Assembly (NCBI GenBank): GCA_022750335.1
Contig: JAKIVX010000001.1
Location: forward strand, 5,350 to 69,349
Reading direction: 5' to 3'
DNA from: Thermoplasmata archaeon
GTDB taxonomy: Archaea; Thermoplasmatota; Thermoplasmata; Lutacidiplasmatales; UBA184
DNA: 64,000 bases
In this document: positions 1 to 64,000 of the stretch, in pieces
Layout of the letters: each line of letters begins with the position of its first letter
How positions within the stretch are numbered: position 1 is the first letter of the stretch
Notes under the pieces: model-generated
What the model was told of the DNA's origin: nothing
Database searches by the model: none
What the model saw: the letters and a program-made list of their open reading frames with translations, nothing else
Position numbers and translations under genes: made by a program

Positions 1-806
1 GCGAGCGCGGCGTTCTGGGCGGCTTCCACGGTGTCGTGGACCTTCTTGAGCTCGTCATCGCGCGGCCCGAAATGGAAGGACCGGGTGATGTCGCTCGCAT
101 AGCGCTGGTAGTACGCACCGAAATCGCAGACCATCGAAACGCCGGGGGTGAGCTTCGAGTCTCCGGCGAGGTAGTGGGGCTCCGCGCTGTGCGGCCCAAA
201 CCCGACGATCGTGGAGAAGGAGCGTCCGTTGGCGCCATACTTGTTCATCCGGAACTCCATTTCCGCGGCCAGCTCGTGTTCGGTCATTCCCACCTTGAGC
301 AGCGAGGGGATCTCCTTTCCGACGCGGGAACCGATCTCGGCCGCCTTTCGGATCTTCTCGACCTCAGAGGTGTCCTTGATGGCCCGGGAGCGTCGTACAC
401 CGACCGTCGCGTCCACGAACTTGGCGGACGGAAGCAGCTTCTCCAACCGGAGGTACCAGGCGTGCGTCAGCTCCGGGAAGTTGAGGCCGATGGTGGGGGT
501 CCCGGGGAGTAGTTTGTGCAGGAACGCCTCCAGACTCTCGGGCCCCTCCCGCGTCACGATGTGGACCCGCACGTGCGGGTCGTGCTTCGCGGCGATGTGG
601 GCCGTCTCCGCCTCCAGCGGGGAGCTGGTGACGTCGAGCGATCCGTCCGGGTGGGCCACGGCCACCGACCCTTCGAAGAGCCCTCCCGATACCTCGAACA
701 GGTGGAAAAAGCTCTGGTCCAAGTGGGGGTCGGTCGCGTTCGCGAGCAGCACCGCATCCGGCGGGGTCTCGAGGTAAGAGAAGACCTTCTCCACACGTCG
801 CTTCAT
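1..806 (-). CDS. M24-family Xaa-Pro aminopeptidase (3' part beyond window)
   Basis: Reverse-strand reading gives MKRRVEKVFSYLETPPDAVLLANATDPHLDQSFF...LTPGVSMVCDFGAYYQRYASDITRSFHFG, typical of M24 peptidases (metal-ligand DFG...SDITR). Not in the ORF track because it runs off the window edge. Confidence 0.85.
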   Translation of the reverse strand, partial: MKRRVEKVFSYLETPPDAVLLANATDPHLDQSFFHLFEVSGGLFEGSVAVAHPDGSLDVTSSPLEAETAHIAAKHDPHVRVHIVTREGPESLEAFLHKLLPGTPTIGLNFPELTHAWYLRLEKLLPSAKFVDATVGVRRSRAIKDTSEVEKIRKAAEIGSRVGKEIPSLLKVGMTEHELAAEMEFRMNKYGANGRSFSTIVGFGPHSAEPHYLAGDSKLTPGVSMVCDFGAYYQRYASDITRSFHFGPRDDELKKVHDTVEAAQNAAL

Positions 807-2290
807 GGAGGAGCCGACACCGATGCGGCCTTTTGATGGTTTGGGGTCCGATGGCGGAGGTCCTTCCAGGAGAGGGTGGGTTCCCGAGCGGCCCGGACCT
901 CGTCCACGCGTTTTACCGCGAGCCGCTGCGGAGCGGCATGCAAGTTCTCGGGCGTGTCGTTCACCGCGCGCTCGAACGCCGCGGCGTATTCGTCGAGGTC
1001 CCGCTTCGACTCGGTCTCGGGCAGCTCGATCATGAGGGCCTCGTCGACGATGGACGGGAAGTAGATGGTCGGCGCGTGGACTCCCTCGTCCAGCAGACGC
1101 TTGGCCAGGTCGAGGGTCCGCACGCCGCGCGCCTTGAGGGGGGTGCCCGAGAGGAGGAATTCGTGTTTGACCAGGGTACGGAAGGGGCGAGGGAGGGACG
1201 TGCCGAGACGCTGGCCGAGATAGTTCGAATTCAGGACGGCGCGCCGGGCCACGTGCTGCAATCCGGCCTCCCCGTGGGAGATCGCAAAGGCGTAGGCGCG
1301 CAGGTCAAGACCGAAGTTACCGTACCCGGACTTGATCTTTCCGATCGACCTCGGGCGGTCGTAATCTAGGTGGAACTTGCGGCCGGTCTTCACGACGCGG
1401 GGGATCGGCAAGTAGGGTCCCAACTTCTCGCCGGCCGCGAGGACGCCCGCGCCCGGTCCGCCGCCACCGTGCGGCGTGGCGAACGTTTTGTGGAGGTTCA
1501 AGTGGGCGACGTCGAACCCCATGCGGCCGGGGTGGGTGATCCCGAGGATCGCGTTGAGGTTCGCCCCGTCATAGTAGAGCATCCCCCCCGCCCGGTGGAC
1601 CGTCTCCGCGATCTCGAGGATCTCGGATTCGAACAATCCCGCGGTGTTCGGGTTCGTCAGCATGAAACAGGCCGTGTGCTCATTGACCGCCGCCCTCAGC
1701 GCGGTCAGGTCGACGCAGCCGTCCTTCGAAGCGATCTCTCGGGTGGTGAAGCCCGCCATCGCCGCGGACGCCGGGTTGGTCCCGTGCGCGGTGTCCGGTA
1801 ACAGCACTTCCGTCCGTTGTCCCAACTCCCCCCGCTCAAGAAAGTAGGCACGAACCATGAGCAGGGCCGCATACTCGCCGTGGGCCCCCGCCGCTGGTTG
1901 GAGTGAGACTTCCGGAAGTCCCGTCACTTTGGAGAGAATCCGCTCGAGACGCCAGAGCAGTTCGAGCGCTCCCTGGACCGAGGCCTCCGGTTGATGGGGG
2001 TGTAGATTCGCGGCCCCGTCCCGCCGGGCGAGGACCTCCGAGACCCGAGGGTTGTACTTCATCGTGCACGAGCCGAGCGCATAGGGGACGGTCTCGATGC
2101 CGAAGTTCATCTGAGAGAGACGTGTGTAGTGACGCAGGACCTGGAGCTCGGAAAGTTCGGGCCACAGCAGCCGCTCCTTCCGACGCATGCGCTCGGGAAG
2201 CCCGGGCACCGCTGGGGCCGGTTCGGCGGGAGGGGACTCGGCGAGGTCCCAGATCGACGGCTCGTCCCATCGGGCCTGACGGAACGTCAT
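803..2290 (-). CDS. gcvPB: Glycine dehydrogenase (decarboxylating) subunit 2
   Basis: PLP-enzyme sequence with HLNLHKTFATPHGGGGPGAG lysine motif; adjacent to subunit 1. Confidence 0.95.
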   Translation of the reverse strand: MTFRQARWDEPSIWDLAESPPAEPAPAVPGLPERMRRKERLLWPELSELQVLRHYTRLSQMNFGIETVPYALGSCTMKYNPRVSEVLARRDGAANLHPHQPEASVQGALELLWRLERILSKVTGLPEVSLQPAAGAHGEYAALLMVRAYFLERGELGQRTEVLLPDTAHGTNPASAAMAGFTTREIASKDGCVDLTALRAAVNEHTACFMLTNPNTAGLFESEILEIAETVHRAGGMLYYDGANLNAILGITHPGRMGFDVAHLNLHKTFATPHGGGGPGAGVLAAGEKLGPYLPIPRVVKTGRKFHLDYDRPRSIGKIKSGYGNFGLDLRAYAFAISHGEAGLQHVARRAVLNSNYLGQRLGTSLPRPFRTLVKHEFLLSGTPLKARGVRTLDLAKRLLDEGVHAPTIYFPSIVDEALMIELPETESKRDLDEYAAAFERAVNDTPENLHAAPQRLAVKRVDEVRAAREPTLSWKDLRHRTPNHQKAASVSAPP

Positions 2291-3699
2291 TTACTCACTC
2301 CGGAGGTGGCCGCGCGGGCGGCGCGCGCGTACTTTTGGATGTCCTTCTCGGTCGTGGTGTCGGTGGCGGCAACCAGAATCCGGGCAGGTCCGGCCGGCGA
2401 CCCGGGTCGGGGGTCCGCGAGCGGGATACCTCCAAGGACCCGGCGGCGGCGGAGCTTTTCTAGGAAGCTCGCCGCGTCGGAATCCTTCAGTTCGATCGTG
2501 AATTCTCCGAGGTAGGGCGCCTCGAACCGGGGTGAAAGGATCCCCTCCACACTCCCGAGCGTGCTCGCGACCGTACGGGCCTTCTCCGCGAGCGAAACCT
2601 GGAGGGCGGCCAGTCCTCGCGGCCCGACGACGCTCGCGTAGACCACAAAAGCGAGCGCCATGAGCGACTGGTTGGTGCAGATGTTCGAGGTCGCTCGGGA
2701 GCGTCGAATGTGCTGTTCCCGGGTCTGGAGGGTCAGCGTGTACGCCGGGGCGCCGTCCGCATCCACCGTGGCCCCTACGATCCGCCCGGGCGTGAGGCGA
2801 AGGTGTTCCTTCCGGCAGGCGAACAAGCCGAGCAGCGGACCGCCGTAGGAGGGAGAGATCCCGAATCCCTGTCCCTCCCCGACGACCACGTCCGCGCCGT
2901 ACTCTCCGGGAGGTTCGAGGACCGTGAGGGCGAGTGGATCCCCGGACACCACGTAGGGGATGTCCCCGAGGATCGACTTGAGCTCCCAGAGTCCCTCGTC
3001 CACGTGTCCGAAGCCGTTGGGCACGTCAGCGAGCATTCCAAACACCTCGTCCGAACGGACCGCGGTCCGAACGAACTCGAGGTCGAGGTTGCCGGTCCGC
3101 GCGTCGTAGGGCACCTCCTCGAGAGTGAGCCCGGGACCGGTCGCGTAATTCTGGAGGACGCTCTTCTCTTCCCAAGGAAGACTGGCGGGAACGAGGAAGC
3201 GACGCCCCTCGTGGAGGCGACGACAGAGGAGCAGCGCTTCGCCGGACGCGGTTGCCCCGTCGTAAAGCGAGGCGTTGGCCGCATCCATCCCCGTGAGTTC
3301 GACCCACAGGCTCTGGAACTCGAACAACGCCCGGAGCATTCCCTGGCTCGCTTCGGGCTGGTAGGGCGTGTACGACGTGTAGAATTCGCTCCGCTGGAGG
3401 ATGGCATCGACGGCCGCGGGAACGTAGCGCGAGGTGATGCGCCCACCGAGGAAATTGGAAAACTTGCCGAGCGGCCGGTTCCGCGCCAGGATCTTGTCGA
3501 TGTGGGCGACGACCTCGGGTTCCTCGAGTCCGGCACTGAGGCCGAGCCGACCGATCCGTGCCTTCTTGGGCACGTCGGCGAACAGGGCGTCGACGGAGGG
3601 GATCCCGAGGGACGCGAGGAGGCTCGCCTCTTCCCCCGCCTCGTCCGGAATCCAGCGAGCCACGAGGGTCCCCGTAGCCTCCCGAGCGGGGCCCCGCAT
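2287..3699 (-). CDS. gcvPA: Glycine dehydrogenase (decarboxylating) subunit 1
   Basis: Contains FLGGRITSRYVPAAVDAILQRSEFYTSYTPYQPEASQG and SNICTNQSLMALA; 4-nt overlap with gcvPB. Start chosen at MRGPAREATG; the ORF-track start at 4173 runs into the antisense GTPase gene. Confidence 0.92.
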   Translation of the reverse strand: MRGPAREATGTLVARWIPDEAGEEASLLASLGIPSVDALFADVPKKARIGRLGLSAGLEEPEVVAHIDKILARNRPLGKFSNFLGGRITSRYVPAAVDAILQRSEFYTSYTPYQPEASQGMLRALFEFQSLWVELTGMDAANASLYDGATASGEALLLCRRLHEGRRFLVPASLPWEEKSVLQNYATGPGLTLEEVPYDARTGNLDLEFVRTAVRSDEVFGMLADVPNGFGHVDEGLWELKSILGDIPYVVSGDPLALTVLEPPGEYGADVVVGEGQGFGISPSYGGPLLGLFACRKEHLRLTPGRIVGATVDADGAPAYTLTLQTREQHIRRSRATSNICTNQSLMALAFVVYASVVGPRGLAALQVSLAEKARTVASTLGSVEGILSPRFEAPYLGEFTIELKDSDAASFLEKLRRRRVLGGIPLADPRPGSPAGPARILVAATDTTTEKDIQKYARAARAATSGVSK

Positions 3700-3778
3700 A
3701 AATCGGTTGGGAACGGCCCGCCCTCCGGGCCCAGCGAAAGAGTATTCGGGTGCCCGGTCTGGCAGCGTTCGAGGATTC

Positions 3779-4870
3779 ATGGGCCGACGGCTGACGAACG
3801 CCCGAGGGCGAAGAGGCACTGAGCCTCCGCCCGTCCCGTCGATCGGCATCCTCGACACGGCGTTCCATCGTGCCTCCCTCGCAGACCCGCACGGTACATC
3901 CAAGGCCGAGCGGGACCGCCGTCGAGCCGAGCTCAAGGTCGTTCGTGCGTCCGCGACCGTCGTCCGACATCTTCGGCTCGAGACTCGCTCGTTCCTCAAG
4001 CCGCCGCTCTCCGATTTTGCCCGAGCATTGGTGGCGGGTCGGTGGGGGGAAGGGACCCTCGAACGGTCGCTGACCCGGGTCCGTCGGGCCGAGGAGCGCA
4101 TCCGTACCCTTGCCCGGGATGCGGAACGGTCCGTCCACCGCGCATCGGGCTCGGAAGAGCTCGGCGACCTCATCCGCTCCTACTACGGCCGGCTCTCGAG
4201 CCATGTGCGGGAGATCGATCCGGACCTCTCCCGACTGCGGGAGATCGGGGATTTCCTCAGCGACCGACCGACCCTCGACCCGGCCGCGCCCACGCTCGTC
4301 GTCGCCGGCTTTCCGAACGTGGGAAAATCCTCCCTCGTCGCGAAGCTCTCCACCGCACGTCCGAAGGTTGCGGACTACCCGTTCACGACCCTCTCGATCG
4401 CTGTGGGCCATGCCGACCTCGGCTTCGACCGGCTCCAGGTCGTCGACACGCCTGGTGTCCTCGGCCGGAAGCGCCATGTGAATCCAGCCGAGTCCGAGGC
4501 CGAGACCGCAGTACGCCGCGCCGCCACGGTAGTGTTGTTCGTCATCGACCCCACCCCCACCTCGGGCCACACGATCGAGGAACAGGAAGAGCTCCTGGCC
4601 CGATGGAAGGCCGAGTTTCCGACCCTCCCCATCCTCCCGATCGAGACGAAGAGCGACCTCGTACGCCGCGACGTGGACCGAATGCAAGTCTCGGCGGTTA
4701 CCGGCGAAGGGGTCGACGAGTTGCTAGCTCGCATCCGAAAGGAGGTCACGCCGCGAGGCGAACTGCCCCCGATGCAAGAGGAGCTCGTGGAAGAGATTCC
4801 GGACTTCCGGGATGAGGGGCTCGACGAGGCCACGGCTCCCACTCCCTCCCGACGGCGTCGACGGAGCTAG
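3779..4870 (+). CDS. NOG1-like GTPase
   Basis: G1 GFPNVGKSS, G3 DTPGVLGR, ETKSD; N-terminal helical region LDTAFHRASLADPHGTSKAERDRRRAELKVVRASATVVRHL resembles archaeal NOG1. Start trimmed from the ORF-track start at 3434. Confidence 0.85.
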   Translation: MGRRLTNARGRRGTEPPPVPSIGILDTAFHRASLADPHGTSKAERDRRRAELKVVRASATVVRHLRLETRSFLKPPLSDFARALVAGRWGEGTLERSLTRVRRAEERIRTLARDAERSVHRASGSEELGDLIRSYYGRLSSHVREIDPDLSRLREIGDFLSDRPTLDPAAPTLVVAGFPNVGKSSLVAKLSTARPKVADYPFTTLSIAVGHADLGFDRLQVVDTPGVLGRKRHVNPAESEAETAVRRAATVVLFVIDPTPTSGHTIEEQEELLARWKAEFPTLPILPIETKSDLVRRDVDRMQVSAVTGEGVDELLARIRKEVTPRGELPPMQEELVEEIPDFRDEGLDEATAPTPSRRRRRS

Positions 4871-4885
4871 GAGGGTCGAATCCCC

Positions 4886-5221
4886 GTGTCCTGGCGTTCG
4901 ACTGGGGTCGCGGAAGCGACCCTTTTCCCCGGGACGCTCCGGGAGATCCGTGTGGGCGGCTCCTCACTCCTGCTCGTCCGGCTCGGGGAGCCGATCTATG
5001 CCCTCGACCCCTACTGTCCGCACGCCGGCGGGGTCTTGGCGGAAGGGACTCTCGAGGGGCCGCGGCTGGCATGCCCCGTCCATGGTGCCGTGTTCGACCC
5101 CCGCGACGGGAAGGTCCTCGAGGATCCGTTCGGCATCGCCCCGCCCTCGGGGGGCGTCGACCCCCTGACCCGGTACCCCGTGCGGCTAGTCCAAGGGATG
5201 GTCGAGGTCGACCTTCCCTGA
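4886..5221 (+). CDS. Rieske [2Fe-2S] domain protein
   Basis: CPHAGG...CPVHGAVFD motif pair. Confidence 0.9.
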   Translation: MSWRSTGVAEATLFPGTLREIRVGGSSLLLVRLGEPIYALDPYCPHAGGVLAEGTLEGPRLACPVHGAVFDPRDGKVLEDPFGIAPPSGGVDPLTRYPVRLVQGMVEVDLP

Positions 5222-5233
5222 TCGGAGAGGGAC

Positions 5234-6469
5234 TCACTCGATCGTGAACGACGGCCCGTTCGCGGGAAGGATCACGTCCGCGAACCCGGAGAGCGCGTCC
5301 CGAAGGAGTTCGCGGCGGTCCCCGTGCATCAGCACGACGGTCTCGGCCCGAGTGGACTCGGCAAATCGGACCAGGTCGGAGTGGCCGGCGTGCGCCGAGA
5401 AATCGAACTTACCGATCTCGCACATCGGTCGGATCGTGGTATCGTCGATCGTCATCGTCCCCTCGTCCAGAAGCTGGCGCCCGTTCGAGCCGTCGACCTG
5501 GTACCCGGTAAGAAGGATTGACGAGTTGGCGTCGCGGTAGAGCTCCCCGACGTAGTAGAGGACCGGTCCCCCATCCAGCATCCCGCCGGTCGTGACGATG
5601 ACCTCGCCTTCCCGCAGGGCCTTCTTTCGTTCGCTCGGATGCTCGATGACGTGGACCCCGTCCAACGCGTGGCGAAACCGCTTCGAATCCCGGAGGTACT
5701 CGGGTGCGCTGAGGTAGATCGAGTTGACCGCCCGGGCCATGCCGTCGAGATAGGTCTCGAACCCGGAGGAGGCGAGGGCCATCAGGACCTCCTGCGCGCG
5801 GCCGACGGCGAAGGCGGGGACGATGACCTTCCCGCCCCGTGCGATCGTTTCGGCGACCTTGTCGCGGAACCGACGCTCGGTCTCCTTGCGGTCCGGGTGT
5901 TCCTTGCCGGCGTACGTCGACTCCATCACGAGGACGTCACATTCGACCGACTCGGCTCCTCCGACCAGGTGCGTGGGGATCGTCTGAAGATCGCCCGTGA
6001 ACAGGATGTCCTTCGCTCCCCGGTACAGGGTCATCGACGCTCCGGGAATGTGGCCGGCGGGAGTGAACTCGATCTCGATCCCACGGTGGCGGAACGTCCC
6101 GTGGCGGTCGACCGCCGTGGCGCGAGACCCGTAACTGGAGATGTCGTTGGTCGTGAACGGGGCCAAGTACCCTTCGAGTCGTGCGATCTTGAGGGCGTCC
6201 CTCGTCAGCAAATTCGCCACGGCCAGCGTGACCGGCGTGGCCACCAGGCGCGCCTTGGGCAATCGGCTGAGGATCGGGGTCATTCCCGAGTGGTCGAGAT
6301 GGGCGTGAGAAAGGACGGCCACGTCGATGGTGGGCGGCGCCGGCTGGGGGTAGGACGGGGGGTCGGTCGGGGTCATCCCGTAGTCGAACAGCAGCGTACG
6401 GCCCTGGTCGCGCACGACCAAACCGAGCGAGCCGATCTCGGACGCGCCCCCGAGGAATTGGAAGTCCAT
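5234..6469 (-). CDS. Metallo-beta-lactamase/beta-CASP family ribonuclease-like protein
   Basis: LSHAHLDHSG, GAxxSGDLQT-type and beta-CASP tail (ILLTGYQVDGSNGRQLL...FSAHAGHSDL...LMHGD). Confidence 0.9.
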   Translation of the reverse strand: MDFQFLGGASEIGSLGLVVRDQGRTLLFDYGMTPTDPPSYPQPAPPTIDVAVLSHAHLDHSGMTPILSRLPKARLVATPVTLAVANLLTRDALKIARLEGYLAPFTTNDISSYGSRATAVDRHGTFRHRGIEIEFTPAGHIPGASMTLYRGAKDILFTGDLQTIPTHLVGGAESVECDVLVMESTYAGKEHPDRKETERRFRDKVAETIARGGKVIVPAFAVGRAQEVLMALASSGFETYLDGMARAVNSIYLSAPEYLRDSKRFRHALDGVHVIEHPSERKKALREGEVIVTTGGMLDGGPVLYYVGELYRDANSSILLTGYQVDGSNGRQLLDEGTMTIDDTTIRPMCEIGKFDFSAHAGHSDLVRFAESTRAETVVLMHGDRRELLRDALSGFADVILPANGPSFTIE

Positions 6470-6501
6470 CGCGCGCCCGAGCGGTCCTCCCACTTAACGT
6501 A

Positions 6502-7383
6502 TTGCGACTCCGTCCGGGGCCGTTCCGCCGGCAAGGGGCTTTAGGCGGGGCGCCGGTCTCTGCTTCCGTGACCTCTCCCGCCCTCCGCCCAGAGATCGAA
6601 GTCCTGTATCGTGTCAGTGTGGCGGTCCACCGGGTTTTTCGAGACGCCGCGACGTCGCCCCACCGCGCCGATTTCGTGGCGATGGGAGCGGACGGCTCGC
6701 CGACCGAACAGATCGACCGACTGGCCGAATCGGAGATCCTGAGGGTCCTCGACGCCGAGGGCGTAAACTGGAACCTCCAATCCGAGGAGATCGGGTCGGT
6801 CGACCGCGGGGGGACCCAAACGTTGGTCGTCGACCCCATCGACGGCAGCCACAACGTGTTCCGGAACCTTCCGTTCTCGACCGTGTCGCTCGCGCTCGGG
6901 TCAACCGACCTCGCCGGCGTCGAGGTCGGTCTCGTTCGGGACCTGCATCTCGGCACGACGTACTGGGCAGCGCGTGGGGAGGGTGCCTGGCGAGACGGGC
7001 GGCCGATCCGCGTACGCCCATGGGTCGCACGGGGGGAGGTCTTGTTCGTCAATCTCGGGGCCCACGCGAGCGAGCGCGCGCTTCGGTTCGCCCAGCGGGG
7101 CCGTCGTGTCCGGTCGCTCGGCTGTGCTTCGCTGGAGACCCTCGCCGTCGCCAGCGGCAGCGGCGACGCCTACTTCTTCGAGAACACTCCGGAAAATCGA
7201 AACCTCCGCGCGACGGATATCGCCGGCGCCTACCGGATTCTCCTCGAGGCAGGCGGCGGGATGTGGGACACGCACGGCCGGGAGGTCGGGACCTTCCCGC
7301 TCACGGTCGACCGGCGCACGAGCGTGTTCGCCTGGGGCGATCGGGCCTTCGCCGACGCGGCGTTGGACGGGGGGCTGCGGTGA
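6502..7383 (+). CDS. Inositol monophosphatase / fructose-1,6-bisphosphatase family protein
   Basis: VVDPIDGSHNVFRNLPFSTVSLAL motif; C-terminal ATDIAGAYRILLEAGG. Confidence 0.9.
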   Translation: MRLRPGPFRRQGALGGAPVSASVTSPALRPEIEVLYRVSVAVHRVFRDAATSPHRADFVAMGADGSPTEQIDRLAESEILRVLDAEGVNWNLQSEEIGSVDRGGTQTLVVDPIDGSHNVFRNLPFSTVSLALGSTDLAGVEVGLVRDLHLGTTYWAARGEGAWRDGRPIRVRPWVARGEVLFVNLGAHASERALRFAQRGRRVRSLGCASLETLAVASGSGDAYFFENTPENRNLRATDIAGAYRILLEAGGGMWDTHGREVGTFPLTVDRRTSVFAWGDRAFADAALDGGLR

Positions 7384-8258
7384 AGATCGGCTTGCAGGTC
7401 AATCCGCGCAAGCCGCGGGCGATCGAGTTCGGACAGCGGCTGGTAGATGCGGTGGCCGGGCGCGCCGACCTCGTGATCAGCGACGAAGCGGCCTCCGTCG
7501 GGCGGGACCTGCCACACCGGGCGTTGGCGGAGATGCGGCCCGACGTGGTCGTCGCGATCGGCGGCGACGGCACCTTCCTCTTCACCCTCGGCCGGACGCA
7601 CGTGCCGGTCCTCCCGATCAATGCGGGTACCTTCGGGGTATTGGCCGAGGTCACGGCCGAAAACCCGGTGGAGTTCGATGCCGCGGTCGAGCGGCTGCTG
7701 TCGGGGTTCTACCACCTGGAAGAACGGATGAAACTGGCCGCGAACTTGGGAGGGCCACCGCTCCCGGACGCGACCAACGAGTTCGTCGTCCACGCGGCGC
7801 AGGCCGGCAAGATGGGGTTGTTCGAAGTGGAGTTCGACGGACAGGTCGTCGGCCGGATCCGGGCCGATGGACTGATCGTCGCAACCCCCACCGGGTCCAC
7901 GGCCTACTCGCTCAGTTCGTTCGGGCCGATCGTCGACCCGGGGCTCGACGCCCTCATCCTGACGGCGATCGCGCCGTTCCGGGCCGAGGCGCGGGCCATC
8001 GTCGTGGAGCCCCTGCACTCCCTGGGGTTGCGGAACGTACTGCCGGGCCGGGACGCGATCGCGATCGCGGACGGCCAGACTGAATTCCCGATGGCGCCGA
8101 ACGCAACGCTGACGGTCTACCGCTCGCCCCGCCGGGCCTCGTTCGTCCGGTTCGGCTCCACGTTCTTCTATCGGCTCCGGGGAAAACGGATCTTACCGTG
8201 GAGCGAGGACCTCGGACGAGGAGGCGCGGGCGTTGCCGATGTTCCGCCCCCACCGTAA
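7380..8258 (+). CDS. NAD kinase
   Basis: GGDGTFLFTL; NEFVVH; ADGLIVATPTGSTAYSLSSFGPIV. GTG start overlaps the IMPase stop (GTGA). Confidence 0.93.
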   Translation: MKIGLQVNPRKPRAIEFGQRLVDAVAGRADLVISDEAASVGRDLPHRALAEMRPDVVVAIGGDGTFLFTLGRTHVPVLPINAGTFGVLAEVTAENPVEFDAAVERLLSGFYHLEERMKLAANLGGPPLPDATNEFVVHAAQAGKMGLFEVEFDGQVVGRIRADGLIVATPTGSTAYSLSSFGPIVDPGLDALILTAIAPFRAEARAIVVEPLHSLGLRNVLPGRDAIAIADGQTEFPMAPNATLTVYRSPRRASFVRFGSTFFYRLRGKRILPWSEDLGRGGAGVADVPPPP

Positions 8259-8766
8259 GCGGGTGCCGGGCGGGCCGCGCCTAGGGGATACGCCGACCGC
8301 CATCACCCGTCGGGTGCTGGACGGCGCGCTCGCGAGCGGCCGGAGTGCGCTCCCGAATGAGTTCGGCGGCGTGCTTCGGGCAGAGCCCCCCGGCGTGATC
8401 AGCGAGCTGTTACTCCTCCCGGGAACGACGGCCGGCCGACGGCACGCCAATTTCCACCTCTACATGCTGCCGGCCGACCTGACCGTCGTGGGTACGGTCC
8501 ACTCCCATCCGTCGGGCGCCCTACATCCCTCCGACGCCGACCTCCGCCTGTTCCGGAACTGGGGGAAGCGACACATCATCATGGGCTCGCCCTTCTCGCC
8601 GGGGTCCTGGCGGGCATACGACGGAAACGGCAACCCGACCACCCTGCAGGTCCTCGGGCAGGGACCTGCGGGTACCGACGTGCAGGTTCCGGAATACCGC
8701 CCCCACGCAATCCATCGCCCGGAGCGAGTGGAACCGCCGGTAGGGTTTCCCGAGGACGAGGCCTAG
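8233..8766 (+). CDS. JAMM/MPN+ domain metalloprotease-like protein
   Basis: NEFGG...GTVHSHPSGALHPSDADL = E...HxH-x(n)-S..D JAMM signature. Confidence 0.85.
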   Translation: MPMFRPHRKRVPGGPRLGDTPTAITRRVLDGALASGRSALPNEFGGVLRAEPPGVISELLLLPGTTAGRRHANFHLYMLPADLTVVGTVHSHPSGALHPSDADLRLFRNWGKRHIIMGSPFSPGSWRAYDGNGNPTTLQVLGQGPAGTDVQVPEYRPHAIHRPERVEPPVGFPEDEA

Positions 8767-8817
8767 AAAACCGCCGTCACCGCGAGGGCCTCGGGCGGGG
8801 CCCGTACCGGTTCCGTT

Positions 8818-10410
8818 CTACTCCCGGACCGGAATGGTCGGGATGGGGAGGCGGTCGGGCACGGAGTTCGGGTCGACCATCGCCCGCGCGGGCCGCTGGG
8901 CCGGACTCCACAGGCCGTTGATCCGTGCGAGGGTCTCGAGGAAGGCGATGAAGCCACGGAACCCGGCTCGGTACAGTCGGGTGTTCGAGCCTTCCCAGTC
9001 GAAGAAGTCGTTCAGCATCGCCTTCGACTGGCGGACGCCATGGGTGAGCGCGCGCTTGAGGAGCTCTTCCTGCAACGGAGAGAGGCGGTCCCGCCGGAAC
9101 CAGTCCCGCGACTTGAGGTGGCCCAGCGGGACGAAGAACATCGGGACGAGGAGACCCTTGAAGTCCCAAAGGTCGTCGATGAGGTCGATCGTTTTGGCGA
9201 CATCGTCCTCCGTCTCTTGGGGAAGCCCGACGATGAACGTGCACGCGGGGTACAGCTTGTTGTCGTTCATCAGGCCCGCGGCCTGAACGACGAGCTCGGG
9301 CCACTGGGAGGCCTTGAACGGGGCGACCTTGCCGGGCATCGCGGCGGTGATCATACGCGGGGATCCGGTCTCGACGCCGACCTCGACTCCCCACCAGTCC
9401 TGCTTGTCGTCGAGGAGCACTTCGGCGCATTTCTGGAGGAGCTTCGGCTTGGTCATCAGGCTCGCGATGGCGACGTGGCTCCAGCCGACCTGTTCGTAGT
9501 AGCGTTTGGCCAGTTTGAGGAGGGGGATGAGCTTCTCCTCGTGCGGCATCACGTTCGGGCTGCCGTAGAAGTAGACATCGTCGGAGTGCAGCAGGCCCTT
9601 GCGGAAACCGACCGCCGCATTGACCTTCAGTTCCTCCTCGATCTTATCGAGCGGGTACCAGCGGGTCGGGCGGGTGGTGACCGAGCAGAACGAACATCCG
9701 CGGCAGCAGCCGCGGCCGATCTCGATGAGGCCGTTGACGCTCGCGAACTTGATCGAGGAGATCTGCTCCACCTTGGGCGCTTCCTTGGCGCCGAGGACCA
9801 CGTGGGGGGGCAGGAACTCGTTGCGGAGCGCTTTGCCGACGATGTCCCGAACAAAGATGTCGCTCTCGCCTTCGACCACGGTGTCGATCCCGCCGATGGA
9901 ATCGAGAAACTCCTGGATGAACGGGAGCTTCATCCGTGTCGCCGGAGAGAGCTGCCAGGCGCACGGGCCCCCGGCGATGATCTTCATCCCCTGTTTGCGA
10001 GCCTCGATGACGGCCGGCTGACTGAGCATCCGCTTGAAATTCACCGAGTTGAGGGGTTCCTTCTTCATCACCCCGCCGAACGTCGAGCTCGGAGGGTTGA
10101 GCCCGAAGTAGTCGTGCCCGGAAATGAGCAGCACTTTCGCCTTTCCCGGCATGTACTTGTCGAGATGGCTCGGATGGACGATACGCGCGTCGAACCCGCC
10201 GTCCATCAGGGAGGCTTCGATCTTCCGCATCCCGTAGGGCGCCTCGCGGGGGTAGCCGTTCTCGTCCACGGGCATCGTGGGGAAGAACATGCGCTGATAG
10301 ACCCGTTCGGGGAGGATGTAGGCGGGAGTCGTGGTGCCGAACCCCAGGAACTCCTTCCCGTGGTGGTTGCTCATCAGCGTCCAATCGCAGGTGATGACGA
10401 CCTCGGGCAT
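8818..10410 (-). CDS. Radical SAM protein (B12-binding-like N-terminus)
   Basis: RGCCRGCSFCSVTTRP (CxxxCxxC), N-terminal GHDYFGLNPPSS region. ORF-track start 10818 trimmed to MPEVVITCDWTL. Confidence 0.88.
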   Translation of the reverse strand: MPEVVITCDWTLMSNHHGKEFLGFGTTTPAYILPERVYQRMFFPTMPVDENGYPREAPYGMRKIEASLMDGGFDARIVHPSHLDKYMPGKAKVLLISGHDYFGLNPPSSTFGGVMKKEPLNSVNFKRMLSQPAVIEARKQGMKIIAGGPCAWQLSPATRMKLPFIQEFLDSIGGIDTVVEGESDIFVRDIVGKALRNEFLPPHVVLGAKEAPKVEQISSIKFASVNGLIEIGRGCCRGCSFCSVTTRPTRWYPLDKIEEELKVNAAVGFRKGLLHSDDVYFYGSPNVMPHEEKLIPLLKLAKRYYEQVGWSHVAIASLMTKPKLLQKCAEVLLDDKQDWWGVEVGVETGSPRMITAAMPGKVAPFKASQWPELVVQAAGLMNDNKLYPACTFIVGLPQETEDDVAKTIDLIDDLWDFKGLLVPMFFVPLGHLKSRDWFRRDRLSPLQEELLKRALTHGVRQSKAMLNDFFDWEGSNTRLYRAGFRGFIAFLETLARINGLWSPAQRPARAMVDPNSVPDRLPIPTIPVRE

Positions 10411-10586
10411 TGTTCGGTTCCTCCGTACACCGCCGAGAGTTGAACCCCGGGCTTGCGCGGTTCTCGCGAGAACGAAGCTCTGGTTCTTAAGGCCTGCGAA
10501 GCTCGACTCGCTACGGCCCTGTTCGCCGGTACCTCCCGAGGCCCTTCCGGGCATCGGAATGAGGGCCGACAGCGCCGGCCGCGCCG

Positions 10587-10844
10587 TCAAAAGTCCGGGT
10601 CGTCGTCGTCCCGGGAGAGCACCCCGTCCATGCTGTCGCCCGCATCGTCCGCGCTCTCGTCGTGTTCGTCCGGCTCCCGGAAGGCTGGATCCCGCTGGAG
10701 GAGGTGGACCCGGACGCAGTCCCGGTGAGCCGGGCTTCCGTTCCAGGAGCTCGCCTCCGCGGGGTTTCCAAGGGGTTCCTTGCAGAGGGTGCAGATCTCC
10801 GGAGGAGGGCTGATCCACGCAATCCGTCGGGGCGGTGCCGACAT
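10587..10844 (-). CDS. Small putative zinc-binding protein
   Basis: 85 aa, CTLCKEPL...HRDC putative zinc ligands; acidic C-terminus. Confidence 0.5.
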   Translation of the reverse strand: MSAPPRRIAWISPPPEICTLCKEPLGNPAEASSWNGSPAHRDCVRVHLLQRDPAFREPDEHDESADDAGDSMDGVLSRDDDDPDF

Positions 10845-10954
10845 GACGACCGTCCGGTGGAAGGGGAGTCCACCTCCTTTAGGTTTCGGCCGTCCCCTAG
10901 AGCCGGACGCCCCCGGAAGCCGTCTAGTAGGAAGGTCGGGTCGGCTCCCCCGCC

Positions 10955-11533
10955 GTGAACGTGCTCGTCGAGATCCGGAAGCGCCGACTCGCCCTCGGGG
11001 TGTCGCTCGGGGAACTCGCTCGGGCCGTCGGCCGGAGCGACGCAACGCTCTCCCGGATCGAACGCGGGAAGATCCGCCCTTCGTACGATCTCGTCCAGAA
11101 GATTCTCAAGTATCTCGAAGAACAGGAAGGGCTCGCTACTCCGCGCCTCACCGTGAAGGACATCATGAACCGGGCCGTGGTCACGGTGGACTCGTCAGCG
11201 ACCCTCCACGTCGCCGCCCAACGAATGGAAAGCGGGGCGTTCTCGCAACTGCCCGTGGTCGGAGAGGGACGGGTCGTGGGCTCCCTCTCGGAAGGGGCCC
11301 TGCTCCGCGCGCTCAGCCACCCCCGAGCCCAGCGGATCCGGGTGAGAGAAATCCTAGAACCGGCCTACCCGATCGTCGAGGAGGGATTCCCGGCCGAGCT
11401 CCTTCCGAGCTTGTTCGCTCACTACCCCGCCGTGCTCGTCACGCGACGCGGGGACCTGAAGGGGATCGTCACCAAGGCGGACCTCATCCGCGGGTTGCAC
11501 GGCACGACCCTGCGACGCACGGCGCCGGCCTAG
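10955..11533 (+). CDS. XRE-type HTH plus tandem CBS domain regulator
   Basis: RKRRLALGVSLGELARAVGRSDATLSRIERGKIRPSYDLVQKI then two CBS repeats. Confidence 0.88.
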   Translation: MNVLVEIRKRRLALGVSLGELARAVGRSDATLSRIERGKIRPSYDLVQKILKYLEEQEGLATPRLTVKDIMNRAVVTVDSSATLHVAAQRMESGAFSQLPVVGEGRVVGSLSEGALLRALSHPRAQRIRVREILEPAYPIVEEGFPAELLPSLFAHYPAVLVTRRGDLKGIVTKADLIRGLHGTTLRRTAPA

Positions 11534-12486
11534 GCTTTCCGATTGGAGATCCGGGCCGCGCCCAGGACCGCCTCCACGGCGCAAGCCACCGCCAGGGATC
11601 CGAGCCGATCGGCCGTCGCGCCCATGCGCTCTTCTGAGGGCGGTGCGCCGCCGGAACCGGTCGAGGCGACGAACAGGAGATCACCGTCGGTCGCGCTCTG
11701 GAACGGTACGACCGCGCCCCCCAATCCGGCGTGTGCGATGATGGCGATCCGCTGCATTGCCGGTCGGTCAAGTGCCCAATCGGTCACGATCAAAGTCAAC
11801 GTCGTCCCGAGCCCCGGTCGCGAGGAGGATCGAGGACGGCCCGGGGGCACGATCCGACCCCCGGCTCCTCGTGCCCCCGCGATCCACCGACCGTTCGCGG
11901 GATCTCGAACGGCCCCGACCGCATTGAGCGCGACGAGGGCTCCGAGGTGGCCGCGTCGACCCAACGAGCGGCCCGCCCAACCGATCCCGCCTTGCATCGC
12001 CGCATCCCGTCCGTGATATTTCCCGACGAGCGCGCCGGCTCCTGCGCCGACCTTCCCGGTGTGGAGCACCCCGGGCGCGGCGCTCCGGGCGGCCTCGTAG
12101 CCGAGGGAGCGATAATCGGGGATTCGCGTGTTCCCGGGCGGAAGGTCGAAGAGGGCCGCACCGGAAACGGGCGCGATGCGATGCGGGTTGCGAAACACGG
12201 ATCTTCCGCCCCCGGTTTCGAGGATGCGATCCCGAATCCCCGCGGCCGCGTCGAGGCCGAAGAGACTTCCCCCGCTGAAGAAGATGGCCCACCGACGGCC
12301 GAACGTCGAGTCGAGCGAGAGCGAGGCGAGGTCGTACGTTGCGCTGGCGCCGCCGCGAACGTCGACGACGACCGGGGCCCCGCCGTCGAAGAGAACGGCC
12401 GTGACCCCTGTCGACCTCGTAGGGTCCTCCGCGTGGCCGATGCGAACTCCCTGGACGCCCACGGTCGCCCGGCCGCGCCGAACCAT
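11530..12486 (-). CDS. P1-family (DmpA/L-aminopeptidase-like) peptidase
   Basis: GVRIGHAEDPTRSTGVTAVLF...RGGASATYD; ALVALNAVGAV nucleophile-region pattern. Confidence 0.85.
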   Translation of the reverse strand: MVRRGRATVGVQGVRIGHAEDPTRSTGVTAVLFDGGAPVVVDVRGGASATYDLASLSLDSTFGRRWAIFFSGGSLFGLDAAAGIRDRILETGGGRSVFRNPHRIAPVSGAALFDLPPGNTRIPDYRSLGYEAARSAAPGVLHTGKVGAGAGALVGKYHGRDAAMQGGIGWAGRSLGRRGHLGALVALNAVGAVRDPANGRWIAGARGAGGRIVPPGRPRSSSRPGLGTTLTLIVTDWALDRPAMQRIAIIAHAGLGGAVVPFQSATDGDLLFVASTGSGGAPPSEERMGATADRLGSLAVACAVEAVLGAARISNRKA

Positions 12487-12530
12487 GTCGGGGGGACCCT
12501 CGCGCGCGAATTACACCTTGGGGTCGCTCC

Positions 12531-13181
12531 ATGAGCCTAGGAGTAGCGTTTTCCCCCGGTCCGTCTCCCGCCCGACGCATGAGCTCCGCCGCGGCGAAGG
12601 TAGCGGTCGAACCGGATCCCCCGTCGGCGTTCCGTATGGCGCGCGACCTGCCCATTGGCCGGCACCCGATCCTCGCAGCGTTTCCCGGTCTCGACAAGCT
12701 TCCGCCCGGCCGGACCATTCATCCGGATGCCAAAGTCCGACGCCGACTGTTTGCGGACACCTGCATCGAACTCGTGGACGCGGACATGTGGATGTACGTC
12801 GCCCCGTGGGAAGTTCCGGCGATCGCGCGCGGCCGATGGCGACCGGTCGTGACGCCGGGTCAGGACTGCATCGTGGTGGGCGAGAGTCACTTCCGAACCA
12901 GTGAGCCGCTCATCGTCTACATGGACATCTACCACGAACTCTGCCACATCCTCCAGCGCCGCGACGGGGCCAACCTGTTCGAGCCCGGCGTGAGCTACGT
13001 GGAGCGGCCGACCGAGGTCGAGGCGTACCGCTTCGTCGTCATCGAGGGGCGTCGTCTCGGCGTCTCGGACGAGTTTCTCCGGGAGTACCTGCGGGTCGAA
13101 TGGATCACCGCCCGAGAGCACCGGCTGCTGCTGACGACGCTCGACGTGCCGCTGCCCCCCGCGGCCTCCAAGAAGCGGTAA
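12531..13181 (+). CDS. Uncharacterised zinc metallopeptidase-like protein (HExxH)
   Basis: YHELCHILQ followed by PTEVEAYRFVV. Confidence 0.65.
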   Translation: MSLGVAFSPGPSPARRMSSAAAKVAVEPDPPSAFRMARDLPIGRHPILAAFPGLDKLPPGRTIHPDAKVRRRLFADTCIELVDADMWMYVAPWEVPAIARGRWRPVVTPGQDCIVVGESHFRTSEPLIVYMDIYHELCHILQRRDGANLFEPGVSYVERPTEVEAYRFVVIEGRRLGVSDEFLREYLRVEWITAREHRLLLTTLDVPLPPAASKKR

Positions 13182-13265
13182 CCTTCCCCGAACACCGCCC
13201 TTGCCGGCGGAACTCACACTTTATCTCGCGGTTCCCGGAATTCCACGCCCGTCCGGGAGGAGCGC

Positions 13266-14675
13266 GTGTCGTTCGACGTCAAGGCGCGTACGAACGTCCG
13301 CCCGTCGTCGAGCGATCTCTGGTTCCTCGCCTACCTCCCCCTCGCGATCTCCGATGGCATCGCAACCCCGCTCATTCCATTACTGGCCCTCCAACATTTC
13401 GGGGCCTCCGCGTTCGCCGTGACGATCATCATCGCAGCGAGCGCGATGAGCCAGGTACCGTTCACCATCCTGTGGGGAAACCTCTCCGACCGAGTCGCGC
13501 ATCGAAAGTTCTTCTTGGTCGGATCCTTCGTCGCGACCGGCCTCGCCATCATCGCGATCGCGCTCGCCCACGACCTCCTGACCTACTTCTGGCTCAACAT
13601 CGTCGAAGGACTCGCGTCTGCGGCCAGCGCGCCCATCGGGACGATGCTTCTGCTCGAGACGCGCCATAAACGCTGGTGGCCGCAGGACATCGGCCTGTTC
13701 GGCCTCATCTCCGGTCTTGGGACGACGGTCGGACTCGCTCTCGGTTTCGTGTGGCTATTCGTCGTGGGTGTCTCGTCGCCCGCCGTGCAGGTGATGACGG
13801 GGCTGCTCATCCTTTCCGGAGTCCTCGCCCTCCTCTCGGCGATCGTGGCGTGGGCCTGGATCGAGGAACCGGCGTCCCGGATCGACCGCGGTACCGTATC
13901 GGACCTCGTGCACCTGCACCGGGGGGTCGTCGAACGGATCCGACAGGTCCGACTGCGCGTGGTGGGCATCATCGACCTCACGCGGTCGTCCTCCGAACGA
14001 TTACCGGGGCGGGAGTATCTCTTCCTCGTGGCCCTCGGGGTCATGAGCGTCGGATTCGACATTTTCTACGGGCCATTCCCGGTCTTCCTCTGGCAAGGCG
14101 CCCATTTCTCCGACGCCGGGGTGTTCATCGTCTATCTCGGCTCGGCGGCGGCTTCGACGGCCCTCTTCTTCCACTCGGGCAAGGCCGTGGACAACCATTC
14201 ACCGAAATCGGTCTTCCTCGGGTCGCTCGGGGCCCGGATCCTGCTCCTGCTCCTATTCCTGTGGGGGCCGCTGTACGTTCTGTTCGGCCTCGGAACGCCC
14301 GCCCTGCTCGGGTGGTTGACGTTGTTGAATGCCCTGCTTGGGGTGACCTGGGCGTTCATCAGCACGGCGAGCACGCTCTTCCTCGTCCGGCTCGTCGGCC
14401 GGTCCGCGCGAGGCCGGGCGCTCGGTCTGTACAACGCGTTTGCCGGAGCCGGCGGACTGGCCGGCGTGCTGCTCGGTGGGTACCTCTATGCGACGTACGG
14501 GGTTCATGTCGCGTACTCGATCGCCGCCGTCACCGTCCTCGTCGGAGCGGCGATGCTCCTCCCGATCCCGTACCACATGTTCCGGATCCCGCACCCGCGG
14601 AATCGTCGGATCCGGCGGGCCTCCGGAACACGGGCCGCGAGCCCGGCTCGATTCGGACGCCTGCGGCGTCGCTAG
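13266..14675 (+). CDS. MFS transporter
   Basis: Multi-TM sequence with ILWGNLSDRVAHRKF loop. Confidence 0.88.
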   Translation: MSFDVKARTNVRPSSSDLWFLAYLPLAISDGIATPLIPLLALQHFGASAFAVTIIIAASAMSQVPFTILWGNLSDRVAHRKFFLVGSFVATGLAIIAIALAHDLLTYFWLNIVEGLASAASAPIGTMLLLETRHKRWWPQDIGLFGLISGLGTTVGLALGFVWLFVVGVSSPAVQVMTGLLILSGVLALLSAIVAWAWIEEPASRIDRGTVSDLVHLHRGVVERIRQVRLRVVGIIDLTRSSSERLPGREYLFLVALGVMSVGFDIFYGPFPVFLWQGAHFSDAGVFIVYLGSAAASTALFFHSGKAVDNHSPKSVFLGSLGARILLLLLFLWGPLYVLFGLGTPALLGWLTLLNALLGVTWAFISTASTLFLVRLVGRSARGRALGLYNAFAGAGGLAGVLLGGYLYATYGVHVAYSIAAVTVLVGAAMLLPIPYHMFRIPHPRNRRIRRASGTRAASPARFGRLRRR

Positions 14676-15334
14676 CGCCGGAGCGGGGGCGGACCGTCGT
14701 CCGGACGGAGGCCCCGCGCCCGATACCGGGCCCGACACGCCGCGCGCGAGGGAAGGATCATCAAGCCTTCGTCCGGTCGTCCGATCGCGAGGAAATCGCC
14801 CGCGAGGAAGGCCCGTCCCACCACCGCACAGGTCACCCCGTCCAGTTCGTCGTGAGAAAGGTCCGAGCGTCGCAGGTCCCCCGTGATCCCGAGACGGAGC
14901 AACCCCCGACGCAAGGGTTCGGTACCAGCTTGCTTGCGGGGGATCCCGAGGAGGTCCTGTGCCGCGCCGGGGTAACTCTCGATCGTCCGCATTCCCTCGG
15001 CTTCGAGCGCCTGCCGCAACCACAACCCGCGGGTGGTGAGCATCCGCATCGGCCCCAGCGTGATCGGAAAGAAGCGGATCCCGAGCCGGAGCAGCTCCCG
15101 GTCCGCGGCGCGCAGGTGAGGACCGGAACGATCCTCGATGGTACGCCGGCCGAGGGGGATGGAGAGGGGTGCGTCGATACTGACCACATCGGGGCGGGCC
15201 TCGCGCGTCGCCCGGAGGATCTCCTCGTCGGAGTGCAACGTCGCGACCTTCGCGGCGGGGCCCGACCCCAAGAAGCAGAATCCGGTCGACCGATGCGGGC
15301 TTCCGGCGAGGTCGAGGCCCACCACTCGTCCCAT
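14672..15334 (-). CDS. DUF429-like protein
   Basis: N-terminal VVGLDLAGSPHRSTGF and VVSIDAPLSIP motifs. Confidence 0.75.
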   Translation of the reverse strand: MGRVVGLDLAGSPHRSTGFCFLGSGPAAKVATLHSDEEILRATREARPDVVSIDAPLSIPLGRRTIEDRSGPHLRAADRELLRLGIRFFPITLGPMRMLTTRGLWLRQALEAEGMRTIESYPGAAQDLLGIPRKQAGTEPLRRGLLRLGITGDLRRSDLSHDELDGVTCAVVGRAFLAGDFLAIGRPDEGLMILPSRAACRARYRARGLRPDDGPPPLRR

Positions 15335-15374
15335 GGGGGAGCGAACGCACCGCTCGGATAACCCCGGCCCGGGG

Positions 15375-15851
15375 CTATCCGAACATCTCCCATGTCAGCG
15401 TTCGGATCACGTATCCGATCGCGAGGTTGGCGAAGATGATCTCGAGCTCAGGCGGATACTCCTTCAGGGTGCACGACCGGAATCCCAATTGTCCGATCCC
15501 GACGGGAGAGTCGTCCCGCAGGATCGTGAACCGCCCGGTGAGGCGTTCGTTGATCGTGAACTGGACCCCTCCGTAGTTGAGGCCGAGCGGACCGAACGCG
15601 GTCGATGTGGTCTTGACCAAGTTGCCTCCGAGCTGAATGCGGATCTCGTCGTTCTTGGCATGGTAACTGACGGTCGAGTGGACGACCCCGGGGTCGCTGC
15701 CGCGATAGGTGAGGTATTCCGTCGAGAACAGCGCCGCGATTCGACGTCCGATCCCGGCGTCGTCGGCGCCCGCGGGTCGCGCGGTCCACTCTTCGTTCCC
15801 GACCCGCAATTCGATGACGTTCTTCAGCACCCGTGCCGTCGCCTCGATCAT
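15375..15851 (-). CDS. Conserved hypothetical protein
   Basis: 158-aa ORF of plausible composition; no family recognised. Confidence 0.5.
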   Translation of the reverse strand: MIEATARVLKNVIELRVGNEEWTARPAGADDAGIGRRIAALFSTEYLTYRGSDPGVVHSTVSYHAKNDEIRIQLGGNLVKTTSTAFGPLGLNYGGVQFTINERLTGRFTILRDDSPVGIGQLGFRSCTLKEYPPELEIIFANLAIGYVIRTLTWEMFG

Positions 15852-15911
15852 CCGCCGCTACGGAGAGGGACGGGTCCGCCATCTAATAATGACCCCCCGA
15901 CTCCCTCCGAT

Positions 15912-17216
15912 GTGCCGGAGGCCCGGGTGCCGCCTCTCGCCGAGCGCTCGATCGGACTCGAGTTCTACGGGAGCGCGGCGCCGGGGGTGCCGGGCCGGTT
16001 GAAATCATCGAGCGAGGCGTTCCGGGTCACCGAGATCTCGTCGTATCCGATGCCCGACCCCGAAGGGATGTATGCGATCCTTCGCGTGGTAAGCCGCGAC
16101 TGGGAGCAGCACGAGCTCGCGGCGGCGATCGCCCGTCGGCTTGGGTTGGCCCCGAACGCCGTTCAGTGGGCCGGGACGAAGGATCGACGCGCCATTGCCG
16201 AACGGCTCTTGTCCTATCGGGGACCGCTCCCCGACCGAGAACTTTCGCTACCTCGCGTCGAGGTGATCGAAGCGTACCGGGCGCGCGACGGCCTGGTGCT
16301 GGGCCACCACTATGGGAACGCGTTCGACCTCCGCGTCGACGCACTCGGGGTCCCGCCGAACGAGGCCCTTCCGGCCTTCCGGACGGTGGAAGCCGAGTTG
16401 CGCGCCCTCGGCGGATTCCCGAACTTCTTCGGTCCGCAACGATTCGGCGAGGTTCGACCGATCACCCACGAAGTGGGACGCTGGGTCGTCCGTGGCGACC
16501 TCGGCCGGGCGGTCGACGCCTACCTCATCGACCTTCCACCGGGAGGGCGACCCGGAACGGGCGATGCGGCGCGCGGCGCGTACGGCCAGCACCGCGACGC
16601 GGCCCGGGCCCTCCGAGAGTTCCCCTCCGAGTACCGATTCGAGCTCTCCCTGCTCGAGCATTTGGCCCGCGGGCACACACCCCAGCGAGCGTTCCGCGCC
16701 CTTTCCCGGGATCTCCGATTGCTTTTCGTGCACGCCTTCCAATCCTACCTCTTCAACCGGTGGTTGAGCGAGCGGGCCAAAGCGAACCTCCCGTTGGGGG
16801 CCCCGGTCGAGGGTGATGAGATCCTGCGCCTCGGCCGGGACGGGGCGGTTCGGAGCCAGGAGGGGATTCCCGTCGCGGCAGACAATCTGTTCGAGTGCAC
16901 GGAGCTGGTCGCGCGGGGCCGGGCGCTCGTCGCCGGGCCCCTGGTCGGCTTCGAGACGCCCGACGTTCCGGGGCCGGCCGGGGAATTGCTCAACCGGCTG
17001 CTGGCGATCGAGGGTGTGGACCGAACGATGTTCCGCCTTCCTTCGACACCGGAGATCGCGAGCCGCGGAGCCGCCCGGCCGATTCTCCTCCCGGTCCCCC
17101 CGCTCGGCCTTTCGACCGAGGGAGGGGATCGGGTCCGATTCCAATTCGCCCTGCCGAAAGGGGCGTACGCGACCGTCCTACTGCGCGAGTTCCTCAAGTC
17201 CGAGGGTCCGTCGTAA
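15912..17216 (+). CDS. truD: tRNA pseudouridine(13) synthase TruD
   Basis: NAVQWAGTKDRRAIAERLLS and FPNFFGPQRFGEVRPITHEVGR are TruD signatures. GTG start inferred; the ORF-track start at 15138 is too far upstream. Confidence 0.93.
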   Translation: MPEARVPPLAERSIGLEFYGSAAPGVPGRLKSSSEAFRVTEISSYPMPDPEGMYAILRVVSRDWEQHELAAAIARRLGLAPNAVQWAGTKDRRAIAERLLSYRGPLPDRELSLPRVEVIEAYRARDGLVLGHHYGNAFDLRVDALGVPPNEALPAFRTVEAELRALGGFPNFFGPQRFGEVRPITHEVGRWVVRGDLGRAVDAYLIDLPPGGRPGTGDAARGAYGQHRDAARALREFPSEYRFELSLLEHLARGHTPQRAFRALSRDLRLLFVHAFQSYLFNRWLSERAKANLPLGAPVEGDEILRLGRDGAVRSQEGIPVAADNLFECTELVARGRALVAGPLVGFETPDVPGPAGELLNRLLAIEGVDRTMFRLPSTPEIASRGAARPILLPVPPLGLSTEGGDRVRFQFALPKGAYATVLLREFLKSEGPS

Positions 17217-17357
17217 TCGTCGACGATTCCGCACAGTAATCCTCGTCCCGAGTTCTCCCACGCCCTCCAAACCGACCCGATCTGTCGTGTCGTGACCGGT
17301 CCAAACGAGCCTACTAATACCGGGCGCCCGCGTCGGGCCGCCGGAGTCTTTCACCGG

Positions 17358-18278
17358 ATGGCCGCACAATCGCCGCGTCCGTTCCTCATCCCTCCTCAAA
17401 GCCCCTCGGGCCGGCCCCCGCCGCCCGACATGACCGGGGTCCCCGCACGGGTTCCCACGGGCGTTCCGGACTTCGATTACCTCACCGGCGGAGTGCCCAC
17501 CGGTTCCGTCGTTCTGTTGTGGGGCGAAGCGGGCGCGGGTCACCAAGAGTTCGCCCTCACGTCGGCGGCGCACCTCATGCTGCACTACGATTTCCCCCGC
17601 CTCCACGAGTTCTATCTCGGCAGCGCGAAGGGGCCGTTCGTCTACCCTGAGGGCGTGGTCTACGTCAGTACGAGCCGCTCGAAGGAGCAGGTCCTCGACG
17701 AAGTCCGGGGGTCCTTCGAGGCAACGTACGGAGACGTTCTCGGCCGGCACTTGACCTTCCTCGACCTCTCGCGCGAATACTTCCAGGACACGGTCGTGCC
17801 GTCCGCCTGGGCCGCGGTGCCGAGCCCTTTACTGGGCGCCCGCTCCCCAACGGTCGGTGCGGACCAAGGGCCGCTGCGCGCCCTGGCCGATGGGATCGAC
17901 GCCGCGGCGGGCCGGAGACTCGTCATCATCGATTCCTTGACGGACCTGCTCGTCCGGAGAGGGGTCGAAGCGACGGACCTTCTCACTCTCCTCAAAGGGC
18001 TCCGGCGTCGAGCCAAGGAGTGGAATTCGATCGTCTATCTGATCCTCTCCGAGGGGGTCGCGCCGGCCCCCGTCGAACAGGCCGTGATCGACTCGGTCGA
18101 CGGCGTCCTTCATTTCAGTTGGACGACCAGCCCGAGCCACTCGCATCGGCAGCGAACGATGCTCATCGAGAAGTTCATGCCGGTCCTGTCGAGGGTCCCG
18201 GCCGAATACCACGGACGCTTCGTCATCCGGATCGGCTCCGCGAATGGTCTGGTAACCACCCAGTATGAACGAATCTAG
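17358..18278 (+). CDS. RecA/KaiC-superfamily protein with degenerate Walker A
   Basis: VPTGVPDFDYLTGGVPTGSVVLLWGEAGAGHQEF; Walker B-like RRLVIIDSLTDLL. Start inferred from a TATA-like element near 17313. Confidence 0.75.
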   Translation: MAAQSPRPFLIPPQSPSGRPPPPDMTGVPARVPTGVPDFDYLTGGVPTGSVVLLWGEAGAGHQEFALTSAAHLMLHYDFPRLHEFYLGSAKGPFVYPEGVVYVSTSRSKEQVLDEVRGSFEATYGDVLGRHLTFLDLSREYFQDTVVPSAWAAVPSPLLGARSPTVGADQGPLRALADGIDAAAGRRLVIIDSLTDLLVRRGVEATDLLTLLKGLRRRAKEWNSIVYLILSEGVAPAPVEQAVIDSVDGVLHFSWTTSPSHSHRQRTMLIEKFMPVLSRVPAEYHGRFVIRIGSANGLVTTQYERI

Positions 18279-18990
18279 CGCGCCGCGTCCCAAGGTGTCG
18301 ACCGGCATCGCCGGCCTCGACGAGATGCTGGCCGGCGGTTTCCCCTCGGGCTCCGTGGTCCTGGTCACCGGCCTCCCCGGTACGGGGAAGACGTGCTTCG
18401 GCCTCCAGTTCTTACTGTCCGGCGTGGCCCGGGGGGAAAAGGCGGTCTTTCTCTCCCTGGAGGAGGACGTACCCGAGCTGACCGAGACCGCGCGGCAGTT
18501 CCACTGGCCGGTCGACGAGGCGCTCCGGACCGGCGCTCTCAAGATCGTCCGGATCGACCCGAAGGAGACCAAGCAGAGCCTGCATCGCATCCAGGGGGAG
18601 CTCGGAAAGGAACTCGAGGCGCTCGGGGCGACCCGCATCGTGGTCGACTCGGTCTCGTTGTTGAACATGCTGAGCGACGACGAGCCCGGACGACGAACGA
18701 CCCTCTTTGCGCTCGCCGGAGCTTGCCGCGCCTCCGGGGCGACGACCGTGCTGACGGCCGAGGCCGACCCTCGCCACCCGGAGATCACGCGGGATGGTCT
18801 CTCCGAGTATGTCTCGGATGGCGTGGTCTTGCTGGGCTACCGAACGGGCGGTGACGGACACCGAGTGGGCCTCTCGTTGCGGGTCCTCAAGATGCGACGC
18901 ACCGCCCACGCGCGGACCGTCCAGCCGTACGCGATCGGCCCGAACGGACTCGTGGTCGATTCGAAGGCCGTCGACTTTGGCGGACCGTAG
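18265..18990 (+). CDS. KaiC/RadA-like RecA-superfamily ATPase (canonical Walker A)
   Basis: STGIAGLDEMLAGGFPSGSVVLVTGLPGTGKTCFGLQFL; TRIVVDSVSLL. Overlaps the preceding gene by 14 nt. Confidence 0.88.
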   Translation: MNESSAPRPKVSTGIAGLDEMLAGGFPSGSVVLVTGLPGTGKTCFGLQFLLSGVARGEKAVFLSLEEDVPELTETARQFHWPVDEALRTGALKIVRIDPKETKQSLHRIQGELGKELEALGATRIVVDSVSLLNMLSDDEPGRRTTLFALAGACRASGATTVLTAEADPRHPEITRDGLSEYVSDGVVLLGYRTGGDGHRVGLSLRVLKMRRTAHARTVQPYAIGPNGLVVDSKAVDFGGP

Positions 18991-19224
18991 GTCACTTCGC
19001 CCGGGAATCCGGCGCCCGCCGTCCGAGGACGAACAGGGCGGGTGGCGGCCACCGGCCACTCGGGGCGAATCATCGCGAGCCGCGCACGGTTTGGCGGTGT
19101 TTGCGAGCCCCATTCCGTCCGTGGTCCGGGAGCGGCCCCGACACCCACCCGAAGGTTCGAACCCGAGTATTTCGAGAGTAATTTCTTGCGCCTTCTTAAC
19201 CCCCGACCGGATTCGACGAGCTGC

Positions 19225-21660
19225 ATGACCGTCGCTCCGAGTTTCCGAGGACCCCGTGCCGTGAACACCCAACCACGCCCTGGTGGACGGGCTCTCCGCC
19301 GGAACGGGACCGCACTCCCCGATCGACCGATCGCCCTTCTAGGGCTCGTCACTTTCGTCCTCTTGGCCATGTGCGCGACGGGGGTCGTCGGCGGCTCCGC
19401 CCACTCGGCCGGAAGGTCGAGCGCCCCCGTCGTATCCTCCACGACCCCCTCATCGGTCGCCGTTCCTCACTCGGACGGCAGCCATCCTCCCGTGAACGGG
19501 ACCAAGGGCCCCTATTACGTGACCTTCATCGAATCGGGCCTCCCCAACGTCACCAACTGGTCGGTGGACCTGGGCGGGCTCGTCTCCGGGTCGGTCTCCT
19601 CGTCGATCAACTTCACGGTCCCGAACGGAACCTATTCCTTCTCCGCCTCGGCCGCGGGGTACAACGCAACCCCGTCTAACGGGAACGTGACTGTCGCAGG
19701 CGGCTCGGTCACGACGGTCATCTCGTTCTCCATGATCGGCGTGAGCAACTACCTCGTCACGTTCACGGAGTTGGGCTTGATGAACGGAACGAACTGGTCG
19801 GTCAACCTGGCGGGTCAACTCTCGAGCTCGACCTCCGGGAACATCTCGTTCTGGGAGCCGAACGGGAACTTCGCCTACACCGTGCCGAAGGTCGGAGGCC
19901 TGTACCCGGACCCACCCCTCGGCAATGCCACGGTCACGGGCGGTTCGACGCAGATTGGAATCTCCTTCTCCGCAAGCCCGGCGTATGCGGTGCAATTCCA
20001 GGCGAACGTGACCTCCCCATTCCAGGGAACTCCCTGGGAGGTTTACGCGTGGGGCCCGAACCTGTCCCAGACCGCGTCCTCGGTCACCCAGTCCGTGGAG
20101 ATCTTTCTGACGAACGGGACGTACAACTACACCATCCTCTTCCAGAGCACGGCCAACGTGAGCGCCACTCCGAGCAACGGGACGTTCACGGTAGCAGGAG
20201 CGGTCGTGTACGTGGCGCTCTCGTTTGGATGGGGTCCTACTGAGTACTTTTTGGTGTTCCTGGGGTCCGGCCTTCCGAACGGCGACTCGTGGTGCCTTTC
20301 CGTGTCCACAATCTCGGGCTGTGGTAGCCCGAGCCTGGGGGGGTGGGTCCGGAACGGTACCTATCCGTTCACGATCGGTGCGCCTGCGGGCTACCTCGCC
20401 AATCCGTCCTCCGGGAACATCACGGTCGCTGGAGCGGCGGTTTCCGTGACGGTCACGTTCACGATTGGCGCGACCGTAAACCAGGTCGTGTTCCTCGAGT
20501 CCGGCCTTGCGACCGGCACCAACTGGGCGGTCACGCTCGGTAACCTGACCCAATGGAGTTCCGGCGCGAACGATTCGTTCACCGTTGTCAACGGGCAGTA
20601 CCTCTACACGGTGGGCTCGGTGGCGGGATACAACGTGAGCGGCGGGAGCGGCTGGGTCAACGTCAGCGGCACCCCGGTCACGCTCTCCGTCACCTTCACC
20701 GCCGCCGGGAACCTGTCCCTGTACCCCGTCGCGATAGTCGAATCCGGCCTGGTGAACGGTACGACCTGGAGCGCTTCACTCGGGGCCGCCTCGTTAAGCT
20801 CGGCGACCTCGACCCTCACCTTCCTCGAAGGCAATGGGACGTATTCCCTATCGGTCCACGCCGTGACCGGGTTCAACGTGAGCGCTCCATCCGGGGTCAC
20901 CATCAGCGGCTCGCCGGTCACCGTGTCGGTGGCGTTCACGGTGGCCTCGAACTCGAGTTCGGGAGCCCGGACATTCACCGTGATGCTCGCCGAGAGCGGG
21001 CTCCCGAACGGGACCGTGTGGGGCGCGAGCTTCGGCGGATCCGTCCAATCCTCGTCGGCCACCACGATCGTCTACACGGAACCGAACGGGACGTACGTGC
21101 TCACCATCTCCCCGCCAACGAACTACACGGCGAATTTCTCGAGCCCGGTGCTCGTGAACGGCACCGCCGTCACGGCCGCGATCGTGTTCTCGGCCGTCAC
21201 CTATCCGGTGACCTTCCTAGAGGCGGGCCTCCCCTCCGGAGCGCTATGGTCGGTCAGCGCGACCAACGAAGCGACCCATGCGGTCACGTCGGGCCAATCC
21301 ACCGGGACCTCTCTCGTCCTGCGGCTATCGGAAGGGGCGTACAACCTCGTCGCTACGGGACCCGACGGGTATCGCGTCGCCCTTTCCTCCACGACGATCT
21401 CCGTGGCCGGGGGCAGTTCGGCCGCCTCGACCGCCACCTTCACCGCGACGACCTCCTCGGGCCTGTCCCCGGCGTCCCTGCCCTGGTCGACGCTGGCCAC
21501 CCTCGTCGCGACCGCCCTCATCGGTTCGGTCGGCGCCGGTTGGGGGTACACCAAGTACCGATCCGAACGGCTGCGCACGGAGGCACAACGTTGGGCGAAG
21601 GAGCTGAACGAAGGCCACTTCCCGGCGGAGGAATCATCTCCCCCGCCAGGGCCCAAGTAG
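19225..21660 (+). CDS. Surface protein with about eight ESGLPxGTxWSV-type repeats, N-terminal signal/TM and C-terminal TM
   Basis: N-terminal hydrophobic PIALLGLVTFVLLAMCATGVVGG; repeats such as YYVTFIESGLPNVTNWSVDLGG; C-terminal LATLVATALIGSVGAGWGYTKYRSERLR. Confidence 0.85.
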   Translation: MTVAPSFRGPRAVNTQPRPGGRALRRNGTALPDRPIALLGLVTFVLLAMCATGVVGGSAHSAGRSSAPVVSSTTPSSVAVPHSDGSHPPVNGTKGPYYVTFIESGLPNVTNWSVDLGGLVSGSVSSSINFTVPNGTYSFSASAAGYNATPSNGNVTVAGGSVTTVISFSMIGVSNYLVTFTELGLMNGTNWSVNLAGQLSSSTSGNISFWEPNGNFAYTVPKVGGLYPDPPLGNATVTGGSTQIGISFSASPAYAVQFQANVTSPFQGTPWEVYAWGPNLSQTASSVTQSVEIFLTNGTYNYTILFQSTANVSATPSNGTFTVAGAVVYVALSFGWGPTEYFLVFLGSGLPNGDSWCLSVSTISGCGSPSLGGWVRNGTYPFTIGAPAGYLANPSSGNITVAGAAVSVTVTFTIGATVNQVVFLESGLATGTNWAVTLGNLTQWSSGANDSFTVVNGQYLYTVGSVAGYNVSGGSGWVNVSGTPVTLSVTFTAAGNLSLYPVAIVESGLVNGTTWSASLGAASLSSATSTLTFLEGNGTYSLSVHAVTGFNVSAPSGVTISGSPVTVSVAFTVASNSSSGARTFTVMLAESGLPNGTVWGASFGGSVQSSSATTIVYTEPNGTYVLTISPPTNYTANFSSPVLVNGTAVTAAIVFSAVTYPVTFLEAGLPSGALWSVSATNEATHAVTSGQSTGTSLVLRLSEGAYNLVATGPDGYRVALSSTTISVAGGSSAASTATFTATTSSGLSPASLPWSTLATLVATALIGSVGAGWGYTKYRSERLRTEAQRWAKELNEGHFPAEESSPPPGPK

Positions 21661-21834
21661 GATGACCCCCGTGGTGGGGCGCCCGGACGACCCCCGACGG
21701 ACACCGACGTCCTATGCGGTGCGTTCCCGCACCGATAAGACGTCCGCCGCCCCTCCTCAGGTCCGGATGGGGCCGACGGCGACCCGGCTACGACGGAGCG
21801 GCATTTGGGTCGGACCGCGTTCTTGGGCGACGTG

Positions 21835-22272
21835 ATGTCGGAACCAGTGCGGGACCCGAACGAAGGGATCGGGCTCGCCGCTCGCGTCATTCTGCACCTC
21901 GCCCGCCTCGAGCGCCTGCGCCCGAACGATGTGGCCCGTCTCGACTACACGCAGCAGGGGATGGTCGCCGTGTTCGCCGTCCGTCAAAGTTCTCTCGGAC
22001 GCGTGTTGCAGCTCCTCGAGGCCGGGGATCTCGTCACCGTCGAGCGACGCTACGTCGCGGACGCCCAGCGTCGGATGAAGGTCTACCGACTGACCGTGCT
22101 GGGACAATCGACCTCCCGCAATCTCCAACGGAATGCGTCGGCGCCTGCCCGGCTCGCGACCGTGAATGGGTGGATTGCGGAACCCGCCCGAGGTGTGGGG
22201 AAATCCTATCTCTCGAAATGGACGGAAGGATCGTCGCATAGAGAGGAGACCGACTCCGACTCGAATGGGTGA
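21835..22272 (+). CDS. Winged-helix transcriptional regulator-like protein
   Basis: RLDYTQQGMVAVFAVRQSSLGRVLQLLEAGDLVTVERRYVADAQRRMKVYRLTVLGQ: wHTH plus wing pattern. Confidence 0.65.
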   Translation: MSEPVRDPNEGIGLAARVILHLARLERLRPNDVARLDYTQQGMVAVFAVRQSSLGRVLQLLEAGDLVTVERRYVADAQRRMKVYRLTVLGQSTSRNLQRNASAPARLATVNGWIAEPARGVGKSYLSKWTEGSSHREETDSDSNG

Positions 22273-22520
22273 TTCACCGGCCCTCCCAGTGCTCCCGCCC
22301 GTGAGGGGTCGCGCCGCTTCAATCGGGCGTTGGAGCAACTCGATGCACCATCCTCCGGACCGTCAGCGATCTCGGGTCGAAAATGGGCATGAATGCCTCG
22401 ACCTTGCCGCCAGTGACTCCCGGGTTAGGGTCATCTGCGGGGCTCCCTTTGGCTGTATGGGCGGAGTATCCGTCGGAAGTCGGGCCTCCGAGCGAGCCGT
22501 CAACGGCGACCGCGTTCACG

Positions 22521-23672
22521 ATGATCATGTTGCATGAGGACGGGGAGGCTGCCAAGGACCCAGCCCGGTCTGCGTCATGGGTCGTCTACGTGGACCTCGA
22601 CGCCTACTATGTGTCCTGCGAGGTCCGCGAACGGCCGGAGCTGGTCGGAAAGGAGGTCATAGTGGGGCCCCCGCCGGAGGGCGGGACTACACGGGGGGTG
22701 GTCCTCTCGGCCAGCTACGAGGCGCGCCGGCACGGAGTTCACAGCGCCATGCCCGTGCAGGCCGCCGCCCGGCTCGCCCCAGAAGCGATCTGGATCCCCC
22801 CCGACTTTGCGAAGTACGAGCGCGTCGCAGGCGAAGTGCGTGACCTCCTCCGCAAGTTCTCGGCGGAGGTGATCCCGCTCAGTATCGACGAGGCCGCCCT
22901 TCTCCTCGGGGCGGTCGGGGCGGACGAAGCCCGCGCCGTCGCGGAGGAAGTTCAGCGCGCCCTCCGTCGCGAACTCGACCTCCCAGCGTCCCTGGGCGTG
23001 TCGACCTCGCGGACCGTTGCGAAGATGGCGACCGACCGGGCTAAGCCGGGCGGGATCCTGGTGGTTCGACCGCTCGAGGTCGCAGAATTCCTCGCGCCGC
23101 TTCCCGTGAGGGCCATTCCCGGGGTCGGCCCGAAAACTGACAGTATCCTCGAAGCGATGGGGGTCCGGACGATCGGGGAGCTGGCGGGGCGCCGCCCCCG
23201 TGACCTCGAACGGGTCCTCGGTTCGTTCGGACGCGAACTGCTCTTGCTCGCACGCGGGACCCCGGTCGAACGACGGGAGATGGAATCGGGCCCGCGGGTC
23301 CGATCGAGCGACCATACCTTCGAGCGCGACAGCACCTCCTGGGAGGAGATCGTGCCGGTCCTGGATCGGATGGGGGAGGACCTGGGACGTTCACTGGCCC
23401 GAGAAGGATACCGGTACGGAGGGGTCAGCGTGGCCTTCCGATGGGGGGACTTTTCCCGGAGCCAGCACGGGAGCGTTCTGCCCGGGGCCGGCGAGGGGCC
23501 AGCGGCTCTCCGGGAGGCCGCCCGTCGATGGGGAAAGGAACTGTGGGATCGATCCGGTTCGGCGGGGCCCCGCAGCGTGCGTACGATCTCGGTACGGGCC
23601 GAACGGCTCGTACCCCGCAACCGCCGCCAGGCCCTGCTCGAGGAATTCGAGGCTCCCGTCACCCGCCGTTAA
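22521..23672 (+). CDS. dinB: Y-family DNA polymerase IV (DinB/Dpo4-like)
   Basis: VYVDLDAYYVSCEVRERPEL, SIDEA catalytic motif, IPGVGPKTDSILEAMGVRTIGELA helix-hairpin-helix. Confidence 0.9.
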   Translation: MIMLHEDGEAAKDPARSASWVVYVDLDAYYVSCEVRERPELVGKEVIVGPPPEGGTTRGVVLSASYEARRHGVHSAMPVQAAARLAPEAIWIPPDFAKYERVAGEVRDLLRKFSAEVIPLSIDEAALLLGAVGADEARAVAEEVQRALRRELDLPASLGVSTSRTVAKMATDRAKPGGILVVRPLEVAEFLAPLPVRAIPGVGPKTDSILEAMGVRTIGELAGRRPRDLERVLGSFGRELLLLARGTPVERREMESGPRVRSSDHTFERDSTSWEEIVPVLDRMGEDLGRSLAREGYRYGGVSVAFRWGDFSRSQHGSVLPGAGEGPAALREAARRWGKELWDRSGSAGPRSVRTISVRAERLVPRNRRQALLEEFEAPVTRR

Positions 23673-23708
23673 GTACGGGGTCCCGGCTGACCGGCGGAGG
23701 AGACTTCC

Positions 23709-25043
23709 TTGGGGGCGGACACCGTCTGGGAGCGGAACGACGCCCAGGTCCGCGCGCTCTCCGCTCCGGTCGCGCCTTTGGGCCTGCCGCGGCCGGCGTA
23801 CGACGGGCGCTCCATCTCGAACCTCCTCCCCTCGATCGTACGCGCCCTGGGGATCGAGTTTCGGACCGGCCCGCCTCTCGCGCCTCCTCTGTCGACCGAC
23901 CTCGACCCGTTCGACGGGACTCCCCCGGAAGGCCCGGTGGTCGTGCTCCAGGTGGACGGATGTGGTTGGTATCCGTTCGCGGGGTGGGCCCGGCCTCCCC
24001 ACGACCTCCTCGCCCACGCGTGGGGCGAGATGGCGCACCCGATCACCTCAGTGTTTCCGACGACAACCGTCTCGGGATTGACGAGCCTGTCGAGCGGGGT
24101 GCCGCCCGGACGTCACGGCCTCGTGGGCCCCATCCAGTATCTTCCCCGATTCGATCTCACCGCGGACATCCTGAGGATGTCCCGTTCGGACCGGCCCGGG
24201 CTGGAGGAGCTCGTTGGCCCCGGGTGGAGTCCGTCGGACGTCAGCGGGGTGGCCCCCGTCTTCCGCCGAGGGGTCCGCGGCCTCGCCCTCTCCCGCCGAC
24301 ATTTCGAAGGCACCGGCTTCAATCGCGTGCTGTACGACGGCGCCGAGTTTGTCGGGTATACGACCGCCTCCGACCTGGCCCACCTTCTCGGGGAGATCCT
24401 GCGCCGCCCCCAGCCCCCGCCCCTCGTGATGGTCTACTGGGACGAGCTCGATACGGTCCAACACCTACGCGGTCCGAGCGCCCGCTCCTTTGAGTTCGAA
24501 GCTACCCGGCTCGCGCACCTGGTCGCGCACGTGGCGGAGGGGGCCGATGCGGAACGCCAGCGCACCACGCGCGTGTTCGTGACCGCCGACCACGGCCAGG
24601 TCCCCGTCGACCCAGCGCGTCAGATCCGGGTGGACCGGCTCCCCGAGATCGCGAACGAGATGGCCCGCCCCCTCGCGGGCGACCGGCGGGCGGGGTACTT
24701 CACGGCCCGCTGGGGACGGCGCGACGCGCTTGAGGCTGCTCTGCGAAGCCACCTCCCGCCCGAGACCCGCATCCTGCACATGTCGGACGCACTGTCGGCC
24801 GGTCTGTTCGGTCCGCCGCCGTACCATCCCGAACTCGTGGAACGCCTCGGCGACCTGCTCGTCCTCGTACCCATCCCGTACGGGTTGCTCTCGCCCCGGC
24901 TCCGGGTCGAGTCCCGAACTCCGGATTTCCTGGGAAGTCACAGCGGGCTCGAGCCGGAAGAACTCCTCGTCCCGCTGGTCACCGGGCCGCTCGGGGCGTT
25001 CCGTCGTCCGGAGCGGGGGTCGGGCCCCCCGGCGGAAAGATAA
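23709..25043 (+). CDS. Alkaline phosphatase-superfamily / type I phosphodiesterase-like protein
   Basis: VVVLQVDGCGW...FPTTTVSGLTSLSSGVPPGRHGLVG; VFVTADHGQVPV. TTG start in the ORF track. Confidence 0.85.
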   Translation: MGADTVWERNDAQVRALSAPVAPLGLPRPAYDGRSISNLLPSIVRALGIEFRTGPPLAPPLSTDLDPFDGTPPEGPVVVLQVDGCGWYPFAGWARPPHDLLAHAWGEMAHPITSVFPTTTVSGLTSLSSGVPPGRHGLVGPIQYLPRFDLTADILRMSRSDRPGLEELVGPGWSPSDVSGVAPVFRRGVRGLALSRRHFEGTGFNRVLYDGAEFVGYTTASDLAHLLGEILRRPQPPPLVMVYWDELDTVQHLRGPSARSFEFEATRLAHLVAHVAEGADAERQRTTRVFVTADHGQVPVDPARQIRVDRLPEIANEMARPLAGDRRAGYFTARWGRRDALEAALRSHLPPETRILHMSDALSAGLFGPPPYHPELVERLGDLLVLVPIPYGLLSPRLRVESRTPDFLGSHSGLEPEELLVPLVTGPLGAFRRPERGSGPPAER

Positions 25044-25068
25044 AGCGGGACGAGACCTCGAAGGGGAT

Positions 25069-26832
25069 GTGCCCGCCCTTCGGGAACCGATCGTCTCGCT
25101 CCTCGGTCACGTAGACCACGGGAAGACGAGCCTCCTCGACCGGATCGCGGGCAGCGTCCGCGCCTCGAAGGAAGCGGGTGGGATCACCCAGCACATCGGG
25201 GCAATCGAAGTTCCCGGGCCCACGGTCCGGGCGCTCACCGAGGGGATCCTGCGAACGGACCAGTTCACCGTTCCGGGCCTGTTGTTCGTCGACACGCCCG
25301 GCCACCGATCGTTCGAGACAATGCGACGCCGCGGCGGTGCGCTCGCCGACCTCGCCATCCTGGTCGTCGACGCCCGGGAGGGGGTGATGCCGCAGACCCG
25401 CGAGTCCGTGCAGATCCTCCGACACGAGAAGACCCCGTTCGCGGTCGCGATGACGAAGATTGACCTCCTCGCAGGCTGGCGGAAGGTCGCGAGCCCGGTA
25501 CCGCTGGTCGAACAGATCGCAAAGGGCGGTCCGGATTTCATCCGCACCCTCGACGCGCGGGTCTACACAATCGCCGAAGGATTGAACGGACTGGGGTTCT
25601 CGGCGGAACGCTACGACCGCGTGAGCGATTTCGCCCACAACGTGGGGATCGTCCCGGTGTCGTCGAAGTCGGGCGTCGGGGTACCGGAGCTCATCGCTCT
25701 CCTCGTGGGGCTTTCGCAGCGGTTCCTCAAAGACGAGCTCGAGCTCGTGGTGGAGGGCGGCGAGGCGACCATCCTCGAGCGGAGTGACCAGAAAGGCGTG
25801 GGACCGGTCGGGAACATCATCCTCTACTCCGGTCGTCTCGCCGTGGGAGACGAGATCATCGTCAACGGGCGGAGCGCGCCGTTCTCGGCCCGGGTGCGGG
25901 GCATCTACCGGCCCTTGCCGTCAAAAGAGGGGAAGTCCGCGCGCACGCCCCGCCTCGAATCGCTGGGCCAGGTCGAGGCGGCCGCCGGGGTGTATCTCTC
26001 GGCGACCGGCATCGAGGACGCGATGCCGGGCGGACTCCTTCGGGTCGTTCGAAACGAGGAGGAGCGGGAACGCTTCCGGTTGGAACTCCAGCGGGAGAGC
26101 CAACCGGTCGCCGACCCGGCACCGAGCGGGGTCGCGATCTTTGCCGACACGCTCGGCGGCCTCGAAGCGCTCGCGTTCGAATGTCGGGAGAACCAGATCC
26201 CGGTCCACGAGACCGGGGTGGGGCCCGTCGGTCGCCCGTCGGTGCTGCGGATCGCGACCGTGAAAGACCCCACGCACCGGGCCATCCTTGCGTTCAACGT
26301 GCCGATCCTCCCGGACGCGCAGCCCGAAGGGGAGTCGGGCCCGGTGAAGATCTTCCGGGCCGAGGTGATGTACCGCCTCCTCGACGAGTACGCGACCTGG
26401 CACACCGAGCGCTTGCGTCACCTGGCGGCCGAACGGCGGCTCGCACTCGTACATCCGGCCAAGCTCGAGGTCCTCGCCGGATTCGTCTTTCGGGCGTCGA
26501 AACCGGCCATCGTGGGCGTCAAGGTCCTCGGCGGCACCCTCCGGCCGGGGATCCGGCTCATGCGCCTCGACGGCACCGAGGTCGGCGTCCTGAAAGCGTT
26601 GCAGAAGGACGGTGACTCGGTCGCGGAGGCCGCCGCGGGTACCGAGCTCGCCGCGTCCATCGACGGGGCGGTGATGGGGCGCAATCTGAAGGAGGGCGAC
26701 CTCCTACTCGTCTCCGTACCGGAGGGGGCCGCCCGGGCGTTCAAGTCCCAGTCGCTCACCCCGACCGAGATGGCGATCCTGGAAGAAGTGGCCCGGATTC
26801 ACCGTCCGAGCCAGCCGTTTTGGGGCCAGTGA
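25069..26832 (+). CDS. infB: Translation initiation factor aIF5B
   Basis: VSLLGHVDHGKTSLLDRIAGSVRASKEAGGITQHIGA; DTPGH; TKID. GTG start inferred. Confidence 0.93.
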   Translation: MPALREPIVSLLGHVDHGKTSLLDRIAGSVRASKEAGGITQHIGAIEVPGPTVRALTEGILRTDQFTVPGLLFVDTPGHRSFETMRRRGGALADLAILVVDAREGVMPQTRESVQILRHEKTPFAVAMTKIDLLAGWRKVASPVPLVEQIAKGGPDFIRTLDARVYTIAEGLNGLGFSAERYDRVSDFAHNVGIVPVSSKSGVGVPELIALLVGLSQRFLKDELELVVEGGEATILERSDQKGVGPVGNIILYSGRLAVGDEIIVNGRSAPFSARVRGIYRPLPSKEGKSARTPRLESLGQVEAAAGVYLSATGIEDAMPGGLLRVVRNEEERERFRLELQRESQPVADPAPSGVAIFADTLGGLEALAFECRENQIPVHETGVGPVGRPSVLRIATVKDPTHRAILAFNVPILPDAQPEGESGPVKIFRAEVMYRLLDEYATWHTERLRHLAAERRLALVHPAKLEVLAGFVFRASKPAIVGVKVLGGTLRPGIRLMRLDGTEVGVLKALQKDGDSVAEAAAGTELAASIDGAVMGRNLKEGDLLLVSVPEGAARAFKSQSLTPTEMAILEEVARIHRPSQPFWGQ

Positions 26833-26849
26833 ACTCGCGCGACGGGATC

Positions 26850-27512
26850 CTATTCCGCGGGGCCGTCGAGCAGGTCGTCGTCCCCGTCCGTCTCGTCCGA
26901 GTCGGGCGAGGGGTCGGGATCCGCGACGGTCGAAAGCTCCTCGGGCTCGGGGCGGTCGTAGACCCCGCTCCGAAGGAAGAGGCCGAGGAAGATCGCGACG
27001 CCCCCCAGGCTGATGCACGCGATTCCGCCGGCGAGCGTGGAGAGGAAGATCCAGGTCGGTACGGGTGGGCTGGTCGACGCCCACTGCTCGTCAAAGACCG
27101 CCGAGACGTTCACCGCCTTCGGACCGGAGTTCTGCAGGTTCAACAGGAAGGGGAACGAGATCTCCCCGGAGGTCGTCCAATGGCCGGAGGAGTTGGAGGG
27201 CCAGCTCGCGAGCGCGGGTCCGTCCGGGCAGTAGATCGCCTTCGTCGAGTAGCTGACGAACGCACAACTCGTGGCCCGGTAGACGCTGATGTTCACGTTC
27301 GAACTCGACACCCAGTTCAAGGCCAGCGTCCCGGAGGTCGTATTCTGCAGCCAGACGACCATCGTACGGGGTTGCCCCGGCTCGAGGTTGGGCGCGGCGA
27401 GCGGATTGACCTTGGAGAGGGCCGGAGCGCCGGGCTCAAAGAACGCGCTGAGCGTGACGCCCGCCCCCACGATCATGAGGGTCACTCCTACGATGACGAG
27501 TCCGGTCCGCAC
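26850..27512 (-). CDS. Hypothetical two-TM membrane protein
   Basis: N-terminal LVIVGVTLMIVGAGVTLSAFF, ectodomain with N-glycosylation-like sequons, C-terminal IFLSTLAGGIACISLGGVAIFLGLFL and acidic tail. Confidence 0.65.
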   Translation of the reverse strand: MRTGLVIVGVTLMIVGAGVTLSAFFEPGAPALSKVNPLAAPNLEPGQPRTMVVWLQNTTSGTLALNWVSSSNVNISVYRATSCAFVSYSTKAIYCPDGPALASWPSNSSGHWTTSGEISFPFLLNLQNSGPKAVNVSAVFDEQWASTSPPVPTWIFLSTLAGGIACISLGGVAIFLGLFLRSGVYDRPEPEELSTVADPDPSPDSDETDGDDDLLDGPAE

Positions 27513-27609
27513 GTTCTCCTACAAGGGGGCAGATAAGGAATAGTCTTGCCCCTGATGGAAAGGACCGGTACTCGGGATAAATACGACCCGCGTGGTAACC
27601 TCTAGCACT

Positions 27610-28581
27610 ATGACGGATTCGGGGTCTGTCAGGGAAGCTGGACCGGGGACCTCCCTCGGGCCCGCCTGCCCAATGTGCAAGAGCGCCCACCGGATCGTGG
27701 ACGAGGCCCGAGCGGAAACGCACTGCGCGGAATGCGGCCTCGTTTTCGACACGACCGAGCTCCTTGCCACCGCCCCGCCTCCTCGGGACTCCTCGACGGC
27801 CGAGGGGAGCGGTCGCGGGATCGGACCGTTCGCCCGGCCGGGCGGAGCCCGACGCTCCCTGGGATCCACCCTCTCCCTCACGCGCGACGGCCAGGGGAAG
27901 CGCCTCGACTGGCACCGTCGGTACGAGTTCCAGCACCTGCGTCGGGTCATGCAGCGTCAGACCGCCCGGGTGGCGGATGGGCCGCTCGACCGGTCCCCGG
28001 CCCGGAGCGAGCTTGCCCTCGCGGTCACGAAGATGGGGCTTCCGCCCCTCGTGCTTGCCGAAGCGGAAGAGGTGTACCGAGAGGCCAAGAACCGGGGCCT
28101 GTTCCGGGGCCGCAGCCTTCCGGCGAGCGTCGGGGCCGCGCTCTACGCTGCCTGCCGACGCTACTCGATCCCCCGGACGTTGGGGGAGGTCACCGAGGCC
28201 GTTGGCGGTCGCCGGTCGGAGGTGGGCCGTACCTTCAAGGTCATCCAACGGGGCGCCGGGCTCTCGATCCCTGGGGTGGGGACGAAGGCGTTCCTCGCCC
28301 GCTATGCCGAGGAGCTCGCGCTCTCGCCGACGGTTCGGTCGAACGTCGAGGCGATGCTGGACGAGGCGCGGCAGGACGCCGAACTCTCCGGTCTGTCCCC
28401 GCACGGATTGGTCGCCGCGTTGATCTACCTCGCCGCCGAAAAGAACGGGGAGCACCGCTCCCGCGCTCAGGTGGCGCGGGTCACGACCGTCACCGAGGTC
28501 ACGCTGCGTTCCACCAGTCGCATCGTCGGCCGGATCTGGGGCGACGGGTCGTCCCCGAAGGACGCGGGGCCTACTTCGTAA
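27610..28581 (+). CDS. tfb: Transcription initiation factor IIB
   Basis: Zinc ribbon CPMCKS...CAECGLVF; two cyclin-like repeats. Confidence 0.93.
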   Translation: MTDSGSVREAGPGTSLGPACPMCKSAHRIVDEARAETHCAECGLVFDTTELLATAPPPRDSSTAEGSGRGIGPFARPGGARRSLGSTLSLTRDGQGKRLDWHRRYEFQHLRRVMQRQTARVADGPLDRSPARSELALAVTKMGLPPLVLAEAEEVYREAKNRGLFRGRSLPASVGAALYAACRRYSIPRTLGEVTEAVGGRRSEVGRTFKVIQRGAGLSIPGVGTKAFLARYAEELALSPTVRSNVEAMLDEARQDAELSGLSPHGLVAALIYLAAEKNGEHRSRAQVARVTTVTEVTLRSTSRIVGRIWGDGSSPKDAGPTS

Positions 28582-28795
28582 GATAGTAGCCCGCGGCCTT
28601 CTCGCGGACCTTGCGACGGGCCCAGCCCTTGGTCTGGAGTTCCTGGAGGGCATTGAGGACCATGTTCTTCGGAAGCTTCGCCGACTGGGTGATCCGCTCC
28701 GCCGTCCCCATCTTCTCTTCGCTGAGGTAGGCGAGGTCCTTCATCGCCTTGTAGACCTTCACCGCGTTCGAACCCAGTTCGTCCTCGATCCCCAT
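28571..28795 (-). CDS. Small winged-helix-like protein (75 aa)
   Basis: MGIEDELGSNAVKVYKAMKDLAYLSEEKMGTAERITQSAKLPKNMVLNALQELQTKGWARRKVREKAAGYYLTK. Confidence 0.75.
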   Translation of the reverse strand: MGIEDELGSNAVKVYKAMKDLAYLSEEKMGTAERITQSAKLPKNMVLNALQELQTKGWARRKVREKAAGYYLTK

Positions 28796-29037
28796 CTCGC
28801 CGCCTCGAGCGGTCGGAGCTGGGTCACCTCTTAATGGTGGCGGGGGGCCGCCGGAGCGAGACGAGCCATTATGCGGGCTCCGGCTACCCTGCACCTAGAT
28901 GCGCCCACTCGACTCCGCGCTCCGGTGTCGTAGGACCGCCCGCACCCGCCGGCTCCCGACACCGGTCATCGCTCGGACCGGCGGGCCCCCCGTCCCCACC
29001 CCTTGGGCGCGTCGCCGCTTCTGAATCGGAGGACGCG

Positions 29038-30195
29038 ATGTCCTCTCCTTCGGGTGGATACGTGTGGACGGACCGGTTCCTCGACTACGATTTCGGTCCG
29101 GACCACCCGTTCACCCAACGCAGTCGTCGCCTCGCGGTCCGCCTCTTGCAGGCCGTCCTCGCCCAGCAAGATGGGTCCCGGGTCGAGTTTCGCGACGAGG
29201 TTCCCGTCGCGCCGTGGGCCTACCTCGAGACGTTTCACGAACCGGAGTATCTGGAGCAGGTCTCGAGGGCGAGCAACAGCGAGCATCCCGGCTTCCTCGA
29301 CCAAGGGGATACCCCGGGATTCCCGGGCTGCTTCGAGGCGTCCGCCCGGATCGTCGCGGGGGCGGCGTGGGCCGTCGAGACCGCCCTTCGCACGAACCGC
29401 CCGACATTCCATCCGGCGGGAGGGCTCCACCACGCCCATCCCAGCCGTGCGAGCGGGTTTTGCATCCTGAACGACCTCGCCCTCGCGATCGTGGAAGCGG
29501 CGGGCGAGGGGCGGAAAGTGGCGTACATCGACATCGACGCGCACCATGGCGACGGGGTCATGTACGGTCTGTACGACTCGGGGGCCGTTCTCGACATCGA
29601 TTTTCATCAGGACGGGCGGACCCTGTTCCCTGGGACGGGTTTTCCCGAGGAATCGGGCCGGGGAGACGGGGCGGGCCTCAAGGTCAACATTCCCCTGCCC
29701 CCGGGAGCGGGCGACGAGACCCTGGCTCCGCTCTTCCGCCGATTGGTGCCTCCGCTGCTCCGGTCGTTCCGTCCCGAGCTCATCGTTCTCCAGCACGGTG
29801 CGGACGGACACGCCGGCGACCCGCTGACCCAGTTGCAGTACACCTCCCGCAGCTACGACGAGATCGACGCCCTCGTGCTCGACTTGGGTCGGGAACTGTG
29901 TCACTCCCGCGTCGTGGTGGCGGGGGGTGGGGGATACCGTCCGGAGTCGGTGGCCCGGGTCCTCGCCCGAGCTGGGATCGCGGCGCTGGGGCTCGAGATG
30001 CCCGCTCCGACGGACCCGTTGCCGCCCGCGTGGCGCGAAGAGTTCGAGGCCGAATGGGGCCGCGCCGCCCCACGAACCTGGCTCGACCCTCTCGAACAAG
30101 GTGGCCCTCACTCTTCGGGCGAAGTCGGGGCGGAGGTGGTCCGCGCTCTCGAACGAGCGCTCGGGCGCTCGTTCCCCCCTCCCGGACGGGACTAG
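29038..30195 (+). CDS. Histone deacetylase / AcuC-family deacetylase-like protein
   Basis: GGLHHAHPSRASGFCILNDLALAI; YIDIDAHHGDGV; VLQHGADGHAGDPL; AGGGGYRPES. Confidence 0.93.
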   Translation: MSSPSGGYVWTDRFLDYDFGPDHPFTQRSRRLAVRLLQAVLAQQDGSRVEFRDEVPVAPWAYLETFHEPEYLEQVSRASNSEHPGFLDQGDTPGFPGCFEASARIVAGAAWAVETALRTNRPTFHPAGGLHHAHPSRASGFCILNDLALAIVEAAGEGRKVAYIDIDAHHGDGVMYGLYDSGAVLDIDFHQDGRTLFPGTGFPEESGRGDGAGLKVNIPLPPGAGDETLAPLFRRLVPPLLRSFRPELIVLQHGADGHAGDPLTQLQYTSRSYDEIDALVLDLGRELCHSRVVVAGGGGYRPESVARVLARAGIAALGLEMPAPTDPLPPAWREEFEAEWGRAAPRTWLDPLEQGGPHSSGEVGAEVVRALERALGRSFPPPGRD

Positions 30196-31244
30196 AGTCG
30201 GTCGCCCCAGGTAGGGACGTCCAGTAGGTCTTGGTCGCTCGCACGGATCCCGCTCTCGACCTCGCGCCGGGAGAGTCGCTCGCCGACGGCGCCTCCGATC
30301 TTGGCCCGGACCACCGCCCGGCTCACGACCGTAGCGCCGATGCGGCGCAGCTCTTCCTCGACCCACTCGGTCACGGTACCGACATCGGACTCGGCCATGC
30401 GGGGAACGACCGAAGCGAGCAAGAGGTCCCGCTCGAGGAAGTAGCGAAGATACCCCGACAACGATCGCTGGGCTTCCGGGTCCAACTTCGGAGGCACCGT
30501 CGGGGGAGGCACCCGGCCGAGATGACGCTCGACACCCCCAGAGGCCCGCAGCTCGAGGGCCTCCCAGCCCCCGAGTTCCTCGGCGAGCGCAACGGGTCCG
30601 GCCCGCCCGTCGAAATACAGCGGGAGTAGTTCGAGTCCCTCGCTCGCGGTAGGTGGGTCCTCGGCAGGAAAGTCCTCCGGTTCGGGGAAGGGGAGACGGG
30701 TCCGAAGATCAGTTCGCACCGCGTCCTCGTCGACCCAGCGCCCTTCCCGCTCGAGGGATTGCACGATCCGCCCACGACGCCGCTCGGCCTCCTTCATTCG
30801 ACGGGTACTGCCGAGGTCGATACGTTCTCGGACCGCTTGAAGCTCCGAATCGAATCCCAGGGGAGCCGACCGGGACGAGTAGGACTCTGTCTCCGCGAGC
30901 GAGCTCAACTCCACGCCGGGGCAAGAGAGAACGAGACTGGCCTGGAGTCGGGGACCCAGTTGAACGTGGACCGGAAATTCCCGGCAGGGGTGGGGCCGGG
31001 CGGAGTGGACCGAACATCGGGATCCGTGGAGGAGTTGGCAGGCGCCTCCCTCGAGGTTGGCGCGCAGAAAGCTCGCGCCCCCGCTCTCGACGAATTCGGT
31101 CGCCGGCGCGATACGAAGGAGTTCTGGTCGTTCTTCCGGTTCGACCCGGGGCTGCGCAAAGCAACACAGCCCGCAGGAAGGTTGGCACGCGTACCGGAAC
31201 CCATTCAGGAGCTCGATGTCCAACCGATCCGCTCCCTCCCGCAC
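30192..31244 (-). CDS. YkgJ-like cysteine-cluster protein
   Basis: CQPSCGLCC ... CQLLHGSRCSVHSARPHPCREFP. GTG start inferred; the upstream ORF extension is antisense to the CBS gene. Confidence 0.8.
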   Translation of the reverse strand: MREGADRLDIELLNGFRYACQPSCGLCCFAQPRVEPEERPELLRIAPATEFVESGGASFLRANLEGGACQLLHGSRCSVHSARPHPCREFPVHVQLGPRLQASLVLSCPGVELSSLAETESYSSRSAPLGFDSELQAVRERIDLGSTRRMKEAERRRGRIVQSLEREGRWVDEDAVRTDLRTRLPFPEPEDFPAEDPPTASEGLELLPLYFDGRAGPVALAEELGGWEALELRASGGVERHLGRVPPPTVPPKLDPEAQRSLSGYLRYFLERDLLLASVVPRMAESDVGTVTEWVEEELRRIGATVVSRAVVRAKIGGAVGERLSRREVESGIRASDQDLLDVPTWGDRL

Positions 31245-31310
31245 GGTCGAACCTCTCCCCCCTGGTCGAAGACCGCAGGTTCTTATCGCTCTCCGTGCTG
31301 GCCGGGCGCG

Positions 31311-31751
31311 ATGGTGCTGCTCGCCCGCGACATCATGGACTCCCAGGTCCTGACCGTGCCCGGAAGCTCCGATGCGCTCTCCTGTGCGCAGATCATGGTC
31401 GCCCGGCGGAAGGGGTACGCCGTGGTCCAAGCTCCCGTCGGGACGGCGGTGGGAATCGTGACCGAGTGGGACTTCCTCGAGAAGGTACTGGCCGCGGGAC
31501 GGGATCCCTCCCGCGTGCTTGTCGCGGACCTCGCGAGCCCGATCGTACGGCCCTGCACTCCCGAGACCCCCGCCGAGGATGTGGTGGCGGTGATGGCGTC
31601 CGAGGGGATCCGTCGCATGATCGTACGGTCGGGCGACCAGGTGGTGGGGATCATCACCTCGCGCGACGTGCTCGCGATGTTCCGCCAGTACGTCGACAAA
31701 CTCTCCAGCGAGATCGCCGGGTACCACTCGGACCCTTCGCCGCTCGGCTAG
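31311..31751 (+). CDS. CBS-domain pair protein
   Basis: ARDIMDSQVLTVPGS...GIVTEWDFL...VVGIITSRDVLAMF. Confidence 0.88.
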   Translation: MVLLARDIMDSQVLTVPGSSDALSCAQIMVARRKGYAVVQAPVGTAVGIVTEWDFLEKVLAAGRDPSRVLVADLASPIVRPCTPETPAEDVVAVMASEGIRRMIVRSGDQVVGIITSRDVLAMFRQYVDKLSSEIAGYHSDPSPLG

Positions 31752-31855
31752 GGGCTCCGGGAGCCGTGTTATCTCTCTCGGTGCGCGACCGGTCCCAAAC
31801 CACTCGCCCCGGTCGTCTCCCACTTCCCACGGCCTGAAGGGCGGCGGGCACCCCG

Positions 31856-33304
31856 ATGCAGTACAAGTGGAAGGTCCTCTCCAACACCACCGTCGCCACC
31901 CTGATGGCGGCCATCGACACCAACATCGTACTCATCTCGCTCCCTACGATCGGACGCGAGCTTCCCGGAACGACCGCGACCACGCTGCTCTGGATCCTGC
32001 TCGGCTACTCGCTGCTCACCGCGGTCGTCCTCCTCAACTTCGGTCGGCTGTCCGATATGTTCGGACGGGTGCGGCTCTACATCCTGGGGTTCGCCATCTT
32101 CACCCTGGGGTCGCTCCTCTGCGGGTTCTCGCAGACCGGTCTCGAGCTCGTCCTGTTCCGCCTCGTCCAGGCCATCGGCGCGGGCTTCCTCTTCTCCAAT
32201 TCCGCTGCGATCATCACGGACGCCTTTCCGCCGAACGAGCGGGGCCGGGCGCTGGGAATCAACCAGGTGTCCATCGTCGTGGGCGCGGTCGCGGGCCTCA
32301 TCCTCGGCGGGATCATCACGTCCACCATCGGCTGGCGCTGGATCTTCTTCGTGAACGTGCCCATCGGTGTCCTCGCGACCCTCCGGGCCCGGGCCGACCT
32401 GCACGAGCTGGTGAAACCGGCCGAGAAACCCCACATTGACTATCTCGGGAATCTCTGTTTTGCGTTCGGCCTGACTCTCATCCTCCTCGGGGTCACCCTC
32501 GGGGCGCTCGAGGATGTCAGCGCAGCGGAGGCGTTCGGGATGGTGGTCCTCGGGGTCGCGCTCCTCGGCGCCTTCGTCTACGTCGAGTCGCGGGAAGCCG
32601 CCCCGATGCTCGACCTCTCGCTCTTCCGAAATCGGGAGTTTTCGGGGAGCGCGGTGTCGATGCTGCTGAACGCATTGGCGCGCGGGGCGTTCACGTTCGT
32701 CCTGGTCTTCTACCTGCAGGGACCGCCCCGCTTCCTGAGTCCGTTCACGGCGGGTCTCTTCCTCATTCCCGTCTCGGCCTCGCTCGCCACGTTCGGTCCC
32801 ATCAGCGGATGGCTCTCCGACCGGTACGGTCCCCGCTGGTTCCTCGTCTCGGGACTCGTCGTCTCGGCGGCCGGATTCCTCTGGCTGTCCACCATCAGCG
32901 CGAACGAGAGCTTCGTCGCGCTCGCCCCGCCCCTCATCCTCGTCGGGTCGGGGATGGGGCTGTTCGCCTCCCCTAACCGAGCGGCGATGATGTCCGCGGT
33001 CCCGCCGGGCCGGCGCGGCGTCGCGTCGGGCATCGGGACGACGTTCCTGAACGCGGGCAGCACCGTGAGCCTCGGGATCACGCTCATCGTCCTCGCCCAG
33101 GTCCTCCCGCATGCCGCGATCCTCGCGATCTTCCTCGGGTCTCCCTCCCAGGTCATCGGGCCCGGGGTCGCATCCGGCTTCCTGGAAGCGATCCACATCA
33201 TCTTCCTCGCGTCGGCGGTACTCATCCTGAGCGCGCTGGTCCCATCGATCCTGCGCAGTCGTCCCCCACCGGCCTCTCTGACCCCCGCGGCCGACGGCGA
33301 TTAG
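31856..33304 (+). CDS. MFS transporter, DHA2/EmrB-QacA-like
   Basis: ATLMAAIDTNIVLISLPTIGREL; GRLSDMFGRVRLYILGF; NVPIGVLA. Confidence 0.9.
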   Translation: MQYKWKVLSNTTVATLMAAIDTNIVLISLPTIGRELPGTTATTLLWILLGYSLLTAVVLLNFGRLSDMFGRVRLYILGFAIFTLGSLLCGFSQTGLELVLFRLVQAIGAGFLFSNSAAIITDAFPPNERGRALGINQVSIVVGAVAGLILGGIITSTIGWRWIFFVNVPIGVLATLRARADLHELVKPAEKPHIDYLGNLCFAFGLTLILLGVTLGALEDVSAAEAFGMVVLGVALLGAFVYVESREAAPMLDLSLFRNREFSGSAVSMLLNALARGAFTFVLVFYLQGPPRFLSPFTAGLFLIPVSASLATFGPISGWLSDRYGPRWFLVSGLVVSAAGFLWLSTISANESFVALAPPLILVGSGMGLFASPNRAAMMSAVPPGRRGVASGIGTTFLNAGSTVSLGITLIVLAQVLPHAAILAIFLGSPSQVIGPGVASGFLEAIHIIFLASAVLILSALVPSILRSRPPPASLTPAADGD

Positions 33305-33321
33305 CCTCTGCCGATCGCTCC

Positions 33322-34074
33322 TCAGCCGAACCGGCCCGTGACGTAGTTCTCGGTCAGTTTTTCCCGTGGGGCGTGGAAGATTTTCTCGGTCCGGTCCATC
33401 TCGACCAGCTTGCCGAGGTAGAAGAACGCCGTCGTGTCGGAGACCCGGACCGCCTGCGCCAGGTTGTGGGTCACGATCACGACCGTGTACCGGGTCTTCA
33501 GGTGCTGGAGGAGCGCCTCGATCTTGTTCGTGGCGATCGGGTCGAGGGCCGAGCAGGGCTCGTCCATGAGCAGGACCTCGGGCTGCACCGCGAGGGCCCG
33601 CGCGATGCAGAGCCGCTGCTGTTGACCTCCCGAGAGCCCAGTACCCGGCGCGTCCAGGTCGTCCTTCACTTCGTCCCAGAGGCCGGCCAATTCGAGGGCC
33701 TCCACGACGCCCTGATCGAGTTCGGCCCGGTGCCGGACCCCGAGCAACCGGAGGCCGGCGGCGACGTTCTCGAAGACGGACATGTTCGGGAAGGGGCTGG
33801 GGCGCTGGAACACCATCCCGACCCGGAAGCGCACGCTGACGGCGTCCTTCTTCCCCAGGTCCTCCCCGTCCAGGAGGATCGACCCCGAGACCCGAGCACC
33901 CGGCGTCTCCTCGTGGAGGCGGTTGAGGCACCGCAGGAAGGTCGACTTTCCGCACCCGGAGGGTCCGATGATCGCCGTGACCGACCCCTCGGGGATGGCG
34001 AGGGAAATGTCGTAGAGGGCCTGTCGACGGCCGTACCAGGCGTTGACCCCCGTCGCTTCCATCTTCACCCCCAT
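33322..34074 (-). CDS. pstB: Phosphate ABC transporter ATP-binding protein
   Basis: [67 protein letters not shown]. Confidence 0.95.
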
Positions 34075-34078
34075 CGGC

Positions 34079-35971
34079 CTACTCTCCTTCCGGCGCCGCA
34101 GCTCCCGAACGGACGGCGAGCCGGGCCACGAGACTGATGCCGAGCATCATCGCCAGCAGCACCAGCGCCGCGCCGTAGGCGTCCGTCCGAAGGTTCTGGT
34201 ACGACGAGGCGAAGTTGGCGAAGATGAACGGAGTGAGCGCGGCGGTCTGGGTGTTCAAGCTTGAGAACCAGAAGCTGCTCCCCCCCGCGGTGAGGAGGAG
34301 CGCCGCGGTGTCCCCGAGGGCCCGCGACGCGGCGAGCAGGATTCCCGTCACGAGGGCGCTGCGCGCGCTCCCGAGCACCACCCGCACCGTGACCCGATGC
34401 CGCGGGAACCCAAGCGCCGTCGCGGATTCCCGGACCCCGGTGGGAACGGAACGCAGGGCTTCGATCGTGGCCCGCGTGACGATCGGGATCATGATGACCG
34501 ACAGGGCCACCCCACCGGAGAGGGCGCTGAGCGCCGCGTTGTGGTCGAAGTAGATGAAGAGCACGAAGACGAACACGCCGAGGATGATGGTCGGGATCCC
34601 GGTCATCACGTCGGCGAGGAAACCGACCAATTTTCCGAACGAGTTCCGGCCGTACTCCGCGACGTAGATCCCCGCCAGGAGTCCCATCGGAACGGCGATC
34701 AGCGCGCCGAGCCCGAGCATGATGAACGTCCCCTGGATCGCCGGACCGATCCCGCCGAGAGAGCACGTCGTGAAGGGGTTCGGGTTGCAGCCGAGCGGCG
34801 GGAGCGAGGTGTAGAACGATGGTTGCACGACCGCCGGTCCTCCCAGTCTGGCCAGCGTCAGGATGACGCTGGCGAGCGGGGCGATGGCGATGACGAGACA
34901 GAGGACGGTGAGACCCACGACCGTCCACTGGACTCCCCGACGCCGGACCAAGCGGGACCGGACCCCAGCGGCGACCCGCGCCCGCCACGCCGGAGGCTCT
35001 CCTCCGGTCCCCGGCTCCGCGGGGGAGGTCGCGGCCAAGACGAGCGAGCGGCGGGACCGGCGATGACGGCGCGGCCGGTCCGGGCTCCCTCCCTCGGTCG
35101 CCGACCCGAAACGCCACAGGAGTCCACGAGCCACGACGTTGACGAGCACGGTGATCGCGAGGAGGATCAGCGCCATCTCGAGCAGCGCCTGGTAGGCGAG
35201 GCTGGCAGGGGTCAACTCGCTGAAATTGTTCACGATCCATGAGGCGAGGGTCGCTCCCGGCGAGAAGATGGTACCCGGAAGGATGTAGACATTTCCGATG
35301 ACCATCGTGACCGCGATCGTTTCCCCGAGGGCCCGACCGAGTCCCAGCATGATGCCCGCGACGATGCCGGTTCGGGCGGGGCCCAGCACGGCCATCCGCG
35401 TCGCTTCCCACCGCGTCGCCCCGAGGCTGAGGGCCGACTCCCGGTAGATGCGGGGGACGGCGAGCATCGATTCGCGCGATATCGCGGCGATGGTGGGAAG
35501 GATCATCACCGTCAGGACCAGCGTCGCGGTCAGGAGGTCGTAGCCGAGGGAGCCCGACGGCGGGAACGGCCACCGACCGCCGGTGAGGGAGGTCAGACCC
35601 GGCTCGATAGTCGAGTTCATGAGGGGAACGATGACGAAGAACGCCCAGAATCCGTAGACGACCGACGGGATGGCAGCCGATAGGTCGACGACGTAGGTGA
35701 GGGGCCGGCGCAGCCACGCGGGCGCGATCTGGGTGAGAAAGATGGCGACTCCCAGCGCGATCGGAACGGCGAGCAGGAGAGCGAAGAGGCTAGTGAGGAT
35801 GGTGTCGACGATGGCCGGGCCGGCGCCGAAGACGTTGTGCGGCTCGTCCCAGACGGTGCCGAAGAGGAATCCGATTCCAAAGTGGGTCAGCGAGGGCCAC
35901 GCGGATTCGACCAGGAACCCCGTGAGCAACGCCAGGAGGACGAGGATCCCGAGCGCCGCGAGGCCGGCCAC
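34079..35971 (-). CDS. pstCA: Fused phosphate ABC permease PstC-PstA
   Basis: PstC-like half ([37 protein letters not shown]) joined by a basic linker to a PstA-like half ([39 protein letters not shown]) in one ORF. True start may be slightly upstream. Confidence 0.88.
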
Positions 35972-36083
35972 TCCGTGAAAGGTCCGACCCAGCCACCGGA
36001 GGAGGCGGATCCGTTGGGCGAGCGGGGCCCCTTGGGGGAGCCCCGCCTTGGGTTGCTTCGTCGGTGCTACGTTCGGCCCCCCC

Positions 36084-37334
36084 TCAGCACGAAGGGATCG
36101 ACGCTCCGTTGTACGTCATCGTTCCGATCCCCGTCACGTCATTCTGTAGGACCGAGTTGGGGAGTGCGGGGTAGTATAGGTTGGCCCCGGACGCGTAGCT
36201 CTGACCCTCGGTCGACGAGACGACCCAGGCGAGCCACTGCACCAGGACCTGGGACTTCACCAGGGTGGGGGCAAAGCCCTTGTCGGTCGCCTTGTAGACG
36301 TAGAGATAGATGAACGTCGCGAGCGGGTAATCGCCTACCCCTTTCGCGTTGATCATGCTCACGTTGTACCAACTCGAGCCGGCCGAGGCCGACGGAAGCG
36401 ACGACAGGGCGGCGACCTTGTCGGCGATCGCCGTCGTGGTGTCGGCGAGCGTCGGGGCGATGAACTTCCCCGAAGGGTTCTCGATCGCAGCGTACCCGAT
36501 GTTCTTGCTGTTCAGGTTGATCACGTCGGTGAGGTCGCTGTAGCTGATGGTATACTGGGTCGAGTTGACGATGCTCAGCAACGCCGAGTTCGAGGACTGG
36601 GCGGTCTGCTTGGCCCCCGCCGGGAACTTGACCGACAGGCCCTGCCCGACCGTGTGGTTCCAGTACGTGCTCTCCTGGGACAGGTAGCTCGTGAAGACAT
36701 ACGTCGTTCCCGCCGAGCCGGACCGGTCGACCGTGGTGATCGTGGCGTTCGGGAGGGTGACGCCTGGGTTCAGGGAGGCGATCGTCGCGTTGTCCCAGTT
36801 CGTGATGGTCCCGTTCCAGATGTCGGCCAGGACCGCTCCCGTGAGGTTCAGGTGGGTCGAAATCGGGAGGGCGCTCCCCAGGTTGTAGACGATCGTGATC
36901 GCGCTCCCCGTGATGGGCAGCGTGAGCGCAGGAGACGGGAGAGCGGCAGACTCGGTCGAGGAGAGAGGGTTGTCCGCGATCGCGAAATCGATACTCGCGG
37001 AAGTAAAGTGGGTGATTCCGGTCCCCGAGCCGGCACCGGGGTAGTTGACCTGGTTGCCGGTCTGGGACGCGTACGCCGCACCCCAAGCGAGGACGAGAGG
37101 GGTGGCGATCTGGGCACCATCTCCCTGCAGGGTGACCGGCCCGCAGACGGCGCTCTTGGTCTTCGCTCCGATCCAATGCTCTTCGTACGCGAGCCCGACC
37201 CCGCCCACGACGATGACGAGGACCACGACGACGGCGACGATCAACATCGTGTTGGACTTGCGTCGCACCACCGGCGGCGAATTCGAAGGCGCAGGGGGGG
37301 CGCTCCCATCGGCGGCGACGGATGTTCCGCTCAT
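36084..37334 (-). CDS. pstS: Phosphate-binding protein PstS-like, N-terminally TM-anchored
   Basis: TM MLIVAVVVVLVIVVGGVGLAY; GAGSGTGITHFTSASIDFAIADNPL; order pstS-pstCA-pstB. Start trimmed to MSGTSVAADG. Confidence 0.88.
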   Translation of the reverse strand: MSGTSVAADGSAPPAPSNSPPVVRRKSNTMLIVAVVVVLVIVVGGVGLAYEEHWIGAKTKSAVCGPVTLQGDGAQIATPLVLAWGAAYASQTGNQVNYPGAGSGTGITHFTSASIDFAIADNPLSSTESAALPSPALTLPITGSAITIVYNLGSALPISTHLNLTGAVLADIWNGTITNWDNATIASLNPGVTLPNATITTVDRSGSAGTTYVFTSYLSQESTYWNHTVGQGLSVKFPAGAKQTAQSSNSALLSIVNSTQYTISYSDLTDVINLNSKNIGYAAIENPSGKFIAPTLADTTTAIADKVAALSSLPSASAGSSWYNVSMINAKGVGDYPLATFIYLYVYKATDKGFAPTLVKSQVLVQWLAWVVSSTEGQSYASGANLYYPALPNSVLQNDVTGIGTMTYNGASIPSC

Positions 37335-37448
37335 CGGCCGGCCTCCGAGTTTGTCGAGGGTTCGCCGTTCGGCGTCCGCAGCTTTTGCACCCGCACCGGG
37401 GGTTCGGTCATACAGGCGGCCGAGAAAGGGGGGGTGTGATATCCCATC

Positions 37449-37496
37449 GGAAAAGCGCACGTTTTCCTTGCGGATGCGCAAATTTCGTATAATTTG
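37449..37496. promoter_or_regulatory. Candidate pstS/cysC divergent control region with two inverted repeats and an AT-rich element
   Basis: GGAAAA-gcgcacg-TTTTCC (37449-37467) and CAAATT-tcgtat-AATTTG (37479-37496) between divergent pstS and cysC. Confidence 0.5.
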
Positions 37497-37703
37497 TCCT
37501 ACGATACCCGCAGAAAGTGAGAATCTTCGTCAGCCGGAAATCGACCAGCGGCGATGCCCGGCGGCCCGGATTCGACCCGAAGCCGGACCTCCGCTGTCCC
37601 ATTGCCAATTCGGAAGCGAAGATGGGCCGACCCGATGGGGGGACCAATCCAGGGTCCTCCCTCCCCCGCGCGGTCGTCGCGCGGGAGTCCGGGCCCCATC
37701 CAA

Positions 37704-38285
37704 ATGTATTCATTCGTCGAGCGGCGTCGGGGGCCGATGCCGGAAGCCGGGTCGGCCGAGCGTGACGGGTTCGTGGTCTGGATCGAGGGACTCTCTGGAT
37801 CCGGAAAGACCACGCTCTCGGCTGAGGTAGCGAAGCGTCTCCGCGCCTCTGGCTGGAAGACGGAGGTGCTGGACGGCGATGAGGTTCGCCGCATGGTTTT
37901 CCCGGAACTCGGATGGTCGCGCAAGGACCGGGAGACCCATGCCCGACGGGTGAGCTACGTCGCCCATCTGCTCGCTCGGAATGGCGTCGCGGTCGTGGTG
38001 GCGATGATCACCCCGTACGAGACCTCCCGGCAGGCAGCACGCTCCGTACAGGGCCCTCGGTTCACCGAGGTGTGGCTGACGTGCCCTATCGAGGTCTGCC
38101 GAACGAGGGATCCCAAGGGAATCTACAGTCGCCCCGCTGGGTCGTCCCCTTCGCATGTCACGGGAGTCGATGACCCTTTCGAAGAACCCTTGAACCCCGA
38201 CCTCATTGTCGACACCTCGTCGGCTCCGGTCGAGGCATCCGTTCAGCGGATCCTGGGGCATCTCCAGGCCCGCGGTTTCACCTGA
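37704..38285 (+). CDS. cysC: Adenylyl-sulfate kinase
   Basis: VVWIEGLSGSGKTTLSAEVAKRL; EVLDGDEVRRMVFPELGWSRKDRETHARRV. Confidence 0.93.
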   Translation: MYSFVERRRGPMPEAGSAERDGFVVWIEGLSGSGKTTLSAEVAKRLRASGWKTEVLDGDEVRRMVFPELGWSRKDRETHARRVSYVAHLLARNGVAVVVAMITPYETSRQAARSVQGPRFTEVWLTCPIEVCRTRDPKGIYSRPAGSSPSHVTGVDDPFEEPLNPDLIVDTSSAPVEASVQRILGHLQARGFT

Positions 38286-38307
38286 TCCGACGTTCGCCCG
38301 CGCCGCC

Positions 38308-38985
38308 CTAGGGACCGCGGGACGGAGGGGTCTCCGAACTATTCGGAGAAGAGTCCGACCCCCGTAGTCGGCGGAGGACGTGGGCGCGCACTTCCGCGTC
38401 TCGGGGAGCGCCCCGGGTGCGCAACGCCTCGGCGACCGCGAGTTGGTGGGCCCTGGGCCGGTTCCCACCGAACTTGAACTTGGCTCGCACGTCCCGGATG
38501 GTGAGCCGGAGTCCCCGGATCGCCCCGAACTGCTGGGCGTAGGGATTGTCGCCGGCCTCGATGGGTTCGTGGCGGCCCTCGGGCTGGAAGTGGGCCATGA
38601 GGTCGGTCAGCAGTCGCGCGAGCTCGGCCGGGTCGTCCACGATCGCCGTTCCGCACCGGAGCTGAACTGTGGCGTAGTATGAGGTGGGGACCCCCCATTC
38701 CTCCGGCGCCTCCTCGCCGGCGTTCACGTAGCTGGGAATGTAGGCATACTCGCCGATCACCGAAAGGATGGCCACCGGCCGCTCCACCAGCGCCGCCCAC
38801 ACGGGGTTGTCCCGGACGAAATGAAGGACCACGGTCTCCTTCCCGTCGAAGGCGAAATGGCTTGGGCTCACTATCGGAAACTCGCGACCCGCACCGGGAG
38901 CGATCAAGGTTCCGAAGTCCTGTTCGAGGAGCAAGGTCCGCCACTCGTCGTCGGTGAGTGCGCGGTCCGAGGGGCGGATGATCAT
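38308..38985 (-). CDS. PaiB-like FMN-binding protein
   Basis: Split-barrel pattern with EEWGVPTSYYATVQLRCGTAIVDDPAELARLLTDLMAHFQPEGR. Confidence 0.65.
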   Translation of the reverse strand: MIIRPSDRALTDDEWRTLLLEQDFGTLIAPGAGREFPIVSPSHFAFDGKETVVLHFVRDNPVWAALVERPVAILSVIGEYAYIPSYVNAGEEAPEEWGVPTSYYATVQLRCGTAIVDDPAELARLLTDLMAHFQPEGRHEPIEAGDNPYAQQFGAIRGLRLTIRDVRAKFKFGGNRPRAHQLAVAEALRTRGAPRDAEVRAHVLRRLRGSDSSPNSSETPPSRGP

Positions 38986-39118
38986 TCGAGGTAGCTCCCT
39001 CCGTCTCCAGCGGTCAAAGCGATTCCCTCCTTAAACCGGGTCTTTCCCGGCGGCGCCGGGAATCGAACTCGTTTCCGATGAATCCCGACGGTCTCGTCGA
39101 GTGGGAGCGCACGCATCT

Positions 39119-39622
39119 CTAGTATTCGCCCTTGAGGCGATCCTTGGCACTTCGGTTGATGAGGGGGCCGCTGAGAAGGTTCGCATTGCTTACCGAGGCG
39201 ACGTTCCCGTCATCCAGCCGTAGCCAGACCGTGACCAGCCCGATCTGGACCACCCGCCCCGTAATTCCGCTCACCGTGATCGTGTCATTGACCCGGAGCA
39301 TGCGATTCTGGAGCAGGATGAAGCCCGCGATGATGTTCGCGAGCGTCGTTTGAAGGGCCAGGGTTGCTGCCAGCCCGACGAGGGCGGAGAAGGTAAGGCC
39401 GGAAATGAGGCTGATCGGGCCCACGAGACTGAACGACGTCGCCGCGGCGATGGCGACCGCTACGATCGTGATGCCTACCCGTGCGCCCCGGACCGACGTC
39501 GGGGGCGCGCCGCGATCCCGCAGTCGGGTAGACGCTGCCCGAGCGATGACGAAGCCGACCGCCAGGATGACGGCGGCCGCGATGACCGCCTCGATCTCGG
39601 GTGCGTACTCCCAGATGGTCAT
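39119..39622 (-). CDS. Small MscS-family mechanosensitive channel-like protein
   Basis: ALQTTLANIIAGFILLQNRMLRVNDTITVSGITGRVVQIGLVTVWLRLDDGNVASVSNANLL. Start trimmed to MTIWEY; TATA-like ATTAATAT just upstream. Confidence 0.82.
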   Translation of the reverse strand: MTIWEYAPEIEAVIAAAVILAVGFVIARAASTRLRDRGAPPTSVRGARVGITIVAVAIAAATSFSLVGPISLISGLTFSALVGLAATLALQTTLANIIAGFILLQNRMLRVNDTITVSGITGRVVQIGLVTVWLRLDDGNVASVSNANLLSGPLINRSAKDRLKGEY

Positions 39623-39854
39623 GTGCCTCTGGCTCGATAGGACCGAGCGCACCGGATATTAATCGGGACCTGAACCTGATGGCGACTCCTTGGGAACCGC
39701 CGGGATCCAGAGCGATGGTCTTCGGGCTCCCGCATCTACCGGGCCGTTCTACGGCCGATCCCCCACGGTGACATGGCCCCCGTAGGTCGCCGCGGCATCC
39801 CAGCCAGTCCGCCCAAACGCATATGATACTCCCCGGAAGTCGACCGTCACTAAC

Positions 39855-40346
39855 ATGGCGGTCCTTACTGAGGATATGAAACGGGTCGTCCGGGCGCAGC
39901 GTCTAGGGTATGTCGCGACCGTATCCTCCGAGGGTCGACCGAACGTCTCCCCCAAGGGGTCGGTGACCGTGTGGGACGACGATCACCTGGTCTTTGCCGA
40001 CATCGAGTCGCCGCGCACGATCCGAAACCTCGAAGCCAACCCGAACACCGAGGTGAACGTCGTAGATCCGGGGATTCGCAAGGGGTACCGATTTACCGGC
40101 GTAGGAAAGATCCTCCGGTCCGGCGACCAGTACTGGAAGGTCCTCGAACACTACAAGGAGGAAGGGGCCGACATTCGCCGGGTCCGGGCCATCGTCCTGA
40201 TCCAGGTGACGGCCGCTTCCCCCGTGATCTCCCCCTGCTACCTGACCGGACTCTCCGAGGAGGAGGTTCGAGCACTGTGGACCGAGTGGCACCGGAAGGC
40301 CAGCGCAAAGACCGTGGTCGACCTGATCCCGCCGAACGACTTTTGA
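39855..40346 (+). CDS. Pyridoxamine 5'-phosphate oxidase-family protein
   Basis: LGYVATVSSEGRPNVSPKGSVTVWDDDHLVFADIESPRTIRNLEANPNTEVNVVDP. Confidence 0.88.
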   Translation: MAVLTEDMKRVVRAQRLGYVATVSSEGRPNVSPKGSVTVWDDDHLVFADIESPRTIRNLEANPNTEVNVVDPGIRKGYRFTGVGKILRSGDQYWKVLEHYKEEGADIRRVRAIVLIQVTAASPVISPCYLTGLSEEEVRALWTEWHRKASAKTVVDLIPPNDF

Positions 40347-40422
40347 GGGTGGAGCGGATTCCGTGGTCCGGGTGTACACCCCGGCACCGTCCCGCCACGT
40401 GGATAACCGGAACTAGGTGCGC

Positions 40423-40881
40423 ATGCTGGACGGCTTCCCCCCCTACGCTCCCAACCTGTCGGACCTTCTGGTCGTAGTCGAGATCGCGCTCGCTGTCATG
40501 CTCGTCGTGGGACTGGTTCTGGTGCGCACCGGGCACGTCCGAGCGCATATGATCCTCCAAAGTTCGATCATCTTCGTCAACATCCCTATCGTCCTGTATG
40601 GGATGGTCCCGGCCTACCTCACCTACGTGCTGCCCTATCTCGCTGCAGACTTTGGGCAGCCGACGGTCTTCGTACCGACCATCATGCTGGTGTGCGGCGC
40701 GGCTGCCGAGGCACTGGGGATCTACATCATACTCGTCGCGGGGACCAACTGGATCCCCGAACGACTCCGTTTTCGGCGCTACAAGCTCTGGATGCGGACC
40801 GAGCTCGTGTTGTGGTGGGGAGTCGTGATCGCGGGCCTCACGACGTACTGGCTCTTCTGGGTCCCCGGTGCGAGCCTCTGA
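40423..40881 (+). CDS. Small four-TM membrane protein (DUF420-like)
   Basis: Hydrophobic ORF with VLVRTGHVRAHMILQSSIIFVNIPIVL pattern. Confidence 0.65.
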   Translation: MLDGFPPYAPNLSDLLVVVEIALAVMLVVGLVLVRTGHVRAHMILQSSIIFVNIPIVLYGMVPAYLTYVLPYLAADFGQPTVFVPTIMLVCGAAAEALGIYIILVAGTNWIPERLRFRRYKLWMRTELVLWWGVVIAGLTTYWLFWVPGASL

Positions 40882-41238
40882 ACTGAATCGGGACGGGATT
40901 CGCGTCCCTCGGAGTCCGTCCTAGTCCGGCCCATGCCAGGCGTCGAACCGACGAAGCCTCCGTCGGCCCTTGACGAGCTTCCCTTCTCGGATGGGGTGCG
41001 TCGGGGGGGTTCAAAGCGGCCATCGGACAGCGGGGGGAGCCGCTCGCTTTTTTTCGGTTGGGGCGAGCCCGCCATCGACCCTCCGACGTTGAAGGTCGAA
41101 GGAGATCGAAACCGCGAGGACCGCCCGCGGCGATCGCGGGAGGGTTGGCACCGCGGCCAGTTTCCGGGGAGGCAGGGGCGTTACCGACCCTTATCTGCCA
41201 TCCATGTCTCGTCCATCCGCCGATACTGTTGCACCGCG

Positions 41239-41589
41239 ATGCGGTTCTCAGGTCGGGGTGAGCACGTGAGGAAGATCCGTCAGAGCTTTCCCAAGAGACG
41301 CGAGATGCTCCAGACTCCCTTTACCCCGTTGCCGGACGAAGAGTTTCGCCAGCTGGTCGCGGGCGGGGCCGCTATCCCCGGTCTCGAGGGTTCGGTTCTG
41401 CTCGTGTCGAAGTGGCGTGACCCACCGGGAATGGACGTCGACGCATTCTTGGTCGCCCTGCGGAAGCAAGGTTCCACGCTGGAAGCACGACGGTTCAAGA
41501 CGGATGTCAACATCCGCGTCGTTCGGCACACCCCAGCGCCAGCGTGGGGAGGTCGGGCGTTGCCTCCGACCGCTCCGGTCCACCGCTGA
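41239..41589 (+). CDS. Hypothetical small protein
   Basis: MRFSGRGEHVRKIRQSFPKRREMLQTPFTPLPDEEFRQLVAGGAAIPGLEG...; protein-like composition only; start uncertain. Confidence 0.35.
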   Translation: MRFSGRGEHVRKIRQSFPKRREMLQTPFTPLPDEEFRQLVAGGAAIPGLEGSVLLVSKWRDPPGMDVDAFLVALRKQGSTLEARRFKTDVNIRVVRHTPAPAWGGRALPPTAPVHR

Positions 41590-41703
41590 GCTCCCCCGCC
41601 GCTCGCAGAGGGGCGGACGCCCCATTCGAGTTGATCGCGACCCTCGGGGCCTTGCCCCACCTCCGGAAGAACAGCCTCGGGTGGGTACGGCCACACGGAG
41701 GGG

Positions 41704-44700
41704 TTACGGCGAACTCCCGGGCGGTTTCGGACCAGACGGAGGGCCCTGGGCCGTCGGAGGGGTCGGGGCGGAAGGACGGGGCATCCTCGCGGAGCCCGGA
41801 TTCTTCGAGGGGCCCCGGCGTCGCATCGCGAGACTGAGGAGCAGCATGAGCACGATCAGGGCCGACACTCCGATCACGATCGCCCAGTCCAAGGACGAGA
41901 GACCTCTTGGGGCGACCGACGGTAGGCTGGTCGAGATAAACCGGATTGAAACGCTGCTCGCGGTTCCGTCCAGAATGACCGACCCCGTGGCCTCGCTGGC
42001 CGTGTACCCTAGGATCGGTTGGACTGTGAAGTTGAACGTCCCGTTGGTCTCCTGGAACGCGATGCTCGCGCTTCCCATCGAGTAGTGCGTCACCGATCCG
42101 ATCGACACGGACCAATCGGAGTTCGGGGGGAGACCCGACTCCGTGAACGTGATCTCGTACGTTTCCGGCGGCGCCACGTAGGTAATCGACACCGCCTGGA
42201 TCGCACCTTGGACCACGACCGTGCCGTTCGCCGGTGTCAGGCTGAACCCAGGCCCGGCGCTCGCCTTCCAGAGCACCGAACCGTTGGCCAGGAAGAACAC
42301 GATCTGATCGGTCGTCGAGTTGACCGTCATCCCGCCCACCGTAACCGACCAATTCGTCCCCAGGGGGAGCCCCGTCTCCGTCCAGGTGACGGCATAGCGA
42401 ACCAGGGAGAAGGGCACATTATGCTGGACCGGGTTCCCGGTCACCTGGAGGGTGCCGGTCGCAGTTCGAGAGTAATTCGGGACACTAGCGATCGAGTACG
42501 GGTATGTTCCGTTCGGGAGCGCGAATTGGATGGTCGGGGTGGTGGACGAGAGCGTGCTCCCACCGACGGTCGCGCTCCACGAAGTCCCGTTGGGGAGTCC
42601 GAGTTCTTGGAGGGTCACCAGGTACGTTACCAGATGATAGTCGAGGCTGGCCGCGTATCCGACCGCAATACCGTTGATCGGCTCCTGTAGGCCGGATACG
42701 GTGAGCAAGCCATGGTACGTGAGATTCGACTGGTCCCATCCCGAGAGGCCCATGATCGAGTAGACGTAGCTCCCATTGGCGAGGCCGGTCCAAGTCAGCG
42801 TGTCCGTTCCACCGTCCGTGAGCAGGTTCCGAGAGTCGCCATTCACGGTGACCGACCATTCCAGACCCGATGGGAGACCCGATTCGCTCAGGGTGACCTC
42901 GTAGGTCACAAGGGTGAAGGTCACAGTGATCGCCACCGATTCACCGTTGACCGTTACGGTTCCCGAGTAGGGGATCGAACTCTCGTGCCATCCCGAGACG
43001 TCCGAGATGGAATATTGGTAGGTCCCGTTGGGGACGTTTGGAAACACCAGCGTGTCGTTTCCCCCGGAGGTCACCATGCTCTCCGGGGTCCCGTTGAACG
43101 TGACGGACCAGTTCTTACCTGCTGGCAATCCGGATTCTTCGAAGCTGACTCCGTACGAGAACGGTGTGAACGCCAACACCACCGAGATCGATTGACCGGC
43201 GACCGTCAGGTTTCCGATGTAGGAAATGTTCGACTGTTGGTAACCAGGAATGTCGTAGATTTCGTAGGCATAGGACCCGTTCACTTCGCCGAAGAATGAG
43301 ATGATGCTCGCCCCCGGTCCTTCGAGGTAGCCGAACGCGTAGGTACCGTTGAATGTGAGATACCAGTACGAGCCGACTGGGAGCCCAGACTCGGTGAAAT
43401 TGACCGTGTAGTTTACCTGGAGGAAGGTTAGGTTCATCAGAATGGCTGACCCGTTGACTGCAAACGTGGAGTGGTAGGAGGTCGGAGCATACCGGGAGTC
43501 ACCGGACGAGTCGTTGTACGAGTAGTTTCCGTTCACCTCGAGGACCGTGATCGTCGGAGCGCCGCCCGAATAGTTTGTGGTGCCCCCAATCGTGACGGAC
43601 CAGTTCGTGCCGGTCGGGAGCCCGGCCGCTGAAAATGTGACACTGTAAAAAGTGGGAAGGAAGGTTACGTTAAACGAGAGGGCCTGACCCACCTCCGAAA
43701 GATTCCCGGTCTCGTTTTCGATTCGGTAGCCGGTGATCGAGTTCACCCGATAGGTGTAGGAAGCGTTCACCAACTCGAACGTCACGCTAGTACCCCCATA
43801 GGAGTAGTTCGTCAAATTTCCGCTCGTCCCGTTCAGGGTGACGGACCAGTTGGTCCCGCCCGGCAGACCCGATTCGGTGAACGTGACGGGCGCGGTCGAG
43901 GGGCTGAACGAGATCGCGACGAGCACGGTGGCGCCGTTCACACGAACCTGCCCGCTCGTCGGCGTGCGGACCAGGCCGCTCACGGCCGGAACCGAGTAAT
44001 TGTAGGTCCCGTTGGGCTCGACGACCTGGATGGTCGAGCCGTTCGAATCCGTGACTGAGCCGTTCACATCCACGGACCAACTGGTCAACGGCGGGAATCC
44101 TGTGGCGACGAACGAGACCGAGTAGACTGGGGTGAACCTCACGGTGACCGACACGGGTCGTCCGGTGACGTTGAAGCTTCCTACGGTCGGGTCCGGGCCC
44201 CAGCCGGAAATCGAGGTGGTCGCGGTGAAGTTGTAGGTTCCATTCGCGAACCCCTCCGAGTATGGCGGGGCGCTGAGGGGGGATTTGTGGGGGGACTTGC
44301 CCGCGACCTCAAGGGTCCAGGTCGTCGCTCCTCCCCCGGAGTGCAACCCCGACTCGGTGAACGTGACCGTCCAGAGGAAGACCGTCCACTTGACGGTGCA
44401 CCCGGCCGGGTGCCCGTTCACCTCGACCAATCCGGAACATGAGCTCGTGGTGTACCCCGGTTCGGGCCCAATCTTGTAAGTGTAGGTTCCGTTGGGCTCG
44501 AGGAAAGTGATGACGGAGGTGGTAGACGTGAGGTTGGTGCCGTTCAACGTGACCGACCAGTTGCCGCTCGGCATGGGAGTGGGCAGTCCGGTTTCATGGA
44601 AGGAGACATTGTAGTCGAATGGGACGTAGTTGATCCCCACTGTCGTCACCATCCCCCTAACAGAGACAGTGCCTGCGTATGCCGGCGGTCTCCACCCGGC

Positions 44701-47115
44701 AGCGCCCCCGAGCGTGTAAGCGTACGTTCCATTCGGCTCCGCGAAAGTGATGGTCGTACTGGTCGCACTCTGACCCGTCCCGTTCAGAGTCACGTCCCAG
44801 TCGGTGCCGGAGGGGAGGCCGGTCTCGTTGAACCAGATCGCGTGAACCGTGGAGTTGGTTGCGAAGGTGATCGGCACCGATTTTGAGTAGCCTCTCACGC
44901 CGACCGAACCGGAGGCCGCATCCGGGGTAAACCCGGGGATCGACCCGACCGTGAAGGAGTACGTGCCGTTCGGCTCCTCAAACTCGATCGTGCCTCCCGT
45001 GGAATTGTAGCCCGCTAATCCACCTAGGACGATCGACCAGTTACTCGAGGACGGGATCAAGCCCTTCTGATGCACGGTCACTACGTACGTGACCTCCGAC
45101 CAGGTCACGTTCACCCAGACGGACGTCGCGTTCACAAAGACCGAGCCGGTAGCGTTCGGTGGTGTCCAACCCGAAACGACGCCGGTCAGGTTCGCGGGCC
45201 TCCAACCGGATACTGTGCCGAGATCGAACGGTTGCGTTCCGTTCGGTGCGAATCCGGTGAGGCTCGTCGTGTTCGACCCGTACAGGGTCCCGTCGAGTGT
45301 CACGGTCCAGTTCGTCCCCGAGGGCAGTCCGGTCTCGTTGAAGGTTACCGGGTAGGTGAATGCAGCCCACGGGACCTCGACGGACGCCGGGGTCCCGTTG
45401 ACAGTGATAGTGCCGGTTGTGTTCGCCGTGGACCAGCCTGCGAGCCGCCCGATGGTGTAGGAGTAGTTTCCATTTGGCTCGGGGAAGGTGATGGTCCCGC
45501 TCGTCGAGGAAAGTGTGGTTGAGCCGACTGTAACGGACCAGGACTTTCCCGAGGGTAGCCCGGACTCACAGAAGGTCAACGGGTATTGCCCCCCGGACCC
45601 CACGGAGGCATTCGAACGGCACATCGAAACGAGGAGGACGCCGAGCGGGGGGAGCACCCAGCCAGTGCCGTTCTCGGAGCCGTACGATTGAGCGACCGTC
45701 CCGTTCGGGAAGCTGGTGGAGTTCGTTTCGGTCCAGGCCTCATACGTTCCCCAACTCGGAAACACACCCCCGGCGACGTTTAGCTGGACAGTTTGGGTGG
45801 GGTTGGTGTTCACCGCGAGAAGCGTAATCGAATTCGCGCTCGGCGACTCCGAAACCCCAGCGAAGATCCCCTCCTGCAGCGTGCCGGTGACCGACGTGTT
45901 GAGGGGGAATGTGTCGTAGTGCGGGAGGACCTGCGTGTAGAGAGTATCGAGTGGGAAGGGGAGACCCACCCCGTTGAACAGCGAGCCGTTGTAATCCGAG
46001 CGAAGTTCGAAGAGGTCGGCGTTGCTGACGTTCGATTCGCTCATCATCAGGAGCTCAGCCGTCACAAAGGGGATCTCGGCGTAGGAGTCCATGTAGGCCT
46101 GGTCGTACGACTGCTGGGTGATTGCTCCAAACTCGTCCACGAAGAACTGGATCGAGCAGGTGGTGCAGCTGATGTTGGCCACGGCGGAGCGGACCGCCTT
46201 CTCATCGGCGGCAAATCGGGTCACCATGTATGTTTTGTTGGCCGTCAGGCTCCCCAGGAAGTTCCCGAGGGTGGCATTCTTTGTCCCATCCTCGCCCGGG
46301 TAGTCATGGACCGCCACCGCTGATAGGTTCGGGCCATTGATTTGGACGGTCGCCGTGAGCCATTGCCAATCCGGTCCGGCACCATTACCGATTCCTGGCA
46401 GTCCGATGAACCTAAGGTTCGGGTCGACATTTTTCATGGCGGCGATGTAGGCATGGACGACCCACGCATACTGGGTGGGGGTCGGCGGTGGGAGCGCGAT
46501 CGAGTTCCACCGCGTCCAGTTCTGACCAAAGTGTTGCCACCGGAAGGGTTCGTTCCCGATCTCCCAGAAGGCCGGGGTGAAGTTGAGCACTCTCTCGGTA
46601 TACCAGACTTCGTAAGCCCCGAGCGTCGGGTTGTCAATCTCCCCCGGGACTGTGAAGATGGCACGACAGGAAATTGCCTTGCAGGCCGCCACGAACTGGG
46701 ACTCGTTGTTGAGTATACGGGTGGATACTCCGTTGGTCCAAGTCGTTCCGTTGGTCATGTTGAACGTATCGGCGACATCTCCGGCCGGCCAAACCACCCA
46801 GTTGACCGGGGTACCCTCGGTCTCGTTGGTCAAGTTGGTGAGGTTGTAGCCCGGATTCAATCCGGTGCCCCAAAAATCGGAGAGATTATTGGTCGTCTGG
46901 TTCCGAACCGTCAGGGTCTCGTTGACCACGACTTGGGGAGGAGGGCCGGCAATCGCGAACCCAACGGCGGCACCGGTGGTGGGTAGGGTGCCAACGTCGA
47001 ACAGCCCGAGGGGGAGTCCTGAGATCAGGAGAGGTATGACGAGAACAGTGATACGAGCGCATCGGGCCGCGACGAACCGCCCTCCCCGGCGATCTCCCGA
47101 TCCGCGCCATCCCAT
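41704..47115 (-). CDS. Giant (1803 aa) membrane-anchored surface protein: N-terminal glycosidase-like domain, about 15 ESGLPxGTxWSV repeats, C-terminal TM
   Basis: FWEIGNEPFRWQHFG and IQFFVDEFGAI (candidate acid/base and nucleophile Glu); 15 repeats counted by eye; C-terminal LDWAIVIGVSALIVLMLLLSLAMRRRG. Confidence 0.85.
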   Translation of the reverse strand: MGWRGSGDRRGGRFVAARCARITVLVIPLLISGLPLGLFDVGTLPTTGAAVGFAIAGPPPQVVVNETLTVRNQTTNNLSDFWGTGLNPGYNLTNLTNETEGTPVNWVVWPAGDVADTFNMTNGTTWTNGVSTRILNNESQFVAACKAISCRAIFTVPGEIDNPTLGAYEVWYTERVLNFTPAFWEIGNEPFRWQHFGQNWTRWNSIALPPPTPTQYAWVVHAYIAAMKNVDPNLRFIGLPGIGNGAGPDWQWLTATVQINGPNLSAVAVHDYPGEDGTKNATLGNFLGSLTANKTYMVTRFAADEKAVRSAVANISCTTCSIQFFVDEFGAITQQSYDQAYMDSYAEIPFVTAELLMMSESNVSNADLFELRSDYNGSLFNGVGLPFPLDTLYTQVLPHYDTFPLNTSVTGTLQEGIFAGVSESPSANSITLLAVNTNPTQTVQLNVAGGVFPSWGTYEAWTETNSTSFPNGTVAQSYGSENGTGWVLPPLGVLLVSMCRSNASVGSGGQYPLTFCESGLPSGKSWSVTVGSTTLSSTSGTITFPEPNGNYSYTIGRLAGWSTANTTGTITVNGTPASVEVPWAAFTYPVTFNETGLPSGTNWTVTLDGTLYGSNTTSLTGFAPNGTQPFDLGTVSGWRPANLTGVVSGWTPPNATGSVFVNATSVWVNVTWSEVTYVVTVHQKGLIPSSSNWSIVLGGLAGYNSTGGTIEFEEPNGTYSFTVGSIPGFTPDAASGSVGVRGYSKSVPITFATNSTVHAIWFNETGLPSGTDWDVTLNGTGQSATSTTITFAEPNGTYAYTLGGAAGWRPPAYAGTVSVRGMVTTVGINYVPFDYNVSFHETGLPTPMPSGNWSVTLNGTNLTSTTSVITFLEPNGTYTYKIGPEPGYTTSSCSGLVEVNGHPAGCTVKWTVFLWTVTFTESGLHSGGGATTWTLEVAGKSPHKSPLSAPPYSEGFANGTYNFTATTSISGWGPDPTVGSFNVTGRPVSVTVRFTPVYSVSFVATGFPPLTSWSVDVNGSVTDSNGSTIQVVEPNGTYNYSVPAVSGLVRTPTSGQVRVNGATVLVAISFSPSTAPVTFTESGLPGGTNWSVTLNGTSGNLTNYSYGGTSVTFELVNASYTYRVNSITGYRIENETGNLSEVGQALSFNVTFLPTFYSVTFSAAGLPTGTNWSVTIGGTTNYSGGAPTITVLEVNGNYSYNDSSGDSRYAPTSYHSTFAVNGSAILMNLTFLQVNYTVNFTESGLPVGSYWYLTFNGTYAFGYLEGPGASIISFFGEVNGSYAYEIYDIPGYQQSNISYIGNLTVAGQSISVVLAFTPFSYGVSFEESGLPAGKNWSVTFNGTPESMVTSGGNDTLVFPNVPNGTYQYSISDVSGWHESSIPYSGTVTVNGESVAITVTFTLVTYEVTLSESGLPSGLEWSVTVNGDSRNLLTDGGTDTLTWTGLANGSYVYSIMGLSGWDQSNLTYHGLLTVSGLQEPINGIAVGYAASLDYHLVTYLVTLQELGLPNGTSWSATVGGSTLSSTTPTIQFALPNGTYPYSIASVPNYSRTATGTLQVTGNPVQHNVPFSLVRYAVTWTETGLPLGTNWSVTVGGMTVNSTTDQIVFFLANGSVLWKASAGPGFSLTPANGTVVVQGAIQAVSITYVAPPETYEITFTESGLPPNSDWSVSIGSVTHYSMGSASIAFQETNGTFNFTVQPILGYTASEATGSVILDGTASSVSIRFISTSLPSVAPRGLSSLDWAIVIGVSALIVLMLLLSLAMRRRGPSKNPGSARMPRPSAPTPPTAQGPPSGPKPPGSSP
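42000..45590 (-). repeat. Protein-level tandem repeat region (about 15 units of roughly 75-90 aa)
   Basis: Recurring (Y/F)xVTFxESGLPxGTxWSVxLNG...FxEPNGTYxYxIxxxxGY...GxVxVxG; boundaries approximate. Confidence 0.85.
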
Positions 47116-47246
47116 AGCCTGCCGGGACCGTACCCCCGCCCCTTAAAGGGCCGGAAGGGCGAGTCTCGTATCAAATAAGGGGAATTTGAAGAGACTGCAC
47201 GCGGGGTTCTCTCCGGACCCCTCGCTCACCGCAATCCGTGGTAGCG

Positions 47247-47438
47247 TTAAGATCCCGGCCCGAGCTCGGAACGTTGGACGTGGTTGCTCACCGCAACTCC
47301 CGCGAGCATGATGGCGACCCCGAACAAGGAGACCACGATGCTCGTGCCTCGGTTCGCCACGAAGACACCGACGACAAAGATGGTCAGTCCCGTGACCATG
47401 GTTGCGACCCCGAGGACGCGAAGGACCCTCATCCGCAA
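47247..47438 (-). CDS. Small two-TM membrane protein (63 aa)
   Basis: MRMRVLRVLGVATMVTGLTIFVVGVFVANRGTSIVVSLFGVAIMLAGVAVSNHVQRSELGPGS. Confidence 0.6.
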   Translation of the reverse strand: MRMRVLRVLGVATMVTGLTIFVVGVFVANRGTSIVVSLFGVAIMLAGVAVSNHVQRSELGPGS

Positions 47439-47796
47439 CGTCGCTGAGACTCCGGGTCACAAGGCAGTATCCCTCACGGCCTTCCCTCTTGCCAACGGGT
47501 ACTACACGGAGCCGGCTCGAGGGCGTGGAGGGTTCGCCGGACAGAGGGTGTGCCGAAAGTAACTTTCGCCCGAGGAATTCACCCGCCGAAAAGGTTCGCA
47601 CGTAACTCTCATCCTCCGTTCCACTTCGAAAGGGGTTTTGATGTAGCCTTCGCTCGATCGAGAGATGTCGGGTGGACTGCGCTCCCGTTTCTCACGGAGT
47701 CGCGCAGGGGGCGCAGGTCGCTCTCCCGAGGATTCCCTCGACGAGCGCAGTTCTTGCGTCTGTGGTTCTAATTAACCTTCTTCGGTTCGCCCCCGC

Positions 47797-50472
47797 ATGG
47801 CCACCCTTACGCCCCGCTCGAGAATGATTTGGATTTTGCCGATTGTGCTGGCCGCCTGCGCCCTGATGGTTCTTCCCGGGGGCACGGTGCTCGGCTCCGG
47901 GCTCGCGCATTCGCCAAGTCTCGGGCGCACCGACATGAGTCCAGCCGGTTACCCGTCCGGTGGGGTTAGCCCTCTTCCCGGTGCCGGTTTGAGCCTTCTT
48001 TCGGGCATTCCGGCCGCCGTCAGTCAGGCGCCCTGGGTCCAGTCTCTCACCCATCAGGGGCCCAGCCTTCGACCTCTGACCTCCCTTCCTGATCTCGCGC
48101 TATTGAAGAACCAAGTTCCGACGACCGCCGGGCATGTCGACCCATTCTATGTCGCCCAGCCCGCACCGCTCGGCCTCGCCGACTACGGGCTCGGAGCGAC
48201 GACCTACTCCTACAACACTTCGCACTTTCTCGGCCAAGTGACCTTCAACACCGCGCCCAACGTCACCGACCCCCAGTCGACCGGCGTCATCGAGCCCGGA
48301 GGCGCGGCGGACGGGTACGTCGGGAGCGTTCACGAGTTCGGGATCCAACTCAACACCGTCGCCACGAAGATCTCCATCCCCGGGTCCGACAAGGGTTTCT
48401 TCTGGACTCAGAACGTGGTCGACTGGAACGACACCGGCATCCACTTCGTCGACGACACGTTCAACCTCACCTCCGCCACGCAGAATCCGTTTTACATCGC
48501 GCCTGGAACCATTTACTCGGGCTGCAACAACGATTCGGCCGGGGTCAACGTCATCCTGTACACGTACGGAGGCGTCTTCCAGTGTGTCGGGGGCACCATC
48601 CCCGTCAGCGCCGCTTCCTACCCAGTGACCCTCCAGCTCTACAACAATGCGACCGTCAATGCCCAGAACCGGACCCAGGTCGCCTACGGATTCCGGATCG
48701 TCGAAACCGGAACCGGAACCGTTTACACTGGGGTAAGCGACACGGTTGTGTTCAACAACCCGGCCGCACCCGGAGTCGCCCCGTCGAGCAAACCCGGATT
48801 CACCGTGGACGGATTCACCGGGGCGCCCGCGGGCCTCTTCCGGGATGCTGAGATAGTCCTCGTCGGCGACATTGGCGGCGACAACTCAGCTTTCCGGTCC
48901 GTGAACGGCACCGTCCAACTCGAGTACTCGAACGCGACTTCGGGAGGGTTCCGGAGCGTCCCGTCCGCGTACAACTGGGGAGGCAACACGGGAGAGACGT
49001 CGACCGGTATCGCCGACTTCTGGACCACCAGTCACACCCTGGAGATCAACCAAGGTCCGGCGATGCTCTACGGGCTTTGGAATGCGGTGCCCGGAGTCTC
49101 CGTGCGGTCGGGGGACGTGCAACTTTCCGGCTCCATCACCCCGTCGTACGGATTCGTCTTCGTGAGCAACACACCGTCCCCCCTCAACCCTTGGGCGGCG
49201 GGGGCCCGGGACAACATGAGCTGGTTGCCTACGACCGATACGGGCACCTTCAATACCTACCTGCCCCCGCTCGGCTCCCCGTGGACGACCCGCTACCATG
49301 TCCAGGCCTTCGCGGCGGGATACGATGAGAGGAACGGAACGGACGTCCTGGGCTCGACGACCGGCTACCGGCTCACCCTACATGCCGCACCGGGCACGCT
49401 CCGTGCGCCCCTGTACATGTACTCGAATGCGCAGGCCTCGAGCCTCGCAAAGGCCGTGACCGGATCCGCGACACCGCCGTACATTTTCAACGGTCTGGTC
49501 GTCAACCTCAACGCGTCGTTCAACCACCTGAATGATTACGGCTATCCGACGTTCGTCCTGTTCATGAGTCAGAGCGTGACTCAGCCGATCGAGGTCAACA
49601 ACACCTACGAAGGCTCAGATTCCCCGTCCGGGAATTTCTATTTCCTGGACTACTCCCCCACCGGATCCAGTGGAATCCTGGTTCCCGGGCCGGCGGTAAC
49701 AGGGTCCCTCCCCTACTACACCTCTGGGATCAACCTGTATGACGGCGTGGATGATCAGGTGACCGACCAAGTCCTTGCGGGCGAGTCGTACAACCTCCAG
49801 GTCGTCCTGTGGCAGGACACGAACGCCTGGGTCTCCGACGTTACTTCCGAATATGTCGGCCCAGGCGTATGGGTCGGCGACTCGGTCGACACGACGGTAG
49901 AGAACGAGCTGGTGGAGTCGGGTGGTACCGGGATCAACGACATCGGATCCTCTGGCACCACGGGGTGGAACCTCGCGGTCAACGGCTCGTACTTCGGGGA
50001 CCGTAGCACGGGGGTCGAGGGGCTCAGTAGCTCCGACGGAACGTTTTCTTGGATCAACGTCACGAACGGTGCCTTGGGCGTCACCACCGGTGCAGACTAT
50101 GGCGCAGGGTCCGACAACGACGCCTACTACTACCTTGCCGGAACCGACGGCATGGACGTGAACGAACTGAGCGCGAGCAACTACTCCTGGGGGGCAAACG
50201 TCAGCGTGTCCGAGCAGAACACCCTGAACGACGTGACCGCCTCGGGGAACTCAACGGGAGTGTTCGTGGACGATTCGTCGCGGATTACCGTCACCCATGT
50301 GTGGGCGGACGGGTACTCGACCGGGGTATCTATCAACAACTCGTCGCGGATCACGGTCTCGTGGGTGCACGCTCGGGACTTTTCGCTTGGAGTTTACGTC
50401 AACGCTTCCACGAAGGTCAAGATATCACACGTCAGCGCGTCGGACCACTCGACGGCGGTTTACGTCAACTAG
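47797..50472 (+). CDS. Thermopsin-like (peptidase A5) protein with C-terminal beta-helix-like repeats
   Basis: PAPLGLADYGLG; VIEPGGAADGYVGSVHEFGIQLNTVATKISIPGSDKGFFWTQNVVDWNDTGIHFVDDTFNLTS is thermopsin-like; C-terminal ~23-aa SxGVxVxxSSRITVxxV repeats. TATA-like ctaattaacc about 27 nt upstream of ATG. Confidence 0.85.
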   Translation: MATLTPRSRMIWILPIVLAACALMVLPGGTVLGSGLAHSPSLGRTDMSPAGYPSGGVSPLPGAGLSLLSGIPAAVSQAPWVQSLTHQGPSLRPLTSLPDLALLKNQVPTTAGHVDPFYVAQPAPLGLADYGLGATTYSYNTSHFLGQVTFNTAPNVTDPQSTGVIEPGGAADGYVGSVHEFGIQLNTVATKISIPGSDKGFFWTQNVVDWNDTGIHFVDDTFNLTSATQNPFYIAPGTIYSGCNNDSAGVNVILYTYGGVFQCVGGTIPVSAASYPVTLQLYNNATVNAQNRTQVAYGFRIVETGTGTVYTGVSDTVVFNNPAAPGVAPSSKPGFTVDGFTGAPAGLFRDAEIVLVGDIGGDNSAFRSVNGTVQLEYSNATSGGFRSVPSAYNWGGNTGETSTGIADFWTTSHTLEINQGPAMLYGLWNAVPGVSVRSGDVQLSGSITPSYGFVFVSNTPSPLNPWAAGARDNMSWLPTTDTGTFNTYLPPLGSPWTTRYHVQAFAAGYDERNGTDVLGSTTGYRLTLHAAPGTLRAPLYMYSNAQASSLAKAVTGSATPPYIFNGLVVNLNASFNHLNDYGYPTFVLFMSQSVTQPIEVNNTYEGSDSPSGNFYFLDYSPTGSSGILVPGPAVTGSLPYYTSGINLYDGVDDQVTDQVLAGESYNLQVVLWQDTNAWVSDVTSEYVGPGVWVGDSVDTTVENELVESGGTGINDIGSSGTTGWNLAVNGSYFGDRSTGVEGLSSSDGTFSWINVTNGALGVTTGADYGAGSDNDAYYYLAGTDGMDVNELSASNYSWGANVSVSEQNTLNDVTASGNSTGVFVDDSSRITVTHVWADGYSTGVSINNSSRITVSWVHARDFSLGVYVNASTKVKISHVSASDHSTAVYVN

Positions 50473-50523
50473 CCGGAACGGGGAGTTCGGGCGCGGCCCC
50501 GAGTCGTTGTCGGCGGCGGTTCG

Positions 50524-52857
50524 TCAGTCGGCTTCCGTGTCGGTCAATCCGGCATCCGAACCCACCCACTCTGCCACGTCCATGAACGGCAGCGAGTCCG
50601 GGGAAGCCCCCGAAATCGGGTAGGTGTCGTTGAGCAGGAAGAGGAAGGGGGCCCGGGCCGACATGCTGAAGTTGAAGTAGTCCCACATCGAAGGAGCATT
50701 GCAATCCCGGATGGTGATGCATCCGAGGCCCCACCGCTGCTCCATTAGCGAGAGGATCGAGTCGAAATCCCCGGAGGTGTGCACGATCAGCCCCTGGGGG
50801 GTGTACGGGCTGATCACAATGATCGGCACTCGGATCGACAGTCCGAGTGGATCGATCGACGGCGGTGCGACGTGGTCGTAAAACCCTCCATAATCGTCCC
50901 AGCTCACGATGATGGCCGTGGAATTCCAAAACGGAGAAGCCTCGACCGAATCGACAACCTCGCCAACGAACGCCTCCCCTTTCGTGACATTCGCCGGCGG
51001 GTGGTCCGAGAAGTTTCCTTGCGGGATGACCCACGAAATGTTGGGAAGCGCCCCGTTGTCGACGTCCGAGAAAAACTGCGTCCGTTGGACGAAGTGGGAA
51101 TTGTACCACGAAGTGTAGCTCTCCGCTCGACCGGCCAGAGGATTCCACAACGAGTACGCCGACCCGTTGCCCGGACCATCGTGAGGCGTGGGCTGGATGG
51201 CGTTCGTGTAGTTCGACAGTGGCCAGTCATAGTATTTCCACGAGACCCGGCCATTCGTTGCGTTGAGCAGGTCCTGTACTGACTCCGTGGCGTTCGCCTC
51301 GTTGAGGTAAGTGTGCAGTTGGGAGGTCGTGTCGGTCGCGAAAACGGTCTTGAAGTTCTGCGGCGGGGCCTGCCCCGCCAAAAGGTACCAATGATTGGGA
51401 AGCGAGTAGGACAGCGCCGACGAGAAGAAATTGTCACCGAGGCCGTACTGCTCAGCCAGGTCCCAGTACATCGGGATCGTCGTGCCGTTGTAATGGCCAA
51501 AGGTCTCGATCGAGTTACCCTCGGCGGCGTAAAACCCATTCATCGCCCCTCCGTTGATCGACGCGATGGTGGGATCGTATGTGTGGCCTATATCCGGGAG
51601 CGAGAGTTGGTGCAGGGTGTAGTTGTACGGGCGCACGCACCCAAGACCCGGGTTGGTGGGAGAGTACGGCACACAAGTTCCGGGGGGGATGCCATTCGCG
51701 GTGCTGTTACAATCGGGTCCCAGCACGAGGCAGTAGGTTCCGAAGTAGTTGTCGTACGCATGGTTCTCCATGAACACCACGACTACGTGCTGAATGCGAT
51801 TCGCCCCAGGAGGCGCCATGAATGGGGAGTAGACTATCCCCGTTGAGACATTGGCACCGACAATCTGCAGCCCACCGAACGCCGGGGTGCCAATGTACCC
51901 TCGGACGATTCCGAGAGCAAAATCGTAGGTTCCGTTGGGTTCGAGGAAGGTCACATTCAAGGGGGCCACCGAAGCCTGACGTGAGCCAGACAGATTCACG
52001 CTCCAGAGCGTACCGTTTGGAACGCCCGTCTCATTGAAGGTGACGGAGTAAGTTGCTGGCGGAACCCAGGGGGTTTTCGGCTTGAGCGAGAAACTCTCCA
52101 TGGACCACGCCGTAGAAGTCTTGGTTGTGCCGTTGATCCAGGTGTACCCGCTCGCGGAGGGGGTAAAACCGAAATCCGCTACGGTAAGGTTCGTCTTCAG
52201 GAAGGAGGACTTCTGGGAACCTAGCAGGAGGTCCGAGCCCTCCACTTTCACGGTGCATTGGTGGGCCCCCGCCCACCCGGAAAGCACGATGTCGCCCGGG
52301 TTGGCATAGACCCGGCCGCTGAAGTTATTGACCTGTGTAGAACTGAACTGGGAGGTTTGGGCCACCGGCGAGAGGGAGTCAAGCGGAGCCGCGGCCACCC
52401 CCGACACGTCAACGAACTCCACGGCCGCGTTCACCGTTTGACCCTTCGAGGCCGCGTGGACGGTTGCGGTTATCGTAACTGGCCCGCCCACCACATTGTT
52501 GGCCCAATACACGGCCTGCCCGACTTTTCCCGAACCGTCGACTTCCTGCGAATAGACCAATTGCCCGAACGAGTCTCCGAGGCTATCGGTAACGGACGTT
52601 ACCGTGTTCTTCGGGAGGAGACTGAGAAAGAGAACTATGGTGTCCCCAGCACTTGAGGTGAAAAACGGGGATGAATTCGAAACAGTCCCGGTTCCATGAA
52701 TCAGGAATGAGCCCTGAGAAAGGAACCCGGGCGACAAGAAATCAGAGGTCAGTCGGCTGGGCGCCGGCGTCCGCCCCGGAGCGCTGAATCCCAGACCCCC
52801 GAGAATCAGCAGGCCGACGACTAGAACTGCGACAATTGCCGAGACTCCTCGGTGCGT
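50524..52857 (-). CDS. Phospholipase C/acid phosphatase-family phosphoesterase with one ESGLP-type repeat and N-terminal signal
   Basis: HVVVVFMENHAYDNYFGTYC; SLPNHWYLLAGQAPP; VSWDDYGGFYDHVAPP. ORF-track start is TTG at 52737, but the open frame extends upstream through a signal-like segment; 52857 is a putative ACG start. Confidence 0.85.
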   Translation of the reverse strand, partial: THRGVSAIVAVLVVGLLILGGLGFSAPGRTPAPSRLTSDFLSPGFLSQGSFLIHGTGTVSNSSPFFTSSAGDTIVLFLSLLPKNTVTSVTDSLGDSFGQLVYSQEVDGSGKVGQAVYWANNVVGGPVTITATVHAASKGQTVNAAVEFVDVSGVAAAPLDSLSPVAQTSQFSSTQVNNFSGRVYANPGDIVLSGWAGAHQCTVKVEGSDLLLGSQKSSFLKTNLTVADFGFTPSASGYTWINGTTKTSTAWSMESFSLKPKTPWVPPATYSVTFNETGVPNGTLWSVNLSGSRQASVAPLNVTFLEPNGTYDFALGIVRGYIGTPAFGGLQIVGANVSTGIVYSPFMAPPGANRIQHVVVVFMENHAYDNYFGTYCLVLGPDCNSTANGIPPGTCVPYSPTNPGLGCVRPYNYTLHQLSLPDIGHTYDPTIASINGGAMNGFYAAEGNSIETFGHYNGTTIPMYWDLAEQYGLGDNFFSSALSYSLPNHWYLLAGQAPPQNFKTVFATDTTSQLHTYLNEANATESVQDLLNATNGRVSWKYYDWPLSNYTNAIQPTPHDGPGNGSAYSLWNPLAGRAESYTSWYNSHFVQRTQFFSDVDNGALPNISWVIPQGNFSDHPPANVTKGEAFVGEVVDSVEASPFWNSTAIIVSWDDYGGFYDHVAPPSIDPLGLSIRVPIIVISPYTPQGLIVHTSGDFDSILSLMEQRWGLGCITIRDCNAPSMWDYFNFSMSARAPFLFLLNDTYPISGASPDSLPFMDVAEWVGSDAGLTDTEAD

Positions 52858-53251
52858 TTCCTTCCTCCCTCCTAGCGGACCAGGATCGGTCGGGTTTTCT
52901 CCTACCTGCCGGGAAGCACCCGGGGTATTTGCATGTGCCCTTCAAAGCGAAGGCGGAACGAGAATCCCATCGAGCCTCCGAGAGGAACTCTTGCCTCGAG
53001 GGCACTATGTGCGGGTGCCGCAGTGCTGGGGCGCACTCACTCGCCCCGAGCGGATTCGCGGCCATCTCTGTACAAACGAGATACATCTCCGAGGAGCCGG
53101 CGCCACCTCTTCTCGCTCGTATGACGAACTCCCAGGTCGCAAGCGTCGGCCCGGGTTCGCGGCTTCGGCGTATACTCCCTTTAAGGGCCTACCGACGTGT
53201 GGGCTGACCGTCGTATCTGATTGATGCGCGTACGACGAAGGGGGGCCGGCG

Positions 53252-56062
53252 ATGTTGGGCGATGACGGGGAGCGCCTCTCTGAGTCGACCGAGAAGTCGC
53301 CCGTAAAGTTGACGATGGGGTCGGGACTTCTCGAAAATAAATCGCGTCGGGAGGGGAAAATCCGCACCTTCCTGGTACTCGCGCTCGTCGCGATTTTAGT
53401 CGGGAGCTATGCCGCCGATTTACCCCCGAACGCGCGAGCAGGGATGCCAGCCGGACCCCCGGACGTCAAAAGTGCGGCGGGCGCACCCACCCCGCCCCCC
53501 CAGTTCAACTGCGTAGGCTACGGGGCATCTCTCATCGTCCTAGCTCCGTCGCCGGCTGCAGGACTCGCAGGCACCGTCTTCGAGCTCGAAGGCTCGGGCT
53601 ACTACAACCGGACCTCGGGTCCTCTTGGCAACTTCACGATATGGATGGCCAACTTTACGGGCGGGTCACTTCTCTATCTGACTTTCATCCCGGCGGGTGT
53701 TCCCGTTCATTTCTTCGTGAACGTCACAGTGCCGTCCATGAACACTACCACGCCGTTTCCGCCGGGGCCCTATGAATTCTGGTCCCTGGAGAACTACACG
53801 ACCAATTCGACCTGCGCGAACTATCCGTTCACCCTGGCGGGAGTTCCACCCCCGTCGATCGGGTGTCTGTCGTGGTCAGCACAGCTCAACGTGACCTCTC
53901 CGTCTCCCGCAAGCGGCGCGGCGGGTTCGAACGTCACATTGCAGGGCCGGGGATTCTCCTACCAGGGGAGCACTTCCATTTACTGGGCGGACCTCGATGG
54001 TTCATCTACGGTTTTGATAGGAACGGCGGGGGCCAGTGATCCGAACGGCTGGTTCAACCTGACCGCCGAGGTCCCCACCACGGGGTACGCTCCTGGCACC
54101 TACGCGTTTTGGGGTGTCGACGGTGACGCCGATTGCGCGGGGGCGGAGTACGTCTTGACGGGGAGCAACGAACCCATTCTCACCTTGGACCCGACCTCGG
54201 GCCTCCCCGGAACCGTCGTGGCGGCGACTGGCATCAATTTTGCGATGAATTCGCAGATCACCTTCACGTTCGACGGCGGGGCCGTTCCTTCGACCTGCAC
54301 AGCGAACGGGACCGGAAGCTTTCCGGGGGCGACCGGCACGCCGTGTACGTTCTCGGTCCCCACGGTTCAGGAAGGGGAGGACGGGGGACAAAATGTGGTC
54401 GCAACGGATTCGTTTTCGAACACGGCGTCTGCGTCCTTCTCCGTGTCGACCTGGTTGCTGATCACGAGTACGCCCACGACGGGGGCGGTGGGTACGCCCG
54501 TGACCGTGGTGGGCTCGGGTTGGCCGGCGGGCGAGACGATCAGCCATGTCGTGTTCGGGGTTAGCCTCATAGGGACCGCCGCCGAGGTCTCTTGTACGGG
54601 CGGAACCCCCGTGGTCAATCTGTCCGGGGGATGGAGCTGCAGTTTCTCGGTGCCTCCGATCCACCCGGGGACGTATTGGGTGATCGCGGTAGACTCGGCC
54701 GGACTCCAGTTTTCGAACAACACGTTCACCGTATCCGGGTTGACGATCACGAGTACTCCCTTGATCGGGCCGGCAGGAGCGCCGGTGACCGTAAACGGGA
54801 CGGGGTGGATTCCGGAGGACTCGGTCAAAATCGGAATGGGACCGGTAGGGATCTCCGGGGGTATCGGGACAAGCGTTGGATTCACGACGGTGAACGCGAC
54901 TGGAGGGTTCACGTTCAGCTTCACCGTCCCGACCCTAGGGGCGGGTGCGTACTGGGCGCTTGCCTATGACACGACCCAGAACCCCGACGGAGGTCCGGGG
55001 ACGATCGTCAACTCGACGAACTCGTTCACGGTGATCGCAGGTCTGACGATCACGAACCCGATCACGACTGGTGGGGCGGGAACGCCACTGAATGTCGTGG
55101 GCACGGGGTGGACGGAAGGGGAAACGATCAGCCACATCGTGTTCGGAGTGAGCCTCATAGGAACCTCCGTCGAGGTGTACTGCGCCGGGGGGAGTCCCGT
55201 TGTCGATGCCCTCGGGGGTTGGAGCTGCAGTTTCTCGGTACCCGCTATCCATCCGGGTTCGTATTGGGTGTTCGTGGTCGACACGTCCGGACTCACGTTT
55301 TCGACCAACACGTTCACCGTATCGGGGTTGACGATCACGAGTACGCCGACGACGGGGCCGGTGGGAACACAAGTGACGGTCGCCGGGACGGGGTGGACTC
55401 CAGGAGACAATGTCGCGATCGGAATGGGACCCGTGGGGATCCTTGGGATTGTCTGGTCGGGCCAAACGTCCACGACCGCAAGTGCGACGGGGGGGTTCAC
55501 ATCGACCTTTACCATCCCCGACGTCGGCGGGGGAGCCTACTGGGCGCTTGCCTATGACTCGAGCCAAAACCCCGTCTTAGGTCTGGGGACCATTATTGTG
55601 AACTCAACGAATTCGTTCACGGTGACCGGCTCGCTGGAGATTACCAGTACGCCCACGAGCGGACCGATTGGCACCTCGGTGACCGTGATGGGCACGGGGT
55701 GGCCGGTGGGCGGATCGATTAGCGAGGTCGTGTTCGGGGTTAGCCTCTTGGGGATATCTGTGGAGGTCTCTTGCGCGGGGGGAAGCCCGACGGTCAACGG
55801 AACCGGGGGGTGGAGTTGCACTTTCCCCGTGCCTTCCATCCAGTTGGGGACATACTGGGTGATAGCGGTCACCGCGGCCGGACTCCAGTTTTCGACAAAC
55901 ACGTTTACCGTAACCCCACCGCCCTCCACGGGAGGCTCGGGGTCGGTGTTCGGAATCCCGATCCTCGACCTCGGGGTACTCGGAGTCGCGGCTGTCCTGG
56001 TGGCAGGTGGGGCCGCGGCCGTCGCCGCGCGCGGCCGAGGGAAGACCCCTCCCGTTCCTTAG
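53252..56062 (+). CDS. Secreted/anchored repeat protein with alternating IPT/TIG-like modules and C-terminal TM
   Basis: N-terminal FLVLALVAILVGSYA; repeated LTITSTPTTGPVGTxVTVxGTGW modules; C-terminal LDLGVLGVAAVLVAGGAAAVAARGRG. Confidence 0.85.
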   Translation: MLGDDGERLSESTEKSPVKLTMGSGLLENKSRREGKIRTFLVLALVAILVGSYAADLPPNARAGMPAGPPDVKSAAGAPTPPPQFNCVGYGASLIVLAPSPAAGLAGTVFELEGSGYYNRTSGPLGNFTIWMANFTGGSLLYLTFIPAGVPVHFFVNVTVPSMNTTTPFPPGPYEFWSLENYTTNSTCANYPFTLAGVPPPSIGCLSWSAQLNVTSPSPASGAAGSNVTLQGRGFSYQGSTSIYWADLDGSSTVLIGTAGASDPNGWFNLTAEVPTTGYAPGTYAFWGVDGDADCAGAEYVLTGSNEPILTLDPTSGLPGTVVAATGINFAMNSQITFTFDGGAVPSTCTANGTGSFPGATGTPCTFSVPTVQEGEDGGQNVVATDSFSNTASASFSVSTWLLITSTPTTGAVGTPVTVVGSGWPAGETISHVVFGVSLIGTAAEVSCTGGTPVVNLSGGWSCSFSVPPIHPGTYWVIAVDSAGLQFSNNTFTVSGLTITSTPLIGPAGAPVTVNGTGWIPEDSVKIGMGPVGISGGIGTSVGFTTVNATGGFTFSFTVPTLGAGAYWALAYDTTQNPDGGPGTIVNSTNSFTVIAGLTITNPITTGGAGTPLNVVGTGWTEGETISHIVFGVSLIGTSVEVYCAGGSPVVDALGGWSCSFSVPAIHPGSYWVFVVDTSGLTFSTNTFTVSGLTITSTPTTGPVGTQVTVAGTGWTPGDNVAIGMGPVGILGIVWSGQTSTTASATGGFTSTFTIPDVGGGAYWALAYDSSQNPVLGLGTIIVNSTNSFTVTGSLEITSTPTSGPIGTSVTVMGTGWPVGGSISEVVFGVSLLGISVEVSCAGGSPTVNGTGGWSCTFPVPSIQLGTYWVIAVTAAGLQFSTNTFTVTPPPSTGGSGSVFGIPILDLGVLGVAAVLVAGGAAAVAARGRGKTPPVP
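54440..55920 (+). repeat. Higher-order tandem repeat, two module types alternating, ~590-bp two-module period
   Basis: GTGTTCGGGGTTAGCCTC-like segments recur near 54550, 55140 and 55733; intervening GAYWALAYD modules near 54945 and 55545. Confidence 0.8.
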
Positions 56063-56147
56063 AGGCAACCCCGGACCATTGTGGGTAGGGTCCAAGCGGG
56101 TAGCATGAACGGGACCGGTCCCCCGTAGCGCCTCAGCCGGGAGGGAT

Positions 56148-56220
56148 TAGCCCCGAGCGGATTCGAACCGCTGTCGCCGGCTCCAAAGGCCAGCATGCTT
56201 GGCCACTACACCACGGGGCT
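56148..56220 (-). tRNA. tRNA-Gln (anticodon TTG)
   Basis: Reverse strand AGCCCCGTGGTGTAGTGGCCAAGCATGCTGGCCTTTGGAGCCGGCGACAGCGGTTCGAATCCGCTCGGGGCTA: 7-bp acceptor, TTCGAATC T-loop, anticodon loop CTTTGGA; CCA not encoded. Confidence 0.92.
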
Positions 56221-56403
56221 ATCGTCCGTGCCACCAGCGGACGATGCTAAAGAGTCTATGACACACACCAGCTGGAATCGGGAGGGCGGCCGGAGGGGGC
56301 CGCTGTTCGACAGAGCCGCTGCCACGGTGCGAGGATCCTGCGCTCCGCGCCCTCTCGAACTGCGGTCGGTTTCGCTATCTCCCCCACACAACTGCGGAGG
56401 GCC

Positions 56404-57855
56404 ATGCGACGCACCAAGATTCTCGCCACCGTAGGGCCGTCTACCGGGTCCTCTGAAGGGCTGGGAGGCCTCCTACGTGCGGGCGTCGACGGACTCCGGT
56501 TGAACTTGGCCCACGGGACCTCCGAGCAACATCGGGCGACGCTTCGCGCGATGCACGCCGCATCCCGACAGGCCGGCCGCGAAGTGGCCATCGTCGCGGA
56601 TGTCCCTGGACCCAAGATCCGCATCGGCCCCCTCGTCGGAGAGGAGGTCATCCTCGCCGTGGACCAAACTTGGACTCTGGATGGGGAGGCGGCGCCCGGC
56701 GATGCGCGTCGGGTCCGCCTCGAGGTTCCAAGCCTAAAAGGTGTGGCCAAGGTCGATGATCCCCTCCTCCTGGGAGACGGCAGCGTTGAACTCCGGGTGA
56801 CCGCCGTCCGACCGACTTCGTTCGACGCACGGGTGCTGAGCGGGGGTCGGGTGCGCTCGCAGACCGGAGCCTACCTTCCACGCGCCCGCACGAACACCGC
56901 GGCGTTCTCGGCCGAGGACCGGAGGATGGCGGAGGTGGCCCTCGCCGAAGGGATCGACTATCTTTCCCTCTCGTTCGTCCGGGACTCGGTCGACCTCGTG
57001 GCCGCACGTCGGTGGCTCGACAAGCAACCAGAGGGGGCAGAGGTGGGACTCATCGCCAAGATCGAACGAGCCGAGGCGTTGAAGTCGATCGACGGGATCC
57101 TCAAGGATTCAGACGGCATCATGGTGGCACGAGGCGACCTCGGGATCGAGGTACCCCTCGAACGACTCGCCCTCGAGCAGAAGGACCTCGTGGCGCGCGC
57201 CAATGGGGCCGGACGGTTCGTCATCGTCGCCACGCAGGTACTCCTCAGCATGGTCGAGAGTCCGCGGCCGACCCGGGCGGAGGCGACGGATGTGGCGAAC
57301 GCGGTGCTGGACGGCGCCGATGCGGTCATGCTGAGCGAAGAAACAGCGATCGGTCGGTACCCGAACGAAGCGGTCGGATGGCTCGATCGGATCATGAGGG
57401 CCACCGAACCCTCCTTCGATCCCCGAAGGACTCGGGACCTGATCCGCGGTTTTCCCCCCGACCCGGCAACGCTTCCCGAACGCTCGGTCGCCGCGGCCGC
57501 GGTCGCACTCGCCGAAGGGGTTCGGGCGAGCGCGATCGTCACCCCGACGCACAGCGGACGAACCGCGCGTCTGATCGCGGCCCTTCGGCCGGGTTGCCCC
57601 GTCGTGGCGCTCGCCCGACGATCGGCCGTCCGGCGCAAACTCGCCCTCATCCGCGGGGTCGATGCACGTCCCTCCCCGACCCAGGGAAAGATCATGGACC
57701 TTCGCCACCAGGCCATTGACCTCGCACGGACCTCCGGCCTCGCGAAGCTGGGCCCCATCGTCCTTACGTTGGGATTCCCCGTGGACGGTCGTCCCACCAA
57801 CCTGGTCACGCTGGTCGATCCGTCTGAGGTCGCGGAAGGACCGACTCCCCGATAG
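56404..57855 (+). CDS. pyk: Pyruvate kinase
   Basis: RRTKILATVGPSTGS; GLRLNLAHGT; DSDGIMVARGDLGIEVPLE; VMLSEETAIGRYP. Confidence 0.95.
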   Translation: MRRTKILATVGPSTGSSEGLGGLLRAGVDGLRLNLAHGTSEQHRATLRAMHAASRQAGREVAIVADVPGPKIRIGPLVGEEVILAVDQTWTLDGEAAPGDARRVRLEVPSLKGVAKVDDPLLLGDGSVELRVTAVRPTSFDARVLSGGRVRSQTGAYLPRARTNTAAFSAEDRRMAEVALAEGIDYLSLSFVRDSVDLVAARRWLDKQPEGAEVGLIAKIERAEALKSIDGILKDSDGIMVARGDLGIEVPLERLALEQKDLVARANGAGRFVIVATQVLLSMVESPRPTRAEATDVANAVLDGADAVMLSEETAIGRYPNEAVGWLDRIMRATEPSFDPRRTRDLIRGFPPDPATLPERSVAAAAVALAEGVRASAIVTPTHSGRTARLIAALRPGCPVVALARRSAVRRKLALIRGVDARPSPTQGKIMDLRHQAIDLARTSGLAKLGPIVLTLGFPVDGRPTNLVTLVDPSEVAEGPTPR

Positions 57856-58963
57856 CCCCCGCGGGACCGGTCGTCGGCCGGTGGCCGGTCACGAAGTAGA
57901 GCAGAGGGAGGGTGGCCAGCCCTACGGTACCGGCAAAGAACCAGGCGTCCGTGTAGCCATCGTAGGCCGCGATGTACGCGAACGCGATCGCGAGACCGCT
58001 GCCCACGAAGATCTGGACCGCGTTCACGAGAGCGAGCCCGAGTGAGAGCCCTTCGACCGAGGTCTCGGGCAGGTAGGTGGGGAGCAGGTAGAGGACGGCG
58101 AACGTCGCTCCGGCGAGAACCCCCAGAAGGACGAACAGGGGTACGAGAAGGACGAGCGATGCGAACGGGATCAGGAAGGTCTCGACCGCCGCACACGCCC
58201 CGAAACCGGCCAGGATCCAGCGCATGTCCAATCGCCGTTCTCCGAGCCAACCGCCGAGCGGACCCCCGACGATCTCGAGGGCGATCATGAGGGTCGGGAG
58301 GCCCGCGGCCACACCGAGGCTCCACGACGGGTGGACCGAGTGGGCGTACTGCACGAAGTACTGGGCCGCGACGTAGAAGACGGTCCAGAGGCCGATGAAG
58401 GAGAGGGCCAGGGCCCAGAGATCCCGCGAGCGGAGGATGGGCCGGCTCGCTGCCCACAGCTCCCGCAGGGTCCGATCCCCTCGGAGCGACTCGGTCTTCG
58501 GGAGCACGAACGGAGCGAGGGCGGTCGCGAGCAGCAGTCCGATGCCCCCCAGGGCGAGCGCCCAACCCCATCCCCACGCCTCGCCGATGAAGGCTCCGGC
58601 GAACAGACCGATCCCCGACCCGACGTTAAATCCGGCATTGTAGATCCCCACGACCGGGCCGCGCGTGCCGACCGGATAATACGAGGTGATCAGGGCGAGT
58701 GCCGGCGCAAAGAAGAACGCCGCCCCGGCGCCCGCGCCGAATCGGAGGGCCGCGAGGACCATCCAATTGGGCGAGAAGGCGGAGGCGAGCGAGAAGAGGC
58801 CCATGACGGCCAGAGCCGCGATCGAAACGGTCCGGTTCCCCCATCGGAGGGCGGCCAGCCCCGCCGGGATCTGGAAGATTCCTGCGCCCGCGAGGAACGC
58901 CCCGAGAACGATCCCGAGTTCGGGAGTGGTCGCCCCCAGCGCGCTACCCAAGAGAGGAAGCAC
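57806..58963 (-). CDS. MFS transporter
   Basis: Twelve-TM-like hydrophobic profile; overlaps the pyk 3' end. The upstream in-frame sequence FLARSVYAFNWYNVGAVLPLLG suggests the real start lies further upstream (~59050). Confidence 0.82.
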   Translation of the reverse strand: MLPLLGSALGATTPELGIVLGAFLAGAGIFQIPAGLAALRWGNRTVSIAALAVMGLFSLASAFSPNWMVLAALRFGAGAGAAFFFAPALALITSYYPVGTRGPVVGIYNAGFNVGSGIGLFAGAFIGEAWGWGWALALGGIGLLLATALAPFVLPKTESLRGDRTLRELWAASRPILRSRDLWALALSFIGLWTVFYVAAQYFVQYAHSVHPSWSLGVAAGLPTLMIALEIVGGPLGGWLGERRLDMRWILAGFGACAAVETFLIPFASLVLLVPLFVLLGVLAGATFAVLYLLPTYLPETSVEGLSLGLALVNAVQIFVGSGLAIAFAYIAAYDGYTDAWFFAGTVGLATLPLLYFVTGHRPTTGPAGAIGESVLPRPQTDRPA

Positions 58964-59055
58964 GGCGCCGACGTTGTACCAATTGAAGGCGTAAACGGAA
59001 CGGGCGAGGAAGAGCGCGGAAGCGGCTTTCCGCCGGGTCGGAGGCGAAAGCGCGC

Positions 59056-60006
59056 TCAGGGGATCCTCGCCGGAACTTCTCCATGGGTCTCGAAGTATCG
59101 GAGGAACCCCTTCGCGGCGAGGTCGTAGCCCGAGACGAGCGATTCGCGTTCCGCCTCCGACGGGGACACGCCCTCCGCGCGCAGGGTCACCGCATCATGC
59201 ATCTCGAGACGGCTCGCGATGAAGTCCGGGTCCGGATTCTCGCGGGCCGCGACGAGCGCGACCTCCCTCCATTCGATCACGATCGCCCGGTACCGGGCGA
59301 GGTCGGCCGGCCCGTCGGTGCTCGGTCCAAAGTGGCTGAACAGGACGAACCGCGGGTCCCGGGCCCGCATCGCTTCCAGGCTGGCGAAGAGCAGGTCCAG
59401 GTCGAGGTCGGGTGGAGGGACGGCGGGTCGAAGGTGGGGACTTCGTTCGAGTCGCACCCCGGCGCCATCTCCGGTGAAGATTCCTCGGAGGCGTGTATCG
59501 AAGAACGCGAGGTGGTGCTTCGCGTGACCGGGAGTCGCGATGACCTCGAGCTCTCCGCCCAGGAGAGGGAATCGCTCGCCGCCGTGCAGGGCCCCGATCC
59601 GAGGCACGGGGACCGGCAGGATCGTTCCCCATAGTGGGTCGGCGGCCGCGCCCCACGCCCGACGCGCACTCGCGATCAGTCGCGTCGGGTCGACGAGGTG
59701 GGGGACTCCAAGTTCGTGGGCGAAGAACTGAGCTCGGGGGAGCACTTCCGCGAGAGCACCGACCCCGCCCGCATGATCGAGATGAATGTGCGTGACGAAG
59801 ACCCGTCGGACCTCCTCGGGGGTGACCCCTGCGGCCCGCAATCCGCCCAGCAGGGCGTCCCGACACGTCGTGGGGCCGGTTTCGAGGAGGTTCCACCCGT
59901 CGTCCGAGGGGAGCAAGTAGGCGGCGACCAGCCCTTCCGTGTCCCGAAAGTCGAGATCGAGCAGCAGTCGCCCCTCGCCGAGCTCGCGCGCCTGTGGTCG
60001 CCGCAC
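59056..60006 (-). CDS. Metallo-beta-lactamase-fold hydrolase
   Basis: VFVTHIHLDHAGG; TPGHAKHHLAFFD; FTGDGAG. Confidence 0.9.
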   Translation of the reverse strand: MRRPQARELGEGRLLLDLDFRDTEGLVAAYLLPSDDGWNLLETGPTTCRDALLGGLRAAGVTPEEVRRVFVTHIHLDHAGGVGALAEVLPRAQFFAHELGVPHLVDPTRLIASARRAWGAAADPLWGTILPVPVPRIGALHGGERFPLLGGELEVIATPGHAKHHLAFFDTRLRGIFTGDGAGVRLERSPHLRPAVPPPDLDLDLLFASLEAMRARDPRFVLFSHFGPSTDGPADLARYRAIVIEWREVALVAARENPDPDFIASRLEMHDAVTLRAEGVSPSEAERESLVSGYDLAAKGFLRYFETHGEVPARIP

Positions 60007-60015
60007 GGACGGGTC

Positions 60016-60732
60016 TCAGCGGATTGGGAGGAGGCCGTAGTAGAGTCCGATGTAACTCGAAACGGCGAGGACAACGGCGACGGCCATGGCCCCGACCCAG
60101 GTCGACAGGCTCCACGTCAGGACCTTACGCCCGTCGAGCGGTCCGAACGGGATGAGGTTGAAGGTCGCAAACCATCCGTTGATGAACGCGAGGAACAGGA
60201 GCCAGACGGCGAGTCCCGATCCCGCCAGGATCGCGACCATCGCGGCGGCGTAGAACGTGACCGAGAAGACCATATTGATCGCAGGTCCGGCCAGCGCCGT
60301 CCGGCCCCAATCTTGCGGATTCCCCATTCCTCCGATGACCGTCGCGCCCGGCGCCGCGAAGAGGATTCCCGAAAAGGCGGAGATGACGAGCGAGAAGACC
60401 AGCCAGAGCGGAGACATCCGGAACTCGGCCCAATAGCCACGTCGCTGGGCGGAGACCTTGTGCGCCATCTCATGGGCGACGAACCCGGTCAGGGCCGCGA
60501 CCGCCGCGACCAGGGCGATCTCTAGGAGGAAACCGACCGAGAGGCCGCCGGAAAACCCCGAAACACCCCCGACGATGACGAAGATGATGTCCAGCGTGAG
60601 GACGGTGAACGCGAGACCCACATCCCGAAGTTCCCGAGGGGACGTGGTCACCCGGCCCACGGCCGGCTGGGAGCCGACCACCCGTGCGGTCGTCGGTGTG
60701 TACGCGTACGGAAAATTGCCCCCCGACGTCAT
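60016..60732 (-). CDS. Site-2 protease-like (M50) membrane metalloprotease
   Basis: FVAHEMAHKVSAQRRGYWAEF; NLIPFGPLDGRKV. Confidence 0.9.
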   Translation of the reverse strand: MTSGGNFPYAYTPTTARVVGSQPAVGRVTTSPRELRDVGLAFTVLTLDIIFVIVGGVSGFSGGLSVGFLLEIALVAAVAALTGFVAHEMAHKVSAQRRGYWAEFRMSPLWLVFSLVISAFSGILFAAPGATVIGGMGNPQDWGRTALAGPAINMVFSVTFYAAAMVAILAGSGLAVWLLFLAFINGWFATFNLIPFGPLDGRKVLTWSLSTWVGAMAVAVVLAVSSYIGLYYGLLPIR

Positions 60733-61631
60733 GCCGCGATCTCCGAAGTGTCGAGGGCGCGAACTGGCATCGGCGGACTCCACACGTCTCGGGCGATGAG
60801 GTGACGTACCAGGTCGATGCCGTCCGCGAGTCGAGGGCCGGGGCGACTGAAATAGGCCTCATCGACCACGAACGTGCCCAAGCGGGGGCTCAACGACGCG
60901 AGGGCCGCGCGTGCCGGAGAGCGGTCCAACTCGAGTTCGGTGCGTTCGACGCTGAAGCTGCACGGGCTGACGATGACGAGGTCGGGGGGGCCGTAGGCGA
61001 GGGTGGGCCAATCCGTCCGCACTCCGGGAGTTCCCGATTCGGTGCCCATCGGTACACCCCCGGCCCGGAGGATCATGTCCGGCGTCCACAGGCCCGCCAG
61101 GATCGGCGGGTCGAGCCACTCCAGTACCGCGACGATCGGGGGGTCGTCGGCAGGCCGAAAGGCCGAACGGCGTCGTAGTTCCCCGGCTAATCGGATGCCG
61201 GCCTCCAAGTCCTCGAGGGCGACGCCGACCGTTTCGATCGAATTCCAGACCTCGTCGAGCGAGCGGGGCGTGAGGGAGACGACGGTCGGCCGGATGCCGG
61301 CTTCGGCACACGCCGCGTCCACTTCACTCCCGGTGACCGAGCAAACTCCGCAGAGGTCCTGCGTCAGCAGGAGATCGGGTCGCAACTCGCGCAAGAGTGG
61401 GACATCCAGGGAATACAGGCTCTCTCCACGGCCTCGCGCGGCCCGCACGCGTGCATCGATCACGGCGGAGGGGGCCGCCCCGTCCCAGGCGCGGGCCGCC
61501 ATCACGACGGGGAGCGAACGCACTTCGGCCGGGTGGTCGCACTCGGCGCTACGTCCTACCAGGTCGGCGGGATGGCCGAGCGCGCACACGATCTCGGTAG
61601 CGCTGGGGAGCAACGAAACGACCCGCATCAT
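60729..61631 (-). CDS. BtuF/FepB-like ABC substrate-binding protein
   Basis: RVVSLLPSATEIVCALGHPADLVGRSAECDHP; LRPDLLLTQDLCGVC. Confidence 0.85.
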   Translation of the reverse strand: MMRVVSLLPSATEIVCALGHPADLVGRSAECDHPAEVRSLPVVMAARAWDGAAPSAVIDARVRAARGRGESLYSLDVPLLRELRPDLLLTQDLCGVCSVTGSEVDAACAEAGIRPTVVSLTPRSLDEVWNSIETVGVALEDLEAGIRLAGELRRRSAFRPADDPPIVAVLEWLDPPILAGLWTPDMILRAGGVPMGTESGTPGVRTDWPTLAYGPPDLVIVSPCSFSVERTELELDRSPARAALASLSPRLGTFVVDEAYFSRPGPRLADGIDLVRHLIARDVWSPPMPVRALDTSEIAA

Positions 61632-61661
61632 CGGTCCGACCGGGCTCGAGGCGGGGCGGGC

Positions 61662-62759
61662 CTACTTAGGTTTACGGGCGGAAGGTCGCCCGCGCGAGCG
61701 TTTTGGCGTCCGGGGCGGCACCTTGGAAGGGACTCGGGTGCGACGACCCGGGGGGGCGCTGCGGAGGTGGGCCCGGACCTTCGCCGCGTCCTCCCCGGTG
61801 GGAGCCGAGCTCGGAGGAGGCAGTCCCAGATGTTGGCATAAAACGGCCTCGCGCTCGATCGGAAGGCCCAAGCGACGGGCCTCGGCCCTCTCCTTCGCGC
61901 CCTCCCGCTCCATTCCAAGCTTCGATTTAGCGACCCCGAGCAGGAACCGCAACTGGGCCTCCTCCGGAGTTCGTTCGAGCAGAGCCTCGATCTCGATACG
62001 GGCTCCGGCCCAGTCATTAAGGTCGACCAGGGCCGCGACCAAGTGCGCACGCACTTCGAGCCGAGCCTGATCTTCCGCGAGGAGCGCCCGATACATCTCG
62101 ATCTCGTCGCGGGGACGCGCTCGGGCCCCGTACGCGGCCGCCAGACCCAATCGGGCCTCGACGTTGTCGGGGCGGTTCGCGGCCAATTCCCGGAACACGC
62201 GCTCGGCGTCGTCCACGAGTCCGAGACCGAGCAAGGATCGCCCGATCCCAATCTTCGCGGGCGCGTACTCCGGCTTGAGGGTGGCAGCCTGTCGGTAGAA
62301 TCTGAGGGCGAGTGCGGGCACGCCCCAGTCCAGCCAGGTCCGGGCTCGGCTCATCACCGCGTCCAACTGGTGCGCGCTGGGCAAGAGGCGGCGGGGGCGC
62401 GCGGCGAGCGCCCTCGGTTCCTGTCCGAGGTAGGCCTCGAGTCCCAATTGGCGGGCGAGCTCGAGGAACCGCGTCCCCTCGACCACCGTCGCACCCCGCC
62501 GAAGGACCTCTTCGGTAATCGCGAGTGGGAGTCGCCCGGGGGTCAGCACCACGAGGTGGACGGGAAGTTCGTCCCCCTCCCCGAACAGTCGGCGAATCGT
62601 CTCGAGCGATACCTGGTCGGGATCCTCGAGGAAGGCGTAGAGGAAGCCATCCCCCGTCCGGACGGTCAGGCCCTCGGGCGTGGGTCGGGCCGCGTCGAGT
62701 CGTTGGCCCATCGCCTCCACCAGGCCACTCGCGAGTTCGACGAAGGGTCCGGTCGCCAT
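61662..62759 (-). CDS. TPR-repeat protein with basic C-terminal tail
   Basis: TPR-like helices (ALRFYRQAATLKPEYAPAKIGIGRSLLGLGLVDDAERVFRELAANRPDN); tail RRTRVPSKVPPRTPKRSRGRPSARKPK. Confidence 0.75.
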   Translation of the reverse strand: MATGPFVELASGLVEAMGQRLDAARPTPEGLTVRTGDGFLYAFLEDPDQVSLETIRRLFGEGDELPVHLVVLTPGRLPLAITEEVLRRGATVVEGTRFLELARQLGLEAYLGQEPRALAARPRRLLPSAHQLDAVMSRARTWLDWGVPALALRFYRQAATLKPEYAPAKIGIGRSLLGLGLVDDAERVFRELAANRPDNVEARLGLAAAYGARARPRDEIEMYRALLAEDQARLEVRAHLVAALVDLNDWAGARIEIEALLERTPEEAQLRFLLGVAKSKLGMEREGAKERAEARRLGLPIEREAVLCQHLGLPPPSSAPTGEDAAKVRAHLRSAPPGRRTRVPSKVPPRTPKRSRGRPSARKPK

Positions 62760-62788
62760 CGAGAATGCGAACGCCGGGTGTGTTAAAT

Positions 62789-63877
62789 ATGATGGCCGTC
62801 AAGCGGCAACTTGCCGTGGACCTCGCCGCGCTGTATCGGTACCTCCCCGCGCTGGAGCGCGAGCTGCAAAAGGACTACGCCGCCGCCCGCCGTCAGGCTC
62901 CTCCCGTCCTACGACCGTACGTCGATGTCAATCGAGACTTCACGCTGCGCGGCGGGAAGCGCTTTCGTGCGATCCTCGTGCTCGCGGGGTACCATCTGGC
63001 CACCGGCCGCGCCCCGCGATCGGCGATCTCGGCCGCAGCCGCGCTCGAACACTTCCAGAGTTGGATGCTCATCCACGATGACATCATCGACCACTCCGAG
63101 GAGCGCCGAGGAGGCCCCGCGGTCCATCGCCAACTCGCCACCGAGCACCGCTCCTCGGGACGCGACGGCTCGAGCGAGGACTATGGGATCGGGATCGGGA
63201 TCACACTCGGGGACCTCGAAGAACCGTTCACGGTCGAAGCGATCCTCGGGACGCAGGCTCCTCCCTCGGCTCGCCTCGCCGCGCTCGCGGAGTATGTACG
63301 GATGACGCGGCTGACCGCCTACGGCCAGCTGCTCGACATCCGGAACGGAACCCTCCCTCCCGGGGACGTCAGCGAGCGGGACGTTCTGGACGTCCATCGG
63401 CTCAAGTCGGCGATCTACACCGTCGTCTCTCCGCTGCGGGTGGGCGCCCTTCTCGGTGGAACCAAATCGGATTCCCTCACCGACCTCGAAGCGGCCGGGA
63501 CCGATCTCGGGATCGCGTTCCAACTCCGTGACGACGTGCTCGGCGCCGGGTTTGACGCCGACGAGTCGGGGAAGAGCGCGAACGACCTAGTCGAGGGCAA
63601 GCGCACGTTGCTGGTAGTACGCGCCTGGCAGAAAGGCTCCGCCGAGGACCGCGCCCGGCTCGAGCGGGTCCTGGGACACCCGCAGGCGGCCCCCGAAGAT
63701 GTCGCGCGCGCTCGGGAAGCGATCCGGTCGACGGGGAGCCTCGAGTACTCGGAGCATCGGATCGCCCAATTGACCCAACGTGCGCTCGAGAAACTGGATA
63801 AAAGTCGTCAGATCCCCGCGCGCGGGAAGCCGCTCCTGCACGAGATCGCGGACAAGTTGGTCCGCCGACGATCGTAG
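62789..63877 (+). CDS. Polyprenyl (geranylgeranyl/farnesylgeranyl-type) diphosphate synthase
   Basis: GGKRFRAILVLAGY; HDDIIDHSEERRGGPAVH; FQLRDDVLGAGFD. Start trimmed from 62525. Confidence 0.9.
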   Translation: MMAVKRQLAVDLAALYRYLPALERELQKDYAAARRQAPPVLRPYVDVNRDFTLRGGKRFRAILVLAGYHLATGRAPRSAISAAAALEHFQSWMLIHDDIIDHSEERRGGPAVHRQLATEHRSSGRDGSSEDYGIGIGITLGDLEEPFTVEAILGTQAPPSARLAALAEYVRMTRLTAYGQLLDIRNGTLPPGDVSERDVLDVHRLKSAIYTVVSPLRVGALLGGTKSDSLTDLEAAGTDLGIAFQLRDDVLGAGFDADESGKSANDLVEGKRTLLVVRAWQKGSAEDRARLERVLGHPQAAPEDVARAREAIRSTGSLEYSEHRIAQLTQRALEKLDKSRQIPARGKPLLHEIADKLVRRRS

Positions 63878-63889
63878 CGCGGACGCGAA

Positions 63890-64000
63890 TTATTCCGACG
63901 ATGCCCCGCCGGGGGCTGGGCCAGCGGCCAGACCCTGCGCCTGTAGGGCTTGAGTCAGTTCCTGCTGCATCGAGGTGTAGCGCTCTTTGAGGTGGTTTTC
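63890..64000 (-). CDS. C-terminus of a coiled-coil protein, possibly prefoldin-like (runs off window)
   Basis: Reverse strand ENHLKERYTSMQQELTQALQAQGLAAGPAPGGASSE-stop. Confidence 0.4.
   Translation of the reverse strand, partial: ENHLKERYTSMQQELTQALQAQGLAAGPAPGGASSE

Follow-up and report, generated by a model that had tools for sequence, protein, structure and literature searches.

The gene cluster described here is best explained as a lineage-variable group of exported enzymes and surface proteins, not a dedicated module, whose main component would be a cell-anchored extracellular glycosidase of clan GH-A type carried on a stalk (probability about 0.68). It lies in a stretch of 64,000 nucleotides (the window) from a Thermoplasmata archaeon (GCA_022750335.1), the source genome being 1.6 Mb in size and 72% complete. 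A sequence-only reading had proposed four large consecutive genes at 41704-56062, all apparently exported, and open reading frames and hydropathy confirm this. The genes encode a glycosidase-like stalk protein of 1803 aa (41704..47115, minus strand), consisting of a leader, a GH-A-like domain, 15 ESGLP repeats, a transmembrane (TM) segment and a Pro-rich tail; a thermopsin (MEROPS A5) of 891 aa with a C-terminal NosD-like parallel beta-helix (47797..50472, plus strand); a PF04185 phosphoesterase of 737 aa from the first TTG (50524..52737, minus strand); and a TIG/IPT-like repeat protein of 936 aa with N-terminal and C-terminal hydrophobic segments (53252..56062, plus strand). Beyond them, tRNA-Gln(TTG) (56147..56221, minus strand) forms the conserved edge of a variable region, and pyruvate kinase (56404..57855, plus strand) serves as synteny anchor. 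Signal and TM segments in these proteins were assigned by hydropathy only, which places N-terminal hydrophobic segments in the glycosidase, thermopsin and TIG-like proteins and in an upstream extension of the phosphoesterase, and, among the four, a C-terminal TM segment only in the glycosidase and TIG-like proteins. The genes alternate strands (-,+,-,+) and therefore do not form one operon. Between the glycosidase and thermopsin genes there appears to be a small ORF of ~60 aa (approximately 47239-47432, minus strand), in which two hydrophobic helices can be seen by eye. A promoter scan between these two genes with bacterial patterns gave nothing usable.

The GH-A-like domain of the stalk protein (aa 30-505; 45601..47028, minus strand) was recognised from residues invariant in 70 sequences, from an AlphaFold2 model and from its nearest folds, GH51 and GH79. 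In domain numbering the invariant residues of the 70 aligned sequences are P128, E130, P152, G158-N159-E160-P161, W164, W174, H241, Y243 and E299. The putative acid/base is Glu160 (aa 189), within GNEP, and the putative nucleophile is Glu299 (aa 328). The model (pLDDT 89.2, pTM 0.88) is a (beta/alpha)8 barrel followed by a C-terminal beta-sandwich, with Glu160 just after strand 4 (154-157) and Glu299 at the end of strand 7 (294-300). Such a barrel, with catalytic Glu residues at the ends of strands 4 and 7, is the hallmark of clan GH-A, and the predicted domain shows it. The domain sits on an adhesin-like stalk, as would suit a non-catalytic descendant of the clan that binds carbohydrate or acts as an adhesin. 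However, both Glu residues, the Asn that precedes the first, the His-x-Tyr and the Trp residues have stayed invariant across diverse sequences, which would be unexpected in a protein that only binds, and this alternative is highly improbable.

Family-level assignment is less straightforward, as the window protein has no Pfam or NCBIfam match above cut-off. A single-sequence PDB search with the domain also gave no match, and a profile was needed. Any one Pfam family matches at most 7/70 members (top GH44, PF12891, 7/70, best 6.8e-5), and NCBIfam matches 1/70 (ArfA, 8e-4); the window protein is matched in neither case. The best fold and profile scores came from GH51 (Foldseek E 9e-22, TM 0.70; profile against PDB 1.9e-10). 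GH51 alpha-L-arabinofuranosidases (3s2c, 1pz3, 2y2w) share with the domain the barrel and C-terminal beta-sandwich, the strand-7 catalytic Glu and the position of the H-x-Y, but identity is 11-17%, there is no Pfam GH51 match, the Arg before YPGG is not kept, and the window protein is exported and stalked. The position of the Arg before Y/WPGG, which we take to be a GH51 specificity residue, holds Val in the window protein and is variable in its relatives. Membership of GH51 was rejected because no family-level sequence match was found in Pfam or NCBIfam and this Arg is not kept; nor can a GH51 substrate be transferred, since substrates vary within clan GH-A and the window protein has Val for Arg. 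GH79 heparanase and beta-glucuronidase structures (5bwi, 7pr9, 3vny) share the fold (Foldseek E 4e-19 for heparanase; target-normalised TM 0.73-0.74 for 5bwi and 7pr9) and align at GNEP, but at 12-17% identity. Membership of GH79 was likewise rejected, as it has no family-level Pfam or NCBIfam match and the one profile-level match, to 5bwi (1.2e-7), is local. In the profile alignment the first Glu, that of GNEP, coincides with the motif of GH79, and the second with the DE motif of GH51. GH44 (PF12891) and GH39 (1w91, PslG 5bx9; profile 5e-6 for GH39) are weakly matched by some members or by the profile, whereas the window protein itself is unmatched and neither is the top fold match.

Relatives of the domain occur in 46/101 genomes of the same archaeal family, often in several copies, with up to about 10 matches in one genome, some of them fragments of a single gene. 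In the class as a whole 9/150 genomes match, all of them within this one family. A scan of an 85,462-species collection with an exact GNEP-type pattern, by which members with another pattern are missed, yielded 80 relatives; apart from records of 'bacterium clean3188', probably a mislabelled MAG, every one comes from a MAG of Thermoplasmata or 'Euryarchaeota'. The nearest relatives of the glycosidase-like protein come from MAGs of Thermoplasmata, among them Ca. Lutacidiplasma silvani, and many of these MAGs were recovered from acidic soils. The same MAG series (AcS1-45, AcS3-62) has been described as the order Lutacidiplasmatales, to which these neighbours suggest that the source genome belongs as well; the order comprises one family, which is described as acidophilic and in which acid peptidases are known; for its glycosidases, the main text of that study reports GH57, GH15 and GH133 from dbCAN annotation (PMC9287336). 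In the open-access literature we found no report on the ESGLP repeat or on such a glycosidase in Lutacidiplasmatales. The source genome itself encodes a second stalked glycosidase about 130 kb away, with a 68% identical domain (G000:C22:183441-184862; L136 9349-13611).

The glycosidase domain occurs both with and without a stalk. An N-terminal hydrophobic segment is present in 66/71 complete relatives. Domain-only proteins, which end soon after the domain, account for 32 of the 71, and a C-terminal TM segment is found in 2/32; the other 39 have an extension, with ESGLP repeats in 37 and a C-terminal TM segment in 32. These counts suggest that one enzyme domain exists in both apparently released and cell-tethered versions. 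On a tree of 78 domains, a minimum of 3 changes accounts for the stalked state, where shuffling gives a mean of 25; five stalked proteins, the window protein among them, form a group with full support. This glycosidase family, together with its free/stalked duality, is the part of the cluster that deserves follow-up.

The stalk of the window protein is built from 15 ESGLP repeats in tandem, each about 80 aa long (aa 509-1733; 41917..45591, minus strand), and the predicted C-terminal transmembrane segment follows (aa 1746-1764; 41824..41880, minus strand; hydropathy). An HMM trained on 12 copies of the repeat detects each of the 15 at E <= 2e-18 and a single copy in the phosphoesterase (51820..52053, minus strand; E 7e-21), the same counts as first proposed. 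The repeat had also been thought to tie the island together, and this does not hold: it is genome-wide, with 132 copies in about 30 open frames (32 in one count), and the HMM finds none in the thermopsin and TIG-like proteins. The repeat was accordingly rejected as an island marker. Outside the island, a large protein at 18991-21657 (plus strand) has 8 ESGLP repeats and no Pfam match above cut-off; a similar gene lies upstream of pyruvate kinase in another genome (G077; L116 7506-9329). The model of the repeat is an all-beta sandwich (pLDDT 94.5), for which the top Foldseek matches were SdrD B domains, pilus adhesins, DUF3823 and other Cna-B-like folds, all weak (best E 2.3e-3, none below 0.001). 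The preferred interpretation of the repeat is a Cna-B/transthyretin-like stalk unit, with a putative likeness to Cna-B and CarboxypepD_reg stalk domains in the predicted fold; it differs from them in sequence, as the whole 1803-aa protein has no Pfam match above cut-off and so no Cna-B or CarboxypepD_reg match. In relatives, phosphoesterases that adjoin glycosidase genes carry CarboxypepD_reg (PF13620) repeats in a similar role.

A stalk, a TM anchor and 87 N-x-S/T sites in the glycosidase protein could also point to remodelling of the cell's own surface coat, in which the glycosidase, the protease and the TIG-like protein would modify or build an S-layer or glycoprotein envelope and would not serve scavenging. 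The TIG-like and NosD modules and the many paralogues are in keeping with this. However, nearly half of the glycosidase family is domain-only and apparently released, no S-layer gene was identified at the locus and the phosphoesterase fits poorly, which makes such a role unlikely for the cluster.

The proposed mix of polysaccharide, protein and phosphoester hydrolases stands most firmly for the thermopsin and the phosphoesterase, both far above their Pfam cut-offs; for the glycosidase, unseen by Pfam and NCBIfam, it is alignment and fold that speak for it. The thermopsin reaches 121.6 bits for PF05317 against a cut-off of 25 (5.3e-35; PF05048 9e-10 for the NosD-like part), which places it with family A5, and a PDB search with its domain gave no match. 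The active site of the thermopsin family was not established as of PMC3842238. The window thermopsin, which has no ESGLP repeat and no C-terminal TM segment, differs in its NosD-like C-terminus from the other thermopsins of the genome, which carry ESGLP repeats.

The phosphoesterase (PF04185 4.9e-69) had been given as ~778 aa. Its frame is open to 52941 and a hydrophobic leader is in frame (52737-52941), but this leader lies upstream of every ATG, GTG and TTG, and the longer protein therefore needs a non-standard start; either that or a sequence or assembly error would account for the placement of the leader. The nearest solved structures are AcpA (2d1g, 1.8e-25) and a phospholipase C (PLC; 8yk5, 6.4e-25), nearly equal in score. 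Motifs of the catalytic region, among them MENH, S-x-P and DD-x-x-G-x-YDH, align with those of the AcpA acid phosphatase and phosphocholine phospholipase C (PF04185), from which the window protein differs in an extra N-terminal region and the ESGLP repeat. With 157 bits against 580 and 149 against 363 it misses the two NCBIfam cut-offs (equivalog/subfamily), and assignment as a phosphocholine-specific PLC (TIGR03396) was rejected on the first of these, the equivalog cut-off. Phosphate scavenging by this enzyme is plausible because PstS (TIGR00975 above cut-off) and an ABC ATPase are encoded 13 kb away (33322-37481, minus strand). Elsewhere in the window is a gene for a histone-deacetylase-family protein (28834-30195, plus strand; PF00850 1.2e-71). 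For the fourth protein, the TIG-like label holds as far as a motif that can be seen by eye, with no Pfam TIG match above cut-off.

Comparison with relatives shows that the cluster is real, yet a local assembly. Pyruvate kinase and the adjoining tRNA-Gln are conserved, often followed by MFS and MBL genes, and the region upstream is variable. Upstream sequence of 6.8 kb or more was available for 14 relatives, and a glycosidase or thermopsin gene was found there in 0/14, so that conserved co-occurrence of the four genes was not borne out and their synteny was rejected as a conserved unit, being absent in 14/14. One genome (G053) keeps only the TIG gene of the set at this site: a 35% identical relative precedes the pyruvate kinase frame by 1.2 kb, and MscS lies upstream of it, as it does in the window; in G085 a TIG gene adjoins MscS on another contig. 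Other ESGLP proteins lie upstream in G077, G085 and G026, and a phosphoesterase in G048. Most simply, the MscS-TIG-tRNA-Gln-pyruvate kinase neighbourhood would be the older arrangement, joined in this lineage by the genes for the glycosidase, thermopsin and phosphoesterase. The lower GC content of the four genes (59-63% vs 67-68%) fits such arrival, yet is also expected from the amino-acid make-up of the proteins; horizontal transfer was not concluded from it, since Ser/Thr/Asn-rich exported proteins lower GC on their own.

Some gene pairs do recur. The pair statistics, drawn from 21 genomes with 90 glycosidase and 95 thermopsin places, are a lead and not proof of joint function, because the tests were chosen after the data had been seen and contig ends were ignored. 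Head-to-head glycosidase-thermopsin pairs within 1.2 kb were observed 4 times (the window, G088, G046 and G044) against about 0.14 expected (P about 1e-5, which becomes 4e-4 with G046 and G044, probably one event, counted once), and glycosidase-phosphoesterase pairs within 6 kb 13 times against about 2.9. Together with the export of all four proteins, this would fit a conserved functional module, inherited and regulated as one scavenging or predation unit. However, glycosidase-thermopsin pairs within 10 kb number just 6 against 4.9 expected, the thermopsin partners differ in architecture, the strands alternate and the four-gene set is missing at the site in the 14 relatives. Glycosidase-glycosidase pairs within 10 kb (13 vs 2.0 expected) suggest moreover that general clustering of exported genes may explain the pairs, and we regard a conserved module as rather unlikely. 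Many of the phosphoesterases near glycosidase genes are weaker PF04185 relatives of different architecture. Such relatives adjoin glycosidase genes at five loci (L169, L170, L171, L172 and L176), some with CarboxypepD_reg stalks, and a recurring glycosidase-phosphoesterase pair at these loci is possible. What stands of the suggested scavenging or predation module is the clustering of exported hydrolase genes in this lineage; the four-gene unit is not conserved, and predation has no specific evidence in its favour.

If the cluster is a lineage-variable set of exported enzymes around a stalked glycosidase, as we prefer, the C-terminal membrane helix and a rod of 15 Cna-B/transthyretin-like domains would carry the enzyme outward, where it could reach glycans, be they in soil polymers, on neighbouring cells or in the glycoprotein coat of the cell itself. 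Cleavage would follow the retaining double displacement of clan GH-A, with the GNEP Glu as acid/base and the strand-7 Glu as nucleophile. The thermopsin may cut the protein part of the target, the phosphoesterase may, at acid pH, free the phosphate bound in organic phosphates, and the products could be taken up by general transporters.

The chances seem about even that the glycosidases are a new clan GH-A family confined to one acid-soil Thermoplasmata family (Lutacidiplasmatales), with at most about 10 matches per genome and more than one switch between free and stalked forms, and that they provide an extracellular polysaccharide route in archaea for which the main text of the published account names only alpha-glucan storage glycosidases. 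Routine annotation with Pfam and NCBIfam leaves this family unnamed. If the glycosidase is active, an uncultured acid-soil archaeal order would possess an unrecognised family of extracellular polysaccharide-degrading enzymes. This would revise the view of the diet of these archaea, supply acid-stable enzymes to try, and offer a natural series in which one enzyme occurs either free or on a surface stalk that ranges from 1 to 15 repeats.
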